Assembly: GCA_030272155.1 (NCBI GenBank)
Contig: CP126200.1
Location: 3,038,001-3,102,000 of the forward strand
Source of the DNA: Tetradesmus obliquus
Lineage: Eukaryota; Chlorophyta; Chlorophyceae; Sphaeropleales; Scenedesmaceae
Length of the DNA stretch: 64,000 bases
Direction: 5' to 3'
A program made the translations under genes and the position numbers. How positions within the stretch are numbered: the first letter of the stretch is position 1; every line of letters begins with the position of its first letter. A model generated the notes under the pieces. That model had not been told where the DNA came from and searched no databases. It saw only the letters and a program-made list of their open reading frames with translations. Positions 1 to 64,000 of this stretch are shown one piece after another.

Positions 1-68
1 GTAGGTGATGGCAGCCACAGCAAGGTGCCAGGGCAGCACTTGTTGCGCGCAACTTGTGTGCACTCTGT

Positions 69-1999
69 CTACCTGAAAGGGAATGGTGCATACAGGCCAG
101 CATTGTCAATGACTGCCTGGTAGGTGTATGGCAAGCTGTCCACATCAGCCTGGATTGAAGCAGGCTGTACATCATAGAACAACTGCTCCAGCTTATCCTG
201 GCACTGCTGCGGGGTCGGCTTGCCCGGCCACAAGCTGCGGCGCCATGCCTGCAGTGCCTGGCTCAGGTATGCATGCACATGCTCGACCACCTTGTGCAGA
301 TCAGGACTGAGGGGACACAGGGCAAACCTGTGGTCTTTCGACCAGATGCCGTGCTCGTCCAGCTTGGCACGCGCGTGTGCGCTGTCGTTGTCACTGGACA
401 ACAGCCAGATGGGCTCCTCTCCTGGGTTCTGCTGCGTGTACGCCTGCCACAGCTCGTGCAGCCTCTCACGCAGATCCCGGATGCAATCCTCATACTCATC
501 TGCTGTCATGCCCTTTGCTGGCTCACCCTTTCTGGTCTGCAGGCACAGGGCAGGTTGCAGGCAGCACACCACCAGCAGCAAAACCCGTGGGCAGGCCAAA
601 GGGGTGTTTCAGCAATGAAGCCCAGCAGAGGTGGAGGCCAGGTTTAAACCACATGCTGCTTGAGAGCCATGCAGCCTACAGCAGCAGCAAGCAGTGCTTT
701 ACATGCAGGTGCAAGAACAGCAAGCATGTCAGACTGCTGGCACTGCAAACCGTGTCACGCGGGGACGCTTGCTTCAAGTGTCATGTGTGCAGCAAGAAGG
801 GCAGCAAGTACGAGAAGCAGCTGTATGCTTTGCTGAACAGCAACGCAGCTGTCACCGCATACGCTGTGGAGGCAGTGGCTATGGGCAGGAAGATACAGCT
901 GCAGATACCTAACAGCAAGCAGGGGCTGTGGCTGAACAGGCACAGATGGGATGCAGTGCTGCTGCAGCCGGATAGCTTGCTGATTGAGGTGCAAGGAGAG
1001 CAGCACATAGACAAGGAGGACGGCAAGCGCAACAACAGGGGTGACACACTAGCAGACAGGCAGGCCAAGGACCAGGCATTGGCAGATGCAGCGCTGGCCG
1101 ACGGTTTCAGTGTGCTGTGGCTGCACCCAGGTGCTGCAGATGATGTGCGGGGCCGCGCCAGGCGCTGGGCAGCAGCTGTGCAGGTGGCGCTGGAGCATGT
1201 TGCTGCCAAGCAGCGCCCCAAGCTGTTCAAGGCCTGAACTCACCCGGTAATCACAGCCGTCTCTGTCTGCTGCCATGCCGCTTGTGCCAGTGAAGAATTT
1301 GATCCACACAGGACCCAGCAGGTAGTTGACGCCAATGATGTACTTCAGCTTTGCCGCGCTGTTGTTGTAGCGGGGCACAGGTGTGCGCCAGTGCCAGTCC
1401 TCTTCACCAGCACTGAACCAGCCCATGTAGGATTCCTTGCTCAAGCAGATCACCTTCTCATCCACCCACACCACAGCAGCCTTGTCAGCTTGCAGCCGCG
1501 CCTTATTTTCTGCGCTGACGTCGATTCTGCTCTGCCTGTGCTGGTCATCCAGGTAGGCCCTGTCGCGCACAACCCCATACTTAAAGCGGGGGTCAAACTC
1601 CTTGAGGTTGTTGGTCAGGGTCTCCGGAGTGATGCCGGCGCCCGTCACGATGTTGTGCACCACCGCGCTCTCAGCAATCAGCTGCTCCGCTGAGGTGTAC
1701 GGACCCTGCCTGCCGGCCAACCACCAGTTGCGGGCCTCGACATAGCAAGCAGTTACCTGCCGCTCTGTCAAAACCTTGTGGCGCCCGCTGCTGTGGGCGC
1801 AACCCTCAACCACGCCGTCGTCACCCAGGCGTGGGCCCCATATTTCAACGTATTCACCGGGGTTGCTGGGCAGGTCGTAGTGTGCAGCTTGCAGGCGCTT
1901 GCGGAACTCTGCTGTGGCGTCAACTAGATTACCAGAACTTGCCCTCCAGGCAAGGCCAGCAGTGTATTGGTAGACTGGTGGATAGGTCATATGCTGCAT
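69..1999 (-). CDS. Tc1/mariner-like DDE transposase, copy 1 (two exons)
   Basis: Predicted exons are 1999-1244 and 536-69 on the minus strand, giving 407 aa. The intron (1243-537, 707 nt) has donor GTGAGT and acceptor CTGCAG, and both sides are phase 0. Exon 1 carries an N-terminal region expected to bind DNA and the first acidic site in VWVDEK (D180). Exon 2 carries SSDNDSAH (D301) and SPDLHKVVEHVHAYL (E337). D301 and E337 are separated by 35 residues, close to the DD34E spacing of Tc1-type enzymes, and the C-terminus ends in a QAVID motif much like those transposases. Neither exon alone has the whole triad, so splicing is needed for an active enzyme. The intron is filled on the other strand by the nuclease exon at 543-1237. 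The family call rests on motifs only. Confidence 0.8.
543..1237 (+). CDS. Vsr/PD-(D/E)xK-like nuclease, last exon only (5' exons lie left of the window)
   Basis: This is the terminal exon of the nuclease described in full at 3150-4919. Its two 5' exons should lie beyond the left edge, because the gene starts in the preceding part of the cargo. The exon begins right after CTGCAG (537-542) and ends with TGA at 1235-1237. It therefore sits inside the transposase intron 537-1243 with 6 nt left on each side. An internal ATG at 653 would give a 194-aa protein that keeps the Cys cluster and nuclease core but loses the AT-hook-like stretch. Confidence 0.6.
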
Positions 2000-2182
2000 G
2001 TATCACGCCGAACCCTAGTTAGTACTGAACCTTGGACATGTGGCGTGTTGGTGCTCATTGTGCATGGACGGGGGCAGCACTCTGAGGCGGGCACAGTAGC
2101 GCAGCCCTGAGTTGATTGGCTACATCACATTTAAAATGCAATGCTGCGCTGCGATGCTACAGCATTAAATTGTATTTTGCCT

Positions 2183-2897
2183 CACTGGGTCTAGTAAAGA
2201 ATCTCGCGCCATATATGCAGGGATGTAGCCAAGATCCCTATGCATCTATTGGCGTGCTCAATTGATGCGCTGCATGCGTGTGTGCTCTGGAAAACGAGTT
2301 TACGTATGTCCCTCCTCGCAGTTAAAAACGGCGGGGATAGGCAGGTTTTGCTGCGGCTGCGCTGCTTCGAGTGACACATAAAAATATGGAATGTGTTTGC
2401 ATGCAGCAGCAGGGCTGGCTGTGTGTTGTGTGTGGCGATCCAGGGCTGTGATGCGCTTGCCATGCCAAAGTGAACTCGTGATGCTTGCCCTGCTTGATTG
2501 AGCTGAGTGCCGAAAACATGTTTTCTGAGTATCGAGATTTTGGTTGTGTTGCTGTTGTGAGGCGTGCTGCAGCAGCAGCCCAGCTTGTTCACCTGATGCC
2601 TGCAAATAGCTCCTGTGGCCTTGCTGTGCTGCTGCGTGCTGATGAGAGCCCTGTGCCACGGGGGGGTTTCGATGCTATTGTGTGGTGCAAGTGTGGGTGT
2701 AAAACAGGCGTCACTGAGGGGTGTCACCAGCAGCAGCAGCAGGCAGCAGGTTGGCAGTGTCTGCATTGGCCCTGTTCAAGGCTTCATTGTGTGCTCAAGG
2801 TAACCACGATTATACATACGAAGCTGCGTTGGATAGTATTGCGGCCGTGCGCAACAGGCTGCATGTGAACGTGTGAGATTCTTTTCTCGACCCAGTG
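2183..2897. mobile_element. 715-bp segment with 23-bp terminal inverted repeats (MITE-like), copy 1
   Basis: The left end (2183-2205) starts CACTGGGTC and the right end (2875-2897) finishes GACCCAGTG. The two 23-nt arms are inverted copies with two mismatches, and a further ATGCAG is shared a little inward. The interior has no frame I believe to be a gene. The flanks (GCCT before, AAGC after) show no target-site duplication. Because the whole array ends exactly at this right terminus at 13943, the inverted repeat is probably a real transposon end. Whether the transposase encoded alongside acts on it is unknown. Confidence 0.75.
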
Positions 2898-3149
2898 AAG
2901 CAGCACCACTTTTGGGGCCCCGGTTTAGGGCGCAAGTTGTCAGTGTGGCACAAGCCTGTAAATTCGTGATATAATTCATGGATGCAGTTCTTCTGTATGT
3001 GCTTAACATACGTGATGCCGCTCAGCGCGACAGCCTTAATACGCACAGCTCTGCCGTGGTGAAGTTCCAGTGCAGGCAGTTTCCCTGTGGACCTCGCGAT
3101 ATTCGCCTCTTCGCCTGTCTGCTTCCGCCCAATTTACAATCGAAATCGA
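2898..3149. promoter_or_regulatory. Upstream region of the nuclease gene within each cargo
   Basis: About 250 bp lie between the TIR segment and the nuclease start. I see no strong TATA box. The AT-rich stretch ATATAATTC near 2969 is the nearest candidate. The same sequence recurs 3682 and 7364 bp downstream. No promoter element can be assigned firmly. Confidence 0.25.
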
Positions 3150-4919
3150 ATGAGTGGTCACGCCGGAGCATTGCCGCAGCAAGCAGCCTCCGCAATGACA
3201 ACAGCGGAGCCCGGGATGTCAACACCGGTGAGCTGCTGTTGCTGCCCGGGCGCTCGTTGTGCTGCCATAACAATCAATCATGTGAGCAGTATATTAATAA
3301 GGATTGATCAGCTGCGCGTATATCAGCAGCACCGCGGCCGTGCTCCGCAGTTTGACCATGAAGCAGCAGCTGTCTCCCTGCAGCCACAGCTTGCTGCACT
3401 ACAACACCAAGGAACGCCTTGACAGCCAAACTTGCGTGCCCAAATAATCAAAATACACTTCTTCATGCTACAAATGCTTCTGCTGCTTGCAGGGCATGCT
3501 TGAACTGCAGCCAGAAAGCCAACAACCTTGCAGCAGCAGCAGTACGAGCCAGCAGTGCGGCTCTGGCTGCCAGCACCACATGGAGACCAGGAGGAAAGGC
3601 AAAGCAGCCAACAAAGGTATGCTTATACTACAGCATATATTGTGCTTCACAACTAGAATAGCAGCTGCTGTGCATCTCAGCTGTAGGTGATGGCAGCCAC
3701 AGCAAGGTGCCAGGGCAGCACTTGTTGCGCGCAACTTGTGTGCACTCTGTCTACCTGAAAGGGAATGGTGCATACAGGCCAGCATTGTCAATGACTGCCT
3801 GGTAGGTGTATGGCAAGCTGTCCACATCAGCCTGGATTGAAGCAGGCTGTACATCATAGAACAACTGCTCCAGCTTATCCTGGCACTGCTGCGGGGTCGG
3901 CTTGCCCGGCCACAAGCTGCGGCGCCATGCCTGCAGTGCCTGGCTCAGGTATGCATGCACATGCTCGACCACCTTGTGCAGATCAGGACTGAGGGGACAC
4001 AGGGCAAACCTGTGGTCTTTCGACCAGATGCCGTGCTCGTCCAGCTTGGCACGCGCGTGTGCGCTGTCGTTGTCACTGGACAACAGCCAGATGGGCTCCT
4101 CTCCTGGGTTCTGCTGCGTGTACGCCTGCCACAGCTCGTGCAGCCTCTCACGCAGATCCCGGATGCAATCCTCATACTCATCTGCTGTCATGCCCTTTGC
4201 TGGCTCACCCTTTCTGGTCTGCAGGCACAGGGCAGGTTGCAGGCAGCACACCACCAGCAGCAAAACCCGTGGGCAGGCCAAAGGGGTGTTTCAGCAATGA
4301 AGCCCAGCAGAGGTGGAGGCCAGGTTTAAACCACATGCTGCTTGAGAGCCATGCAGCCTACAGCAGCAGCAAGCAGTGCTTTACATGCAGGTGCAAGAAC
4401 AGCAAGCATGTCAGACTGCTGGCACTGCAAACCGTGTCACGCGGGGACGCTTGCTTCAAGTGTCATGTGTGCAGCAAGAAGGGCAGCAAGTACGAGAAGC
4501 AGCTGTATGCTTTGCTGAACAGCAACGCAGCTGTCACCGCATACGCTGTGGAGGCAGTGGCTATGGGCAGGAAGATACAGCTGCAGATACCTAACAGCAA
4601 GCAGGGGCTGTGGCTGAACAGGCACAGATGGGATGCAGTGCTGCTGCAGCCGGATAGCTTGCTGATTGAGGTGCAAGGAGAGCAGCACATAGACAAGGAG
4701 GACGGCAAGCGCAACAACAGGGGTGACACACTAGCAGACAGGCAGGCCAAGGACCAGGCATTGGCAGATGCAGCGCTGGCCGACGGTTTCAGTGTGCTGT
4801 GGCTGCACCCAGGTGCTGCAGATGATGTGCGGGGCCGCGCCAGGCGCTGGGCAGCAGCTGTGCAGGTGGCGCTGGAGCATGTTGCTGCCAAGCAGCGCCC
4901 CAAGCTGTTCAAGGCCTGA
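3150..4919 (+). CDS. Vsr/PD-(D/E)xK-like nuclease with Cys cluster and AT-hook-like motif (three exons), complete copy
   Basis: Proposed exons are 3150-3227, 3493-3616 and 4225-4919, giving 298 aa. Donors are GTGAGC and GTATGC; acceptors are TTGCAG and CTGCAG. Phases 0 and 1 agree across both junctions. In order: a basic Gln/Ser/Cys-rich N-terminus with ETRRKGK, an AT-hook-like KPVGRPKG (about 81-88), a Cys cluster (C119, C122, C124, C144, C147, C150), then a compact nuclease-like core with E158 in KYEKQL, D204 in RWDAVLL and E216/Q218/H222 in IEVQGEQH, followed by GFSVLWL. This pattern resembles Vsr, DUF559 and EDxHD homing-type endonucleases. Intron 2 (3617-4224) contains transposase exon 2 on the other strand. 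The last exon is well supported; the two small 5' exons rest on splice signals and phase. Alternatively the protein may start at the internal ATG 4335. Confidence 0.6.
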
Positions 4920-5681
4920 ACTCACCCGGTAATCACAGCCGTCTCTGTCTGCTGCCATGCCGCTTGTGCCAGTGAAGAATTTGATCCACACAGGACCCAG
5001 CAGGTAGTTGACGCCAATGATGTACTTCAGCTTTGCCGCGCTGTTGTTGTAGCGGGGCACAGGTGTGCGCCAGTGCCAGTCCTCTTCACCAGCACTGAAC
5101 CAGCCCATGTAGGATTCCTTGCTCAAGCAGATCACCTTCTCATCCACCCACACCACAGCAGCCTTGTCAGCTTGCAGCCGCGCCTTATTTTCTGCGCTGA
5201 CGTCGATTCTGCTCTGCCTGTGCTGGTCATCCAGGTAGGCCCTGTCGCGCACAACCCCATACTTAAAGCGGGGGTCAAACTCCTTGAGGTTGTTGGTCAG
5301 GGTCTCCGGAGTGATGCCGGCGCCCGTCACGATGTTGTGCACCACCGCGCTCTCAGCAATCAGCTGCTCCGCTGAGGTGTACGGACCCTGCCTGCCGGCC
5401 AACCACCAGTTGCGGGCCTCGACATAGCAAGCAGTTACCTGCCGCTCTGTCAAAACCTTGTGGCGCCCGCTGCTGTGGGCGCAACCCTCAACCACGCCGT
5501 CGTCACCCAGGCGTGGGCCCCATATTTCAACGTATTCACCGGGGTTGCTGGGCAGGTCGTAGTGTGCAGCTTGCAGGCGCTTGCGGAACTCTGCTGTGGC
5601 GTCAACTAGATTACCAGAACTTGCCCTCCAGGCAAGGCCAGCAGTGTATTGGTAGACTGGTGGATAGGTCATATGCTGCAT
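3751..5681 (-). CDS. Tc1/mariner-like DDE transposase, copy 2
   Basis: Same protein as the copy at 69-1999. Exons are 5681-4926 and 4218-3751; the intron is 4925-4219. It is convergent with the nuclease gene 3150-4919. Exon 2 lies wholly inside nuclease intron 3617-4224, and the nuclease's last exon lies wholly inside this gene's intron. The unspliced transcripts overlap in antisense over about 1.2 kb, but the predicted spliced mRNAs share no complementary sequence. The frame is intact and I see no lesion. Confidence 0.8.
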
Positions 5682-5864
5682 GTATCACGCCGAACCCTAG
5701 TTAGTACTGAACCTTGGACATGTGGCGTGTTGGTGCTCATTGTGCATGGACGGGGGCAGCACTCTGAGGCGGGCACAGTAGCGCAGCCCTGAGTTGATTG
5801 GCTACATCACATTTAAAATGCAATGCTGCGCTGCGATGCTACAGCATTAAATTGTATTTTGCCT

Positions 5865-6579
5865 CACTGGGTCTAGTAAAGAATCTCGCGCCATATATGC
5901 AGGGATGTAGCCAAGATCCCTATGCATCTATTGGCGTGCTCAATTGATGCGCTGCATGCGTGTGTGCTCTGGAAAACGAGTTTACGTATGTCCCTCCTCG
6001 CAGTTAAAAACGGCGGGGATAGGCAGGTTTTGCTGCGGCTGCGCTGCTTCGAGTGACACATAAAAATATGGAATGTGTTTGCATGCAGCAGCAGGGCTGG
6101 CTGTGTGTTGTGTGTGGCGATCCAGGGCTGTGATGCGCTTGCCATGCCAAAGTGAACTCGTGATGCTTGCCCTGCTTGATTGAGCTGAGTGCCGAAAACA
6201 TGTTTTCTGAGTATCGAGATTTTGGTTGTGTTGCTGTTGTGAGGCGTGCTGCAGCAGCAGCCCAGCTTGTTCACCTGATGCCTGCAAATAGCTCCTGTGG
6301 CCTTGCTGTGCTGCTGCGTGCTGATGAGAGCCCTGTGCCACGGGGGGGTTTCGATGCTATTGTGTGGTGCAAGTGTGGGTGTAAAACAGGCGTCACTGAG
6401 GGGTGTCACCAGCAGCAGCAGCAGGCAGCAGGTTGGCAGTGTCTGCATTGGCCCTGTTCAAGGCTTCATTGTGTGCTCAAGGTAACCACGATTATACATA
6501 CGAAGCTGCGTTGGATAGTATTGCGGCCGTGCGCAACAGGCTGCATGTGAACGTGTGAGATTCTTTTCTCGACCCAGTG
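5865..6579. mobile_element. 715-bp TIR-bounded segment, copy 2
   Basis: Copy of the segment at 2183-2897, with arms at 5865-5887 and 6557-6579. It lies between the transposase start of one cargo and the nuclease upstream region of the next. Such directly repeated flanking segments are the natural sites for unequal recombination that would expand the array. Confidence 0.75.
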
Positions 6580-6831
6580 AAGCAGCACCACTTTTGGGGC
6601 CCCGGTTTAGGGCGCAAGTTGTCAGTGTGGCACAAGCCTGTAAATTCGTGATATAATTCATGGATGCAGTTCTTCTGTATGTGCTTAACATACGTGATGC
6701 CGCTCAGCGCGACAGCCTTAATACGCACAGCTCTGCCGTGGTGAAGTTCCAGTGCAGGCAGTTTCCCTGTGGACCTCGCGATATTCGCCTCTTCGCCTGT
6801 CTGCTTCCGCCCAATTTACAATCGAAATCGA

Positions 6832-8601
6832 ATGAGTGGTCACGCCGGAGCATTGCCGCAGCAAGCAGCCTCCGCAATGACAACAGCGGAGCCCGGGATG
6901 TCAACACCGGTGAGCTGCTGTTGCTGCCCGGGCGCTCGTTGTGCTGCCATAACAATCAATCATGTGAGCAGTATATTAATAAGGATTGATCAGCTGCGCG
7001 TATATCAGCAGCACCGCGGCCGTGCTCCGCAGTTTGACCATGAAGCAGCAGCTGTCTCCCTGCAGCCACAGCTTGCTGCACTACAACACCAAGGAACGCC
7101 TTGACAGCCAAACTTGCGTGCCCAAATAATCAAAATACACTTCTTCATGCTACAAATGCTTCTGCTGCTTGCAGGGCATGCTTGAACTGCAGCCAGAAAG
7201 CCAACAACCTTGCAGCAGCAGCAGTACGAGCCAGCAGTGCGGCTCTGGCTGCCAGCACCACATGGAGACCAGGAGGAAAGGCAAAGCAGCCAACAAAGGT
7301 ATGCTTATACTACAGCATATATTGTGCTTCACAACTAGAATAGCAGCTGCTGTGCATCTCAGCTGTAGGTGATGGCAGCCACAGCAAGGTGCCAGGGCAG
7401 CACTTGTTGCGCGCAACTTGTGTGCACTCTGTCTACCTGAAAGGGAATGGTGCATACAGGCCAGCATTGTCAATGACTGCCTGGTAGGTGTATGGCAAGC
7501 TGTCCACATCAGCCTGGATTGAAGCAGGCTGTACATCATAGAACAACTGCTCCAGCTTATCCTGGCACTGCTGCGGGGTCGGCTTGCCCGGCCACAAGCT
7601 GCGGCGCCATGCCTGCAGTGCCTGGCTCAGGTATGCATGCACATGCTCGACCACCTTGTGCAGATCAGGACTGAGGGGACACAGGGCAAACCTGTGGTCT
7701 TTCGACCAGATGCCGTGCTCGTCCAGCTTGGCACGCGCGTGTGCGCTGTCGTTGTCACTGGACAACAGCCAGATGGGCTCCTCTCCTGGGTTCTGCTGCG
7801 TGTACGCCTGCCACAGCTCGTGCAGCCTCTCACGCAGATCCCGGATGCAATCCTCATACTCATCTGCTGTCATGCCCTTTGCTGGCTCACCCTTTCTGGT
7901 CTGCAGGCACAGGGCAGGTTGCAGGCAGCACACCACCAGCAGCAAAACCCGTGGGCAGGCCAAAGGGGTGTTTCAGCAATGAAGCCCAGCAGAGGTGGAG
8001 GCCAGGTTTAAACCACATGCTGCTTGAGAGCCATGCAGCCTACAGCAGCAGCAAGCAGTGCTTTACATGCAGGTGCAAGAACAGCAAGCATGTCAGACTG
8101 CTGGCACTGCAAACCGTGTCACGCGGGGACGCTTGCTTCAAGTGTCATGTGTGCAGCAAGAAGGGCAGCAAGTACGAGAAGCAGCTGTATGCTTTGCTGA
8201 ACAGCAACGCAGCTGTCACCGCATACGCTGTGGAGGCAGTGGCTATGGGCAGGAAGATACAGCTGCAGATACCTAACAGCAAGCAGGGGCTGTGGCTGAA
8301 CAGGCACAGATGGGATGCAGTGCTGCTGCAGCCGGATAGCTTGCTGATTGAGGTGCAAGGAGAGCAGCACATAGACAAGGAGGACGGCAAGCGCAACAAC
8401 AGGGGTGACACACTAGCAGACAGGCAGGCCAAGGACCAGGCATTGGCAGATGCAGCGCTGGCCGACGGTTTCAGTGTGCTGTGGCTGCACCCAGGTGCTG
8501 CAGATGATGTGCGGGGCCGCGCCAGGCGCTGGGCAGCAGCTGTGCAGGTGGCGCTGGAGCATGTTGCTGCCAAGCAGCGCCCCAAGCTGTTCAAGGCCTG
8601 A
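6832..8601 (+). CDS. Vsr/PD-(D/E)xK-like nuclease, complete copy
   Basis: Copy of the gene at 3150-4919, with exons 6832-6909, 7175-7298 and 7907-8601. The open frame is unchanged. It interlocks with the transposase at 7433-9363 in the same way. Confidence 0.6.
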
Positions 8602-9363
8602 ACTCACCCGGTAATCACAGCCGTCTCTGTCTGCTGCCATGCCGCTTGTGCCAGTGAAGAATTTGATCCACACAGGACCCAGCAGGTAGTTGACGCCAAT
8701 GATGTACTTCAGCTTTGCCGCGCTGTTGTTGTAGCGGGGCACAGGTGTGCGCCAGTGCCAGTCCTCTTCACCAGCACTGAACCAGCCCATGTAGGATTCC
8801 TTGCTCAAGCAGATCACCTTCTCATCCACCCACACCACAGCAGCCTTGTCAGCTTGCAGCCGCGCCTTATTTTCTGCGCTGACGTCGATTCTGCTCTGCC
8901 TGTGCTGGTCATCCAGGTAGGCCCTGTCGCGCACAACCCCATACTTAAAGCGGGGGTCAAACTCCTTGAGGTTGTTGGTCAGGGTCTCCGGAGTGATGCC
9001 GGCGCCCGTCACGATGTTGTGCACCACCGCGCTCTCAGCAATCAGCTGCTCCGCTGAGGTGTACGGACCCTGCCTGCCGGCCAACCACCAGTTGCGGGCC
9101 TCGACATAGCAAGCAGTTACCTGCCGCTCTGTCAAAACCTTGTGGCGCCCGCTGCTGTGGGCGCAACCCTCAACCACGCCGTCGTCACCCAGGCGTGGGC
9201 CCCATATTTCAACGTATTCACCGGGGTTGCTGGGCAGGTCGTAGTGTGCAGCTTGCAGGCGCTTGCGGAACTCTGCTGTGGCGTCAACTAGATTACCAGA
9301 ACTTGCCCTCCAGGCAAGGCCAGCAGTGTATTGGTAGACTGGTGGATAGGTCATATGCTGCAT
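7433..9363 (-). CDS. Tc1/mariner-like DDE transposase, copy 3
   Basis: Exons 9363-8608 and 7900-7433 encode the same 407-aa product as the other copies, with the D/D/E residues intact. The intron 8607-7901 is occupied on the plus strand by the nuclease exon 7907-8601. Confidence 0.8.
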
Positions 9364-9546
9364 GTATCACGCCGAACCCTAGTTAGTACTGAACCTTGGA
9401 CATGTGGCGTGTTGGTGCTCATTGTGCATGGACGGGGGCAGCACTCTGAGGCGGGCACAGTAGCGCAGCCCTGAGTTGATTGGCTACATCACATTTAAAA
9501 TGCAATGCTGCGCTGCGATGCTACAGCATTAAATTGTATTTTGCCT

Positions 9547-10261
9547 CACTGGGTCTAGTAAAGAATCTCGCGCCATATATGCAGGGATGTAGCCAAGATC
9601 CCTATGCATCTATTGGCGTGCTCAATTGATGCGCTGCATGCGTGTGTGCTCTGGAAAACGAGTTTACGTATGTCCCTCCTCGCAGTTAAAAACGGCGGGG
9701 ATAGGCAGGTTTTGCTGCGGCTGCGCTGCTTCGAGTGACACATAAAAATATGGAATGTGTTTGCATGCAGCAGCAGGGCTGGCTGTGTGTTGTGTGTGGC
9801 GATCCAGGGCTGTGATGCGCTTGCCATGCCAAAGTGAACTCGTGATGCTTGCCCTGCTTGATTGAGCTGAGTGCCGAAAACATGTTTTCTGAGTATCGAG
9901 ATTTTGGTTGTGTTGCTGTTGTGAGGCGTGCTGCAGCAGCAGCCCAGCTTGTTCACCTGATGCCTGCAAATAGCTCCTGTGGCCTTGCTGTGCTGCTGCG
10001 TGCTGATGAGAGCCCTGTGCCACGGGGGGGTTTCGATGCTATTGTGTGGTGCAAGTGTGGGTGTAAAACAGGCGTCACTGAGGGGTGTCACCAGCAGCAG
10101 CAGCAGGCAGCAGGTTGGCAGTGTCTGCATTGGCCCTGTTCAAGGCTTCATTGTGTGCTCAAGGTAACCACGATTATACATACGAAGCTGCGTTGGATAG
10201 TATTGCGGCCGTGCGCAACAGGCTGCATGTGAACGTGTGAGATTCTTTTCTCGACCCAGTG
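9547..10261. mobile_element. 715-bp TIR-bounded segment, copy 3
   Basis: Copy of 2183-2897, with inverted arms at 9547-9569 and 10239-10261. No gene or target-site duplication is seen. Confidence 0.75.
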
Positions 10262-10513
10262 AAGCAGCACCACTTTTGGGGCCCCGGTTTAGGGCGCAAG
10301 TTGTCAGTGTGGCACAAGCCTGTAAATTCGTGATATAATTCATGGATGCAGTTCTTCTGTATGTGCTTAACATACGTGATGCCGCTCAGCGCGACAGCCT
10401 TAATACGCACAGCTCTGCCGTGGTGAAGTTCCAGTGCAGGCAGTTTCCCTGTGGACCTCGCGATATTCGCCTCTTCGCCTGTCTGCTTCCGCCCAATTTA
10501 CAATCGAAATCGA

Positions 10514-12283
10514 ATGAGTGGTCACGCCGGAGCATTGCCGCAGCAAGCAGCCTCCGCAATGACAACAGCGGAGCCCGGGATGTCAACACCGGTGAGCTGC
10601 TGTTGCTGCCCGGGCGCTCGTTGTGCTGCCATAACAATCAATCATGTGAGCAGTATATTAATAAGGATTGATCAGCTGCGCGTATATCAGCAGCACCGCG
10701 GCCGTGCTCCGCAGTTTGACCATGAAGCAGCAGCTGTCTCCCTGCAGCCACAGCTTGCTGCACTACAACACCAAGGAACGCCTTGACAGCCAAACTTGCG
10801 TGCCCAAATAATCAAAATACACTTCTTCATGCTACAAATGCTTCTGCTGCTTGCAGGGCATGCTTGAACTGCAGCCAGAAAGCCAACAACCTTGCAGCAG
10901 CAGCAGTACGAGCCAGCAGTGCGGCTCTGGCTGCCAGCACCACATGGAGACCAGGAGGAAAGGCAAAGCAGCCAACAAAGGTATGCTTATACTACAGCAT
11001 ATATTGTGCTTCACAACTAGAATAGCAGCTGCTGTGCATCTCAGCTGTAGGTGATGGCAGCCACAGCAAGGTGCCAGGGCAGCACTTGTTGCGCGCAACT
11101 TGTGTGCACTCTGTCTACCTGAAAGGGAATGGTGCATACAGGCCAGCATTGTCAATGACTGCCTGGTAGGTGTATGGCAAGCTGTCCACATCAGCCTGGA
11201 TTGAAGCAGGCTGTACATCATAGAACAACTGCTCCAGCTTATCCTGGCACTGCTGCGGGGTCGGCTTGCCCGGCCACAAGCTGCGGCGCCATGCCTGCAG
11301 TGCCTGGCTCAGGTATGCATGCACATGCTCGACCACCTTGTGCAGATCAGGACTGAGGGGACACAGGGCAAACCTGTGGTCTTTCGACCAGATGCCGTGC
11401 TCGTCCAGCTTGGCACGCGCGTGTGCGCTGTCGTTGTCACTGGACAACAGCCAGATGGGCTCCTCTCCTGGGTTCTGCTGCGTGTACGCCTGCCACAGCT
11501 CGTGCAGCCTCTCACGCAGATCCCGGATGCAATCCTCATACTCATCTGCTGTCATGCCCTTTGCTGGCTCACCCTTTCTGGTCTGCAGGCACAGGGCAGG
11601 TTGCAGGCAGCACACCACCAGCAGCAAAACCCGTGGGCAGGCCAAAGGGGTGTTTCAGCAATGAAGCCCAGCAGAGGTGGAGGCCAGGTTTAAACCACAT
11701 GCTGCTTGAGAGCCATGCAGCCTACAGCAGCAGCAAGCAGTGCTTTACATGCAGGTGCAAGAACAGCAAGCATGTCAGACTGCTGGCACTGCAAACCGTG
11801 TCACGCGGGGACGCTTGCTTCAAGTGTCATGTGTGCAGCAAGAAGGGCAGCAAGTACGAGAAGCAGCTGTATGCTTTGCTGAACAGCAACGCAGCTGTCA
11901 CCGCATACGCTGTGGAGGCAGTGGCTATGGGCAGGAAGATACAGCTGCAGATACCTAACAGCAAGCAGGGGCTGTGGCTGAACAGGCACAGATGGGATGC
12001 AGTGCTGCTGCAGCCGGATAGCTTGCTGATTGAGGTGCAAGGAGAGCAGCACATAGACAAGGAGGACGGCAAGCGCAACAACAGGGGTGACACACTAGCA
12101 GACAGGCAGGCCAAGGACCAGGCATTGGCAGATGCAGCGCTGGCCGACGGTTTCAGTGTGCTGTGGCTGCACCCAGGTGCTGCAGATGATGTGCGGGGCC
12201 GCGCCAGGCGCTGGGCAGCAGCTGTGCAGGTGGCGCTGGAGCATGTTGCTGCCAAGCAGCGCCCCAAGCTGTTCAAGGCCTGA
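10514..12283 (+). CDS. Vsr/PD-(D/E)xK-like nuclease, complete copy (rightmost)
   Basis: Exons 10514-10591, 10857-10980 and 11589-12283, same product as at 3150-4919. This is the last nuclease gene in the array: the next unit is truncated at 13943, before the position where another nuclease would start. Confidence 0.6.
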
Positions 12284-13045
12284 ACTCACCCGGTAATCAC
12301 AGCCGTCTCTGTCTGCTGCCATGCCGCTTGTGCCAGTGAAGAATTTGATCCACACAGGACCCAGCAGGTAGTTGACGCCAATGATGTACTTCAGCTTTGC
12401 CGCGCTGTTGTTGTAGCGGGGCACAGGTGTGCGCCAGTGCCAGTCCTCTTCACCAGCACTGAACCAGCCCATGTAGGATTCCTTGCTCAAGCAGATCACC
12501 TTCTCATCCACCCACACCACAGCAGCCTTGTCAGCTTGCAGCCGCGCCTTATTTTCTGCGCTGACGTCGATTCTGCTCTGCCTGTGCTGGTCATCCAGGT
12601 AGGCCCTGTCGCGCACAACCCCATACTTAAAGCGGGGGTCAAACTCCTTGAGGTTGTTGGTCAGGGTCTCCGGAGTGATGCCGGCGCCCGTCACGATGTT
12701 GTGCACCACCGCGCTCTCAGCAATCAGCTGCTCCGCTGAGGTGTACGGACCCTGCCTGCCGGCCAACCACCAGTTGCGGGCCTCGACATAGCAAGCAGTT
12801 ACCTGCCGCTCTGTCAAAACCTTGTGGCGCCCGCTGCTGTGGGCGCAACCCTCAACCACGCCGTCGTCACCCAGGCGTGGGCCCCATATTTCAACGTATT
12901 CACCGGGGTTGCTGGGCAGGTCGTAGTGTGCAGCTTGCAGGCGCTTGCGGAACTCTGCTGTGGCGTCAACTAGATTACCAGAACTTGCCCTCCAGGCAAG
13001 GCCAGCAGTGTATTGGTAGACTGGTGGATAGGTCATATGCTGCAT
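11115..13045 (-). CDS. Tc1/mariner-like DDE transposase, copy 4
   Basis: Exons 13045-12290 and 11582-11115, same 407-aa product. It is the rightmost complete transposase and interlocks with the nuclease at 10514-12283. Its upstream side is followed by the terminal TIR segment 13229-13943. Confidence 0.8.
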
Positions 13046-13228
13046 GTATCACGCCGAACCCTAGTTAGTACTGAACCTTGGACATGTGGCGTGTTGGTGC
13101 TCATTGTGCATGGACGGGGGCAGCACTCTGAGGCGGGCACAGTAGCGCAGCCCTGAGTTGATTGGCTACATCACATTTAAAATGCAATGCTGCGCTGCGA
13201 TGCTACAGCATTAAATTGTATTTTGCCT

Positions 13229-13943
13229 CACTGGGTCTAGTAAAGAATCTCGCGCCATATATGCAGGGATGTAGCCAAGATCCCTATGCATCTATTGGCG
13301 TGCTCAATTGATGCGCTGCATGCGTGTGTGCTCTGGAAAACGAGTTTACGTATGTCCCTCCTCGCAGTTAAAAACGGCGGGGATAGGCAGGTTTTGCTGC
13401 GGCTGCGCTGCTTCGAGTGACACATAAAAATATGGAATGTGTTTGCATGCAGCAGCAGGGCTGGCTGTGTGTTGTGTGTGGCGATCCAGGGCTGTGATGC
13501 GCTTGCCATGCCAAAGTGAACTCGTGATGCTTGCCCTGCTTGATTGAGCTGAGTGCCGAAAACATGTTTTCTGAGTATCGAGATTTTGGTTGTGTTGCTG
13601 TTGTGAGGCGTGCTGCAGCAGCAGCCCAGCTTGTTCACCTGATGCCTGCAAATAGCTCCTGTGGCCTTGCTGTGCTGCTGCGTGCTGATGAGAGCCCTGT
13701 GCCACGGGGGGGTTTCGATGCTATTGTGTGGTGCAAGTGTGGGTGTAAAACAGGCGTCACTGAGGGGTGTCACCAGCAGCAGCAGCAGGCAGCAGGTTGG
13801 CAGTGTCTGCATTGGCCCTGTTCAAGGCTTCATTGTGTGCTCAAGGTAACCACGATTATACATACGAAGCTGCGTTGGATAGTATTGCGGCCGTGCGCAA
13901 CAGGCTGCATGTGAACGTGTGAGATTCTTTTCTCGACCCAGTG
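13229..13943. mobile_element. 715-bp TIR-bounded segment, terminal copy at the array edge
   Basis: Copy of 2183-2897 whose right arm (13921-13943) ends in CCCAGTG and abuts unrelated DNA starting TTGACATG. In the internal copies the same terminus is followed by AAGCAGCACC. The coincidence of array edge and TIR terminus is the best evidence that this inverted repeat is a functional or formerly functional transposon end. Confidence 0.75.
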
Positions 13944-13951
13944 TTGACATG

Positions 13952-14125
13952 CTGAAGATCAGAGATGGCAGCTTGCACACAGGCCAATAAGCATATGCGG
14001 AAGATCAAAGGTGACAGCTTGCATACAAGCCAATATGCATATGCTGAAGATCACAGATGGCAGCTTGCATACAAGCCAATATGCATATGCACAAGATCAA
14101 AGGCAGGCAGCTTGCATGAGAGCTG
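13952..14125. repeat. 46-bp tandem repeat next to the array, about 3.7 copies
   Basis: Units begin GAAGATCA at about 13952, 13998 and 14044, with a fourth partial unit after them (AAGATCAAAGG). They share GGCAGCTTGCATACAAGCCAATATGCATATGC-type sequence with a few mismatches. The repeat starts within 10 bp of the array end. There are no unique spacers, so it is a plain minisatellite. Confidence 0.85.
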
Positions 14126-14486
14126 CTGTGGTTGCAATTTGCAGGTGCTTGCAACCATCGAGATGAGCCACAGGCTGCTGTGGGGTGGCTGGGAAATGTT
14201 CTTCAATGGCATGTGGCGTGTAAAAGACAGCTGTAGGCATGATACATGCACGACTGCACACTTTTAAGCAATGCTGGTGTTCTTAGATGGCACGCTGGTA
14301 CATCAGCAACTGCACCAGTACTCACCCCGCACACATCCAGCTCACTCTCCCAATCATTGCGGAACCTGCGGCAGCAGCAGCAATGGCACTTGCGGCTGGT
14401 CCTCCCAATCACAGCGATGAATGTGTAGCACCTTGCCCAGCAGCAACAACTACAGCATTGGGCAGCCATACAGCACTCGATGACAC

Positions 14487-14674
14487 AGCAGCATAGCAAC
14501 TACGAAATAAACCCTATAGTCGCCAGCAGGGTCATGTGACTCCGAGTCTTGGGCCAGAAACAACCCCGCACCTGCTGTACAGCAGCATAGCAACTGTGAA
14601 CCCTTTAGTCGCCAGCAGGGTCATCTGACTCTGCCTCTGGGGCCAGCAACAATCCCGCACCTTCCAGCAAGAAG
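14487..14674. repeat. 94-bp imperfect tandem duplication
   Basis: Two copies begin AGCAGCATAGCAAC at 14487 and 14581 and run through GTCGCCAGCAGGGTCAT and a CCCCGCACC/TCCCGCACC end. On the minus strand the second copy leads into a short stretch that resembles the exon end at about 14836-14890, so this looks like a decayed duplication of a gene end. Confidence 0.7.
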
Positions 14675-15934
14675 TTATAGCCGGCCTGCAGTGCAGTGCT
14701 AGCACCTTGCCGCAATGCAGCATGCAGCAATGCGCAGCCACACAGCGGTGACTTGATTGCTTACAGCACATGGCATACACCGCAGGTTAGCTTCTACCAC
14801 AGACCACATGGCATTCACCGCAACTTAGCTGCTGCCGAATTCCGCACCTGCCAACAGAAAGTCATAGCCTGCCTGCCCATACAGGGCAACCAGGTAGTCC
14901 TTGGCACGCTTGTAACTAGCGCACTTTGCTGCCGGGTGCGGCCGTGGCGACTTGCCAGTGACAGGATTAACGTTAGAGCTGCCTGTTACAAAGGCATACT
15001 CCAGCATGCTTGACTCCAGGTCCTCGTTGTCTGGATCAGCAGCAGGCAGGCCAGGGAAGGCGCTGCCCCTTTTGCTTGCAGGGCCCAAGAAGGCTTGCGT
15101 GGAGCGATGCCACTGGCCCCTGCAGGGAACCACAGCAAGCAACCAGCTACACAAGGTGGTTTATGTGTGAGCTGCCGTCGAGCCGTCGACATCATGTCAG
15201 CTCAATGCCAGCAAACTGCCTGCATGACCATCCAACTCAAGAACTTCCAGAGCCCTTCGATCTAGAAACCCGGTAGGCGCTTACTTGGCATTATACAGTG
15301 AGTCAAACTATGCTTCCTGGGAGGTGATGCCCATGCGGGAGGCCAGGCAGCGCTGGTCAGCAAAGGCCTGGTTGATGCGCAGGCCGCAGGTGCCTATGGC
15401 TGCTGGGTCTAGCCAGGGGGGGCTGCCTCGGGTGGCTAGCTGCTTTGGGGGCTCGGTGGCCTGCTGCTTGCCTGCAGCAGCATGCACACCAATTAATCGA
15501 TGCGGCAGCATGCACACCATTGAATGGCAAAAGCGATGCATTACTGGCATATGCCAGATGACATATCTCTTTCTCGCATCTGGCATATCCTGTATATACA
15601 GGATATGCGTGCAGGTCACCATCTCAGATAACATCCGTGTTCTTCCATCTTCTGTAGTGTACTTTTGCAGTTTTATGGTTACCTTAACTCATTTGATGTG
15701 TTGGAGCAGCAGCATTGCAGGGGAGCCAGTGAGTGTGCTGCTGCGCCCAGCGCAGCTTGCAGCTGACCTGACAGCTGTAAACAGTAGCATGCTGTCAGGC
15801 AGCCCACCTCCTAGCTCCTTCTTCTTTTCAACAAGGCACAGATAAATTCCAAGCTCTCGCAGGAAGTAGGCTGAGTACAGTCCCCCAGGGCCGGCCCCAA
15901 CAATGAGCACTTTGCAGGATGTCAGGTTGGCTGC
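14640..15934 (-). pseudogene. FAD-dependent (amine-oxidase-like) flavoprotein, decayed or partial
   Basis: Minus-strand exon 15934-15808 encodes KVLIVGAGPGGLYSAYFLRELG followed by LVEKKKELGG, a dinucleotide-binding Rossmann motif with the acidic residue expected for FAD. The next exon starts at 15471 after a CTGCAG acceptor, joins in phase, and encodes GLRINQAFADQRCLASRMGI, which recalls the region after the FAD motif in amine and L-amino-acid oxidases. That exon meets an in-frame TAG at 15310-15308 although coding-like sequence and a GTAAGC donor follow. A further piece at about 15120-14840 ends in YDFLLAG, and a degraded second copy of that end lies near 14690-14640. I see no clean first exon and no complete C-terminus. 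Most likely a pseudogene; a sequencing error at the TAG is the main alternative. Confidence 0.5.
15545..15608. repeat. Cluster of palindromes
   Basis: Three nested dyads occur within 64 bp. TGGCATATGCCA (15545-15556) is a perfect 12-bp palindrome. ATGCCAGATG (15551-15560) pairs with CATCTGGCAT (15577-15586). A perfect 26-bp palindrome with half-site GCATATCCTGTAT occupies 15583-15608. They lie in the region between two exons of the flavoprotein remnant. Function unknown; a small inverted-repeat element or a cruciform-forming site are possibilities. Confidence 0.85.
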
Positions 15935-16431
15935 CTGCTGGGTGCAGCACAAGGCTCCTGCCGGGCTACAGCTTGTCCGACAGCCTTTCCGGCCAGCCCG
16001 TGCTGTTGCCTAGCACCATGGGGTGTGGTGCCCCTGCTGCCAGGTGCTGCTGCTGCTATGTTTCACGACAGCTGCTGTGCATGGGAAAGGAAGACACCAG
16101 TCCCCTTGTAGGGCTTGACAGAGGAGGCATCTGCGGAGCTCAAGAGCTGACTGGCTCCACTTTCATCAGCAGCCAGAGGCACGCCTGCTGCTGTATGCTG
16201 TGCTGGGCTAAGCTGTGCACCAGGAGCAGCTGCCGGTGCAGGCAACCCTTGTGACTGCAGCATCAGAACAGCAAAGCAAGCACAGGCGTAAGGGCGCTGC
16301 TAGAGCACTTTGACAGAAAGAGGGTAGTTACGTGTGTGGGTCCTGGCACCATCTTGCACGGAGTGAGTCACAGAAGGCTGAGTGCAGTGGTCTGAGACCC
16401 AAGAGTAGAGAGAGTGAACCCAGCTGTGATA

Positions 16432-16535
16432 TCAGGTGCCGAGCCTGATGCAAGCTGGCGACGACCTTGCAGCAAGAAGGCATGTGATCCCTGCAGAGCT
16501 GCAACTCACCACTGGGCCTGAGGGTGGGACGAGTG

Positions 16536-16600
<65 letters not shown>

Positions 16601-17507
16601 ACTGAAATGCCTGCAGGCAGCTGCTGCGCCTCCTGCACATACGCAGCAGCAAGCTCAGCCAGCCCCACAGATTGGAATGCTGCAAGCTCATCCTGCAGCT
16701 TCTGAAGGTTGATCTGCAGCTGCCGCATGGACTCCTTGCTCTGCAGCACCCTGCCTTTGCAATTGTTCAGCTCGCAGCGCAGATCTTTCAGCACCCCTTG
16801 TGCTGACTGCTGCAGCGCCAGATCAAGCAGCAGCATGCCATTGTCATCATCAGCATCTGCTGCTGGGCTCACACCAGCAGCTTGCATGGCAGCAGCTGCC
16901 TCCGCCGCTAACAGCTCTGCCACCCGCTCCTCATTCTCCTGCAAGCTCTCTGTGCGCTGCTGCAGCTTGCGCTGCACAGAGCTGATCTGGTCCTGCAACG
17001 TCCGCAGCTTTGCTCTGCACTGCTTTGCTGCTGCCGCCTCCAGCGCTGCTGCTGCCGTAGCGGCAGCATCTGTTGCTGCCCTGTTCTGCTGTGGCTCTGC
17101 TGCAGATACAGGTTCACATGCCGGAGCCGGGGTCGTGCTAGCTGGCAGCAGCGACAAGCCAGACAACTTGCCTGCAAGGCTGCCTGCTGCCGCCCATTGC
17201 TGCTGCGGCAGGTGCTGCTGCTGCTTTGGGGGCTGCAATGCTTCCTGCTGCTGCTGCTGCTGCTGCTGAGGGCGTGTGATGGCAATGGCTGCTGCTACTG
17301 CATCAACTGCACGAGGCTGCTGCACCAGCCAAGCAAGCGCACCATGAGCTGCAAGACGTGCCGCTGCCTCAGGCGTCCTCTGCATAAGCTGCAGTGGAGT
17401 GTGGACCACCATACTGCGCTTGCAGGGCGGCACCAGCTGCTGCATGCTGCAATCTTGCTGCAGCACACACAGCGGCGGCAGCTCCACGCAACAGCAGCAG
17501 CATCCTG

Positions 17508-17555
<48 letters not shown>

Positions 17556-20500
17556 GCTCCTGCACAAATTCATGTGGTTCTATGCTGAACCACTGCCAGT
17601 CGTCCAGCTGCAGGGACTCTGCTTTCACAGCATCTGCTGCTGCCGGGTGCACCTTGTGCCCACCTGCTGCCTGCAGCGTGCATTTGTTGGCACTCGAGAG
17701 CGTCCTATACATCAGCTTCAGCCCTGCTGCTGGACAGTGCTTGCCCAGCAGCCTCAGCAGCATGTTGCTGGGGCGGCTGCTGTCAGCAGTAGCTGCTGCA
17801 TCGCCAGCAGAAGTGCCAGCAGCAGCTACCATGTGCTCCACCCCAGAATTAGTAGGCATGTGGGCCGCAGGACATAGCACCGCATCTGTTGTTGGCACTG
17901 GCTGCGTACCGTTACTGCTTGCTGCTGCTGCTGCTGCAAGTGCTGCTTGGCTGCTAGAAGGCTGTGAGGGCAGCTGCAGCAGCAGCTGCTGCCACAGCAC
18001 ACCGTCCTTGATGAAGCCCCACTCCTCTAGCAGCGGCACAAAGCCATGCTGCTGCAGCACAGCCATCAAGCCATACTGCACAGCAATGCTGCTTGCCTGC
18101 TCCGCTTGCAGCTGCTGCTGCTGGTGCTGATCCTGCAGTTGCTGCAGACGCCCCACTACTAGCTGCATGCTTTCCTGCACTGCCTTCTTAGCAGCTTTGG
18201 GAAGGTGCTTGGGCGAGGTCAACTCAGCTGGCAGCTTGCGCAGCTTGAAGCGCAACTGGTGAAGCTCGCCAGACAGCCCCTTCTGCACAGAAGACAGCTG
18301 CACATCCAGCTGTGGCAGCGGCGGCCCGTCTAGCAGCACCTCCAAACCATGCTGCTGCTGCTGCTGCTGCTGCTGCGCAGAGTCATGCTCACCATTCTGC
18401 AGCTGCTGCTGTTGGTGCGCGTCTGCCGTGCCTGCTGTCAAAGGCGCCTGCAGTTCCTGCTCCTGCGCACCATTTCCAACAGCTGCCCCAGCAGTAGCTG
18501 CAGCCGCTGCAGCCTTACTGCGCCGCGCTGCTCGGTTCAAAGGCGCCTGCAGTTCCTGCTCCTGCCCACCGTCTGCAGCGGCTGCCCCAACAGCTGCTGC
18601 CGCCGCTGCAGCCTTGCTGCGGCGGGCCGCACGCCTCTCAGTCCTTGCTGTGGTTGCCACTGCAATGCTCTGCTTGGACAGCAAGCTCAGCTGCGCCAGG
18701 CACAGCACGTTCCTTGCAGGGTCCAGCGCTGCTCCTAGCTGCTCCACGAGCCACATAAGCACATGCTCTGGCCGCTGCTGACTGCTGGGCTGGCACATCT
18801 GCTGCTGCAGTGCTGCCAGCAGCTGCGGCTGGAAAGGGTGCTGGGCCCATGAGAGGCCCGGGGGTGCCACCTTGATGTGGTCGTGCTGCTGCTGATGCTG
18901 CTGCTGCCAGGAGCCAAGCAGCAGCACTGCCTGTGGGCCAAACAGCCAGCCCAGCGCCTTGCAGAGCTCCTGCTGCTGCTGCTGCTGTTGCTGCTGAGGG
19001 GACTGTTGTGCCAGAGCTGCACTGCTGCTGCTGCTGTTGCTGCGCCGAAGCAGGTGCTGCTGTAGGTGGGGGGGCAGCAGGTGCCATGCCTGGTCAACTG
19101 CCCCCGCCTCTGCAGCTCCGCCTGCTGCTGCTGCTGCTGCTGCTGCTGCATCTGCTGCTGCTTTGCAGTCGTCGCAGTAGCGCTGCATCACGCGGCTGCT
19201 GCTGCTGAACATGTATGCAATGAAGGCTGCCGTGCCGCCGCCGTTGTTGACGTTGCTGCCAATTGCGCGTGCTGGGCAGTCGCTGGCGTCAAAAGGGTCC
19301 TGCAAGCTGAAGATGTGGCGCTTGGCGAAGCTCCCAGGGCCCCATGCACCCCGCCACAGGTCAGCATGCATGTCCCTGCATATAGCAACAAGAGCATGGA
19401 AGCGTGACGCAGGCGTCAAAAGGGTTCCTGCAAGGTGTAGGTGCGACGCTTGGGGAAGCTCCCAGGCGCCCGTGTTCCACGCCACAGGTCAGCATGCATG
19501 TCCCTGCATACAGCAACAAGAGCATGCAAGCGTGACACAGGCGTCAAAAGGGTTCCTGCAAGATGAAGATGTGACGCTTGGGGAAGCTGCCAGGGGCCCA
19601 TGTGCCACGCCACAGGTCAGCATGCAAGTCCCTGCATTCAGCAACACATCCTGAAGAGCAGGGTGACGTGCCTGTGCCACGTCTAGTGTGATAGTGCATG
19701 ATCGCACGAGAGGCACCGGTTTGATGGGAAGGGCTGCTTGCAAAGCTTTTGGCAGCTGCTGTGGTTGACGGCGCTTCTTGGATGCATGCACACAATGCCA
19801 GCTGCTGGCTGCTATAAGTGAGCAATGTAGACCCGCCAGCGTCCTGCAAGCAAGTTGTTCACAGATCCCAGCAGTCGCACACCCTACCTGCTTTTACCCA
19901 ACGCCCAGTTTGACAGCGCGCCAGACCACATCTGAAAGAAGCCTTGCAGCAGGCTGCCTGATCGTGGTGCAGGCTGCTGCTGCTGCCGCTGCTGGTACTG
20001 CTGCTGCCAGTCTGCGGTACGCTGCCGCACTGCTTGCAGCAGCAGCTGCAGCTGCTTGGGGTCTTCCCACTGCTCCTTGTTCTGGCCCTGCACAGCACAG
20101 CATGAAACAGCTTCTGTACACAACCTGTTTGAGGGCGCAGAAACGCCATAAGACTGTCTTAGCGAGCAGATGACATCAGCAGCAGTAATAGGCGGACATC
20201 ACGAGCTATGATGCCCGCCGCAAATGTGCAGACATGCATGCATGTTGCCCAAGCACTCAACTGGTCTCTTGCAGCACCATGACTCAGCCACTTCACCTAG
20301 CGTTGACACTGCACACAGCCGCACCTGCAGCAAGCGCTCCTCTGGCTGCCTCAGCAGCTCCCCCGGCACCAGCTCAGACAGCGCTGGCAGCATCTGCAGC
20401 TGCTGCAGGTAGAAGATGGTCATGTAGCTGCACAGCAGCGAGACACACAAGCACACACGCGGCAATATGTATAAGAACGATCAGCAGCACAAGGATCTTG

Positions 20501-23013
20501 GAGCTGCTGCACATGCGCACGGCTCACATCATCACTGAAACATAGGGTGCTACAGCTGCTGCTTAAGGGGAAAAGATGGTATTAACTGGGGTGCTGGGAA
20601 CCATAATACCATCTTTCCCCCTTAAGCGCACGGCTAACAACACGACACCATTACAAGCACGCTGAGCATCCTGTGGTCAACGTCAACAACACATGCAGCA
20701 GTCAACCATAAGATACTCACAGCAGGCTGGTGCTGTTGAACGTGGACCTGCTGGCATCGTTGAGGTCATGTGCTTGAGCCCACAGCTTGACCAGGAAGTA
20801 CAGCGGTGACAGGCTGCTGCTGTAGAAGTTCAGGATGCCCATCATGTGGGCTTTGACTAAAGCGCCAGTGTCCTGCAAAAGCAGCAGCGTGCTCAGCACT
20901 GCCACATGCACCTCCGCACGGAGCGTACTACGCATAGTACGCTGCGGATGCATCACATGCATCTTGACAGCGGGACAGTGGCTGGCAAGTGGGTGACGAG
21001 GCTGTGTGAACACATAGGCGAATAATCAAGGAAGCTGGAAAGCAGCGCAGCGGCGCGGGTGTATGTGATGCGGCAGGTGCAGCTGTCGCAGGTTTCAAAC
21101 TAGGCTACAACAGTTACAGGCAGATGGACTGACCAGCGAATGGCTGGCAAGTGATGTGATATTGCAGGGGTGGTGCCTGCTGCCCACCTGCTGCAGATGT
21201 GGCTGCTGCATGGGCAGCTGCCGGAAGCTGCACGATTCGCAACGAGTAAGGGCGCCATTTACATGTCATTTGTTAGCAAGCAGTGTGGTGCCTCCTGTAC
21301 ACCTCCTGCCCACCTGCAGGCTGATGTCACACTCCAGGCCTGACATGGAGCAGGTGAACTTGAGCACAGGTACACGCGCACCCCAGATAGCTTGCACCTG
21401 CAAATATTCAGCAAACCGTAGCAGCAACAGCAGCATGCTCCTAAACTGCTCATATATATGGCAAGCGCTGCCTGCTTGCATTGTCGCATGCACAACTGCG
21501 TGAGTCGGCTGTGGCGCCTGCTGCAGCAGCTGCAAATGGCTTGTGCTGCCAGTACAAGACACGTGCAGCTGGCAGCATGCCTCCAGCAGCACCTCCAGCA
21601 ACCCAAACACCGCCTACAATCTGGCTGGCGAGCTTTATGTGCTGCATTGATCTGGATTGCTGCCGGCTCCGGGCATCTGAGGAGCAATCCATTGAATCAA
21701 TTCCATCCTCTGCGTCACCCCCTTCACTAATCAATGCGCCGTGGTTGCTATGGACTGATTGGTGTCATGATGTTATTCATCATAACCTAAACCACAGCTG
21801 CACACCTGGTGACGTGCCAGATGAGCCCTGTGGACCATTTTCAGCAACATGCTCAGCAGTGACTTCCGCTGCGACCGCTGCAGCGCCTCCAGAGGGGTAC
21901 CCTTGAAGCGCCCAAAGACGCCGAGGTCAATGTCACTGTCAGCCAGACCTGCAGTCGCATACAACAATTGCAATTGCTGCTTGTAGATGCCTGGCATGCA
22001 CTTGTAGAGCTGCAAATGCATGCATGCACGTTTGGGAGCTGCTGCACTGCACGGCAGCTGCTCAGCTGTTGCGCCATCAGCATGCGGTGGCAGCCCTGCA
22101 GGTGCCTGGCATGCATATGCATAATGCGCATCCACATGCGCATTGCTGCTGCGCTGCAGGTCAGCTGCTCAGCTGCTGTGTTCAAGGCATGTGGTGGCAG
22201 CCCTGCTTCCGCAGCCCCTGCCTGCCACAGCATTGCAGGCACGGCAGCATGCCCTGCCTGGCCTACTTGAACAGGCAAGCATGCACAGCTAAGCTTGTGA
22301 GCCTCCGAGGCATCCACAGCTACCCCTGCTTTAGTGATGCCTGGCATGTGGTATGCATGCTCCGGTAGTAGAGGCTCTGTGCTGCTGGGCAAGGTCCATG
22401 TGGCTGTCAGCCAAGCCTGCTGCCGGCTGGCCTCCACATCTACCCCTGCTTTGTAGATGCCTGGAATGTGCATGCATGGCCGTGCAAATGCATGGTGAAT
22501 TTGACGTGCGAGAATCACTGCCGCAGCTGGATGTGCCTTACTGCCATGCTGTGCTGCGCTAGCGCAACTGCAGGCGCACGCTGCGCACCCTGCCAGCATA
22601 CTAGTGCCACAGCTGTCTGCAGGCAGCTTGAGACTCACAGAGACCACTCAGAGACGATCCGAATGGCGAGATGGTGATCTTGTGTGGGACTTTTAGCTGA
22701 GTTGTCAGCTGCTGCACATGCCACGCAACACACCGCTTGCGGCGCTCCCAGTCCTCTGGAGAGGGAGTGAGCACCTATACAGCACAAAAGAGCCAGTAAT
22801 GGCCGCCATGCAATTGTATTATACGCTTGTCAATGGATACAGCAAACAAGGTATGAATGCTTAGCAGCAGCAGCATTGCTATTGTGCAGCAGCAGCAGCA
22901 GTGCTGGCAGCAAGGTTACGCAGAGCGGCCTACCACCTTGCAAGCAGGATGCCTACCTGCACGATTGCCTCAAGGGCAACATCCAAGGCAGCTGACGGGT
23001 CCTGTGCAGACAT
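16432..23013 (-). CDS. Non-canonical poly(A) polymerase / terminal uridylyltransferase with giant low-complexity C-terminus
   Basis: Eight minus-strand exons join in phase: 23013-22957, 22774-22639, 21948-21806, 21397-21314, 20872-20721, 20427-20325, 20087-19888 and 19375-16432, giving about 1272 aa. The nucleotidyltransferase signature is split: ISPFGSSLSGL (FGS, about 57-59) in exon 2, DSDIDL (D70, D72) in exon 3 and CDIS (third Asp, D136) in exon 4. Exon 5 has PLYFLVKLWAQAHDLNDAS and exon 6 YMTIFYLQ, the central domain of the family. The PAP-associated motif LQDPFD (about 318) opens the last exon. About 950 residues of poly-Ala, poly-Gln and poly-Ser follow, with a predicted coiled coil near the end (around 16900-17000). 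Enzymes of this type add A or U tails to RNA 3' ends for processing or decay. A-versus-U preference cannot be told from sequence. The start was chosen because it is the only ATG opening a phase-compatible exon 1. Confidence 0.88.
19286..19650. repeat. Triplicated exon of the poly(A) polymerase gene, two copies out of frame
   Basis: Units start GTCAAAAGGG at 19288, 19415 and 19543 (spacing 127 and 128 bp). On the minus strand each includes a TGCAG acceptor and an exon reading R-D-[ML]-H-A-D-L-W-R-G. The gene-proximal copy (acceptor exon start 19375) continues into DPFDASDC. The other two contain GGAACCC where the good copy has GGACCC; the extra A makes PF-stop. They are dead duplicates, or cryptic exons whose inclusion would truncate the protein before the PAP-associated motif is complete. 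Confidence 0.85.
20561..20627. repeat. 24-bp inverted repeat (hairpin) in an intron of the poly(A) polymerase gene
   Basis: Arms 20561-20584 (GCTTAAGGGGAAAAG...) and 20604-20627 pair with one mismatch around a 19-nt loop. The element sits in the intron 20720-20428. It could be a tiny foldback element or a structured RNA. Nothing else identifies it. Confidence 0.8.
21970..22470. repeat. Degenerate repeats in the intron between the two halves of the catalytic motif
   Basis: The long intron 22638-21949 contains repeated pieces such as GATGCCTGGCATG, GGCAGCTGCTCAGCTGTTG and GGTGGCAGCCCTGC. At about 22424-22389 (minus strand) it also holds a decayed copy of the start of exon 3, recognisable as CTTGGCTGACAG followed by ACATGGACCTTGCC. 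That copy has lost the DSDIDL residues and is not a usable exon. Confidence 0.6.
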
Positions 23014-23484
23014 GCTGGCCTCTTTCAGGACTGCTTGAAGTCAGTTGAACGGCTGCAGCTCACTAGAACCCATTCTATCCCCAGGAAACAAAACAGAAGC
23101 GAAATTTATTTCACAATAAGTACGATTTAATCGGAGCTTGTTCCCTGTGGGCGTTTCGGTGATGCACATAACTGAACAATTGAACAACTGAACAACTGGT
23201 CAAAGAAAAAGACTCACAAATCCAGACACACCTTATGATTTCTTGCACTGTTCTCACCCGGTTCTTACAAACTGGTGTATGACAGGCACTTGTGGAGGGT
23301 CAGCGAGGAGGGCTTTTTGGCCCGGTCGTGCCACGATCTGACACCGACTCAGATCCAAAGACTTTAATCACTGGGTACATAATCGAAATAGAAAAGGGCC
23401 TAGCCGGGATCGCAAGCAGCGCCTTCCCATACAGACGATGCATTTGTGTTGATGCACATAGTTCACATCCATAAGCAGAACACC
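23014..23484. promoter_or_regulatory. Divergent intergenic region between poly(A) polymerase and GH1 genes
   Basis: The two start codons face away from each other across 471 bp. The middle is more AT-rich than its surroundings (around 23095-23130, with AATTTATTTCACAATAAG) and holds a short direct repeat of GAACAA[TC]TGAACAACTG type at about 23170-23195. It must carry promoter functions for both genes, but no single element can be named with confidence. Confidence 0.5.
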
Positions 23485-26351
23485 ATGGTTACCACTCGAT
23501 CTAGAACTAGTATGGGCAGCAGCGGGGACGGAAGCCTGGCGTCTAACGATGGCACAGGCAAGCAATTCCTTTGCAGTACAGCCCTGCTGTGCTGGCATGC
23601 AGCAGCAGACATCCGCATGTTTTTTACAATCCTTGTTGCACTGTTGCAAGCAGCTGTCCTCTTCAAACATGCGATGGCATGTGCTCTGCTACCCTCAGAA
23701 GCAGCAGCTGTGCCAAGGCGTGCTGGCCTTCATTTCGACCCACCTTTCTCCACCCAACCTGCGCACCTGCTTTCTTGTTCCTGCAGGCAAGGGGGAGGTG
23801 TTCCACAAGGGAGTGGCCATATCCATGTGGCAAAACTCGGGAGATGACGATTCAAACTGGACCAACTTCATAAAGTCAAACTTCCCCTTCAAGGCGCTGC
23901 CGTTTGGCTTCAAGCGCTTCAGTGGCAAGCACAGCGTACTGCAGACCTGCCCAGACACCTGGAACAGGTGCGCAGCGCAGCAGCGCTTGTTATTAGCGCG
24001 GCAGCTGCTTGCCATGCAGCAGTTGTGTAGGTTGGCTGCAAGGAGCGCAGGCAGGACATGCGGCCAGGAGATGCTGTCCACCTAGCGCAACGCAACAAGG
24101 CAATGCCACTACTGCTGCGGCTCCTTGCCTTGTCTCCTTTCGCACTGCAAGGCACCTTCATTCAGTGCTGGCTGTGCTCGCCTGAAGGCATGTGTTGCTT
24201 GCATGCCTGTCTGTGGACCTGTACCTTCCTGTACCTTCGCTCCTGATGTGGTCATACTCAACATTTCTTGAACTTCAACCTGTCACCTGTCACCAGGTAC
24301 GAGGAGGATGTGGAGCTTGCAGCCAAGGCTGGCTGCAACGCCTTCCGGCTGTCCATCGAGTGGGCACGCATCGAGCCCCGCAAGGGAGAGATAGACATGG
24401 ACGCAGTGGCAAGGTGCGGCTGCGCAGCGGCTGCTGCAGTACCCGGCTGCCTGTCCTGCAAGCACCAGCAGCAGCACATATGCTTCAAGCAGTGCAGCAA
24501 TGTTGCGTTTCAGTGCTGCAGTTGGGTATGTGGTGCCCTTGGTGGTGATGCTGCCTGCGGGGGTGTTGGCACTGCCATGTGTCCTGCAGGTACCATGCCA
24601 TCCTGGACTCCATGGAGGCAGCAGGCATCGAGCCCAACGCCACGCTGCACCACTTCACACACCCGCAGGTGCGCAGCAGCAGCAGCGTAGCCTACTGCAT
24701 TTCATGCACCGGCAGGTGCGCAGGACTAGCAGCCGCCGCCGCCGCAGCAGCAGCAGCAGCAGTATAGCCTACTGCATCACTGTTTGGCACCGGCAGCTGC
24801 ACATGTGATAAACGCTGCCGGCAGCAGCCAGCCAAGTGGCACCATCCGGCTGCAGCTGGTCTGCACATAATCAGCGCACAGCACATGCCAGGCGAATGCG
24901 CAGTCCGCACATCGAGTAGCTGTGCATTGATGCAGAGCCACAGCTGCAGGGCAGGCAACCAGTGCTACTGCATGCCAGCTTGTGAGCAACAGCTAAAAGT
25001 TAATTGACACCAGGCCCTGCTGCAGCCAAACAAAGCAAGGCTGCAGCCTCGTACCTGTTTCAAACAGCCTGCCTTCAGCTGCCGTTTTGATGTTGCTTAA
25101 CCGTGCGTGCTGTGTGTGGCAATGCTTGCAGTGGTTTGAGGACCTAGGGGGCTTTGAGAAGGCAGAGAACATCCAGCACTTTGTGGCCTGGTCACTCAAG
25201 GCGATTGAGCTGTTTGGCAGCCGCATCACCTTCTGGGCCACCTTCAACGAACCAACGGTGCGTGGCAGCGGCAGAGCAGCAGCAGCAGGCTCAGCAGCAG
25301 CAGGTCCAGCAGCAGCGAGCTCAGCAGCAACGGGCTCACAAGCAGAAGGTCCAGCAGCAGCCACAGCAGCATCAGCAGCAGGAGCAGCAGCAGGTTTCAT
25401 CGCAGTCCATGCGTGTAAATTCATCTCAGCGCCACCGCATGCAGAAAAAGTTATTGAATCAGCGGAAGGTGGGTGGTGCTTCACCCCCAGCAACAGCAAT
25501 GTCTTGATTGTCATGTACTAATCCAGTAGCATGACGATCACTGTGCTCTCCCAAAGTAACCACAGCCGCATTCTAATGCGCCGCTGCCGCATATCGTCTG
25601 CCGCTGAAGTGCACCATGTTCCCAGGCTGCTTCACTATTGTTTCACATTGACTACTGTGCCCAGTTGCTGCGCTTGTCACACTCCTCTGCTGCATTCTGC
25701 TGCGCCCGTCTTTTGTTCTGGCAGTGCGCGATGTTCCTGGGCTGGATCACTGGTATGCACCCGCCGGGCAAGATCCTGGCCTGCATCACTGCGGGCAAGG
25801 TGGTCATGCACAAGCTGCAGGCGCACTGCGAGGCATATGAGGCCATCAAGCGCACAGCTATTGGCAAGAGCCTGCAGGTGAGCAAGCGGTGCAATGCTTA
25901 ACAGTATGCAGGGACAGTTGCACACAGAATCAGTAGATCAAGCACTACGTGTCTGAGTGTGTAGGGATGCTGCGCGGCCACATTGTTATGTGTGCAATCA
26001 GCAATTTACTACAAGTGAGCTGCTAAGTGCTTCATCCTAAACAGCATGGATGAACTACTTGTTTGTCAGTGTGATGTGCGGCAGCTCGGCAAGATCCGCC
26101 AGAAGGGCAAGCCGTGCACTGGTTACACGTATACAATGAGAGCCAGACATATCAGTTGATCCAGTGATCGGGTTTCATTGTGTCAGGGCGAAGCAAACAG
26201 CTTGCAGTTGAACAGGGGGGTTCGAACTTGAGCAGGCATCCATAACTTTGGTTGTTAGCGCATTGCAGTGTTGCCGCAAACGCCTCAAACTGTTACCTGA
26301 ACAGTGTATCCGCACACAAGTCCAATCTTTGTTTGGTGCTGCTGCTGTTCG

Positions 26352-26400
<49 letters not shown>

Positions 26401-27547
26401 GCCAGGTGGGGCTGGTGCACCACCACATCACCTTCCTGGCCACAGGGCCCCGCCTGCTGCGGGGGCTGGCAGCGTGAGTGCTGCTGCTGCTGCTGCTGTT
26501 GGTTGAACTAGCACCTTGCTCTCTCACTTGCCTGCTTGCTTGCTCGCCTGCTTGCTTGCTTGCTTGCTGTTGGCACGCACGTGCATCGTCAGCTTTACTG
26601 CTGGGGCGCGTATCCTTGGCAGAGAGGGAGCGCTAGCAGCAACCAAGCCCTATGTCATTCAGCCTGCAATCGAATGTCAGTTGTGCAAACTTGCTTGGTC
26701 ACTTCAGTTCATGTGACGCTTTACAACCTCACTCACATGCTGCTGTTTCTCATGCCCCATCTGTTGCACCACATCCCACACACAACTGCCGTTCTGAACC
26801 ACCACGCCTGCTCTACATCAACAGCTATGCAGCAGACTGGATGAACTACTGGTGGGGCTACGAGCTGATCCACCAGTGGATGCTCACCGGCAAATTCACC
26901 TGGAAGGTGCCGCTGCTGGGGCAGTGGCTGGAGTGGCAGCACCCGGGAGGCAAGCCGCCCTGCGACTGGTTCGGGGTCAACTACTACAGCAGGTGGGGGG
27001 TGCTGTTGGTGCTGCCTGTGTGTCACAGGTCTGCGGTGACGTTGTACATGAAATGGGGGCGCAGACAACACGCTGTGCTCACCAAGAATTCGTATGCGCT
27101 GCTGCTGAACAGCCCTGGCAGCTCCTGTGTGCCTGCAGATGCGGTATGTCATCCTCCTCTAGGCAAACGCGTGCGTCTGACCACGCCTGCTGCCGCATGC
27201 TGCCCGCCTATGCGTCACAGGTCTGTGGTGACGTGGTTCATGAAGCCGTGGTGCCTGCCTGGCGAGGTGATGACGGACATGTACTACCCCATCTACGCGG
27301 ACGGCCTGTACGAGGCGCTCATGCAGGTGAGGCTGCGCATGGCTAGCTTTGAAGGTCATGGATACTGCCTTTTTTGGAGTTGGCTATGGACAGGCTGTTT
27401 GAGCTTCAGTTTGGTAGACGGCCTGTGCGAGGCGCGCATGCAGCGTTGGGGTGGCCATGGGATAGCTGCAGGCTAGTGTTTCCGTACTGCGGCAAAGCAG
27501 CGTACCGCTGATGTGTGCTACCCTGCTCACAACAACACTGCTGCCGC

Positions 27548-27592
<45 letters not shown>

Positions 27593-28376
27593 AGTCCAAC
27601 CAGTACGGCATCCCCATCTATATCACCGAGACCGGCATTGCCGACAAAAGCGACAAGAACCGGGCCACCATGATCGACAAGTACATGCGCGCGGTGAGCA
27701 GGCAGGGCCAGTTCGTTGATTACCAGCACAGCAGTCGATGCTGGCCATGGCCAACTGCTGGCCAACTCGATGCTGGCCATGGCCAACTGCTGGCCATGGC
27801 CAACCAGGCTCCAGCACCAAGCAGCACAAATGCGACAGGTGCTAGCAACTGGTTTCTTAGTTTGCTTGACACCAGTGGCAGCGCCACGCGCTTTATACAT
27901 GCTAGGCAGTTCTCTGCGTACGCGTTGTGTCCTTGGCAATCTGGCTCAGGCAGCAGTCACGCCAAAACATCACCCCTAGTCAGTGTAGTTGGCCAGAGCC
28001 CCAGCGCAGCAGTGCCAGCCTGGAATGAGCTGTTCTCATCTGCTGAGGCCTTCCGCTTGTCTGCTTGCAGATGCTGCGTGCCATTGCTGATGGCGCTGAC
28101 GTGCGCGGCTTCTACTACTGGACTCTGGTGGGTTGGTGTTGGGCACGAGCTAGCTGCTGATCCACTACAAATGCCACAGCATGCAACACCACAAGCACAT
28201 GAAGTCAATGCAGCTGCCATGAGCTAATTGCCAGGAGTAGCAAAGCAGCTCCCCAGCTCCACAGCACTCCCTGCCGCTCTGTCCTCAGTGCAGACCTACA
28301 GCGAACATGCAATGACCTGGATACCTGGCTCATGCTAGGCAATGGCAACGTCCACTGCCAGCTGCATTGTCAACTC

Positions 28377-28416
<40 letters not shown>

Positions 28417-29228
28417 GGCTGCTGCTGCTGCTGCTGCTGCTGCCACAGGTGGACAACTTTGAGTGGAATGCGGGGTACCTGATGGAGTTTGGACTGTACG
28501 CGTGGCAGCCTGACGGCAGCGTGGACCGCAAGCTCAAGGAGGGCGCCAAGGCGCTGGTGAGTGACAGCTGCACTGGCAGGGCAGCACAGCATGAGGATGT
28601 ATGTTCCGCCAGTCACTGAATTAGTTAATGAATCAGCGCAGTGTGGGCCTTATGCTCAAGGAGGGGCGCCAAGGCGCTGGTGAGTGCTTACCATGCCCCT
28701 TGCGGCCTTGTCCGAAACTGCACCGCTCGAACCTGCATTTTTATTGCGCTAGCAGTCGATTTCATGTCATTGTTGCGTGCAGCTCTTTTTCCTCGTGCAT
28801 CTTGCCAGATCACCCTTCTTATCCACTCACTGGTAACCCGGCATGTCCTGTGTGTCAGTCTTGTGGATGTTTTGGACCACAGGTGCACTGGTTCAAGGCA
28901 CTGCCCAGCAGCCTTTCATCATATCTTACTGCACATGTCCACTTGGCAAAAGCCGCCTTTGCATCCCATCACCTGTGGCTTTGCATGCAGCCCTTGATCT
29001 ATGGTCCTTGCTGCACACTTGTTGCAACCGTTGCAGGTGCGCTTCTTCAAGGCGCTGCCCAGCAACCTATCAGCGCTGCGTGCTGCAGCTGCGCGGCTGG
29101 TCAAGGAGGGTGAGCTGCCTGACCACGAGCAGATGCATGCGGAGGCTGAGGAGGTGCTGCACGACCTGACCGCACGCGGGCACAAGGGCAGGCGCAGGCA
29201 CGGGCACGCCATGGTGGCAGCAACATGA
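23485..29228 (+). CDS. Glycoside hydrolase family 1 (beta-glucosidase-like) protein
   Basis: Thirteen phase-consistent exons: 23485-23557, 23787-23967, 24297-24413, 24590-24668, 25132-25257, 25725-25877, 26406-26473, 26825-26992, 27221-27326, 27595-27693, 28071-28127, 28449-28556, 29037-29228; 508 aa, a normal length for GH1. Hallmarks are GVAISMWQ near the start, FRLSIEWARIEP, the acid/base motif TFNEP (E190), VNYYSR, the nucleophile motif ITETG (E369; usually TENG) and YYWTLVDNFEWNAGY. Both catalytic glutamates are present, so activity is expected. The plant galactolipid-remodelling enzyme SFR2 belongs to the same family, but I cannot separate that role from an ordinary beta-glucosidase. 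Intron 1 has a GC donor (AG/GCAAGC). The exon 8 start (26825) is the least certain. The C-terminus is basic, with no ER-retention signal. Several introns carry decayed copies of neighbouring exon ends. Confidence 0.92.
24669..24800 (+). repeat. Duplicated exon-end sequences and triplet tract in GH1 intron 4
   Basis: After the exon ending ACCCGCAG/GTGCGCAGCAGC, the intron repeats CACCGGCAG/GTGCGCAGGAC at 24708, and the piece TAGCCTACTGCAT...CACCGGCAG occurs twice (about 24688-24715 and 24765-24797). These are tandem micro-duplications that copy a splice junction. Confidence 0.6.
27021..27053 (+). repeat. Decayed copy of the acceptor and start of GH1 exon 9
   Basis: TGTCACAG/GTCTGCGGTGACG followed by TTGTACATGAAA matches the genuine junction at 27213-27244 (CGTCACAG/GTCTGTGGTGACG, TGGTTCATGAAG). 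It is an intact-looking decoy acceptor about 190 bp upstream of the one used. Confidence 0.7.
27417..27443 (+). repeat. Decayed copy of the 3' end of GH1 exon 9
   Basis: GACGGCCTGTGCGAGGCGCGCATGCAG copies 27300-27326 (GACGGCCTGTACGAGGCGCTCATGCAG, the end of exon 9). The copy is followed by CGTTGG rather than a GT donor, so it should not be spliced as an exon. Confidence 0.75.
28653..28685 (+). repeat. Copy of the 3' end and donor of GH1 exon 12
   Basis: GCTCAAGGAGGGGCGCCAAGGCGCTG/GTGAG copies the genuine exon end at about 28531-28561. The donor is retained, but one extra G in the GGGG run would shift the frame. Confidence 0.7.
28880..28918 (+). repeat. Copy of the acceptor and start of the last GH1 exon
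   Basis: CAG/GTGCACTGGTTCAAGGC with CTGCCCAGCAGCC copies the real junction at 29034-29072. It would encode VHWFKALPSSLSS against the genuine VRFFKALPSNLSA. The copy soon becomes non-coding. Confidence 0.75.
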
Positions 29229-31029
29229 GCAGCAGCAGTCAGTGCGGCAGCAGCAGTTGGCGTGTGGTTATGGGCGCAGCAGTGTTGGTGTGATGGCAGC
29301 AGTAGATGTAGAGGGGTGGGGTGTGGTGCTGAAGTGTGCTGCGCTGTATCTGCGGCGCCAGTGCGGGGGCTGTTGAGCAGGGTGTGTGTAGGGCATGCCT
29401 TGGGCAACAGGGATGTGCAGATGTCAACACAGGGGCTCAGCAGGGAAGCTTGAGGGCAGGTGGGCGGCACGACTCTCAGGGGTCTGCGCAGGCACATTGG
29501 CTGGTCCTCATCAGTAGCTGCTGACAAAGGGCTTGCAGCAGCAGCAGCAACAAAAGCAAGTGCTGCGGTGGTTGCTGCGCATTGTGTATGACCCCTGGGG
29601 TTGCGCGGCCAGCTGCTGTGTTGGTGTTGATGCTGCTTTGCGTTGTTGGCTTATCTTGGGGACCGTTCCCGAGCGGGTTGCCGTTGATTGAACATCGAAA
29701 ACAGTCGCAGCAGCGCTGTGTGTGTGTGTGTGACGCTTGCATGGTGCTGCCTGGAAGATTAGCTACGTGTCCCAGGCAGCGTACGGCCTGCTGCGTTTGC
29801 TGCAGACTTATGCTGGTAGTTGAAGGTGACAGCAGATTCGGATGTGGTTGCAGGATGCGGCAGTCTCGGCAGTATCCAGCAGCAACCACATTTGCACCAC
29901 CGCAGGTTTGTGTTGCAGGTTGTCTGCGGCAGAGCAGCCCATGGTGCAGCCACCCGCTCAAAGTGGCTGCTTGTGGGACGATAGCATGGGGGGCAGGCAA
30001 CTGCTGCTGCAGAAGCAGCAGTTGAACCAGCCATGTGCTATGTGTAGTGGCAGCAGCCAAAGCCAGTGTCGCTTTGTCAGCAGCCTTGTGGTGCAAGTGT
30101 GTTCGGAATGAACTCCGGTTGAGGGTTCACGTTTGGCTGCACGTGCAGGAAGAGGGCACACCTGGCAGGGCCAGCAAAAGATCTGTGGTGCCTGGTCCGC
30201 AGGTGTAATGGCATGCAGCGATGTTTGCTGCAAGGCACAAAGGGATGCATCTTTGGCCTTGAGCTCACCACTTGAAGTTGTTTGCAAACCCTGCATGTTT
30301 ATTACTGGCAGGGGGAGCATCAGGGGAGCATGAGCATTGGGTGCAACTGAATATCTGTGTATGCTGTGTTTGGTTTACACAAGTGTGGCACAGCAGATGG
30401 CGCTGGTGCACTTTTTGCTGTACAGTACGCATGGACCAGCTGCCAGTGCAGATGATGTGTGCATGGAGGATGGCCTTGGTTAGTGATGCTGCAGATGTGC
30501 CAAAGTATGGGCATCCGTGGCACGGTTAATGATCGTGCAGGTGATGAGATTCCTGGCAGGTGTCGCAACTTCATTTCAACTGCCAGTGCCGAGTGCGGTG
30601 TCTGTACCTTGGAATTCCAAGGTTCCAGCACGGCTAAGGCCCACTGGCCTCGAGGTCATCGAAGCTTTCGCTTCTGTTCCCAGTTCCCGTGAAGAGTGGT
30701 ATCTGACAGTCTCAAGCCGTACACAAACACGCCGTGCGGTGCTGTGCTTTAATTGTTTCTGCCGAGGTGCGTGCTGGGTTGGCCAGCGACCCGCCTGACC
30801 CTCATTGCCTCGGCTACAAAAGGCGATAGCTTACGTTCTTGCCTGATGATCTTTCGAGGTACTGTGACGTTTGAACCCCTTGGTTTCCAGTGACATGGCC
30901 ATGGCACTACCGCAGGTATCCGTGCTAAGGATCATGGCTGACTCGAGCATGCTCAGTAGCTCTAGTGTAGGAGTAAACACCAGAAATAGTAAGGAAGTCT
31001 AGCTTAGGCAACTTGCAGAGGCAGCAGGC
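29229..31029. other. Intergenic, about 1.8 kb, no gene supported
   Basis: This holds the 3' end of the GH1 transcript and the upstream region of the mysterin-like gene. Open frames on both strands are short, rich in Cys/His/Thr and show no domain. A short (GT)n run lies near 29718. No TATA box or poly(A) signal is convincing. Confidence 0.5.
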
Positions 31030-31553
31030 ATGGCAGATCAGCAGCAGCAGCAGCAGCAGCAGCAGTCGTCGAGCAGTTTCATGTGGGTCCATGCTTTGCT
31101 GCCCATCAAGCTTGCGGACGGCTGCGTGCCTGCTGTCAGCATCACACAGTCCGTAACAAGCAGCAAAGGCAGCAGCAGGACAGGCAAGGGCCCCCAGCAG
31201 GCGCTGCCTGCAGAGGAGCGCTTGCTGTTGCTTGATGGAGCACAGATGCAATTCGTGCAGCCAGCAGGGCAGCATTTCAGCTACTGGTGGTCAGGTCCTA
31301 TACAGACAGACCACTGGCCAAGCGAGTACACAAGCAGCAGCGGCAGCAGCTGTAGCAAGGGCGTGTCCCGCACTGTGTCAGTTTCCTTGCGCCTGCCTGT
31401 CCGCGGCTTGACAAGGCTTCTGGCAGGGGGCAAGAGCAGCGAAGCAGTGCAGTTGCAGCAGGTGCTATTGCCAGGATGCAGCCATCACTTTGTGCTGCAT
31501 CCTTTGGCACGTGACAGCCGGCAGTCTTCTGCATCGCCGTCGTCAGCAGCAGC

Positions 31554-31586
<33 letters not shown>

Positions 31587-31696
31587 TGCCTCGGCAGAGC
31601 TTGCAGCAGTGATGGTTGATGTGCTGCTGCATCAACTGCAGGAGCAGCAGCAGCTGTCAACAGTGGCCACGCTGCTGCAAGATCTGCTGCAGCATT

Positions 31697-31749
<53 letters not shown>

Positions 31750-32224
31750 GGTGCTTGGGGTGGCAGCGGCAGCAGGGGTAGCAAGACCTCGCTTGTGGTG
31801 GGAACTGTGCTGCTGCTGGCAGAGCAGCTTCCAGCAGTTTTGCCGGCAAGGCTTCTCAGCGACCTTACCAATGCCCCCACAAAAGCCAGCGGCAGCAGCA
31901 GCAACAGTAGCAGCAGCAGCATGGAGTGGGAGGCAGACACAGCAGTTCCTGCTGGCGCAGATGATTACACAAGGGCATCGTACACAGGAGGCGAGGATCT
32001 ATCCGCAGCAGCAGCAGCAGCAGCAGCAGCGGCGGCGGCAGCAGCAGCAAGTGTGCTGCGAGCATATGCAGCAATAAGGCTGATGTCTTGCCTGTCATAC
32101 GATGCTGTAAGGTTGCTGCCTGAGCAGCTAGCACTACAACTTCAGCAGGCAGTCACAGCGAGCCTGCAGGTGCTGTCAGTGCTGAGTCATGCTCACCTGC
32201 TGCCCTCAGCGGGCAGCAGCACAA

Positions 32225-32259
<35 letters not shown>

Positions 32260-33247
32260 CACCCTGGCAGCAGCAGCGGCAGTAGCTCTGCAAGTGCGTC
32301 GTGGCTGCAGCAGCTGCAGGACTGCCTGCACGGCACTTTAACTGCAAGTGCTCCATCCCAGGCGCTGCAGTGTTGTGATCTGCAGAGTGATGCTGCTTGG
32401 CTAGCAGCACTGCCAGCTCTTGTTGGCCTGTTGAAGCGCCCATCCCTTGGCTTCCTGTACGCTTTACGCGGCCTGCCAAGGCAGCTTCCACACTCGCACT
32501 GGCAGCCACAGCCACAACAGCAGCAAAAGGGGCAGCAGCTGCACCCAGCTACCCTGGCAGCAGCAGCATGTGGCCCTGCAGCAGCCAGCTTTGCAGACGC
32601 AGTGCTGCTCATGTGCCGGCAGCTGGCAGCAATTAGCCGTGAGCTACCTGCTGAAGCAGCAAGCAGCACACTGCTGGGAGCTGTGCTGGCTCTGGCGCCT
32701 GGGCTGCAAGACCTGCTGCAGCTGCATCAGCAGCTGCCACCGCTGCTGCAGCAGCTTGCACCCCGCAACCGTGGCTGCCACGTCACTGCAGCACACCGCA
32801 TCAGGGCGGCTGTGAATGCTGCAATGCAGCTGGCGTCTGTTGGGGAGCTGCTGCAATGTTGGAGCAGCCTTGCAGGCCAGGGCTTGCTAGAAGACTTCAG
32901 GCAGGCCATGCAGCAGGCAGTGCTGGCGGCTGCTGTGCAAGATAACAGCAACAGCAGTAACGGCCACGGTGGCAATGCTGGTGCAGCTGGCAGCAGCATG
33001 CTTGCCACAAGCAGCAGCCGCCCGGCTGCTGCCCACACTTCCACAGGAGGCTCTGCAGCTGTAGCATCGTCAGCAGGTGCAGCCAGCGGCAGCAGCACTG
33101 GGTACCTTGACAGTGCAGCAGCTGCTGCAGATAGCTGGGAGGTGTGGAGCGGTGAACTTCTATTTGGAGGCTTGTTTGATGGCGGGCCAGCACAGCTGCT
33201 GCAGCTGCTGCTGCAATGTGGCCAGTCCAGTGGCAGCAGCTACACGA

Positions 33248-33285
<38 letters not shown>

Positions 33286-36200
33286 TGCTGCTGGTCGCCA
33301 TTTGTGTCTTTCCACCTGGTGCCTGCTGCACTGCAGCAGCTGCTGGCAGGTAGAGCAGATACACAAGCCAGTGCAGATGGAACAGCACAACCAAAAGCAG
33401 CAGCAGCAGCAGCAGCAGCAACAGCATTGGGTGGAGGCCGTGCAGGCGTAGTCGGAGCAGACTTGCTGACTGCATCACCAGAAGAGCAGTGCCAGGTAGC
33501 CCCATCAGGCACTACAGCCAGCAAACAGTTTGCTGAGGATGTGGTGGCTGTCGTGTGGCAGTGGCTGCTGCGGCAGCCAGCACCATCAGCTAGCAGCTCA
33601 AGAGCAGCAGCAGCAGCAGCATGTGCTGGCAAGCAACCTCAGATTGCAACGCTGTACTGTGCAGCTGAGCACCTGGTGAGGCACTGCCCTGTGTTGCAGC
33701 TCTTAGAAGCTGAGCATGAGGCCCAGATGGTCCAGCTCCTGACAGCAGCAGCAGCAGCAGCAGCAGCAACAGCAGATACAGGCATGCTGCCAACCAGCCA
33801 GCAGCAGTGGCGGCAGCAGCAGTTGGACGCCACTCACACTGGCCAGCAGCAGACAGGCGTCCATGCTGCTGCTCGAAGCAGCAGGCCTTCGTTGCTGCAT
33901 CACCTGCTGCATGTGCTGGCAGTTGAGCTGACAGCTGCTGTGCAGCAGCATGGGCAGCTGCTGCAGGTGCTGCAAGCAGCTAGGGTGATCAGCTGCAGCT
34001 GCAGGCCTTTGCTGCAGCAGCACAACTTGCAGACGCTGCATCAGTGCATCGAAGCTGACTCTTGTGCAGCAGCCTCAGCTGCTGCACAGAGTATTCAGCA
34101 GCGTGTGTGCAGCAGCTGGGAGACTGCAGATGTGTATGTGTCAGCAGTGCTTGCAATTGCAGCAGGTAGCAAGGGGTGCAGTAACCTGCTGTATGCCAGC
34201 TGTTCAGCTGCTGGTCATGGGCAGCAGCAGCTGTCAAGCGCAGCAGCAGGTTCAGCACACAGCCAAGTGGAGCAGTGGCAGACTGTCACCACCAAGCGCC
34301 AAAGACAGCGCTACAGCCAGCCAGCTGCACTATCAGCAGCGCTGCTGCAGCAGCAGCAGGAGCATCGGCAATCAGCAGCAGTGTCAAACCTGCAGCAGCA
34401 GATGCTGCTGCTGCTGGCAGACTGCATGGTTGATGAGTCAGCCAGCCCAGCCAGCATGAGCAGCGCTGCAACAAGTGTGCGTGTTCCACTCCTGCAAAGC
34501 ATAGACGACCTTTTGTATGGTCACCCGCTGTGGCTCAAGCTGCTGCATGGCGTGTACACTGCTGAACAGCTGCATGGCGTGTACACTGCTGAACAGCTGC
34601 ATGGCGTGGACACTGCTGAACAGCTGCATGGCGTGTACACTGCTGAACAGCTGCATGGCGTGGACACTGCTGAACAGCTGCATGGCGTGTACACTGCTGA
34701 ACAGCTGCATGGCGTGGACACTGCTGAACAGCTGCATGGCGTGTACACTGCTGAACAGCTGCATGGCGTGGACACTGCTGAACAGCTGCATGGCGTGTAC
34801 ACTGCTGAACAGCTGCATGGCGTGGACACTGCTGAACAGCTGCATGGCGTGTACACTGCTGAACAGCTGCATGGCGTGGACACTGCTGAACAGCGCGCCA
34901 GCAGCACACGCATGTACGACAGCAGCAGCAGCAACAGCAGGAGCAGAAACTGTGGTGGGGACGGCGGTGATGAGGTTGATAGGGTTGGCCAGCTGGGCTC
35001 AGGCATGCTGCATCCTGTAACCAGCAAGGTCATCAGCTTTGTGTGCAACCTTACATACCAGCTGCAATCAGGCTGCATTCAGTGCAGCAGCTGCAGCTGC
35101 AGCGGCATCCTCTGCTTCAGCTAGCAGCAGCTGTGCATGCAGTGCAGATGGTGAACCTAGCGGATGCAGCTGCCGGCATCAGCTGCAGTGCTGGTGTCGC
35201 AGCTGCTGCATTTGAAGGCATCAGCTGCGCTGCTGGTGTGGCAGCTGCTGCATTTGAAGGCATCAGCTGCACTGCAAATGCTGTGGCAGCTGCTGCATTT
35301 GAAGGCATCAGCTGCAGTGCTGGTGTCGCAGCTGCTGCATTTGAAGGCATCAGCTGCGCTGCTGGTGTGGCAGCTGCTGCATTTGAAGGCATCAGCTGCA
35401 CTGCAAATGCTGTGGCAGCTGCTGCATTTGAAGGCATCAGCTGCAGTGCTGGTGTGGCAGCTGCTGCATTTGAAGGCATCAGCTGCAGTGCTGGTGTCGC
35501 AGCTGCTGCATTTGAAGGCATCAGCTGCACTGCAAATGCTGTGGCAGCTGCTGCATTTGAAGGCATCAGCTGCAGTGCTGGTGTGGCAGCTGCTGCATTT
35601 GAAGGCATCAGCTGCAGTGCTGGTGTCGCAGCTGCTGCATTTGAAGGCATCAGCTGCACTGCAAATGCTGTGGCAGCTGCTCTGGAGGCAGCAGATGCAG
35701 CACTGCAACAGCACGCACATCAGCAGCAGCTTCTAGATGCGTTTTACGCTATCGTCTGCCCTTCGCTGGATGCTACAGCTGACTTGGCTGCTTACGTAAC
35801 AGACATGAGCAGCATGGAGGCAAGGCTGCACAGCTGCGCGGTTGAAGATGTGGGCAGTGAGGCATTTTGGGGAATGCATTGGCAGCCACTGCAAGCTGCT
35901 GCACAGGCACAGGGGCTGCTGGGCCTGACAGTGTTTCGCAACAGCCTCAGGCACTTTGCAGCAGCTGCAGCTGCAGCTGCAGCGGCAGAGGATGACAGTG
36001 CAGTCCAGGCAGCTTGTGGCGGCGTTGCGCGGGGCAGCTGGTCAGGGCAAGGCCTTGATGATGCCGGCATGGAAGAGCAGCCTGTAGCTGCTGCTGCTGC
36101 TGCCGGCAGCAGCAGGCGCGTTGCTGATGTTGTGCAGCTCATGCCGCAGCTGCTGCAGCACTTCCAGGCGCAATGGGCGGCAGCCACTGAGCTACAGCCA

Positions 36201-37889
36201 AACCGGGCAGGCAGCAGCAGCAGCAGGCAAGCTGGCCCGTCAGTTGCTGCTGTGCTGGAGCTGTGGGCGAGTGAGCAGGCGCCTGACGTGGCAGCTGAGT
36301 ATGCCGCTGTGCAGCATTTTGGTGCTCAGCAAGCCCCAACCAGCCACACAGCAGCTGGCGCAGCAGCTGGCACAGCAAACGGCACAGCAATGGCACCTGC
36401 AGCAGTCCTGCCTTCCAGTGTGGTTGCTGCACTGCTGCGCCTGCACCACGCCAGCCGTGAGTGTGCCCTGGGAGAGCAGCTGCAGCAGCTGCAGCCTGCT
36501 TTCAGCCTGTCTGCCTCGCCGCTGCTGGCAGCAGTGCAGCTGCTGCCAAAGCAGCCGCTGAGCGAGCTGCAGACGCCAGCTGTGCAGCTTGCTGAAGCAT
36601 TTGAAGGAGTTGAAGCGGGCTTGGGGCAGCTGGCTGGGCAGCTGGGGCTGTTGCAGCAGCTGGGGAGGAGTGAGGCGCTGCAAGCATTCCTTGCTGCTGC
36701 ATCTACAGATGATTTGAGGCGGCTGGTTGATGGGGCAGAAGACCTTGGTGGGTGCGGCTGCGGCGTATTTTTGTGTGTATGTCCTTGCCCTGCGGTGTGG
36801 GTGTGTCATGTTTACCATGTCTAGGCTCTAGTTTCAGTGGCGGTGGCAGCACCAGAGTGCAGATTTGCATTGGCGGTGTACGACATCCTATGCTCAAGAC
36901 ATCTGCCCAACAAGTGCAGCAGATGAGCTAGGTGCGAGGCGGTTGTGAATCACACGCACTGTGATGCAAACAAACAGCGTGCTTCACAGCGCTGCCCTGA
37001 AACCTGTACGCTGATGAAACCAGTTCAGGGCGCAGGATCGCACCCTCATACTGTGCATGCTTGCCATGTAGTAAAAGGTCAGCTGTTTGGTCGCTGGATG
37101 TGGTGGACCCCTCCATCAAATAGCGCTTCAACATGCTTTACTCCTTTGCGCAGTAGAGTCGGTGATGCGTCACAAAAACAACAGTTTCCGTCAACAGCAA
37201 TCGTTTCTTTGCTGCTGGTCTGTTTGCTGCGCCGTGCAGGTGACAGCTCCGTACGCGCTGCAGTGCTGTCAGACTTGCTGGAGGTGAGCCGCCTGCTGCA
37301 GCAGCTCAAAGCATTGGCACAACTACTGGGACAGCAACCCTCGAGCAGCTGCTGCAAGGACTTGCAGCAGCAGGCACAGCGGCAGCTACGCTGCAAGCCA
37401 TGCACAGCAAACGAGCAGCAGCAGGAGCAGTTGCCAGTAGCCATGCAGGCTCATCATCCTCAGCCGCAGCAGCGCAGCGGGTGTCAGCTGCTGCGCTGGC
37501 TGCTGCGTTCAGCCGCATGGCAGCACAGCTGCAGGTGTGCAATGAGAATGTGCACAGTTTCAAGGCCCTGTATGCGCGGCTGGTTTCAGATAGGGCAGAG
37601 CTGACCAGGGAGGTGGTGCTCAAGGTGATGCTGCATGGCACATACACCTTCGCCACAGCAGCAGCTGCAGCAGCAGCAGCAGCAACGGAGGCAGTGGATG
37701 AGGATGTTGTTCTAGTGGAGGACGGTCGGGATTTGCAGATTCTGCACTGCCAAGTCGAAGCAGCATGCAGCTATCCTAGGAGCAGTGCCACGTGCAGCAA
37801 CACCCAGAGCAGCAGCGCTGCAGAGCGCACCGTGAGACAGCTGCCAATGCGTGAGTTGCAGGAGCTGCGCAGCAGGGTGCTGCTGCTGT

Positions 37890-37942
<53 letters not shown>

Positions 37943-40900
37943 GTTACCAGCCATGCTGCTGCTGGCACTGCTGCTGTCACTGCTGCTGCTGCGCCCATGG
38001 AGGTAGATGGACGTGTTGTCACACATACAACTGGCCCATCAAGCAACCTGCTCCCTCTGTTTGCAGAGGAAGTCAGCACCGCAAGCGAGGTGGCATCAGT
38101 GGCAGGGCAGCTGCTAGAGCTAGGCTGCTTCAGCTACCGCACCTGGCAGCAGCACCTGCCAGCAACAGCAGACGCAGCACAGCGCCTGCAGCAGCTGCAG
38201 CAGCTGCTGGCTGAGCTGCAGGAGGACTTGGCGGCTTGGAGGCAGCAGCTGGCTGCAGCGCAGGCTGGCTGCAGTTGGCTGAACTACTTCCACCCACGGC
38301 AGCTGTTCCTGCTGCAGCATGTGCTCTGCAGAGCGGGTGCTTCGGAAGCTGAGCCGTCACAGCACGAGCGCCTGGCTGCACTGGCCGTACTGCAGTTTGT
38401 GCAGCCGGCTCTACAGCAGCAGCAGCTTGCAGAAGTACTGGTGTAGATGCAGCAGCAACTCACGGTGGCAGCTTGGGTGCAGCACCAGGCAGGATGCTGC
38501 CAGACATCTTCAGTGAAAGTGGCGACTCAGCAAGCAATGCTCACACCCGTGCACTGAAGCTTAGCCCGCTAAAGGCAGCAGCTGCTGCACTGCTGCTGCA
38601 GGCACATGCCAGCCCAGCAGTGCAGGCAGCAGCAGCCGTGTGTGGCCGGCTGGCAGCTGCTTTAGACACGCTGTTCAGCAAGGAAGCCACCTTTCCCCAG
38701 GAATACCTCCAGGACGCATCAAATGCTATTGCAGATTCTGCAAGTGTGGTGGCGGATGCTGCAGCAGCGGAGGCAGAGGGACAGCCAACTGCCAAGTACA
38801 TGGACAGCAGCAGCAGCACAGGCAGCAAGGGGCTGGTCACGATAGTTTGGACGGAAGCAGAGGCCAGCAGCATTGCTGTGCTGCTTGAGGCGCGTGCTGC
38901 TGCAGGGTGTGCTGCGCCTCAGCCCTCGGAGGTTCTGTTCTGCAGCAGCAGCACCACCTGGTGGGAGGTGCAGCTGCTGCTGCAGCGCTGCTTCCCTGCA
39001 CTAGCACTCGCAGCTGCAGGGGCTCAACCAGCCACTTATGGCGGCAGCACAGACAGCAGCAGCAGCAGCAGCAGCAGGACTAGCCATCGCCATGAGAGCA
39101 GCGTGGCGCAGGCAGTGACGCTGTGTACGCTTTGCGACGCTGATGCTCTGCCGCTCAGCTTCCAGACCCGCCTGCTGCAGCAGCTGCAGCTGATCCATGC
39201 TTGGCATGCAGATGCTGCTGCTGCTTATGTGGCGAGCAGGCTGATCATCACATGCAGCGGACACAGCTCATACGTAGCAACTCAGCTGGCAGCACATGCC
39301 ACAGCAGACATTGCTCAGGCAGATCAGGGCAGCAGGAGCCCAGCGTGGCTTCAGATCCAGCATGCTGACAGCACACCGGGCGAGCTTGGGCTGCTGCTGC
39401 AGCGCATTCTGCAGGAGCAGGGCAGCTGTGCACTGGTGTTGACGTCAGACCTGCCTGGGCAGGGCAAAACAACAGCAGCAGCCCGGCTTGCTGCTGAGCA
39501 GGGGAAGCAGCTGTACCATGTGCTGCTTACTGATGACATGGCAGCAGCAACAGCAGCAACAGCAGCAGAGCCAGCAGCAGCAGCAGTCATCAGCCAACTG
39601 CAAGGCTGGGATCCGGCACAGCAGGTGCTGCACCTGCAGCTGCTTGGCTGCAGCAGCTCTAAGCACATTGAAGAGCTGCTGTTTGGTCTGCTTGTGCTGT
39701 CACATGTGACTGAAGGGATGCAGGCCTACCACCGGCCGCAAGGACCGTGCAGTATTGTGGTGGAAGTTGGGAACAGCATGGTGGGTAGTGGCCTGCTGCA
39801 GCAGCTGCCGCTGCTTGCTGCAGCACAGCAGGTCGCGAACCTTCAGGTGCTGCTGCCGCCAGCAGCACAAAGCATTCTTGCAAGCAGCAGCAGTGGCAGC
39901 AGTCATGTTTGCCATGCTGGTTTCTGGCGGCTGCATTGCTGCTTTGACTGGCAGCAGCTTGACACCACACCTGCAGACATGCAGCTGCTGTGCACGTACC
40001 TAGCCCTGCAGCAGTCAGGCCAGCTGGATGTAGTTGCAGTTGCAGTCGAACCTGACGGCAGCGTGGCAGCAGACTGTGCTGCATTCGTGCCTGATGCCGC
40101 CACCTGCCAGCGGCTTCTGCGGCAAGTGTTTGCAGCCGGAGCAGACGGTGTGATGACATATAGCCTGCTTAAGACCTTTGTCAGCATAGCAGCACGGCAG
40201 CTGCGGCGCATGTCAGGAAGCTGGTTCTTCCACCCATCTACGCTGCAGTGGGTGCAGAATGGCGGGCAGTGCAGAGTGCGTAGCCAACTGCTGACTGCAA
40301 TTTTGGAGGCCGCTGCCAGCTTTGCATTAATCAGCTGCAGCGCAGTGCGCAGCACGCAGCGTCAGCACCACCAGGCAGCTAGCACAGGAGCAGCGCTAGA
40401 TGCAGGGTTGCAGCTTGCAGGTCAGCTGGTCAGACAGTAACCACCTGCTGCTGCTGTTCAATGCAGCAGACAACCACCAGAGCATTACTGCCTTGTACAG
40501 GCAGCGGCAGCACGTACCTCAAAGCTTCCAGCAGCTGCCGGCTAGCCAATCTGCGCTGCACTCAGATGCCTTTAGGACAGCAGGGGGCTTGGTGGATTAT
40601 GCAGCGCTGGGTAGCTCAGAACTGTTAGAGACGCTGCTGACGCTTGTCAGCAGCGGCAGCCACGCGCACAGGGATGCACGCTGGGCGGTGCTTGCTGCAG
40701 TGCCGTACATCCTGACGCCTGACAACCTGCTGAAGATGAGTTTCATTTACCTGCGGGTGCAGGCTGGGCAGCCGGCGGTGATGATGGGAGACACATGTGA
40801 GTCCTTGTGCATGTACTGTACCAGCTTACTGCATACTTCAACATCATGGCTGCTTGATGTTTACAGATCTGCTCACCCCGCCAGCCGCAACGTATGCATT

Positions 40901-43900
40901 TATGATCACTGCCTATTGCTTGGTTTGAATAAAATACGAGCCACCTAGTTCTAGCTGCAAAAATTGCGCAGCCAGTGAGCTGGCGCTGGCTGGAATTGGG
41001 ACGCCACTGACTTGAGCACTAACAGGAACAGCCTGGGTAGTTGCTGTACAACAGCATAAAAATGTGGAGTGATGCGAAGAAACATCAGACTCAAGACCTT
41101 GTGTGTGTGCACATGCGCGCTGGTGTTTATGTTTGCAGGCTGCGGCAAGACAAGCCTACTGAAGTTCCTGGCAGATGCAGCCGGCGTGAAGCTGTGTGTG
41201 CTCAACGTGCATGGCGGCACCAGCAGCAAGCAGATCCTGCAGGCAGTCGACAGCGCAGAGAGAACGGCAACACTGTACCCACGACAGCAGGCAAGTTGGG
41301 CAAGTTGGGGGGCCGTGCCGCTGGTTGTTATGCGTGCTGTGCAGCTGTAACATCATTGGTGTTGCTGTCACTGCTGCTGCTGCCGCTGCTTTTCCATGTC
41401 CTGCTGGTAGATGCGTCCTACACGTGTGCTACAACATGTCTAGTCTAAGCCCAGCTTGCCAAACCACCGCCCCTGCAGGTGTGGGAGGTGTGGCTGTTCC
41501 TTGATGAGTCCAACACCTGCACCCACCAAGGCATCATTGCATCTCTCATCAGCCACAGGCAGCTGCCAAGAAACCGCAGCCTGCACCCAGCAGTAGTACC
41601 CATGGCAGCAGTGAACCCTTACCGCCTCAAACCCACCAGCAGCAGCGCTGCTGCCACCAACAGCAGCAGCAGCAGCAGCAGCAGTAGCTGCGTGGTGCCC
41701 AGTGCAGGGCTGACGGGCAAGCTTCCTGCTGCTGCAAGTGGGCTGGCTCGGCTGGTGTACACTGTGCAGCCGCTGCCAGAGACTGTGATGGACCATGTGT
41801 GGTGAGTGGTTGCGGCATCTGGGGTTGCACTGGGGTCTGATAGTTGAATGGTGCAAAGTTGGCTGCTGCAATGTAAGAAGCACGGTGCTTTGCAGAGTGG
41901 GGTAGCAGCTGTTGCCACAGCCTTGCGGACGGTGCAGCGGTCGTGAAAGTACACTGTACGGAGGTGTGTTTATCATGCTGTGTGTATGCTGGCACATGTC
42001 GAGGCATGTGAACACCAGCAGACATACCCAGTCCTTGTGACCGGGTGTTTCATCCACAGAAAGCCTCCTTTGCTTCAGTAGTACATATTGCCATGCACAG
42101 CCACAAGCACACATATAGTATGCGTGTCACTTGCCCTGCTGCAGGGACTTTGGTGTGCTGAGTGCCACTGACGAGCAAGGCTACATCACCGCCATGGTAG
42201 CCGGCTGGCAGGCGCCCATGCTGCCCAACAGCGCTGGCAGCAGCAGCAGCAGCAGCAGCAGTGGCGGCTGCTGCAGCCAGCTTGATCCAGCCCTGCTGGT
42301 TGATGTGCTGTGTAGCTCACAGCGCTTCATCCGCAGCTGTGGCCATCCGTGGGACGTCAGCTTGAGGGATGTGCGGCGCTGCATCAGGCTGGCGTGGTGA
42401 GGGCACAGGCTGCCGCAGCTGCACTGCGTAGTTCTTTATGACGGTGTGCTGTCATGGTCACCTGCTTCAGGCACTAGCCCAGTGCGCTGCTGCATTTAAT
42501 GGCAGTGCTTCAACGGCTGCGCTGTACCAGTACCACAATGACGGTGTACCTCCTGCTGCTGGAACGCCTGCAGCTGGTTTGAGGCCAACATGTTCAACAG
42601 GCCGAAGCCCCGCCGCAGACCCGTCACTTCAATTCTCTGGCAGCAGAACCCCTTTGCTGCACTCGCCGGCAGCCTCCTCCAAGCCTACAGCCAGGAGCAG
42701 CAGCAGCAGGCACGTGTGCAGCTGCAAGGCCTGGTGCTTGCGCTGCTGCACACCTACCACTCACGGCTGGCTTGCAGGAATGCACGGCAGCGGTACCTGC
42801 AGCAGCTTGTAGCTGCGTTCAGGCGGCATGGCAAGACCACATCTGTGGAGGACCTGCTGGCAATCCTGCGGGCTGAGCAGGAGGACTACCTGCGCCGCAT
42901 GGAGCTGCCGCCTGGCATTGCTGTGAATGAGGCGCTGCGCGAGAACGTGTTTGTGGCGCTGGTGTGCATGCTGAACAAGATTCCAATCTTCCTGGTGAGA
43001 GACCGCGGCCCTGGCTATGTCCTAATCGTGTTATTCGTATGCCAAATGTGGTAGTAACAGATCGTTGGACGGGACCAGCAAACAGGAGTTCAAGAACCGC
43101 GTCTTCTATACACCAAGAGCAGTTTGCTCCATGCAGCTGGAGCAGCCGGAGCCAGCCATGTCTGCTGCATTCTGCGTGGTGATGTACAGGCCACATCTTC
43201 TGGCTGCGCACCACGGAATGCGTGCTGCTGTGCATGTCATATCATCCAATGTGTTTGGCGAGGTAGTAAAAGCTGCAACCCGTGTTTTGTGCCGCACGGC
43301 TGCAATTGGTGTCTAGGTGTGGGTTGTGTAGCAAGTGCAGTTCGCGCCAATCGCTGCAGCAAACAAGACCAGCCATGCGTGCTGGGTTCTGTGTGGCGGG
43401 TGTACTGCTTGCTGTAAATGGCGTTCACCCTGCTGTCAGCCACTGATTTGTGCTACTGTACTGTCCATCACCTGCATGCCAGGTGGGCAAGCCTGGCAGC
43501 AGCAAGAGTCTGGCGCTGCGCCTCATCAACGCCAACCTGAGGGGCGTGGACTCGGGTGACCCCTTCTACAGGCAGCTGCCCACAGTGAGTATACTCAAGT
43601 TCCGCACAGCCAGCTGCGTGTGTTGGCTAGGCACCTTTTGTGCGAGCACAGCGGCCGAGTGTTATGGCGGCAGATTGCATCACTGATGCATACTGCCTCA
43701 GCGTGCTAGGCGCCTGGTCCTCTGCCCATTGTGCTTGCCTGCAGAGTCATCAACAATCGGCAACCCATGCGCAATCTGTGTCTTCATCTTCTGTCGACAG
43801 TCGAGCATTCCTGCCATGACACTCTCTACTGTGTGGCTGTTGTCATGCTGCGCAACTGCCTGCTGCATGGCAGCTGATGTTCTTCAGCTTCCAGGGCTCG

Positions 43901-44371
43901 GTCATCCACCTCTGAGGGCATCACCAAGACCTTTGCTGCAGCCAAGGCTGCTGCTGCTGCAGCCGGCGCGGGCACCATTGCTGTGGTGCTGGATGAAGTG
44001 GGGCTGGCTGAGATCTCGCCACACAACCCACTCAAGATGCGCTGCCGCTGCTGCTGCTGCTGCTGCCTGCTGTTGCTGCTGCTGCTGCTCCGGGCTTTCT
44101 GCTTCTCCTGCTTCTGAACTTGGGCATGGTGTTGCAGGGATCCGTGGGCATGTAAGGCAGCCGAAACGTGCATGCAGCTGGCATTGCATCCAGGTTGACC
44201 TGCTCTCACACACAATTTGCATCAGAGGCCAGCACTACTGTTGCTACAAGCGGGTACAGGCGAGGTAGGCGAACAAGTATGGCAAGCAATCGTGCGCAGC
44301 CGCAGCTGCAGAAACAAGGCCGGCACGTGTGTGCCACTAGCAGCCTGCGAGACGCTGCAAACTGGCTTGCT

Positions 44372-44416
<45 letters not shown>

Positions 44417-46760
44417 AGGCGCTGCATGCAGAGCTGGAACCTGGCTACCCTGCAGAGTGCCCTGAGGTGGCAGTGGTGGGCATCAGCAACTGGGCCCTGG
44501 ATGCTGCAAAGCTGAGCAGGGCGGTGCTGCTTTCCAGGTGGGGCTGTGCTGCTGCTGCTGCTGCTGCTGGTGCTTATGACATCCCCTGCTACATGCGCAT
44601 CTCCAGAGGGCGGGCTGCAGTCGCAGCAGCATCAGTCTGAAGCATTGTTCTGGACTTTATGCAGCAGATGTGATTGCAGATCATTAGTTGTCTGATGCCT
44701 GACCAGCAACAACTCAGGTTGCCCTACGCCGCACACATGTACCAGAACGCCGGGGTTGCAACTGCTGCTTGTCCTGAAACGTTTCGGGTGTAATCTTGCA
44801 GGCCAGAGCCTGATGAAGCTGATCTGGCAGCCACAGCCACCACCATCTGGCAGGCAGCACATGCAGCAGCGCCAGATGCAGCTAAGGCACGTGCGCTGCA
44901 GGCAGTGGCAGCAGCCTACTATGCACACTACCGCAGCCAGGCGCAGCCAGACTTCCATGGGCTGAGGGACTTCTACCCGCTCATCAGCAGCCTGAGGCTG
45001 CAGCCGCAGCTGTTGGCTGTGCAGCTGTACAGGGCAGTGCTGCGCAACTTTGGAGGCCCACAGGAGGTGCTGCAGCAGGTAGGCTTGCATGCGCAATGGC
45101 AACAATGTTTGTTGCTGTTGGTGCCCTTGTGAGCCAGTCAGGAGCCTGCAAAGCACATAGGAACAGGAATAGGAACAGCGGGTGCTTCTGTGGCCATCAC
45201 CCTTGGATTCTGTCCGTCCATTTGCAATATGGCTGGTTGTGATGATTCAAACCTACCTCAGTTGACAGGGCCCTCGAGCCATGCAGCATGAGATTCAACG
45301 ATGTGCAGTAGTGAGCAGGAGTTGAAACATCCTGCCACTGCCCTTCACCTGCTGCCATTGTAAGTGAGCCTCTCGTTGGCTCCTGACTGGGGTTCCCACT
45401 CCTCAATGAGTGGAGCATGTACTGTAATGTACTGTAAAGTAATGTAATGTAATGTAATGTAATGTAATGTAATGTAATGTGGGGACAGTAGCTCCAACAA
45501 GGCAACTTGCCTGGCTGGTTGCAACAGAAGATCTGTAGGTGATAACGGCGCGCTGCTCTCATTGCACCCCGCCTGCAGGTGATCCAGTCATTCACGCAGC
45601 ATGTGGTGCCACCTCCGCAGTCCTGCCTGCCTCATGTGCTGGAGCTGATTCAAGACAACTTGCAGGACAGGGATGCCAGGTGAGGCCTGGTGGGAAACTG
45701 AACTTGTGTGTGTATCTGCCTGAGCCTGCCGCATCGTTCTAATGCTGAGCAACGCGACCTTCCTGGCAGTTGCAGCTTGAGCATGGAGACAGCTGTCTGT
45801 GTGGCCTGCATTGTTGACACGCCATGTCCTTTGACCTGCTGTGCTGTATCGCAGGCACCTCCTGCTCATCAGCAGCAGCGACATCGCTGCAGATGTTGTT
45901 CGGCACAACCTGAGCTCTGGGCAGCAGCAACAGCAGCAGCAGCAGGTTCAGCAGCAGCAGCAGCAGCAGCAGCGCCAAGTGTCGGTGGTGTGGGGCAGCC
46001 CATGGCCTGGTGATCAGACTGATGCATACAAGTACAGGTAAGGCTGAAGCTGCAGGACACCACGGTTCATTCAAGTTGCCTGTCAACTAAGCGTATGCGC
46101 ACACCAATCTTGCCGCCGTGATCTGGGTACTGGGTACACACAAAAGGATGTTTCTATCATATCATGCAGGGCAGAGTAATGTGGCACTGCTTCATCCATC
46201 ATGCGTCAATCTTCATGTGGCTTGCCATCTGCTTTAGGATGATTAGAACTGGCATGCAGTCCACACAAACAGCAGCAGTCGCTTGCGCTGCACTGCTGCC
46301 TCGTCATCTATAGTAGATATGCTCACTCCTCAATTCTGGTGCTGCTGCTGCTGCTGCTGCTGCTGCTGCAGCCTGCTGGACCGCGTTTTGCTGCACATGG
46401 AGCTGGGCCACACGCTCATCCTGGGAGACTGCGGCATCTTTGGCGCGCTGTATGACATGCTGAACCAGAACTACGCAGTTGTAGGCGGCCGCCGCAATTG
46501 CCGCATTGCACTGGGGCCGCACTCCAACCCCATGTGCGCTGTGCATGACAACTTTAGGGCTGTGGTGATCATGACCCCAGCGCAGGCAGCTGCAGCTGAC
46601 CCTTCGCTGCTGAACAGGTTTGAGAAGCAGTGGCTGGATGCAAGCCAGCTGCTGCCTGCCAGCCACCAGCAGCTGCTGCTGCGGCCGCTGCAGCAGTGGG
46701 TGGACGTGCTGGGTGCAGCTAGCAGTGCCTATGGCAGCAGCCGCCAAACAGGAGGCACAG

Positions 46761-46799
<39 letters not shown>

Positions 46800-49135
46800 C
46801 AGCTGCAGCGACTGGCTTTGAGGCATCAGAGCTGTTCCTGGGACTGCACACTGACAGCCTGCCTAGCTTGCTGCTACAAGTGACCGGCACAGCAGCAAGC
46901 AGCAGCAGCAGCAGTAGCAGCAGCAGCAGCGGTGGCATCGGCAGGCCTGACACAGCTGGCAGTGCAGTGCACTTGCTGTCCAGCTCTACCAAACAGCTAG
47001 CCCTGCTGGCTCAGTGCCAGCAGAGCCTCATTGCGTGTGCTTCACTGGATGGAGTTGCAAGGGCCTGCTGCACTGCAGCAGGCGCAGCAGGTGCTGCAAG
47101 TGCTGCAAGCCAACTGCAGAGGCCCAGCCCAGAGCTGAATGATCGCTGTGTGAGGCAGCTGGTACAAGGATTCTTGGCTGCTCCAAAACACAGCATGCGG
47201 CAGTTTGTGGAGCACCAGCTGGCACAGCACCTGTCACACCAGCAGCAGCTGAGCGGCAGCAACGCTAGCACACGTGATGCTGCTGCTACTGCTGCTGCTG
47301 TCAATGCACAGCAGGGTGCAGCTGTGCAGCTCTGGTATGTCATGACCAGGTCAGGCGTGCATACAGCAGTCTGGTGCATACAGCAGTAGCGCCACTGCTG
47401 CAGGGACTTGCAGATGTCCAGGAGTTGTTCCCAGGGCAGATCAAGTCTGAAGTGGAGCTGAAGCAGCAGCTGCAGCTTTTCCTAGGCGCTGGCACCTGCA
47501 ATGACAGCAGGAGCAGCACAATCAGCAGCAGCAGCAGCAGTGCGGCAGGCCAGCCAGCGCCTGTGAGGCTGCTGGTGCTCCATGCAGAGGCCCCAGCAGC
47601 TGCTGCTGAGCTGCGGCACATGAGAAGCTTTGTCTTGGACTGTGTGACAGCAGCAACCAGCACAGCAGCAGCAGGCAACACAGCAGCCCCGCCAGCAGCT
47701 GCTTGGGGTGGCCATGCAGCCACTGCATCACCAGGCGCTGCTGCTGGCTCTGGCAGTACAGGGGCAGAGCGAGCCAGCCAGCATCTGGATAATGGGGTGC
47801 AGGCGCAGACCACGCCACTTGTTGTGGTGTGTGTTTTGGTGCACTTGCCCATTGCTGCAGCAGCTGCACGCACATCAAGCATCGCAGCAGCACCAGCGGG
47901 ATCTTCAGCTGCCAGCGCCAGCAGGGCATGCCAAGCTGCTTCATCCAGCAGCAGGACAGCAACAGGGGCTCAGAATGAGGACAGCTGGCAGGTTAGCTAC
48001 CTGAGCAGCTGGCAGCAGGTGACTGTGGATGCTTTGGAGGGTTTGGAGCCCTGGCTGTGGCAGCTGCTGTGCTGTGGCGGCCTCAGAGCAGCAGCTGGCT
48101 TGCCGCTGCAGCCAGACACCTTGCAGCAGCCTGCCCCAGTCGCAGCAGCAACAGCAGCAGCTGCAGGCCTAGGCGACCTAGCTGCTGTAGCTGCAGCAGG
48201 CCCTGCACTAGCAGCCGCAGCTGTAGCTGCGCTGCCGCTTCAGCAGATGCTCCATCAAGTGCTGCTGAAGGCTCTGTGCTCCCTGCCCTACCCCAACTCG
48301 GCACAAGCAGCAGCTCGTGTCAATGCCTTTGCGGAGCGGATGCTGCTGCCACCCACAGCACCCCTCACAGCACAAGACCCCAATACCAACAGCCTCTGGC
48401 CAGCATTGCTTGCTGCAATAGAGCAGGGCATGCTGGCCTGGCCTGTGTGGGAGCAGCAGGGCCTGCTAAGGCTGGCAGGCAATGCAGCAGCGCTGCAGCT
48501 GCATGGCAGCTTCCCTGCTGCTGCTGAGGCGGCAGTGCTGGCTGAGGTGTGCAGGCAGCTGCAGCAGCTGCTGGTGGCTCTGGAGCGGTACAGTGTGCTG
48601 GAGGCGTACTGGGCAGCAGCAGCTGAGCTACAACAGGTGCGGTGGGAGGTGCATTAATCAATTCGGGGAGGTTGGCGCGGCGCGTGCAAAACCTGTCTTT
48701 TATTGTCATCACAGCTGTATGTTTGTTGCACTTGCATGTACTGCACAGCTGTTTGAAGAACCCAGCTGCATGTGTTGTTTCGTGCTGCACAATGGGAGCA
48801 CATATGCAGAAGATGTGTCATGGCCACAGCATGCATGCAGGTGGCCCCGCAAGCTGCTGCATGAAAGACAGCTACTTCTTGTCAAGGCTGAGCCGCGATG
48901 TGTGCCTGCTGCATACACTGCTTGAGTGCAGGCAGTACACCACCTACTGCTGGCTGGCTCTTTTTATTGTCCTATTCAACAGCAGCAGCAGCAGCGGCAA
49001 CTTGGCACCGTGCAGCTTCTGCAGCCGCTGGTGCTGAAGCTGCCAATCAGCGGCCTATGCTACCAGCGCATGCAGGCCAGCTGCAACAGGTTTGCAGAGC
49101 TGCTGCAGCTGGAACAGCTGCTGGCAGGCTGCGCA

Positions 49136-49176
<41 letters not shown>

Positions 49177-49985
49177 TGACAATGAGGGTGTATGCATGCC
49201 AGACGCAAACGACAGCCTTTCTACTGGGCAGCCGGTGGGCAGCATGCTTGAAGGCACTGGGCCACACAGCTTGGTCGAAGCGCGCTACACTGACAGCAGC
49301 AGCAGCAGCAGCAGCGCGTTGGTCCAGCTGCAGTACCGCTTGGACAGCTTGATGGCTGAAGCATTGGGTGATGCCAGGCTGGCAGACTTGCTGAGTCAGC
49401 ACATTGACAGCTACAGTCATGACCTGCTGCTGCTATCATTAGCCGAAACCGCCAATGAACAAGAGGGAGCAGCAGGCATATGCAGTGCAGGTGGGGGCTG
49501 TGTAAGCGCAGTGCAGGCGCCGCTGCACCAGCTGCAGCAGCTGCTGCTCAGCCAGCAAGCAGCTGAGCTGCAAGGTGTGATGCATCCAGTGCTGTGGCAC
49601 CTGCTGGTTGAGCAGCATAGACCGCAGCTTGGGGCCCTAGCAAGCCTGTGCAAGATGGCAGCAGCAGCAGCAGCAGCAGCAGCAGTGGGGCCTGATCATG
49701 CACAGCAGAATGCAAGCAGCAGTGCAACATCCTCACAGCCTGCAGCTGGCAGTGCAGCATGCAGCTTGGACGCACTGGTCGAGTCCGTGTACCAAGCGCT
49801 GCTGCCAACGCGACCAGCGATGTCAGCACTTGGCGGCTTGGCAGCCTGGTGCAGCAGCTGCAGTGAGGTGTTGCAACAGGCTGCAGCACTGCAGGTGTGG
49901 CTGCCGCCTAGCAGCCGGGCATTGCTACAGAACTTGGCAGTGCTGCTGCGTCTAGCAGAGGCATCTGCTGAGCATTGCTCACTGG

Positions 49986-50016
<31 letters not shown>

Positions 50017-53000
50017 TGCAGGCGCAGACGCACGGCCCGATTGTGAGGCAGTCACTGAGCAGCAGCTGGGGCGGCTGGCTGGTCATTTGCGCAGCCACAT
50101 GGGCATCTTGTCTGACGCTGCAGTCCTGCAAGCTGTGCTTGATGCAGCGCAGCAGCTGCTGCTGGTGCCAGCTGGCCAGTGCAGCCCTGGTGGCAGCAGC
50201 AGCAGCAGCAGCGGCAGCAGCTGCCATGTCAGGGGTGTTGCCTGGCTGCTTGGGTTGACCATCCAAGCCATGGCGGCGAAGCAGGCTGCACCAGCAGTAG
50301 CATCACCCGCTGCTGCTTGCAGTGCCACAGGCACAGCAGACGCATCAGCAGCAACAGCAGCAGCAGCAGCGCAGCCGGAGCTTCTGCAAGTTATAACAGA
50401 CAGCCTGCTTGGCAGCTGCTGCAGTGCAGCTGCCCTATCACACCTTGCGCAGCTGCTGCAGCTGTCTAGCTACTCACAGGAGCCACACGGGTGGCAGCAG
50501 CTTTTAGACAATGTTCAGCTGCTAGGCCGTGATCAGCAGCTGCAGCTGAGCTGCTGCCCTGTCTGGAGCAGCTTGCACAACAGCATGCAGGCCTTGGAGG
50601 TTGGGCCTGATGACCCTGCAGTGGCACTGCTGGCACTGGCAGTGCAGCAGTGCTGGTTTGCAGCAACGCCTGTTCAAAAGCCGCAGGAAGATACAAAGCA
50701 CGCCAGCCAGCAGCAGCAGCAGCAGGGCCAAGAGAATGCCGACACCTCTGCACAACAGGGTGCTTGCAGTGGCGTGCTTGATGCAGTGCTGCAGTGGATT
50801 CCGCGAGCTGGCCACTTGCTCTGCAGGCCTCAGCTGCCTTCTGTGCAGCTGGCAGTCCTTGTGGCTTTCTTGCGTGCTGTGGTTGATGCTGCTGCTCCAG
50901 CAGCAGAAGCAGCAGGCGCTAGCAGCAACAGCAGTAGCAGCAGCAGCGATGGCAGGCCTGCAGCAAGCACTGCAGGTGCTAGCAGCAGCTGCACCAGCAG
51001 CAGCACCAGCAGCACCAGCACCAGCACCAGCAGCACCAGCACCAGCAGCACCAGCACCAGCAGCAGCTTCTTGATGCTGCAAGCACTGGGCAGGCTGCTG
51101 TCATCGGTTCAGGGAGGCACTCCTCACCGGTTGCACAGCCTGCTGTTGTACCTGCTGAAGCGCGTGAAAGGGGACAGGGCTTTCTCACAGCTGCAGCTGA
51201 TCTGCCAGCAAATTGCTCAGCAGCCAAGCCATCCTCTGCAGCCCTGCATTGCAGGCCTGATTGCTGTGCCAGCAGCAGCAGCAGCAGCAGCAGAAGATGG
51301 CAGGGGCCAGCAGCAGCAGGCCTTGCCCTCAGAACCATACACACAGCTGCCACAGTACCAGCAGGTGATGCAGCTGATGGCGCAGGCAGCAGCCTTTCCT
51401 GTGTCTGCAGCAGCAGTGCTCAGGGGCAAGGTGCAACAGATGGCCAGCTGCAGCACCACTGCCAGCGCAGTGCTTGCTGCAGTCACTCGCCAGGTGTATT
51501 TGGCGTATGGTGTTTAGAGCAGCAGGCATGCAGGTGGAGGGATGGAGCAGATCAGCCATGTGCTGGTGCAGCTGCTGCAGAAGCAGCAAGGCACAACACC
51601 TGCAAAGCAGTTGCTGCTGAGCCTGCTAACCAACAGGTGGCACCTGCCTGACAGTGCTGGCAGTAGCAGGGCCGCGCCAACAGCAGCAGAAGGCGGCGCG
51701 CTGCTGCACCTGCGCCCTGGTGCTGCACAGCAGCAGCTGTACGTGTGTTCAATTGCAATGCACCTTGCGCAGAGGTTGCTGTCAGCCACAGCCGGCACAC
51801 AGGAAGCATCAGCAACAGCAGCAGCAGGCAGCGGCAACAGCAGCAGCAGCAGCTTTGTCGCTCCGCTGCTGCTGTACCTCACCAACCCTGCAGCTGCACA
51901 GCAGCAGTTCATGCTGGGTCTGCCAGGTGACGAGGCCACCCAGCTGCTCAACATTGCAGGGGCAGCAGGTGCAACCACAGCGTTTCGCTGCCGCTGCGGC
52001 ATGCCATACCTGATTGGAGAGTGTGGCAGGCCTGCCCAGGAGCAGCGTTGCCCCTCTGCCAACTGCTTATTCACCTTGGGCGGCAAAAGCCACACACCAG
52101 CACCAGGGCAGATGCAAGTTGGTGCTGCAGGACAAGTGCCGCTGCAACAGCAGCTTGGCTTCATCAGCACACTCCTACCAGGCGGCAGCAGCAGCAGCAG
52201 CAGTACGCCGAGGGCTGCTGGAGAGTCTGCAGCGCTTTCTGCAGCAGTATCTGCAGGAGTGCGCTCCCTGACACCCAGCAGCTGTCAGCTGCTGTGGCTG
52301 CTGGTGCATGCAGCGCTGCTGGTGGGCTCAGCAGCACAGCTGCAGCCGGCTGGGGCCCTCAGGGACCTGCTGCGTGCTTCCAGCAACGCAGCGGCATGGC
52401 AGCTTGTAGAACAGACAGATACTGCTGCAGCAGTGGCAGCTGCTGCTGCGATCCTGCCAGGCAACAGAGGAGCAGCTGCTGGCAGTTGCGCACGGTGTAC
52501 TGCATGCCATGTTCATTCCGGCGTCTGGCAGCAGCAGCAGCAGCAGCACAGTGTTCGACCTGCGCACAGAGGCAAGCAGGCTGGCATGGGAAGAGCGGTT
52601 CCAGCAGATTGCTGGGCCCTTCATCCAGAACCCTGCACGCGCTCTGCAGCAGCTGCTGGGAGCACGCCAGTCGGCAGCAGGTGCAGCTGCAGGAGCAGCA
52701 GCAACAGCAGCTGCAGGAGCGCAACTCTACATCGAGTGTGCAGTGCAGGAGGTGCTGGATGTGTCAGCAGATGCAACGTATCGGGTCCAGCACCTGCCAA
52801 CACTGTTCAGGTCTATTGCAGCTCCTTCGCTCGATGCGCTAACAGCACACTTTTGGTCAAATGCCAGCAATGCGCAGCGCTACCCAGTGACGCTGGCAGT
52901 GCTTCAGGAGCAGCAGCGCACACTCTGGTGAGCTTTACACGTGCATTCAGGCTGCGCTGCAGCGGCTCTCTCAGCCATGCCACTGCCAGGTCTGTGCCGC

Positions 53001-54453
53001 TTGTGGATCTGCTGAAGCAGCTAGCAGCACATGCTGTAGCAGCAGCGGCAGCAGCAGCGACAGAGGCTGCTGGCAAGGGCAGCAGCAGCATGGTGCTGTC
53101 AGTGCAGCACGGCGAGCAGTTTGTGCAGGCTTGGAACGCTGTGGGCCCCGCAGTCACCAGGCACGAGTGCAGAGATGTTGTTGTGCCTTCGATGGAGGCT
53201 CTCACGGTGCCAGCTGCAGTTGCCTGCCTGTCAACTCGTGACGAGGGCCGTCTGCTGGCAGCAGTGCTGGCGGAGCTGGCACAGAGGCAGAATGCATTCC
53301 TGCTTGCAGCTGCGCAGCAGCAACAACCGCTACAAGAGGTGGCAAACCAAGAGCAGCAGCAGCTTCAAGGGGGTGCACATACACGGCTCAGTCAGGAACC
53401 CTTGGCCACAAAGCCAGTGCAGCTGGCACAGCAATCAGATGTTGTGGACTTCTCAGCAGCTCTCCAGCAGCTGCAGCAGCAGCTAGCATCACCAGGCAGC
53501 AGCTTGGCCTGGCCTGGCCTTGACTATGCTGCTGGTCAAACCATCAGTTTGACCTGGCGGCAGTGGAGCAGCTGCTGCATGGCAGTTTGGTGTCAGGCAA
53601 GTGCCTGCTGGATGCCAGCTCATCCAGCTTGCAGGGCTTTGTGTTTCAAGGCGAAGCATTTCTTGCTGAGTTCACGCTGCTGCATGAGGTGGAGCAGCGG
53701 GTGCCTCAGCAGGAGATGGCAGCAGAGCAGGCAGCAGATGCAGCAGCAGCGCTGCTGCAACAGCTGCCACCTAGCAGCTCACATGCTTGCCTGCTAGTAC
53801 ACTTGGAAGTGCTGCTGTCCTTTGTACGCAAGACAGGCGGCAGTCCTAGCAGCAGTGCTGCGGCATATGTTGCGGCCTGGGTGCCTGACGGCGCTTGCAA
53901 GCAGCTGCTGCTGGGTTGCCAGATGCTGGGGCAGCTGCAGCTGCAGCAGCTGGTGGCAGTGCATGAAGCAGTGGAGGATGCAGTGGCTGCAGCAATGCAT
54001 ATTGAAGACAGCATCAGTCCCTGCTACAGCCAGAACTTGACGAGGCAGCTTGAGCAGCAGGTGCTGCAAGCTGTTGGGCTGGTGTCACCAGCAGGTCGAG
54101 GCTGCACTGGCATCAGGACAGATGATACTAGTAGTGCAGGTAGCAGTAGTGCAGGCGGCAGGGCAGCTGAGCGGGTGCTGCCAGCTGCGGCGTTTGCTGC
54201 TGTGCTGCGGCGGCTGATGCTGCGCTTTCTAAGGCATGCTGATGCAGCAGGGGCCGGCCAGCAGGAGCAGCGGCTAGCTGCAGATGTGCCGCTGAGTGTG
54301 TACTGCTGCAATGCAGCATGCTGCCGCTGGCCGTGGCGCCAGATGGGCAGCAGCAGGGCTGCAGCAGAGCAGCTGCTGGATGAAGTGTTTCCAGAGGGGC
54401 TGCTGCTGGGGCATACTGCTGCTGTGGTGAAGCTGTTGCGTGGCAGGATATGA
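31030..54453 (+). CDS. Giant mysterin (RNF213)-like AAA+ E3 ubiquitin ligase, multi-exon, with several frame changes
   Basis: Family-typical pieces follow each other over 23 kb: WLNYFHPRQLFLL (about 38270), an upstream P-loop LPGQGKTT (39460), VPYILTPDNLLKM (40705), AAA module GDTCCGKT...LFLDES...NPYR (40787-41640), AAA module GKPGSSKS...VVLDEVGLAE (43486-44015), VVGISNWALD (44475), GLRDFYPL (44960), the LGDCGIFGALYDMLNQ and LLNRFEK block (46420-46630), an RZ zinc finger (51980-52100) and a C-terminal QAWNAVGPAV/DEGRLLAAVLAEL block (53125-53280). Clear exons include 41139-41290, 41479-41801, 42145-42396, 42574-42994, 43483-43584, 44802-45078, 45579-45679, 45855-46037 and 46372-about 47349. 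Mysterins are single-chain dynein-like AAA+ machines that ubiquitylate proteins and lipid-linked targets via the RZ finger. I find no RING finger. At about 35.0, 37.35, 40.41, 43.90, 52.46, 52.92 and 53.54 kb the coding frame changes without a credible intron, so gene integrity is in doubt. Confidence 0.85.
34543..34893 (+). repeat. 27-bp coding minisatellite, 13 copies, alternating two variants
   Basis: Exactly 13 x 27 bp encode LHGVYTAEQ or LHGVDTAEQ inside the mysterin-like gene. The order is Y, Y, then D and Y alternating to the end, so the real unit of the later part is 54 bp. The frame is kept throughout. The array grew from PLWLKLLHGVYTAEQ, the natural continuation of the protein. No function is known. 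Confidence 0.95.
35175..35687 (+). repeat. Higher-order coding repeat, 4 x 129 bp (12 sub-units)
   Basis: Sub-units of 42, 42 and 45 bp encode GISCSAGVAAAAFE, GISC[AS]AGVAAAAFE and GISCTANAVAAAAFE. The triplet occurs four times, and the last sub-unit is one codon shorter. It lies in the mysterin-like gene about 280 bp after the 27-bp array and in a different reading frame from it. The Cys-containing Ala-rich helix-like repeats have no family match that I recognise. Confidence 0.93.
38473..40440 (+). other. Mysterin-like segment with an upstream P-loop (first ATP-binding module)
   Basis: A 655-codon open stretch carries EVLFCSSSTTWWEVQLLLQRCF, a block typical of this family ahead of the active AAA modules, and the Walker A motif LPGQGKTTAAARLA at about 39448-39489. 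In animal mysterin one early AAA module binds ATP without turning it over, and this may be its counterpart. No convincing Walker B (hhhhDE) is evident downstream; IVVEVGNS (about 39755) is the nearest. The frame changes on both sides (near 38.45 and 40.41 kb). Confidence 0.7.
40400..42994 (+). other. Mysterin-like AAA module with complete ATPase motifs
   Basis: Exons: to 40796 (donor T/GTGAGT), 41139-41290 (GC donor CAG/GCAAGT), 41479-41801, 42145-42396 and 42574-42994. Walker A is GDTCCGKTS, split by the first intron (40797-41138). Walker B is VWLFLDES and the sensor region is NPYRLKP. VYTVQPLPETVMDHVWDFG follows as in other mysterins. All catalytic residues are present and the exons join in phase, so this is the best-preserved part of the gene. 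Confidence 0.85.
43483..45078 (+). other. Mysterin-like second conserved AAA module, with a frameshift and a damaged donor
   Basis: Exon 43483-43584 has VGKPGSSKSLALRLINANL (Walker A). The next exon starts at 43874 after a GCATGGCAG acceptor with LMFFSFQGS, then needs a one-base shift near 43900 to continue as SSTSEGITKTF and VVLDEVGLAEISPHNPLK (Walker B). That exon ends CTCAAG/ATGCGC where a GT donor is expected. Exon 44419-44537 (VVGISNWALD) follows a (CTG)n-CAG acceptor, then 44802-45078. The shift and the AT donor are either lesions or sequence errors. Confidence 0.75.
45421..45480 (+). repeat. AATGT pentanucleotide microsatellite in a mysterin-like intron
   Basis: Eight perfect AATGT units at 45441-45480 are preceded by degenerate units (ACTGT, AAAGT). 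It lies in the intron 45079-45578. Confidence 0.95.
51980..52100 (+). other. RZ-type zinc finger of the mysterin-like protein
   Basis: The translation FRCRCGMPYLIGECG then RPAQEQRCPSANC and LGGKSH matches the RZ finger of RNF213 and ZNFX1, usually CPxGHxYxIGxCG...CxxC. The His of the usual NGH step is Met here, while the Asn two residues before it is Cys. A Cys ligand may have replaced the His. In animals this finger carries the ligase activity. The segment is open and in frame. Confidence 0.8.
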
Positions 54454-55486
54454 AGTTGGGGCCGCCGCAGTGCAGCTGACAGCAGCCTGCGAGCAGCAGC
54501 ATTGTTGTAGAGCACAGGCAACTGTGTGCCAGCAGCAATGTACGTATACGCTTGCTGGAGTGGTGCAAGCTGAGTGTTATCATTGTACGTGTTCACCTTG
54601 TGCCTGCACATGGTACCTGCTCCTGCTGCTCAGCTCAGCAGTGCTTTTCAACACCCTCAGGGCCTGCTTGTGGAGGCACCCATGCCCTGCAATGTGCTGA
54701 GCATGTGTGCATGCCTGCCAAAATCTGGTGGCTTTGCAACTCTTTGCCTTGACTCGGCAGCATGACCACAGCAAGTATCACTCGGCTGCAGTGACCTTGC
54801 CCAAGTACTGGGGGGTGTCACCGGACCGGAGTTGCCACGTCAGTTTCGAATGTTGCGCTCACAACGGCCTGTTGTCGTTGTTGCATACAGAGAACGCATA
54901 AATGCACATTTTGTGATGAGTCTATGACTTATTTTTGCATTGCGCGCCGCTGGCTATTAGTTGGTCGCTGAGCTGGAACAATTGTAGACTGCCCTAGAGC
55001 CGACAGTACAGCATTCGTTCACAGCAAATGTCTTCTCGATGACATTAAAAGCGTTTGTACGGCGCATTGACGTGTCTTGCATGCTGCCAGGACATTGGTG
55101 GGTTGGAGTAAGTGTTTGTGAGTTGTAGACACTGTGGGAGCATTGAGCTTGCCCGACGTCTGCATCTTATATAACCTTGCGTCCATCACATGATAGCATC
55201 AACACACTCTTAAGCAATCAAAGCACATCAATCGCTTTCGCTGATCTTGCACGGAGTCATCACACCAGCAGGTGAGCTACGTCTTCGAGTACTTGCAGGA
55301 TGCTCCACATGCCCAGCCGCACGTGCCGTCTTTTTATCTTTTTTATAGACAACAATCAGCAAGTTAATCCCTATTTGTGATGCTGCAGGTGCTCACGGAT
55401 TACTTTCCTCCAGTCGAAACCTCCGCAAGCGACGCCAGCTTGTTCAACCGCGTCTACCGCAAGTCAGCTTCAAAACCAATCCAACA
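54454..55486. promoter_or_regulatory. Intergenic region with promoter and 5' UTR intron of the first secreted-protein gene
   Basis: TTATATAA at 55167-55174 is a good TATA box. Upstream, GTTGTAGACA (55122-55131) and GGGAGCATT (55136-55144) recur in the same order ahead of the paralog at 60392. A 5' UTR intron 55272-55388 (CAGCAG/GTGAGC ... GCTGCAG/GTGCTC) has a positional counterpart in the paralog. From 54454 to about 55100 I see no gene. Confidence 0.6.
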
Positions 55487-55891
55487 ATGCAGAACATGAA
55501 GCTCGCCGTGTTCCTGGTGCTCTTCAGCCTGGCAGGTGGGCGCATGTGCGAGCTGCTTACCGTCCCAGCAGCGCATGCATGCATGCGTGGTTGCGCTGTG
55601 TTCTCTTGGCAATGCGATGTCGTGCCTATATCCTGCTGTGGTTCAATTGCACTGTACTCGTGCTGGCTCAGGCAGCAGTAGCAGCAGCACTGCAGATGCC
55701 AGGCTGGCAAGCAGCTGCATGCTGGCCTGACACTATCTCTGCAGCTGCTTGTTGCTAGCATGCATTACTGATCACTTTCCTACATCCATTCTTGCAGCAG
55801 ACCTGTATTGCCATCATGAAGGTTCGAAGCAAAGCTGCATGTGCCGTCCTTTCAACCACCGCAGGCACTGTCAGGGCCTTCTTTTGACTTC

Positions 55892-55939
<48 letters not shown>

Positions 55940-57130
55940 CCCTGCAGGCTCCCTGCCCAGCAGCTTTGCTGCAAGGCTGCTGCTGCAGCAGGACGGATAT
56001 GTGGGCGCCAAGACGATCAAGCCTTCCAGGTCATCAAGCACCGCCACCAGGTCTGCTCTGACCCCAGAGACTGCTGAGGCCACAGCCAACGCTGCCTTTG
56101 GTGGCGTGCACCGCATGATGACTCCTTCCTCCAAGCGCTCCTACGCCACTGTGGATGCCACCGAGAACAATGTCAACAGCAACAACAGGGTGACCGGTCC
56201 CCGCGCCAGGAGCGCACAGGTGAGCAAGCCCTGCCCTCCGGTCGTACTGCCACACGTCACTTGTCCATGCACCCCGTTGCTGGCATCAGCTGAGCTTGTG
56301 CAGTCCAGTCATCGACTGATGCTAACTGTGTTAACGGCATTCAGCTCAGGACGCGAGGCCTTCAACGTACGCGCCTTGTCATGAAGTGAGACCAGTCAGC
56401 ATTGTATGTGGCAGCACACATCAGCCTGCTGGCCGCTCACATCACATGTCTGACTGCTGCTGCTGCCTGTTGCCTCACCGCTGCAGGATACCACTAGTGG
56501 CGGCCCCAACCGCGGTAACGGCCCCTCCTCCATGCCCGCCCTGACCATGGGCCAGGTGTCCCATGCTTCCACATACGAGGGTGCCTCATCTACTGCTGCC
56601 TCCGACAGCCTGGCACTGAACAGGGGTGGAGGCCGCTCCAGGGTGGCAATCAGCGGCACCCTGCTGACCACCCGCACCGGCAGCATGCGTGGTGCTAGCC
56701 GCACTGCATCCTGGGGAGTGACCATGCAGCCGGTGAGTGGCTGCTGTGCCTGCTTGGGAAGCATGTGTGCACAAAAGATGTGCGATATTGTTGTGGGGCT
56801 TGATTCGGCTTCCATGCTGCTGTCCTGCCGCGGCTTTACTTCTGAAAGTGCTCAGCATGCTGACTGCTAAGGTAGCTGGCACTTTCATCACCTCTCTCAT
56901 TCAAGCGCCAGCCGGCAATGCTTGCCTGCTTAATATGCTTGAATCTATGTTCAGCATGTGCATGCCGAGAGTGTCGTGTGGCGATCCTGCCATCGACTTC
57001 TGCTGACCCTCTCTGCTGCTGCTGCTGCCTGCAGGTTGGCAGCAAGGCACTGAGCGGCGCAGCCAACAGCCACATCGTGCTGGCACAGGCCGACTCCGCC
57101 GTCGCCTACGCCCAGGCGGAGCGCAACTAA
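55487..57130 (+). CDS. Small secreted protein of unknown function, paralog A
   Basis: Exons 55487-55535, 55948-56219, 56487-56732 and 57035-57130 join in phase for 220 aa. The first exon is a signal peptide (MQNMKLAVFLVLFSLAG). The mature part is Ser/Thr/Ala/Arg-rich with no Cys, and carries YVGAK, TPETAEATANAAFGGVHRMM, RSRVAISGTLLTTRTG and a DSAVAYAQAERN end. No known domain is recognised. Exon 2 follows a long (CTG)n tract and TTCCCTGCAG. The near-identity of coding sequence with paralog B, beside quite different introns, points to selection on the protein and probably high expression. A wall or extracellular-matrix role is only a guess. Confidence 0.85.
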
Positions 57131-60020
57131 AGAGATGACTCCTCACCTAAACAAGAGCCCTGGGTCCTCCTCCGGCACCTGCAAGTAATCCTCAGCACCA
57201 TTGTTGAACCCCTAGATGAGTGCAGCAACAGCTTTCAGAGGCATTTAGAAGGCATGTTGCTTTTTTTCAGGGTAGCGGAGTGCACAGGGCGCAGAGCGCA
57301 GCTGCACTGCAGCTTGCAAAGGGCTGATGACCACGTTTTGTTGAGTGGTGGGAGAGACAGCAGTTATGAACCAACATACACGGATGTGGCACTGGTACAT
57401 CCCTGTTCTTTGCAGCAGGGCCCTGCAGTGTCTGCAGCACGGTATGCATCTTTTGTTGCGGGCAGCTTCGAACAGCAGGGAGCAAAAGAGCATGCCTGTG
57501 CATGCTGTTTTGTGGCAGTCGGACATCTGAGGGCTTTTTCATGTCAGCTATTTCATGTGGAGTACTAATACAAACACACATGCGACACTGTTTCAACCCT
57601 GTTCTGTTGAGGCAGGGCGCTCCAGTGTGTGCAGCACAGCATGTGCATTTTGTTGTGGGCGGCTTCTAACAGCAGCGAGAAAGAGAGCACACCTGTGCAT
57701 GCTGTTTTGTGGCAGTCGGACATCTGAGGGCTCTTCATGTCTGCTATTTCATGGCGAGTACTAATACAACACACATACTAACTTTGAAAACACACACACT
57801 CTTTGGGAGCCTGTTTTCCCCACAAAGGCTTGGCATTACCGAGTGCTGTGCACACCCTGTGAGGTTCAAAACTCACAGGGATGCATGCAGTCTGCTTGTT
57901 TGCAGCTGGTGTCAGATGTTCAGTGCACAGAGCATGAGCAGCTCATCAGCAGTAGAGTGGGGGCTTCCAAGCACAGCTCGGTCCGTAAATCTGGACAGTC
58001 CAGTGTGGCCTGTTTTTCATCATGACTTGAGTTTTGATGCGTGAGGGCGGCGGCGACAACGTGGGATGGTTGTGACTATGTATGTCTGTTGTGGTGGGAC
58101 CTGCAACTCTGCACACTGCCCTGTCACGGACGGTGCCGAGTTGTGATCTGTGTGACTAAATCAACCTAATAGAGCACGCATGTGTGGTGTTGAAAAGCAA
58201 CTTAATCTAGCTTGTCAGGTGGTGGGCCGCGTGGCTACCATCAACCAAATAGACAGCGTTTGTGTTGTGTGTTGAAGCGGCTGCCGGTGTGTGCCTGTCA
58301 CACCCCTCTTGGTGTTGAAAGGTTAGAACTACTGGCAGTCTATTGTCAACAGAAACTTTTTACTATGCTCCTGCTGCTGGTCAGCAGGAGTCCAAACCGC
58401 CTTCTGGTGCTTCCAGCAGCCAGGCAACTGCCAAGCACGCACCCACTGTCAGCGTATGCGAGCGTGTGCAAAACAGACACTGCCTGGTGATGTGGCTGTT
58501 GCTTGTTGGCTGCAGTGCAACACAAGTGAACACATTTGTGAGTGCACTTCTGTCCAGCAGTGTATATGTGTAGGAGCGTGTGTGTGATGTGTCCAGGCAT
58601 TGCAAAATGCCAGATTGTACTGCGTTGTCAGCATTGCTTGTGTGTGTGCATGCACTCACCACTGCCTGTGTGTATGTGCTGCATGCTGCTTTCTCCTGGT
58701 TTCACGTCACGCAGTGCTCACTGCAGACGTGACCAGGATTGCTTTCAGCTTGTGGCAGAGGAGAGCTGAGCCGATGGGTGGCTGCTCACCATCGTACTGC
58801 TGAATGCATGGTGTGTCACAGCCAGAAGCCACATGTGTGTGTGCTGGGTCTAAGCATGTGCTGCATAGGCAAGGCTGCACAGCTTGCGCTGAATGCATGC
58901 CGGCTGCGTGCAGTTGTTGCTAGTCCTGCTGCCTTCAGTGACTTGGTTCTCTAGCATTAGCTCGTGCTGCATGTTATGTGACGTATCGGCAGTGTAGGCT
59001 TTGATGTGTGGTGTCACAGGTGAAGGGCACAGCCATATGGAAGAGAAGTGAAGCAACACACTGTATATTGGCTGTGATGTTGTGACACAGGCCGCACAAG
59101 CAAGTTCATATGTGTAACATTCTTCCTTGAACCACACCCTTTTGGAATGTGTGTCTTTCTAATGTCCCTATCAAGACTGGACAGCTGCGGATCCAATCGT
59201 CCTTGACACAAGTGTGCTGCTCACAGCTGAAATTCACTGTTCAGGTTTGTTCATGAAAGTTACGCGCGTAACAATGCAACGCCAACCCGACAGAAAAGTC
59301 CAGTTGTTGCAAGGACGCTGGCGTCTTCATAACTTGCAAAATGGCCGTCTGCAACGGCCGTCACAAGCAACACTGTTGTCACTTGCGTGTTCACGTAAGG
59401 CTTTCTACCGCTAGTTAGTTCAGCACCCACCCTGCTGCCGCCGCCATTTGAAACGCCGTGATTGTGCTGCAGTCTACTGCCACTGCAAACACCGCACGTT
59501 TGAACCTCTTATCAAGCCATCAAAAAATCGCAGAAGTCTGGAAGATACCAGCCGCTGCAGTGACCGCATCAGCAGCCTGAGTCAAATAAACGAGGCTGCG
59601 CACGTTAACAGCACCCAGGCACTGCAGAGGATGAATTTGTTTACCGTGATTACCTTGTTCATGGCAATAAACCGTTGCTCACGTTCAGTATCAGAGTCCT
59701 ACCAGACAGCTGCTGCAGTCCACGTCACCACCCGTACTGATCACGCAAACCTGCCACCTGGACGATAGAGCACAGCAGCTACATGTAGCTGTATATTGCC
59801 TAATCGAAGAGATTCATGATCAATCAACCATTGAACCTTATCCAGGTAAGTTCCGCGCCGTGGATCCGAAGTCACCCTTGACGGAGGAAGCGTTGGACCG
59901 GCAAGTAGGACCGTCTCAAGCCCCTCAAAACATTGATATTTGACAATTGAAACGTGTTCTATGGGTTTTTGTGCCAGTTTGACGGTGGGTGAATATCAAT
60001 GTGGGAGTGGGAGTGTGTGG
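57131..60020. other. Intergenic, about 2.9 kb, with a 197-bp tandem duplication
   Basis: Two imperfect copies, about 57373-57570 and 57571-57775, share GTGCATGCTGTTTTGTGGCAGTCGGACATCTGAGGGCT-type sequence at a spacing of 197 bp. The rest is TG-rich with many short TGTGTG runs. No coding frame is believable. Confidence 0.65.
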
Positions 60021-60391
60021 GTTGTAGACAACAATGGGAGCATTCAAGACGGGTAAATAAGTTCAGCAGGACACACGATGGCTGATACTTTGGCTCTCTC
60101 AAGTCTAACAGCTGTTCACTAATCGTCTCCGCTCTGTGCAATCAACACTATCCACAACTTGCCATCAGGTACGCAGGGCGCCCCCGTGATGCATGCTTCT
60201 GATGCAGCTTCATTCTTGAAGTACCATATCCATCACGCTTGATGCTTACGATGAAACCATGTATGTGCTTCTGCTCTTGCAGGTGCTCCCAGCTCACGCC
60301 TATCGACCGAAACCACCGCCCAGCCACGCCAGCTCGCATCAGTACCTGCTACGCAGCCCTTTCGATCCAGAAAGACATCAGAAAACACACG
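60021..60391 (+). promoter_or_regulatory. Promoter and 5' UTR intron of paralog B
   Basis: GTTGTAGACA (60021-60030) and TGGGAGCATT (60035-60044) repeat the upstream motifs of paralog A. TAAATAA at 60054-60060 is the likely TATA-like element. The 5' UTR intron is 60169-60282 (CATCAG/GTACGC ... CTTGCAG/GTGCTC), and both genes resume with GTGCTC after it. Confidence 0.6.
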
Positions 60392-61878
60392 ATGCAGATG
60401 AACATGAAGCTGTCCGTGTTCCTGGTGCTGCTCAGCCTGGCAGGTATGCTCCTCAGCCTGCCACCCATCTGCACTGCAGGCAGCAGCATCTCATGCAGCA
60501 GCTGCAGTGCAGCACCATGCATGCATCATTTGACGCCATTGATATATCCCAGGTTCGCTGTCACTGCATGCCCTTCATGCTGCAGGCCTGACAGGTTCCA
60601 AACTGGCCTGACAGCCTGGCCTACACTGTATCGGTGCACCACATCTGCTTCGACATGCCATTGCTAACTTCATGCGCTGCGAATCTACAACCTCATATTC
60701 AATGAATGCTCAACAGCACTCCAACCCTCTTGCTGCTGCTGCTGCTGCTGCTGCTGTTCCCTGCAGGCTCCCTGCCCAGCAGCTTTGCTGCCAGGCTGCT
60801 GCTGCAGGACTCCGGCTATGTGGGCGCCAAGATGATCAAGCCTGCCAGGTCATCAAGCACCGCCACAAGGTCTTCCTTGACCCCAGAGACTGCCGAGGCA
60901 ACAGCCAACGCTGCTTTTGGTGGCGTGCACCGCATGATGACTCCATCTTCCAAGCGCACCTACGCCACTGTCGACGCCCACGAGACCAACGTGAACAGCA
61001 ACAACAGGGTGACTACTCCCCGTGCCAGGAGCGCACAGGTGAGCCTGCGCTGTGTTGATTGCTGCATCAGGTCAGCAAAACTTCATCAATGCTCGGTGTC
61101 CCGGTGTGCTGGTTTATCCTGTTGGGTGGGCTGCATGCTTGCTCAACAATTGAAGGCCAGCATCGCTGCTGGTGGCAGCAACATGTGCAGCAGCCTGCTG
61201 GCGATGTGTCAATGCAGCCCTGACCGCTGCTGCTGCTGCTGATTGCTCACCTTCACAGGACGTTCCCCGCGGCGGCCCCAACCGTGGTAACGGCCACTCC
61301 TCCATGCCTGCCCTGACCATGGGCCAGGTGTCCCACGCTTCCACATACGAGGGTGCCTCATCTACTGCTGCCTCCGACAGCCTGGCGATGAACAGGGGTG
61401 GAGGCCGCTCCAGGGTGGCAATCAGCGGCACCCTGCTGACCACCCGCACCGGTGCCATGCGTGGCGCCAGCCGCACTGCATCCTGGGGAGTGACCATGCA
61501 GCCGGTGAGTGACACTGATACAGCTGCGCTTTCCCTGGTGCACCGACTGATATGAATTGCCACCCGGCCAAAATGTACACCAGCCCGACACGTGATCTGC
61601 TGTGATGCCTGTCCTTGCATGCAAGTGTGCTTTTGCTGTGAGCAGCGCTGCAGTGCTGGTTCTGGAAGCTGCAGGCCTCCCTGCCAGCCAAGGTTGCTTG
61701 CTGTCCATTACTGGTTGCAGCTTTCTGCAGTTGGCTTACCTGTCTTTGCTGCCTCTTCTGCTGCCTCTTCTGCTGCCTTCAGGTTGGCAGCAAGGCTATG
61801 AGCGGCGCAGCCAACAACCACATCGTGCTGGCACAGGCTGACTCCGCCGTGGCATACGCCCAGGCAGAACGCAACTAA
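60392..61878 (+). CDS. Small secreted protein of unknown function, paralog B
   Basis: Exons 60392-60443, 60767-61038, 61259-61504 and 61783-61878 encode 221 aa. Exon lengths 2, 3 and 4 (272, 246 and 96 nt) equal those of paralog A exactly; exon 1 is one codon longer (MQMNMKLSVFLVLLSLAG). Differences are few, for example DSGYV for QDGYV, DVPRGG for DTTSGG and NNHI for NSHI. Introns are shorter and unrelated except for the (CTG)n tract before exon 2. The gene arose by tandem duplication in the same orientation. Function unknown. Confidence 0.85.
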
Positions 61879-64000
61879 AGCCAAGGGTGACAAATGTGAC
61901 ACCAGCATGGCCCACCAAGTGACAGTCTGAGCCTGCACAAACAGGGCGCTTCGAGAAGGGCTGGCAGGCTGCTGCTGCTTGTGCAATGACAACTACCCAA
62001 CAGAGTGCTGAGTGGGGTACTGAAGCATGTGCTGCTTCTGTTGAGCAGTGGCTGTGCCAGTACACTGGTAGGGTGCCTTGTTTTGTGGAGCGTGTCGTGA
62101 GAGTATTACTCTGTGCTCGTCATATCAGAGAGGCGAGGGTGCTCACTTGCACGTGGGGGGCCAGGTTCTGCTGTTGCAGCAGAGCCAGTTTTGTTCCTTA
62201 TTACCGGCTGTCGGCCGTAGAACACCCGTGGCCCACGAGCTGCAACTTTGCTTTAAAAGTGCTTCACAAAGGTTGCTGTGTCCGGTAATGGCCAGGTGTA
62301 CATGTGCATCTTTCATGCTGTTGCATACAGACTGTTGGACAGTGGTTTGAACGAGAGCATGTGCATTTAACCGAGTGTACAGTGGCGGCTTACTGAAAGT
62401 GTTCAACAATTTGAACTGGCATTTCATCATGAGCTGGTTCCTATAAGCAAGCGACGGAGTGTGGTGGTTGTGTCAGCAACGCTACCAACTTAACTAAAAT
62501 GTGGGGCACACGTACTAATGAGTGAGTTGGAAAAGTAAAGCAGGTTTGCACATAACATCTGCAGACATGTTACTATGTTGTTACTATTTCGTTCTTCAGC
62601 TGGTTTTTTGTACTTTCAGCATGGCGGCACTCAGCCCCATGCTCCTGCAGTAGCAAAAGTCATGTAGCAGCTGATGTTGTCTCAACATCGGCTGGCATGC
62701 AGACACCTCACGCCGCTCTACTGTTTTTTGCTGTTTTGGTCTTTGCTGCTTGCTGCTTGAACACACAGCAGGCCATCAGCTGTAGCATGGGGGCGTTTGT
62801 GAAGCAGCGGCGGTTTGTCAGCTGTCCAGTCTGTACATGCACGGTTTCACATAAGTGCATGCGTGCCTGTTGTGAGTTCTGAATGGCAGGTTTCAAATAC
62901 TTCAAAATGCTGGCTGCAGCTGCTAGCGGTAGGTTAGGCCTGCTCGGGAACTGCATCCACTCCCAGTGGCGTGCCTGGCTGGTAGTGGGTGCATGTTGCA
63001 TGCAGGATGTGTTTTCAACGGATACCACAATACCGGGTGCAAGAGCTGTCCGCCAAATTATTGAAAGTTGGCGCAGCTGCTTTGTAGCAAGCATGTGGCA
63101 GAGTGCATGCAGGGGCACGTGCAGTCACTAATTTCTGCACAACATGTGGTCTGTCTGTTGGTATGGATGGGCGCTCTTTTTGGTGCATGGAGCAGCGCAG
63201 TTGGCAGTCTTTGTTGTGAGTGCTACTGCCAAGCGCCTGCTATGTCCACAGTGTGGACTTGCTGGCTGCCTGCTGCAATTATGTTGACTGACAGACCCGA
63301 TTCCTGGAAGTACCAGAGAGGTGAACCAGTCCCCACTTATATCCGATCAATCCAAACATGATTCCGGCGTGATCCTTGTCCCGTGTCCTGACTGTGCAAG
63401 TGCCAGTGTATGTTCTAACCAGGCGCACACTGGTCGCTGTGCGATGTGTGTGTTTCAGTGTGTGTATCGCACAACAGCAACCTTTGCTGTTGGTTGCCAT
63501 CTGGTGCTGCTGCAGCTTGCATGTATCAGCTGTGTATGCAGTGCAAGCAATGCAACTGTGCTGCACAAATATCTTGAGGAACTGCAGTTGAAGGGCCATT
63601 GCAGATTGCTGAGCCATGGTTGCAGCTGCTGCCATGTCTCTTGTTATCTGCTGACAGGCTGCCTAACTGTGAATTATAAAGCTCTGCTGTTTCGGGAAGG
63701 TGCGCGTGCGCTGTTGCGATGCCGTGTGTGCATGAGTTGTGTTGTGTGTGCCGTGTACTCCCGCAGAGCTTGAACGTGTGTGAGCAGTACCAGTGCTTTG
63801 GTGCTGTTGCAGCAGCGTGCACTAGAAGGGCGAGCGTGTGCATTGACTGGTTATGGCTGCATGATGGCGCAGTCGTCAGCTAGATGTTGTGCATTGCAAC
63901 GGGCTGCTGGCGGCGTTGTGACTGGCTTTGCTGTTTGCTTGCTGTTCGAGGACTCCATTTGAGTGTGAGCGCTGTCTCCGAGGTTATGTGGGTGTGCATG
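61879..64000. other. Intergenic to window end, no gene supported
   Basis: This region contains the 3' flank of paralog B and TG-rich sequence. Open frames are short, cysteine-rich and overlap on both strands, with no domains and no splice structure that extends them. A gene lying mostly beyond the right edge cannot be excluded. Confidence 0.45.

Follow-up and report, generated by a model that had tools for sequence, protein, structure and literature searches.

Can two transposon genes that run towards each other on opposite strands each lie in an intron of the other, and what kind of element would carry such a pair? The question arises in the window, the whole 64,000-nucleotide stretch of Tetradesmus obliquus DNA analysed here. 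A sequence-only reading had described a minus-strand transposase and a plus-strand nuclease with alternating exons, no exon overlap and agreeing phases. This description was borne out: the coordinates were confirmed, and in the window each gene, once spliced, has an open frame with matching phases, see Table 1. The coding exons alternate along 3751-5681 without any coding overlap, and the only non-coding DNA in this interval is two 6-nt splice signals (4219-4224 and 4920-4925). At the level of the DNA, the two convergent genes are shown to be interlocked, and either frame would be complete only after removal of an intron that holds the other gene's exon.

Two points of the earlier description have to be changed. 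The proposed first nuclease exon is unsupported as coding sequence; in the C17 family, described below, its donor aligns and its frame does not. Exon 2 of that family is 125 nt long, against 124 nt in the window copy, so the frame across exons 1 and 2 is not common to it, and the shared start of the nuclease is probably an ATG inside exon 2, at 3496 or later. The repetition had also been missed. The pair is present four times in the window (the first copy is incomplete), because the array at its left end consists of 3.79 perfect copies of the unit.

Table 1. Features of the window copy and of the array that contains it. Positions are those of the window unless a contig is given.
Feature	Position	Strand	Description
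Tandem array	1-13943		3.79 copies of a 3682-bp unit; window units 100% identical
Whole C10 array	C10:2992317-3051943		59.6 kb, 16 modules and 17 spacers; the window has the right end
Spacer	2183-2897		~715 bp, bounded by terminal inverted repeats; again at 5865-6579, 9547-10261, 13229-13943
Left terminal inverted repeat	2183-2205	+	CACTGGGTCTAGTAAAGAATCTC
Right terminal inverted repeat	2875-2897	+	GAGATTCTTTTCTCGACCCAGTG
Gene module	2898-5864		2967 bp, between two spacers
TTG	13944-13946	+	Right target site duplication of the array; left TTG at C10:2992314-2992316
Transposase exon 1	5681-4926	-	252 codons, phase 0; first catalytic Asp candidate in VWVDEK
Transposase intron	4925-4219	-	707 nt; filled by antisense nuclease exon 3 plus 6 nt at each end
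Transposase exon 2	4218-3751	-	155 codons and stop (3753-3751); motifs SSDN, SPDLHKVVEHV
Putative nuclease exon 1	3150-3227	+	Call of the sequence-only reading; possibly 5' leader
Nuclease exon 2	3493-3616	+	124 nt; end METRRKGKAANK|G, phase-1 donor GTATGC
Nuclease intron 2	3617-4224	+	Holds transposase exon 2 (opposite strand)
Nuclease exon 3	4225-4919	+	Vsr-like domain; stop TGA 4917-4919
CTGCAG palindrome	4219-4224	both	3' splice site of nuclease exon 3 (+) and transposase exon 2 (-)
ACTCAC	4920-4925	+ (reading)	Transposase donor GTGAGT (4925-4920, -) reversed

The genome (104.7 Mb in 17 contigs) contains four diverged families of the pair: C10, which is that of the window, C17 (locus L069), C15 (L070) and C16 (L071, here C16:800k, and L072, here C16:1377k). 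In all of them the nuclease runs in antisense between the exons of the transposase. Identity to the window copy in the other families is 36-66% for nuclease exon 3 and 27-48% for transposase exon 1, and the phases are constant in four of four families, phase 0 for the transposase intron and phase 1 for nuclease intron 2. The nuclease stop directly adjoins the reversed donor ACTCAC (0 nt) in C10, C17 and C16, and is 3 nt from it in C15. C10 and C17 have the shared CTGCAG acceptor; in C15 and C16 each strand has its own AG instead, the two being within 16-17 nt. Transposase exon 1 has a broken frame in C16:800k and in each of the two tandem C15 modules, and nuclease exon 3 has one in C16:1377k; therefore no C15 or C16 copy was read with both genes intact. 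The transposase frame is also split in one C17 unit. Judged from these alignments, the layout is shown to predate the window copy and to have been maintained through deep divergence.

The nesting might go one way only, i.e. a single-exon nuclease in the transposase intron with a spurious exon 2. All recognisable domains are in exon 3, exon 2 is short and of low complexity, and many database nucleases begin within exon 3, though these seem to be bacterial-style gene calls. However, three families have a short M..TR..G exon with a phase-1 donor after it, ending in METRRKGKAANKG (C10), MHTRSQAKNPDQG (C15) or MVYSTRSKGRAPTAG (C16), and C17 also has a phase-1 exon, MPINNQDNHVAAG, without the TR motif. 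Two database proteins, moreover, join an exon-2-like exon to exon 3. In P0007 the stretch KKYNTRSSNRPPIAG-LG-VQQQRRHKGRPRKQ is unbroken and intron 2 is absent, while the corresponding stretches in C16:800k are ~600 nt apart; it stems either from a spliced transcript or from a copy without the intron. P0020, from Scenedesmus sp. NREL 46B-D3, joins an exon-2-like start to exon 3 and lacks the catalytic stretch, perhaps through a gene-model error; the gene models of this alga were reportedly selected by homology and transcriptome support (PMC7955037). We regard one-way nesting as improbable.

For the transposase, the predicted splice is seen in an annotated protein of T. obliquus, P0028, which is of the C16 type and joins ...NPGAPYK to TKKGKKARG; P0024 is another database relative named Tetradesmus obliquus. 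Out of 11 transposase homologues, six continue into a tail like the nuclease antisense, scoring higher than any of 30 shuffles made for each, with matches that came from two family tails and with the C16 tail compared in the wrong frame. The remaining ones are the spliced P0028 and four that end at or near the donor.

To what extent are the two frames constrained? dN/dS was calculated by NG86 for six pairs among C10, C17, C15 and C16:800k, with dS between families of 0.6 to 2.6 and several values near saturation. For nuclease exon 3, C10 gave 0.43 against C17, 0.40 against C15 and 0.48 against C16:800k, and the other pairs gave 0.28 (C17-C15), 0.39 (C17-C16:800k) and 0.26 (C15-C16:800k). Transposase exon 2 has values of 0.40-0.55 across the six pairs. 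Exon 1 has 0.52 (C10-C17), and comparing C10 or C17 with the two C16 copies gives 0.71-0.87; frame breaks left C15 out of this calculation and C16:1377k out of that for the nuclease, and for C16:800k only the ~200 codons after its break were used. Near-identical pairs differ by 4 to 15 changes, too few to be informative, and their values lie anywhere between 0 and 1.17; in the nuclease pair C10-C16:1400k eight of ten changes are non-synonymous. Conservation of the plus-strand frame at the protein level in homologues, on which the sequence-only reading had staked its proposal, is found in all six pairs (0.26-0.48), and the substitution pattern shows purifying selection on the nuclease frame between families.

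Another reading makes the plus-strand frame a by-product, kept open by codon bias, and the transposase the sole gene. In a six-frame control of the nuclease exon 3 region (C10-C17) one antisense frame also has a low dN/dS, 0.47, and long read-through antisense ORFs exist in C17 and C16:1377k. That frame, however, carries 2 and 5 stops, the other four have 0.95-1.11, and the nuclease frame alone is stop-free in both sequences. A second control (C10 against C16:1400k, 10 differences) gave no discrimination. The region is a transposase intron, yet C82, E90, R172 and D176 are invariant in 24 proteins, and the peptide of exon 3 is predicted to fold with a mean pLDDT of 84. The by-product reading is largely refuted and we give it almost no weight. 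With the recurrence in four families and the sole stop-free frame out of six in C10 and C17, the interlock is not a chance arrangement.

According to our model, the nuclease has a Vsr-like fold and resembles Vsr and I-Bth0305I. It differs from them in being transposon-borne, in its zinc-ribbon-like and AT-hook-like N-terminus and in its identity of only 14-16%. The motifs in exon 3 are presumably an AT-hook-like GRPK and a zinc-ribbon-like Cys/His motif. Catalytic E, D, H and D form the EDxHD nuclease signature; besides the four invariant residues, D136, E148, Q150 and H154 are conserved to at least 90% in the 24 proteins. The model points to a probable DNA-cutting enzyme. The nuclease profile has no significant sequence match in PDB or Pfam. 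With about 8000 candidates scored in each protein search, at least 26 nucleases were found at E <= 0.001 and at least 28, two of them new, in a widened search at E <= 0.01. Viral contigs scanned with the nuclease and transposase profiles gave 130 and 71 pattern matches with no relative confirmed, and no prokaryotic nuclease relative was among 24 pattern matches in genome contigs. As far as these searches go, the nuclease family is narrow and lacks a Pfam match, and in the six loci read its members are next to this transposase.

The transposase itself is probably mariner-like. The 17 best Foldseek rows of its weak model are all Mos1, Metnase/SETMAR or Sleeping Beauty, the catalytic spacing counted on the family sequences is DD34/35E-like, and it has the motif SPDxHKxVEHV, which we take to be that of the mariner family. 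A Pfam search of the window transposase returned no family, HTH_32 appeared in one of three members (E 0.013), and a PDB sequence search with the transposase profile gave nothing significant, Sleeping Beauty having E 0.1.

What moves is best seen at the edges of the copies. The unit consists of the 2967-bp module and a ~715-bp spacer with the inverted repeats CACTGGGTCTAG.../...CTCGACCCAGTG. The C10 array begins with CACTGGG and finishes with CCCAGTG, between TTG and TTG; the arrays on C17 and C3 lie between CAG/CAG and ATC/ATC. Solo spacers without genes are found at C15:322061 (CCT/CCT), C4:21612 (GAG/GAG) and C10:5212084 (CAC/CAC). A 3-bp target duplication is present at six of six insertions with both edges read, the three arrays and three solo spacers just named (C6, C8 and, at their left edges, the C2 array and the C15 and C16:800k modules lie outside this count). 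These edges show that the DNA between CACTGGGTC...GACCCAGTG ends lies between 3-bp duplications, both as lone ~0.7-kb segments and as segment-module-segment arrays. The C16 family has different ends, TCAGTAGGCTGC... A larger element at 2875-5887, with the same inverted repeats read oppositely, was rejected, since arrays and solo copies end in CACTGGG/CCCAGTG with target duplications.

As in a composite element, the modules sit between mobile direct repeats, the 17 spacers of C10 enclosing its 16 modules. The order is spacer-module-module-spacer in C15 and spacer-module-spacer in C16:800k. The spacers, i.e. the arms, have no transposase match.

The C4 solo spacer (C4:21612-22326; L082, L083) with its GAG duplication is 21.6 kb from the contig end. 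At C10:5212084-5216863 (L084, L085), the solo spacer is followed by three truncated spacers (positions 128-715) every 1355 bp. By its sequence this is a small array of a shortened spacer derivative, and no nuclease match was found there.

A nuclease protein search gave 125 places in the genome: 61 on C17, all as tandem modules, 18 on C2, 16 each on C10 and C3, four on C6, two on C15 and one on C8; the rest, on C16, are one almost complete copy, four fragments (87%) and two copies that are diverged. Over 1934 bp, four of the 18 C2 copies equal the window copy's own score and 14 are slightly lower; copies on separate chromosomes are near-identical in sequence. Short or broken transposase matches without an adjoining nuclease at C6:2326210, C2:4545624, C16:1403556, C15:3200017 and C6:5464322 are probably truncated copies.

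The C2 array (4.55-4.61 of 8.85 Mb) and the C10 array (2.99-3.05 of 5.66 Mb) are near the contig middle; the C17 array, at 2.10-2.32 of 3.05 Mb, is not. A 46-bp tandem repeat (window 13949-14117) directly adjoins the C10 array, and the C2 array terminates in a GT microsatellite (L064). Outside the array, the window has 27-bp and 42/129-bp tandem repeats, 90-98% alike, at 34542-34894 and 35175-35681, and a diverged duplication of ~1.2 kb (55912-57132 against 60731-61880; three stretches in the same order, 88-91% identical). In six database rows with relatives the longest contigs have 3621, 3660, 3668, 3698, 3708 and 3712 bases, which is about the length of one unit and might reflect assembly collapse of circles or tandem arrays; in other rows the longest contigs range from 502 bases up.

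Such arrays could be a dead satellite, a non-functional tandem repeat in which the frames are relics of one founder that persist only through the recency of the copies. The identical window units and the frame breaks in C15, C16:800k and C16:1377k would fit this, but the frames are constrained between families at dS 0.6 to 2.6, and separate arrays and solo copies have clean target duplications. We consider a dead satellite quite unlikely, slightly more so than one-way nesting.

Instead, we think it likely that scenedesmacean green algae have a family of DNA transposons, probably mariner-like, with this pair as its gene module, and that the element would work as follows. The DDE transposase would move any DNA between an outer pair of CACTGGGTC...GACCCAGTG ends, which would make solo spacers, single composites and arrays all movable, and the module would travel inside a composite, flanked by arms that are mobile themselves. 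Now and then an internal arm would be excised, with a mosaic footprint of 3 nt left behind, and the direct arms would allow arrays to grow by unequal recombination. In the least certain step, the Vsr-fold nuclease would cut element or target DNA, and repair would copy units between arrays; this role is favoured because copies on different chromosomes are so alike. The interlock would block intron loss and hold both genes together. Simple intron loss would be harmful because the other gene's exon would go with the intron.

Intervals that lack a spacer would be the traces of arm excision: by hand count four of 60 on C17, five of 17 on C2, two of three on C6, and none of 15 on either C10 or C3. 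At the three junctions read the residue is CTG (one C2, one C17) or CAG (one C15). Mariner excision makes a 3-nt staggered cut and leaves 3-nt footprints, and both CTG and CAG would fit a mosaic in which CAC of one end and GTG of the opposite end were rejoined after such a cut.

These footprints also bear on what the nuclease does. It could be a TnsA-like partner that makes the second-strand cuts at the ends after first cuts by the DDE protein, as in Tn7, where TnsA and TnsB are likewise a restriction-fold nuclease and a DDE protein encoded together. But TnsA is far below Vsr and I-Bth0305I in the fold ranking, and the footprints at lost spacers resemble those of unaided mariner transposase. 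We hold this role to be unlikely and rank it second to cleavage that promotes copying between arrays.

The interpretation given in the sequence-only reading is supported in part. It had further stated that the spliced mRNAs share no complementary stretch. This stands for the coding exons and probably fails for the UTRs. The chlorophyte polyadenylation signal is TGTAA. On the plus strand the first TGTAA after the nuclease stop is at 6380, beyond transposase exon 1, and on the minus strand the first after the transposase stop is at 3134, beyond nuclease exon 2; judged from these positions the UTRs of the two genes are probably complementary in part. The C16 family differs, with TGTAA 8 nt past the nuclease stop. 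Opposite transcription of the same DNA could possibly lead to transcriptional collision and to double-stranded RNA, and expression of the two genes would be dampened by it. Taken furthest, this would be a eukaryotic system of two proteins, a mariner-like DDE transposase and a Vsr-fold nuclease, with mutual nesting as an antisense brake in every copy and with mobile direct arms and nuclease-driven repair giving self-homogenising arrays, a picture we offer tentatively and on balance doubt.

How does the element compare with known systems? CACTA/EnSpm elements have CACTA/CACTG ends, a 3-bp target duplication and a Transposase_21/Tnp2-type transposase. The present element shares the CACTGGGTC ends and, at the six insertions read on C10, C17, C3, C15 and C4, the 3-bp duplication; the C16 family has TCAGTAGGCTGC ends, and no Pfam match to such a transposase was found. 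Tc1/mariner elements (Mos1, Sleeping Beauty, the transposase domain of SETMAR/Metnase) are the best fold matches of its weak model, and it resembles them in the DD34/35E-like catalytic spacing, the SPDxHKxVEHV motif and the 3-nt footprints. Unlike them, it has a variable 3-bp duplication (TTG, CAG, ATC, CCT, GAG, CAC) rather than TA, an intron occupied by an antisense gene, arms like those of a composite and no Pfam transposase match. Composite transposons and MITEs resemble it in the mobile direct-repeat arms around a module, arms that also occur alone, and differ from it in that here the transposase is in the middle, the arms lack a transposase match and the tandem arrays are long.

Algal viruses are known to have mariner elements that carry an additional gene for a nuclease (PMC3627910), and these match the present element in mariner transposase, accessory endonuclease and algal setting. 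Their nucleases are instead GIY-YIG, EcoRII-like or of an unnamed restriction type, their target duplication is TA, and the passages on them describe no interlocking. For antisense gene overlaps in Giardia, intron loss has been proposed to be harmful (PMC6545626), and the human Pou5f1/Tcf19 genes are opposite-strand genes that share exons and have an intron in the same place (PMC8493703). Both cases resemble ours in opposite strands and introns in the overlap. Here, however, the genes are those of a transposon, and the exons alternate without coding overlap, in contrast to the shared exons of Pou5f1/Tcf19.

A search of open-licence full text gave no description of mutual intron nesting of two transposon genes. 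Overlapping or nested genes on opposite strands are already known, and mutual intron nesting in a transposon would be the new feature. It offers a natural case for why introns persist in transposons and a testable system of two genes with mutually antisense pre-mRNAs, and the element shows a route from transposon to satellite, with up to 61 near-identical modules within one 3-bp target duplication.
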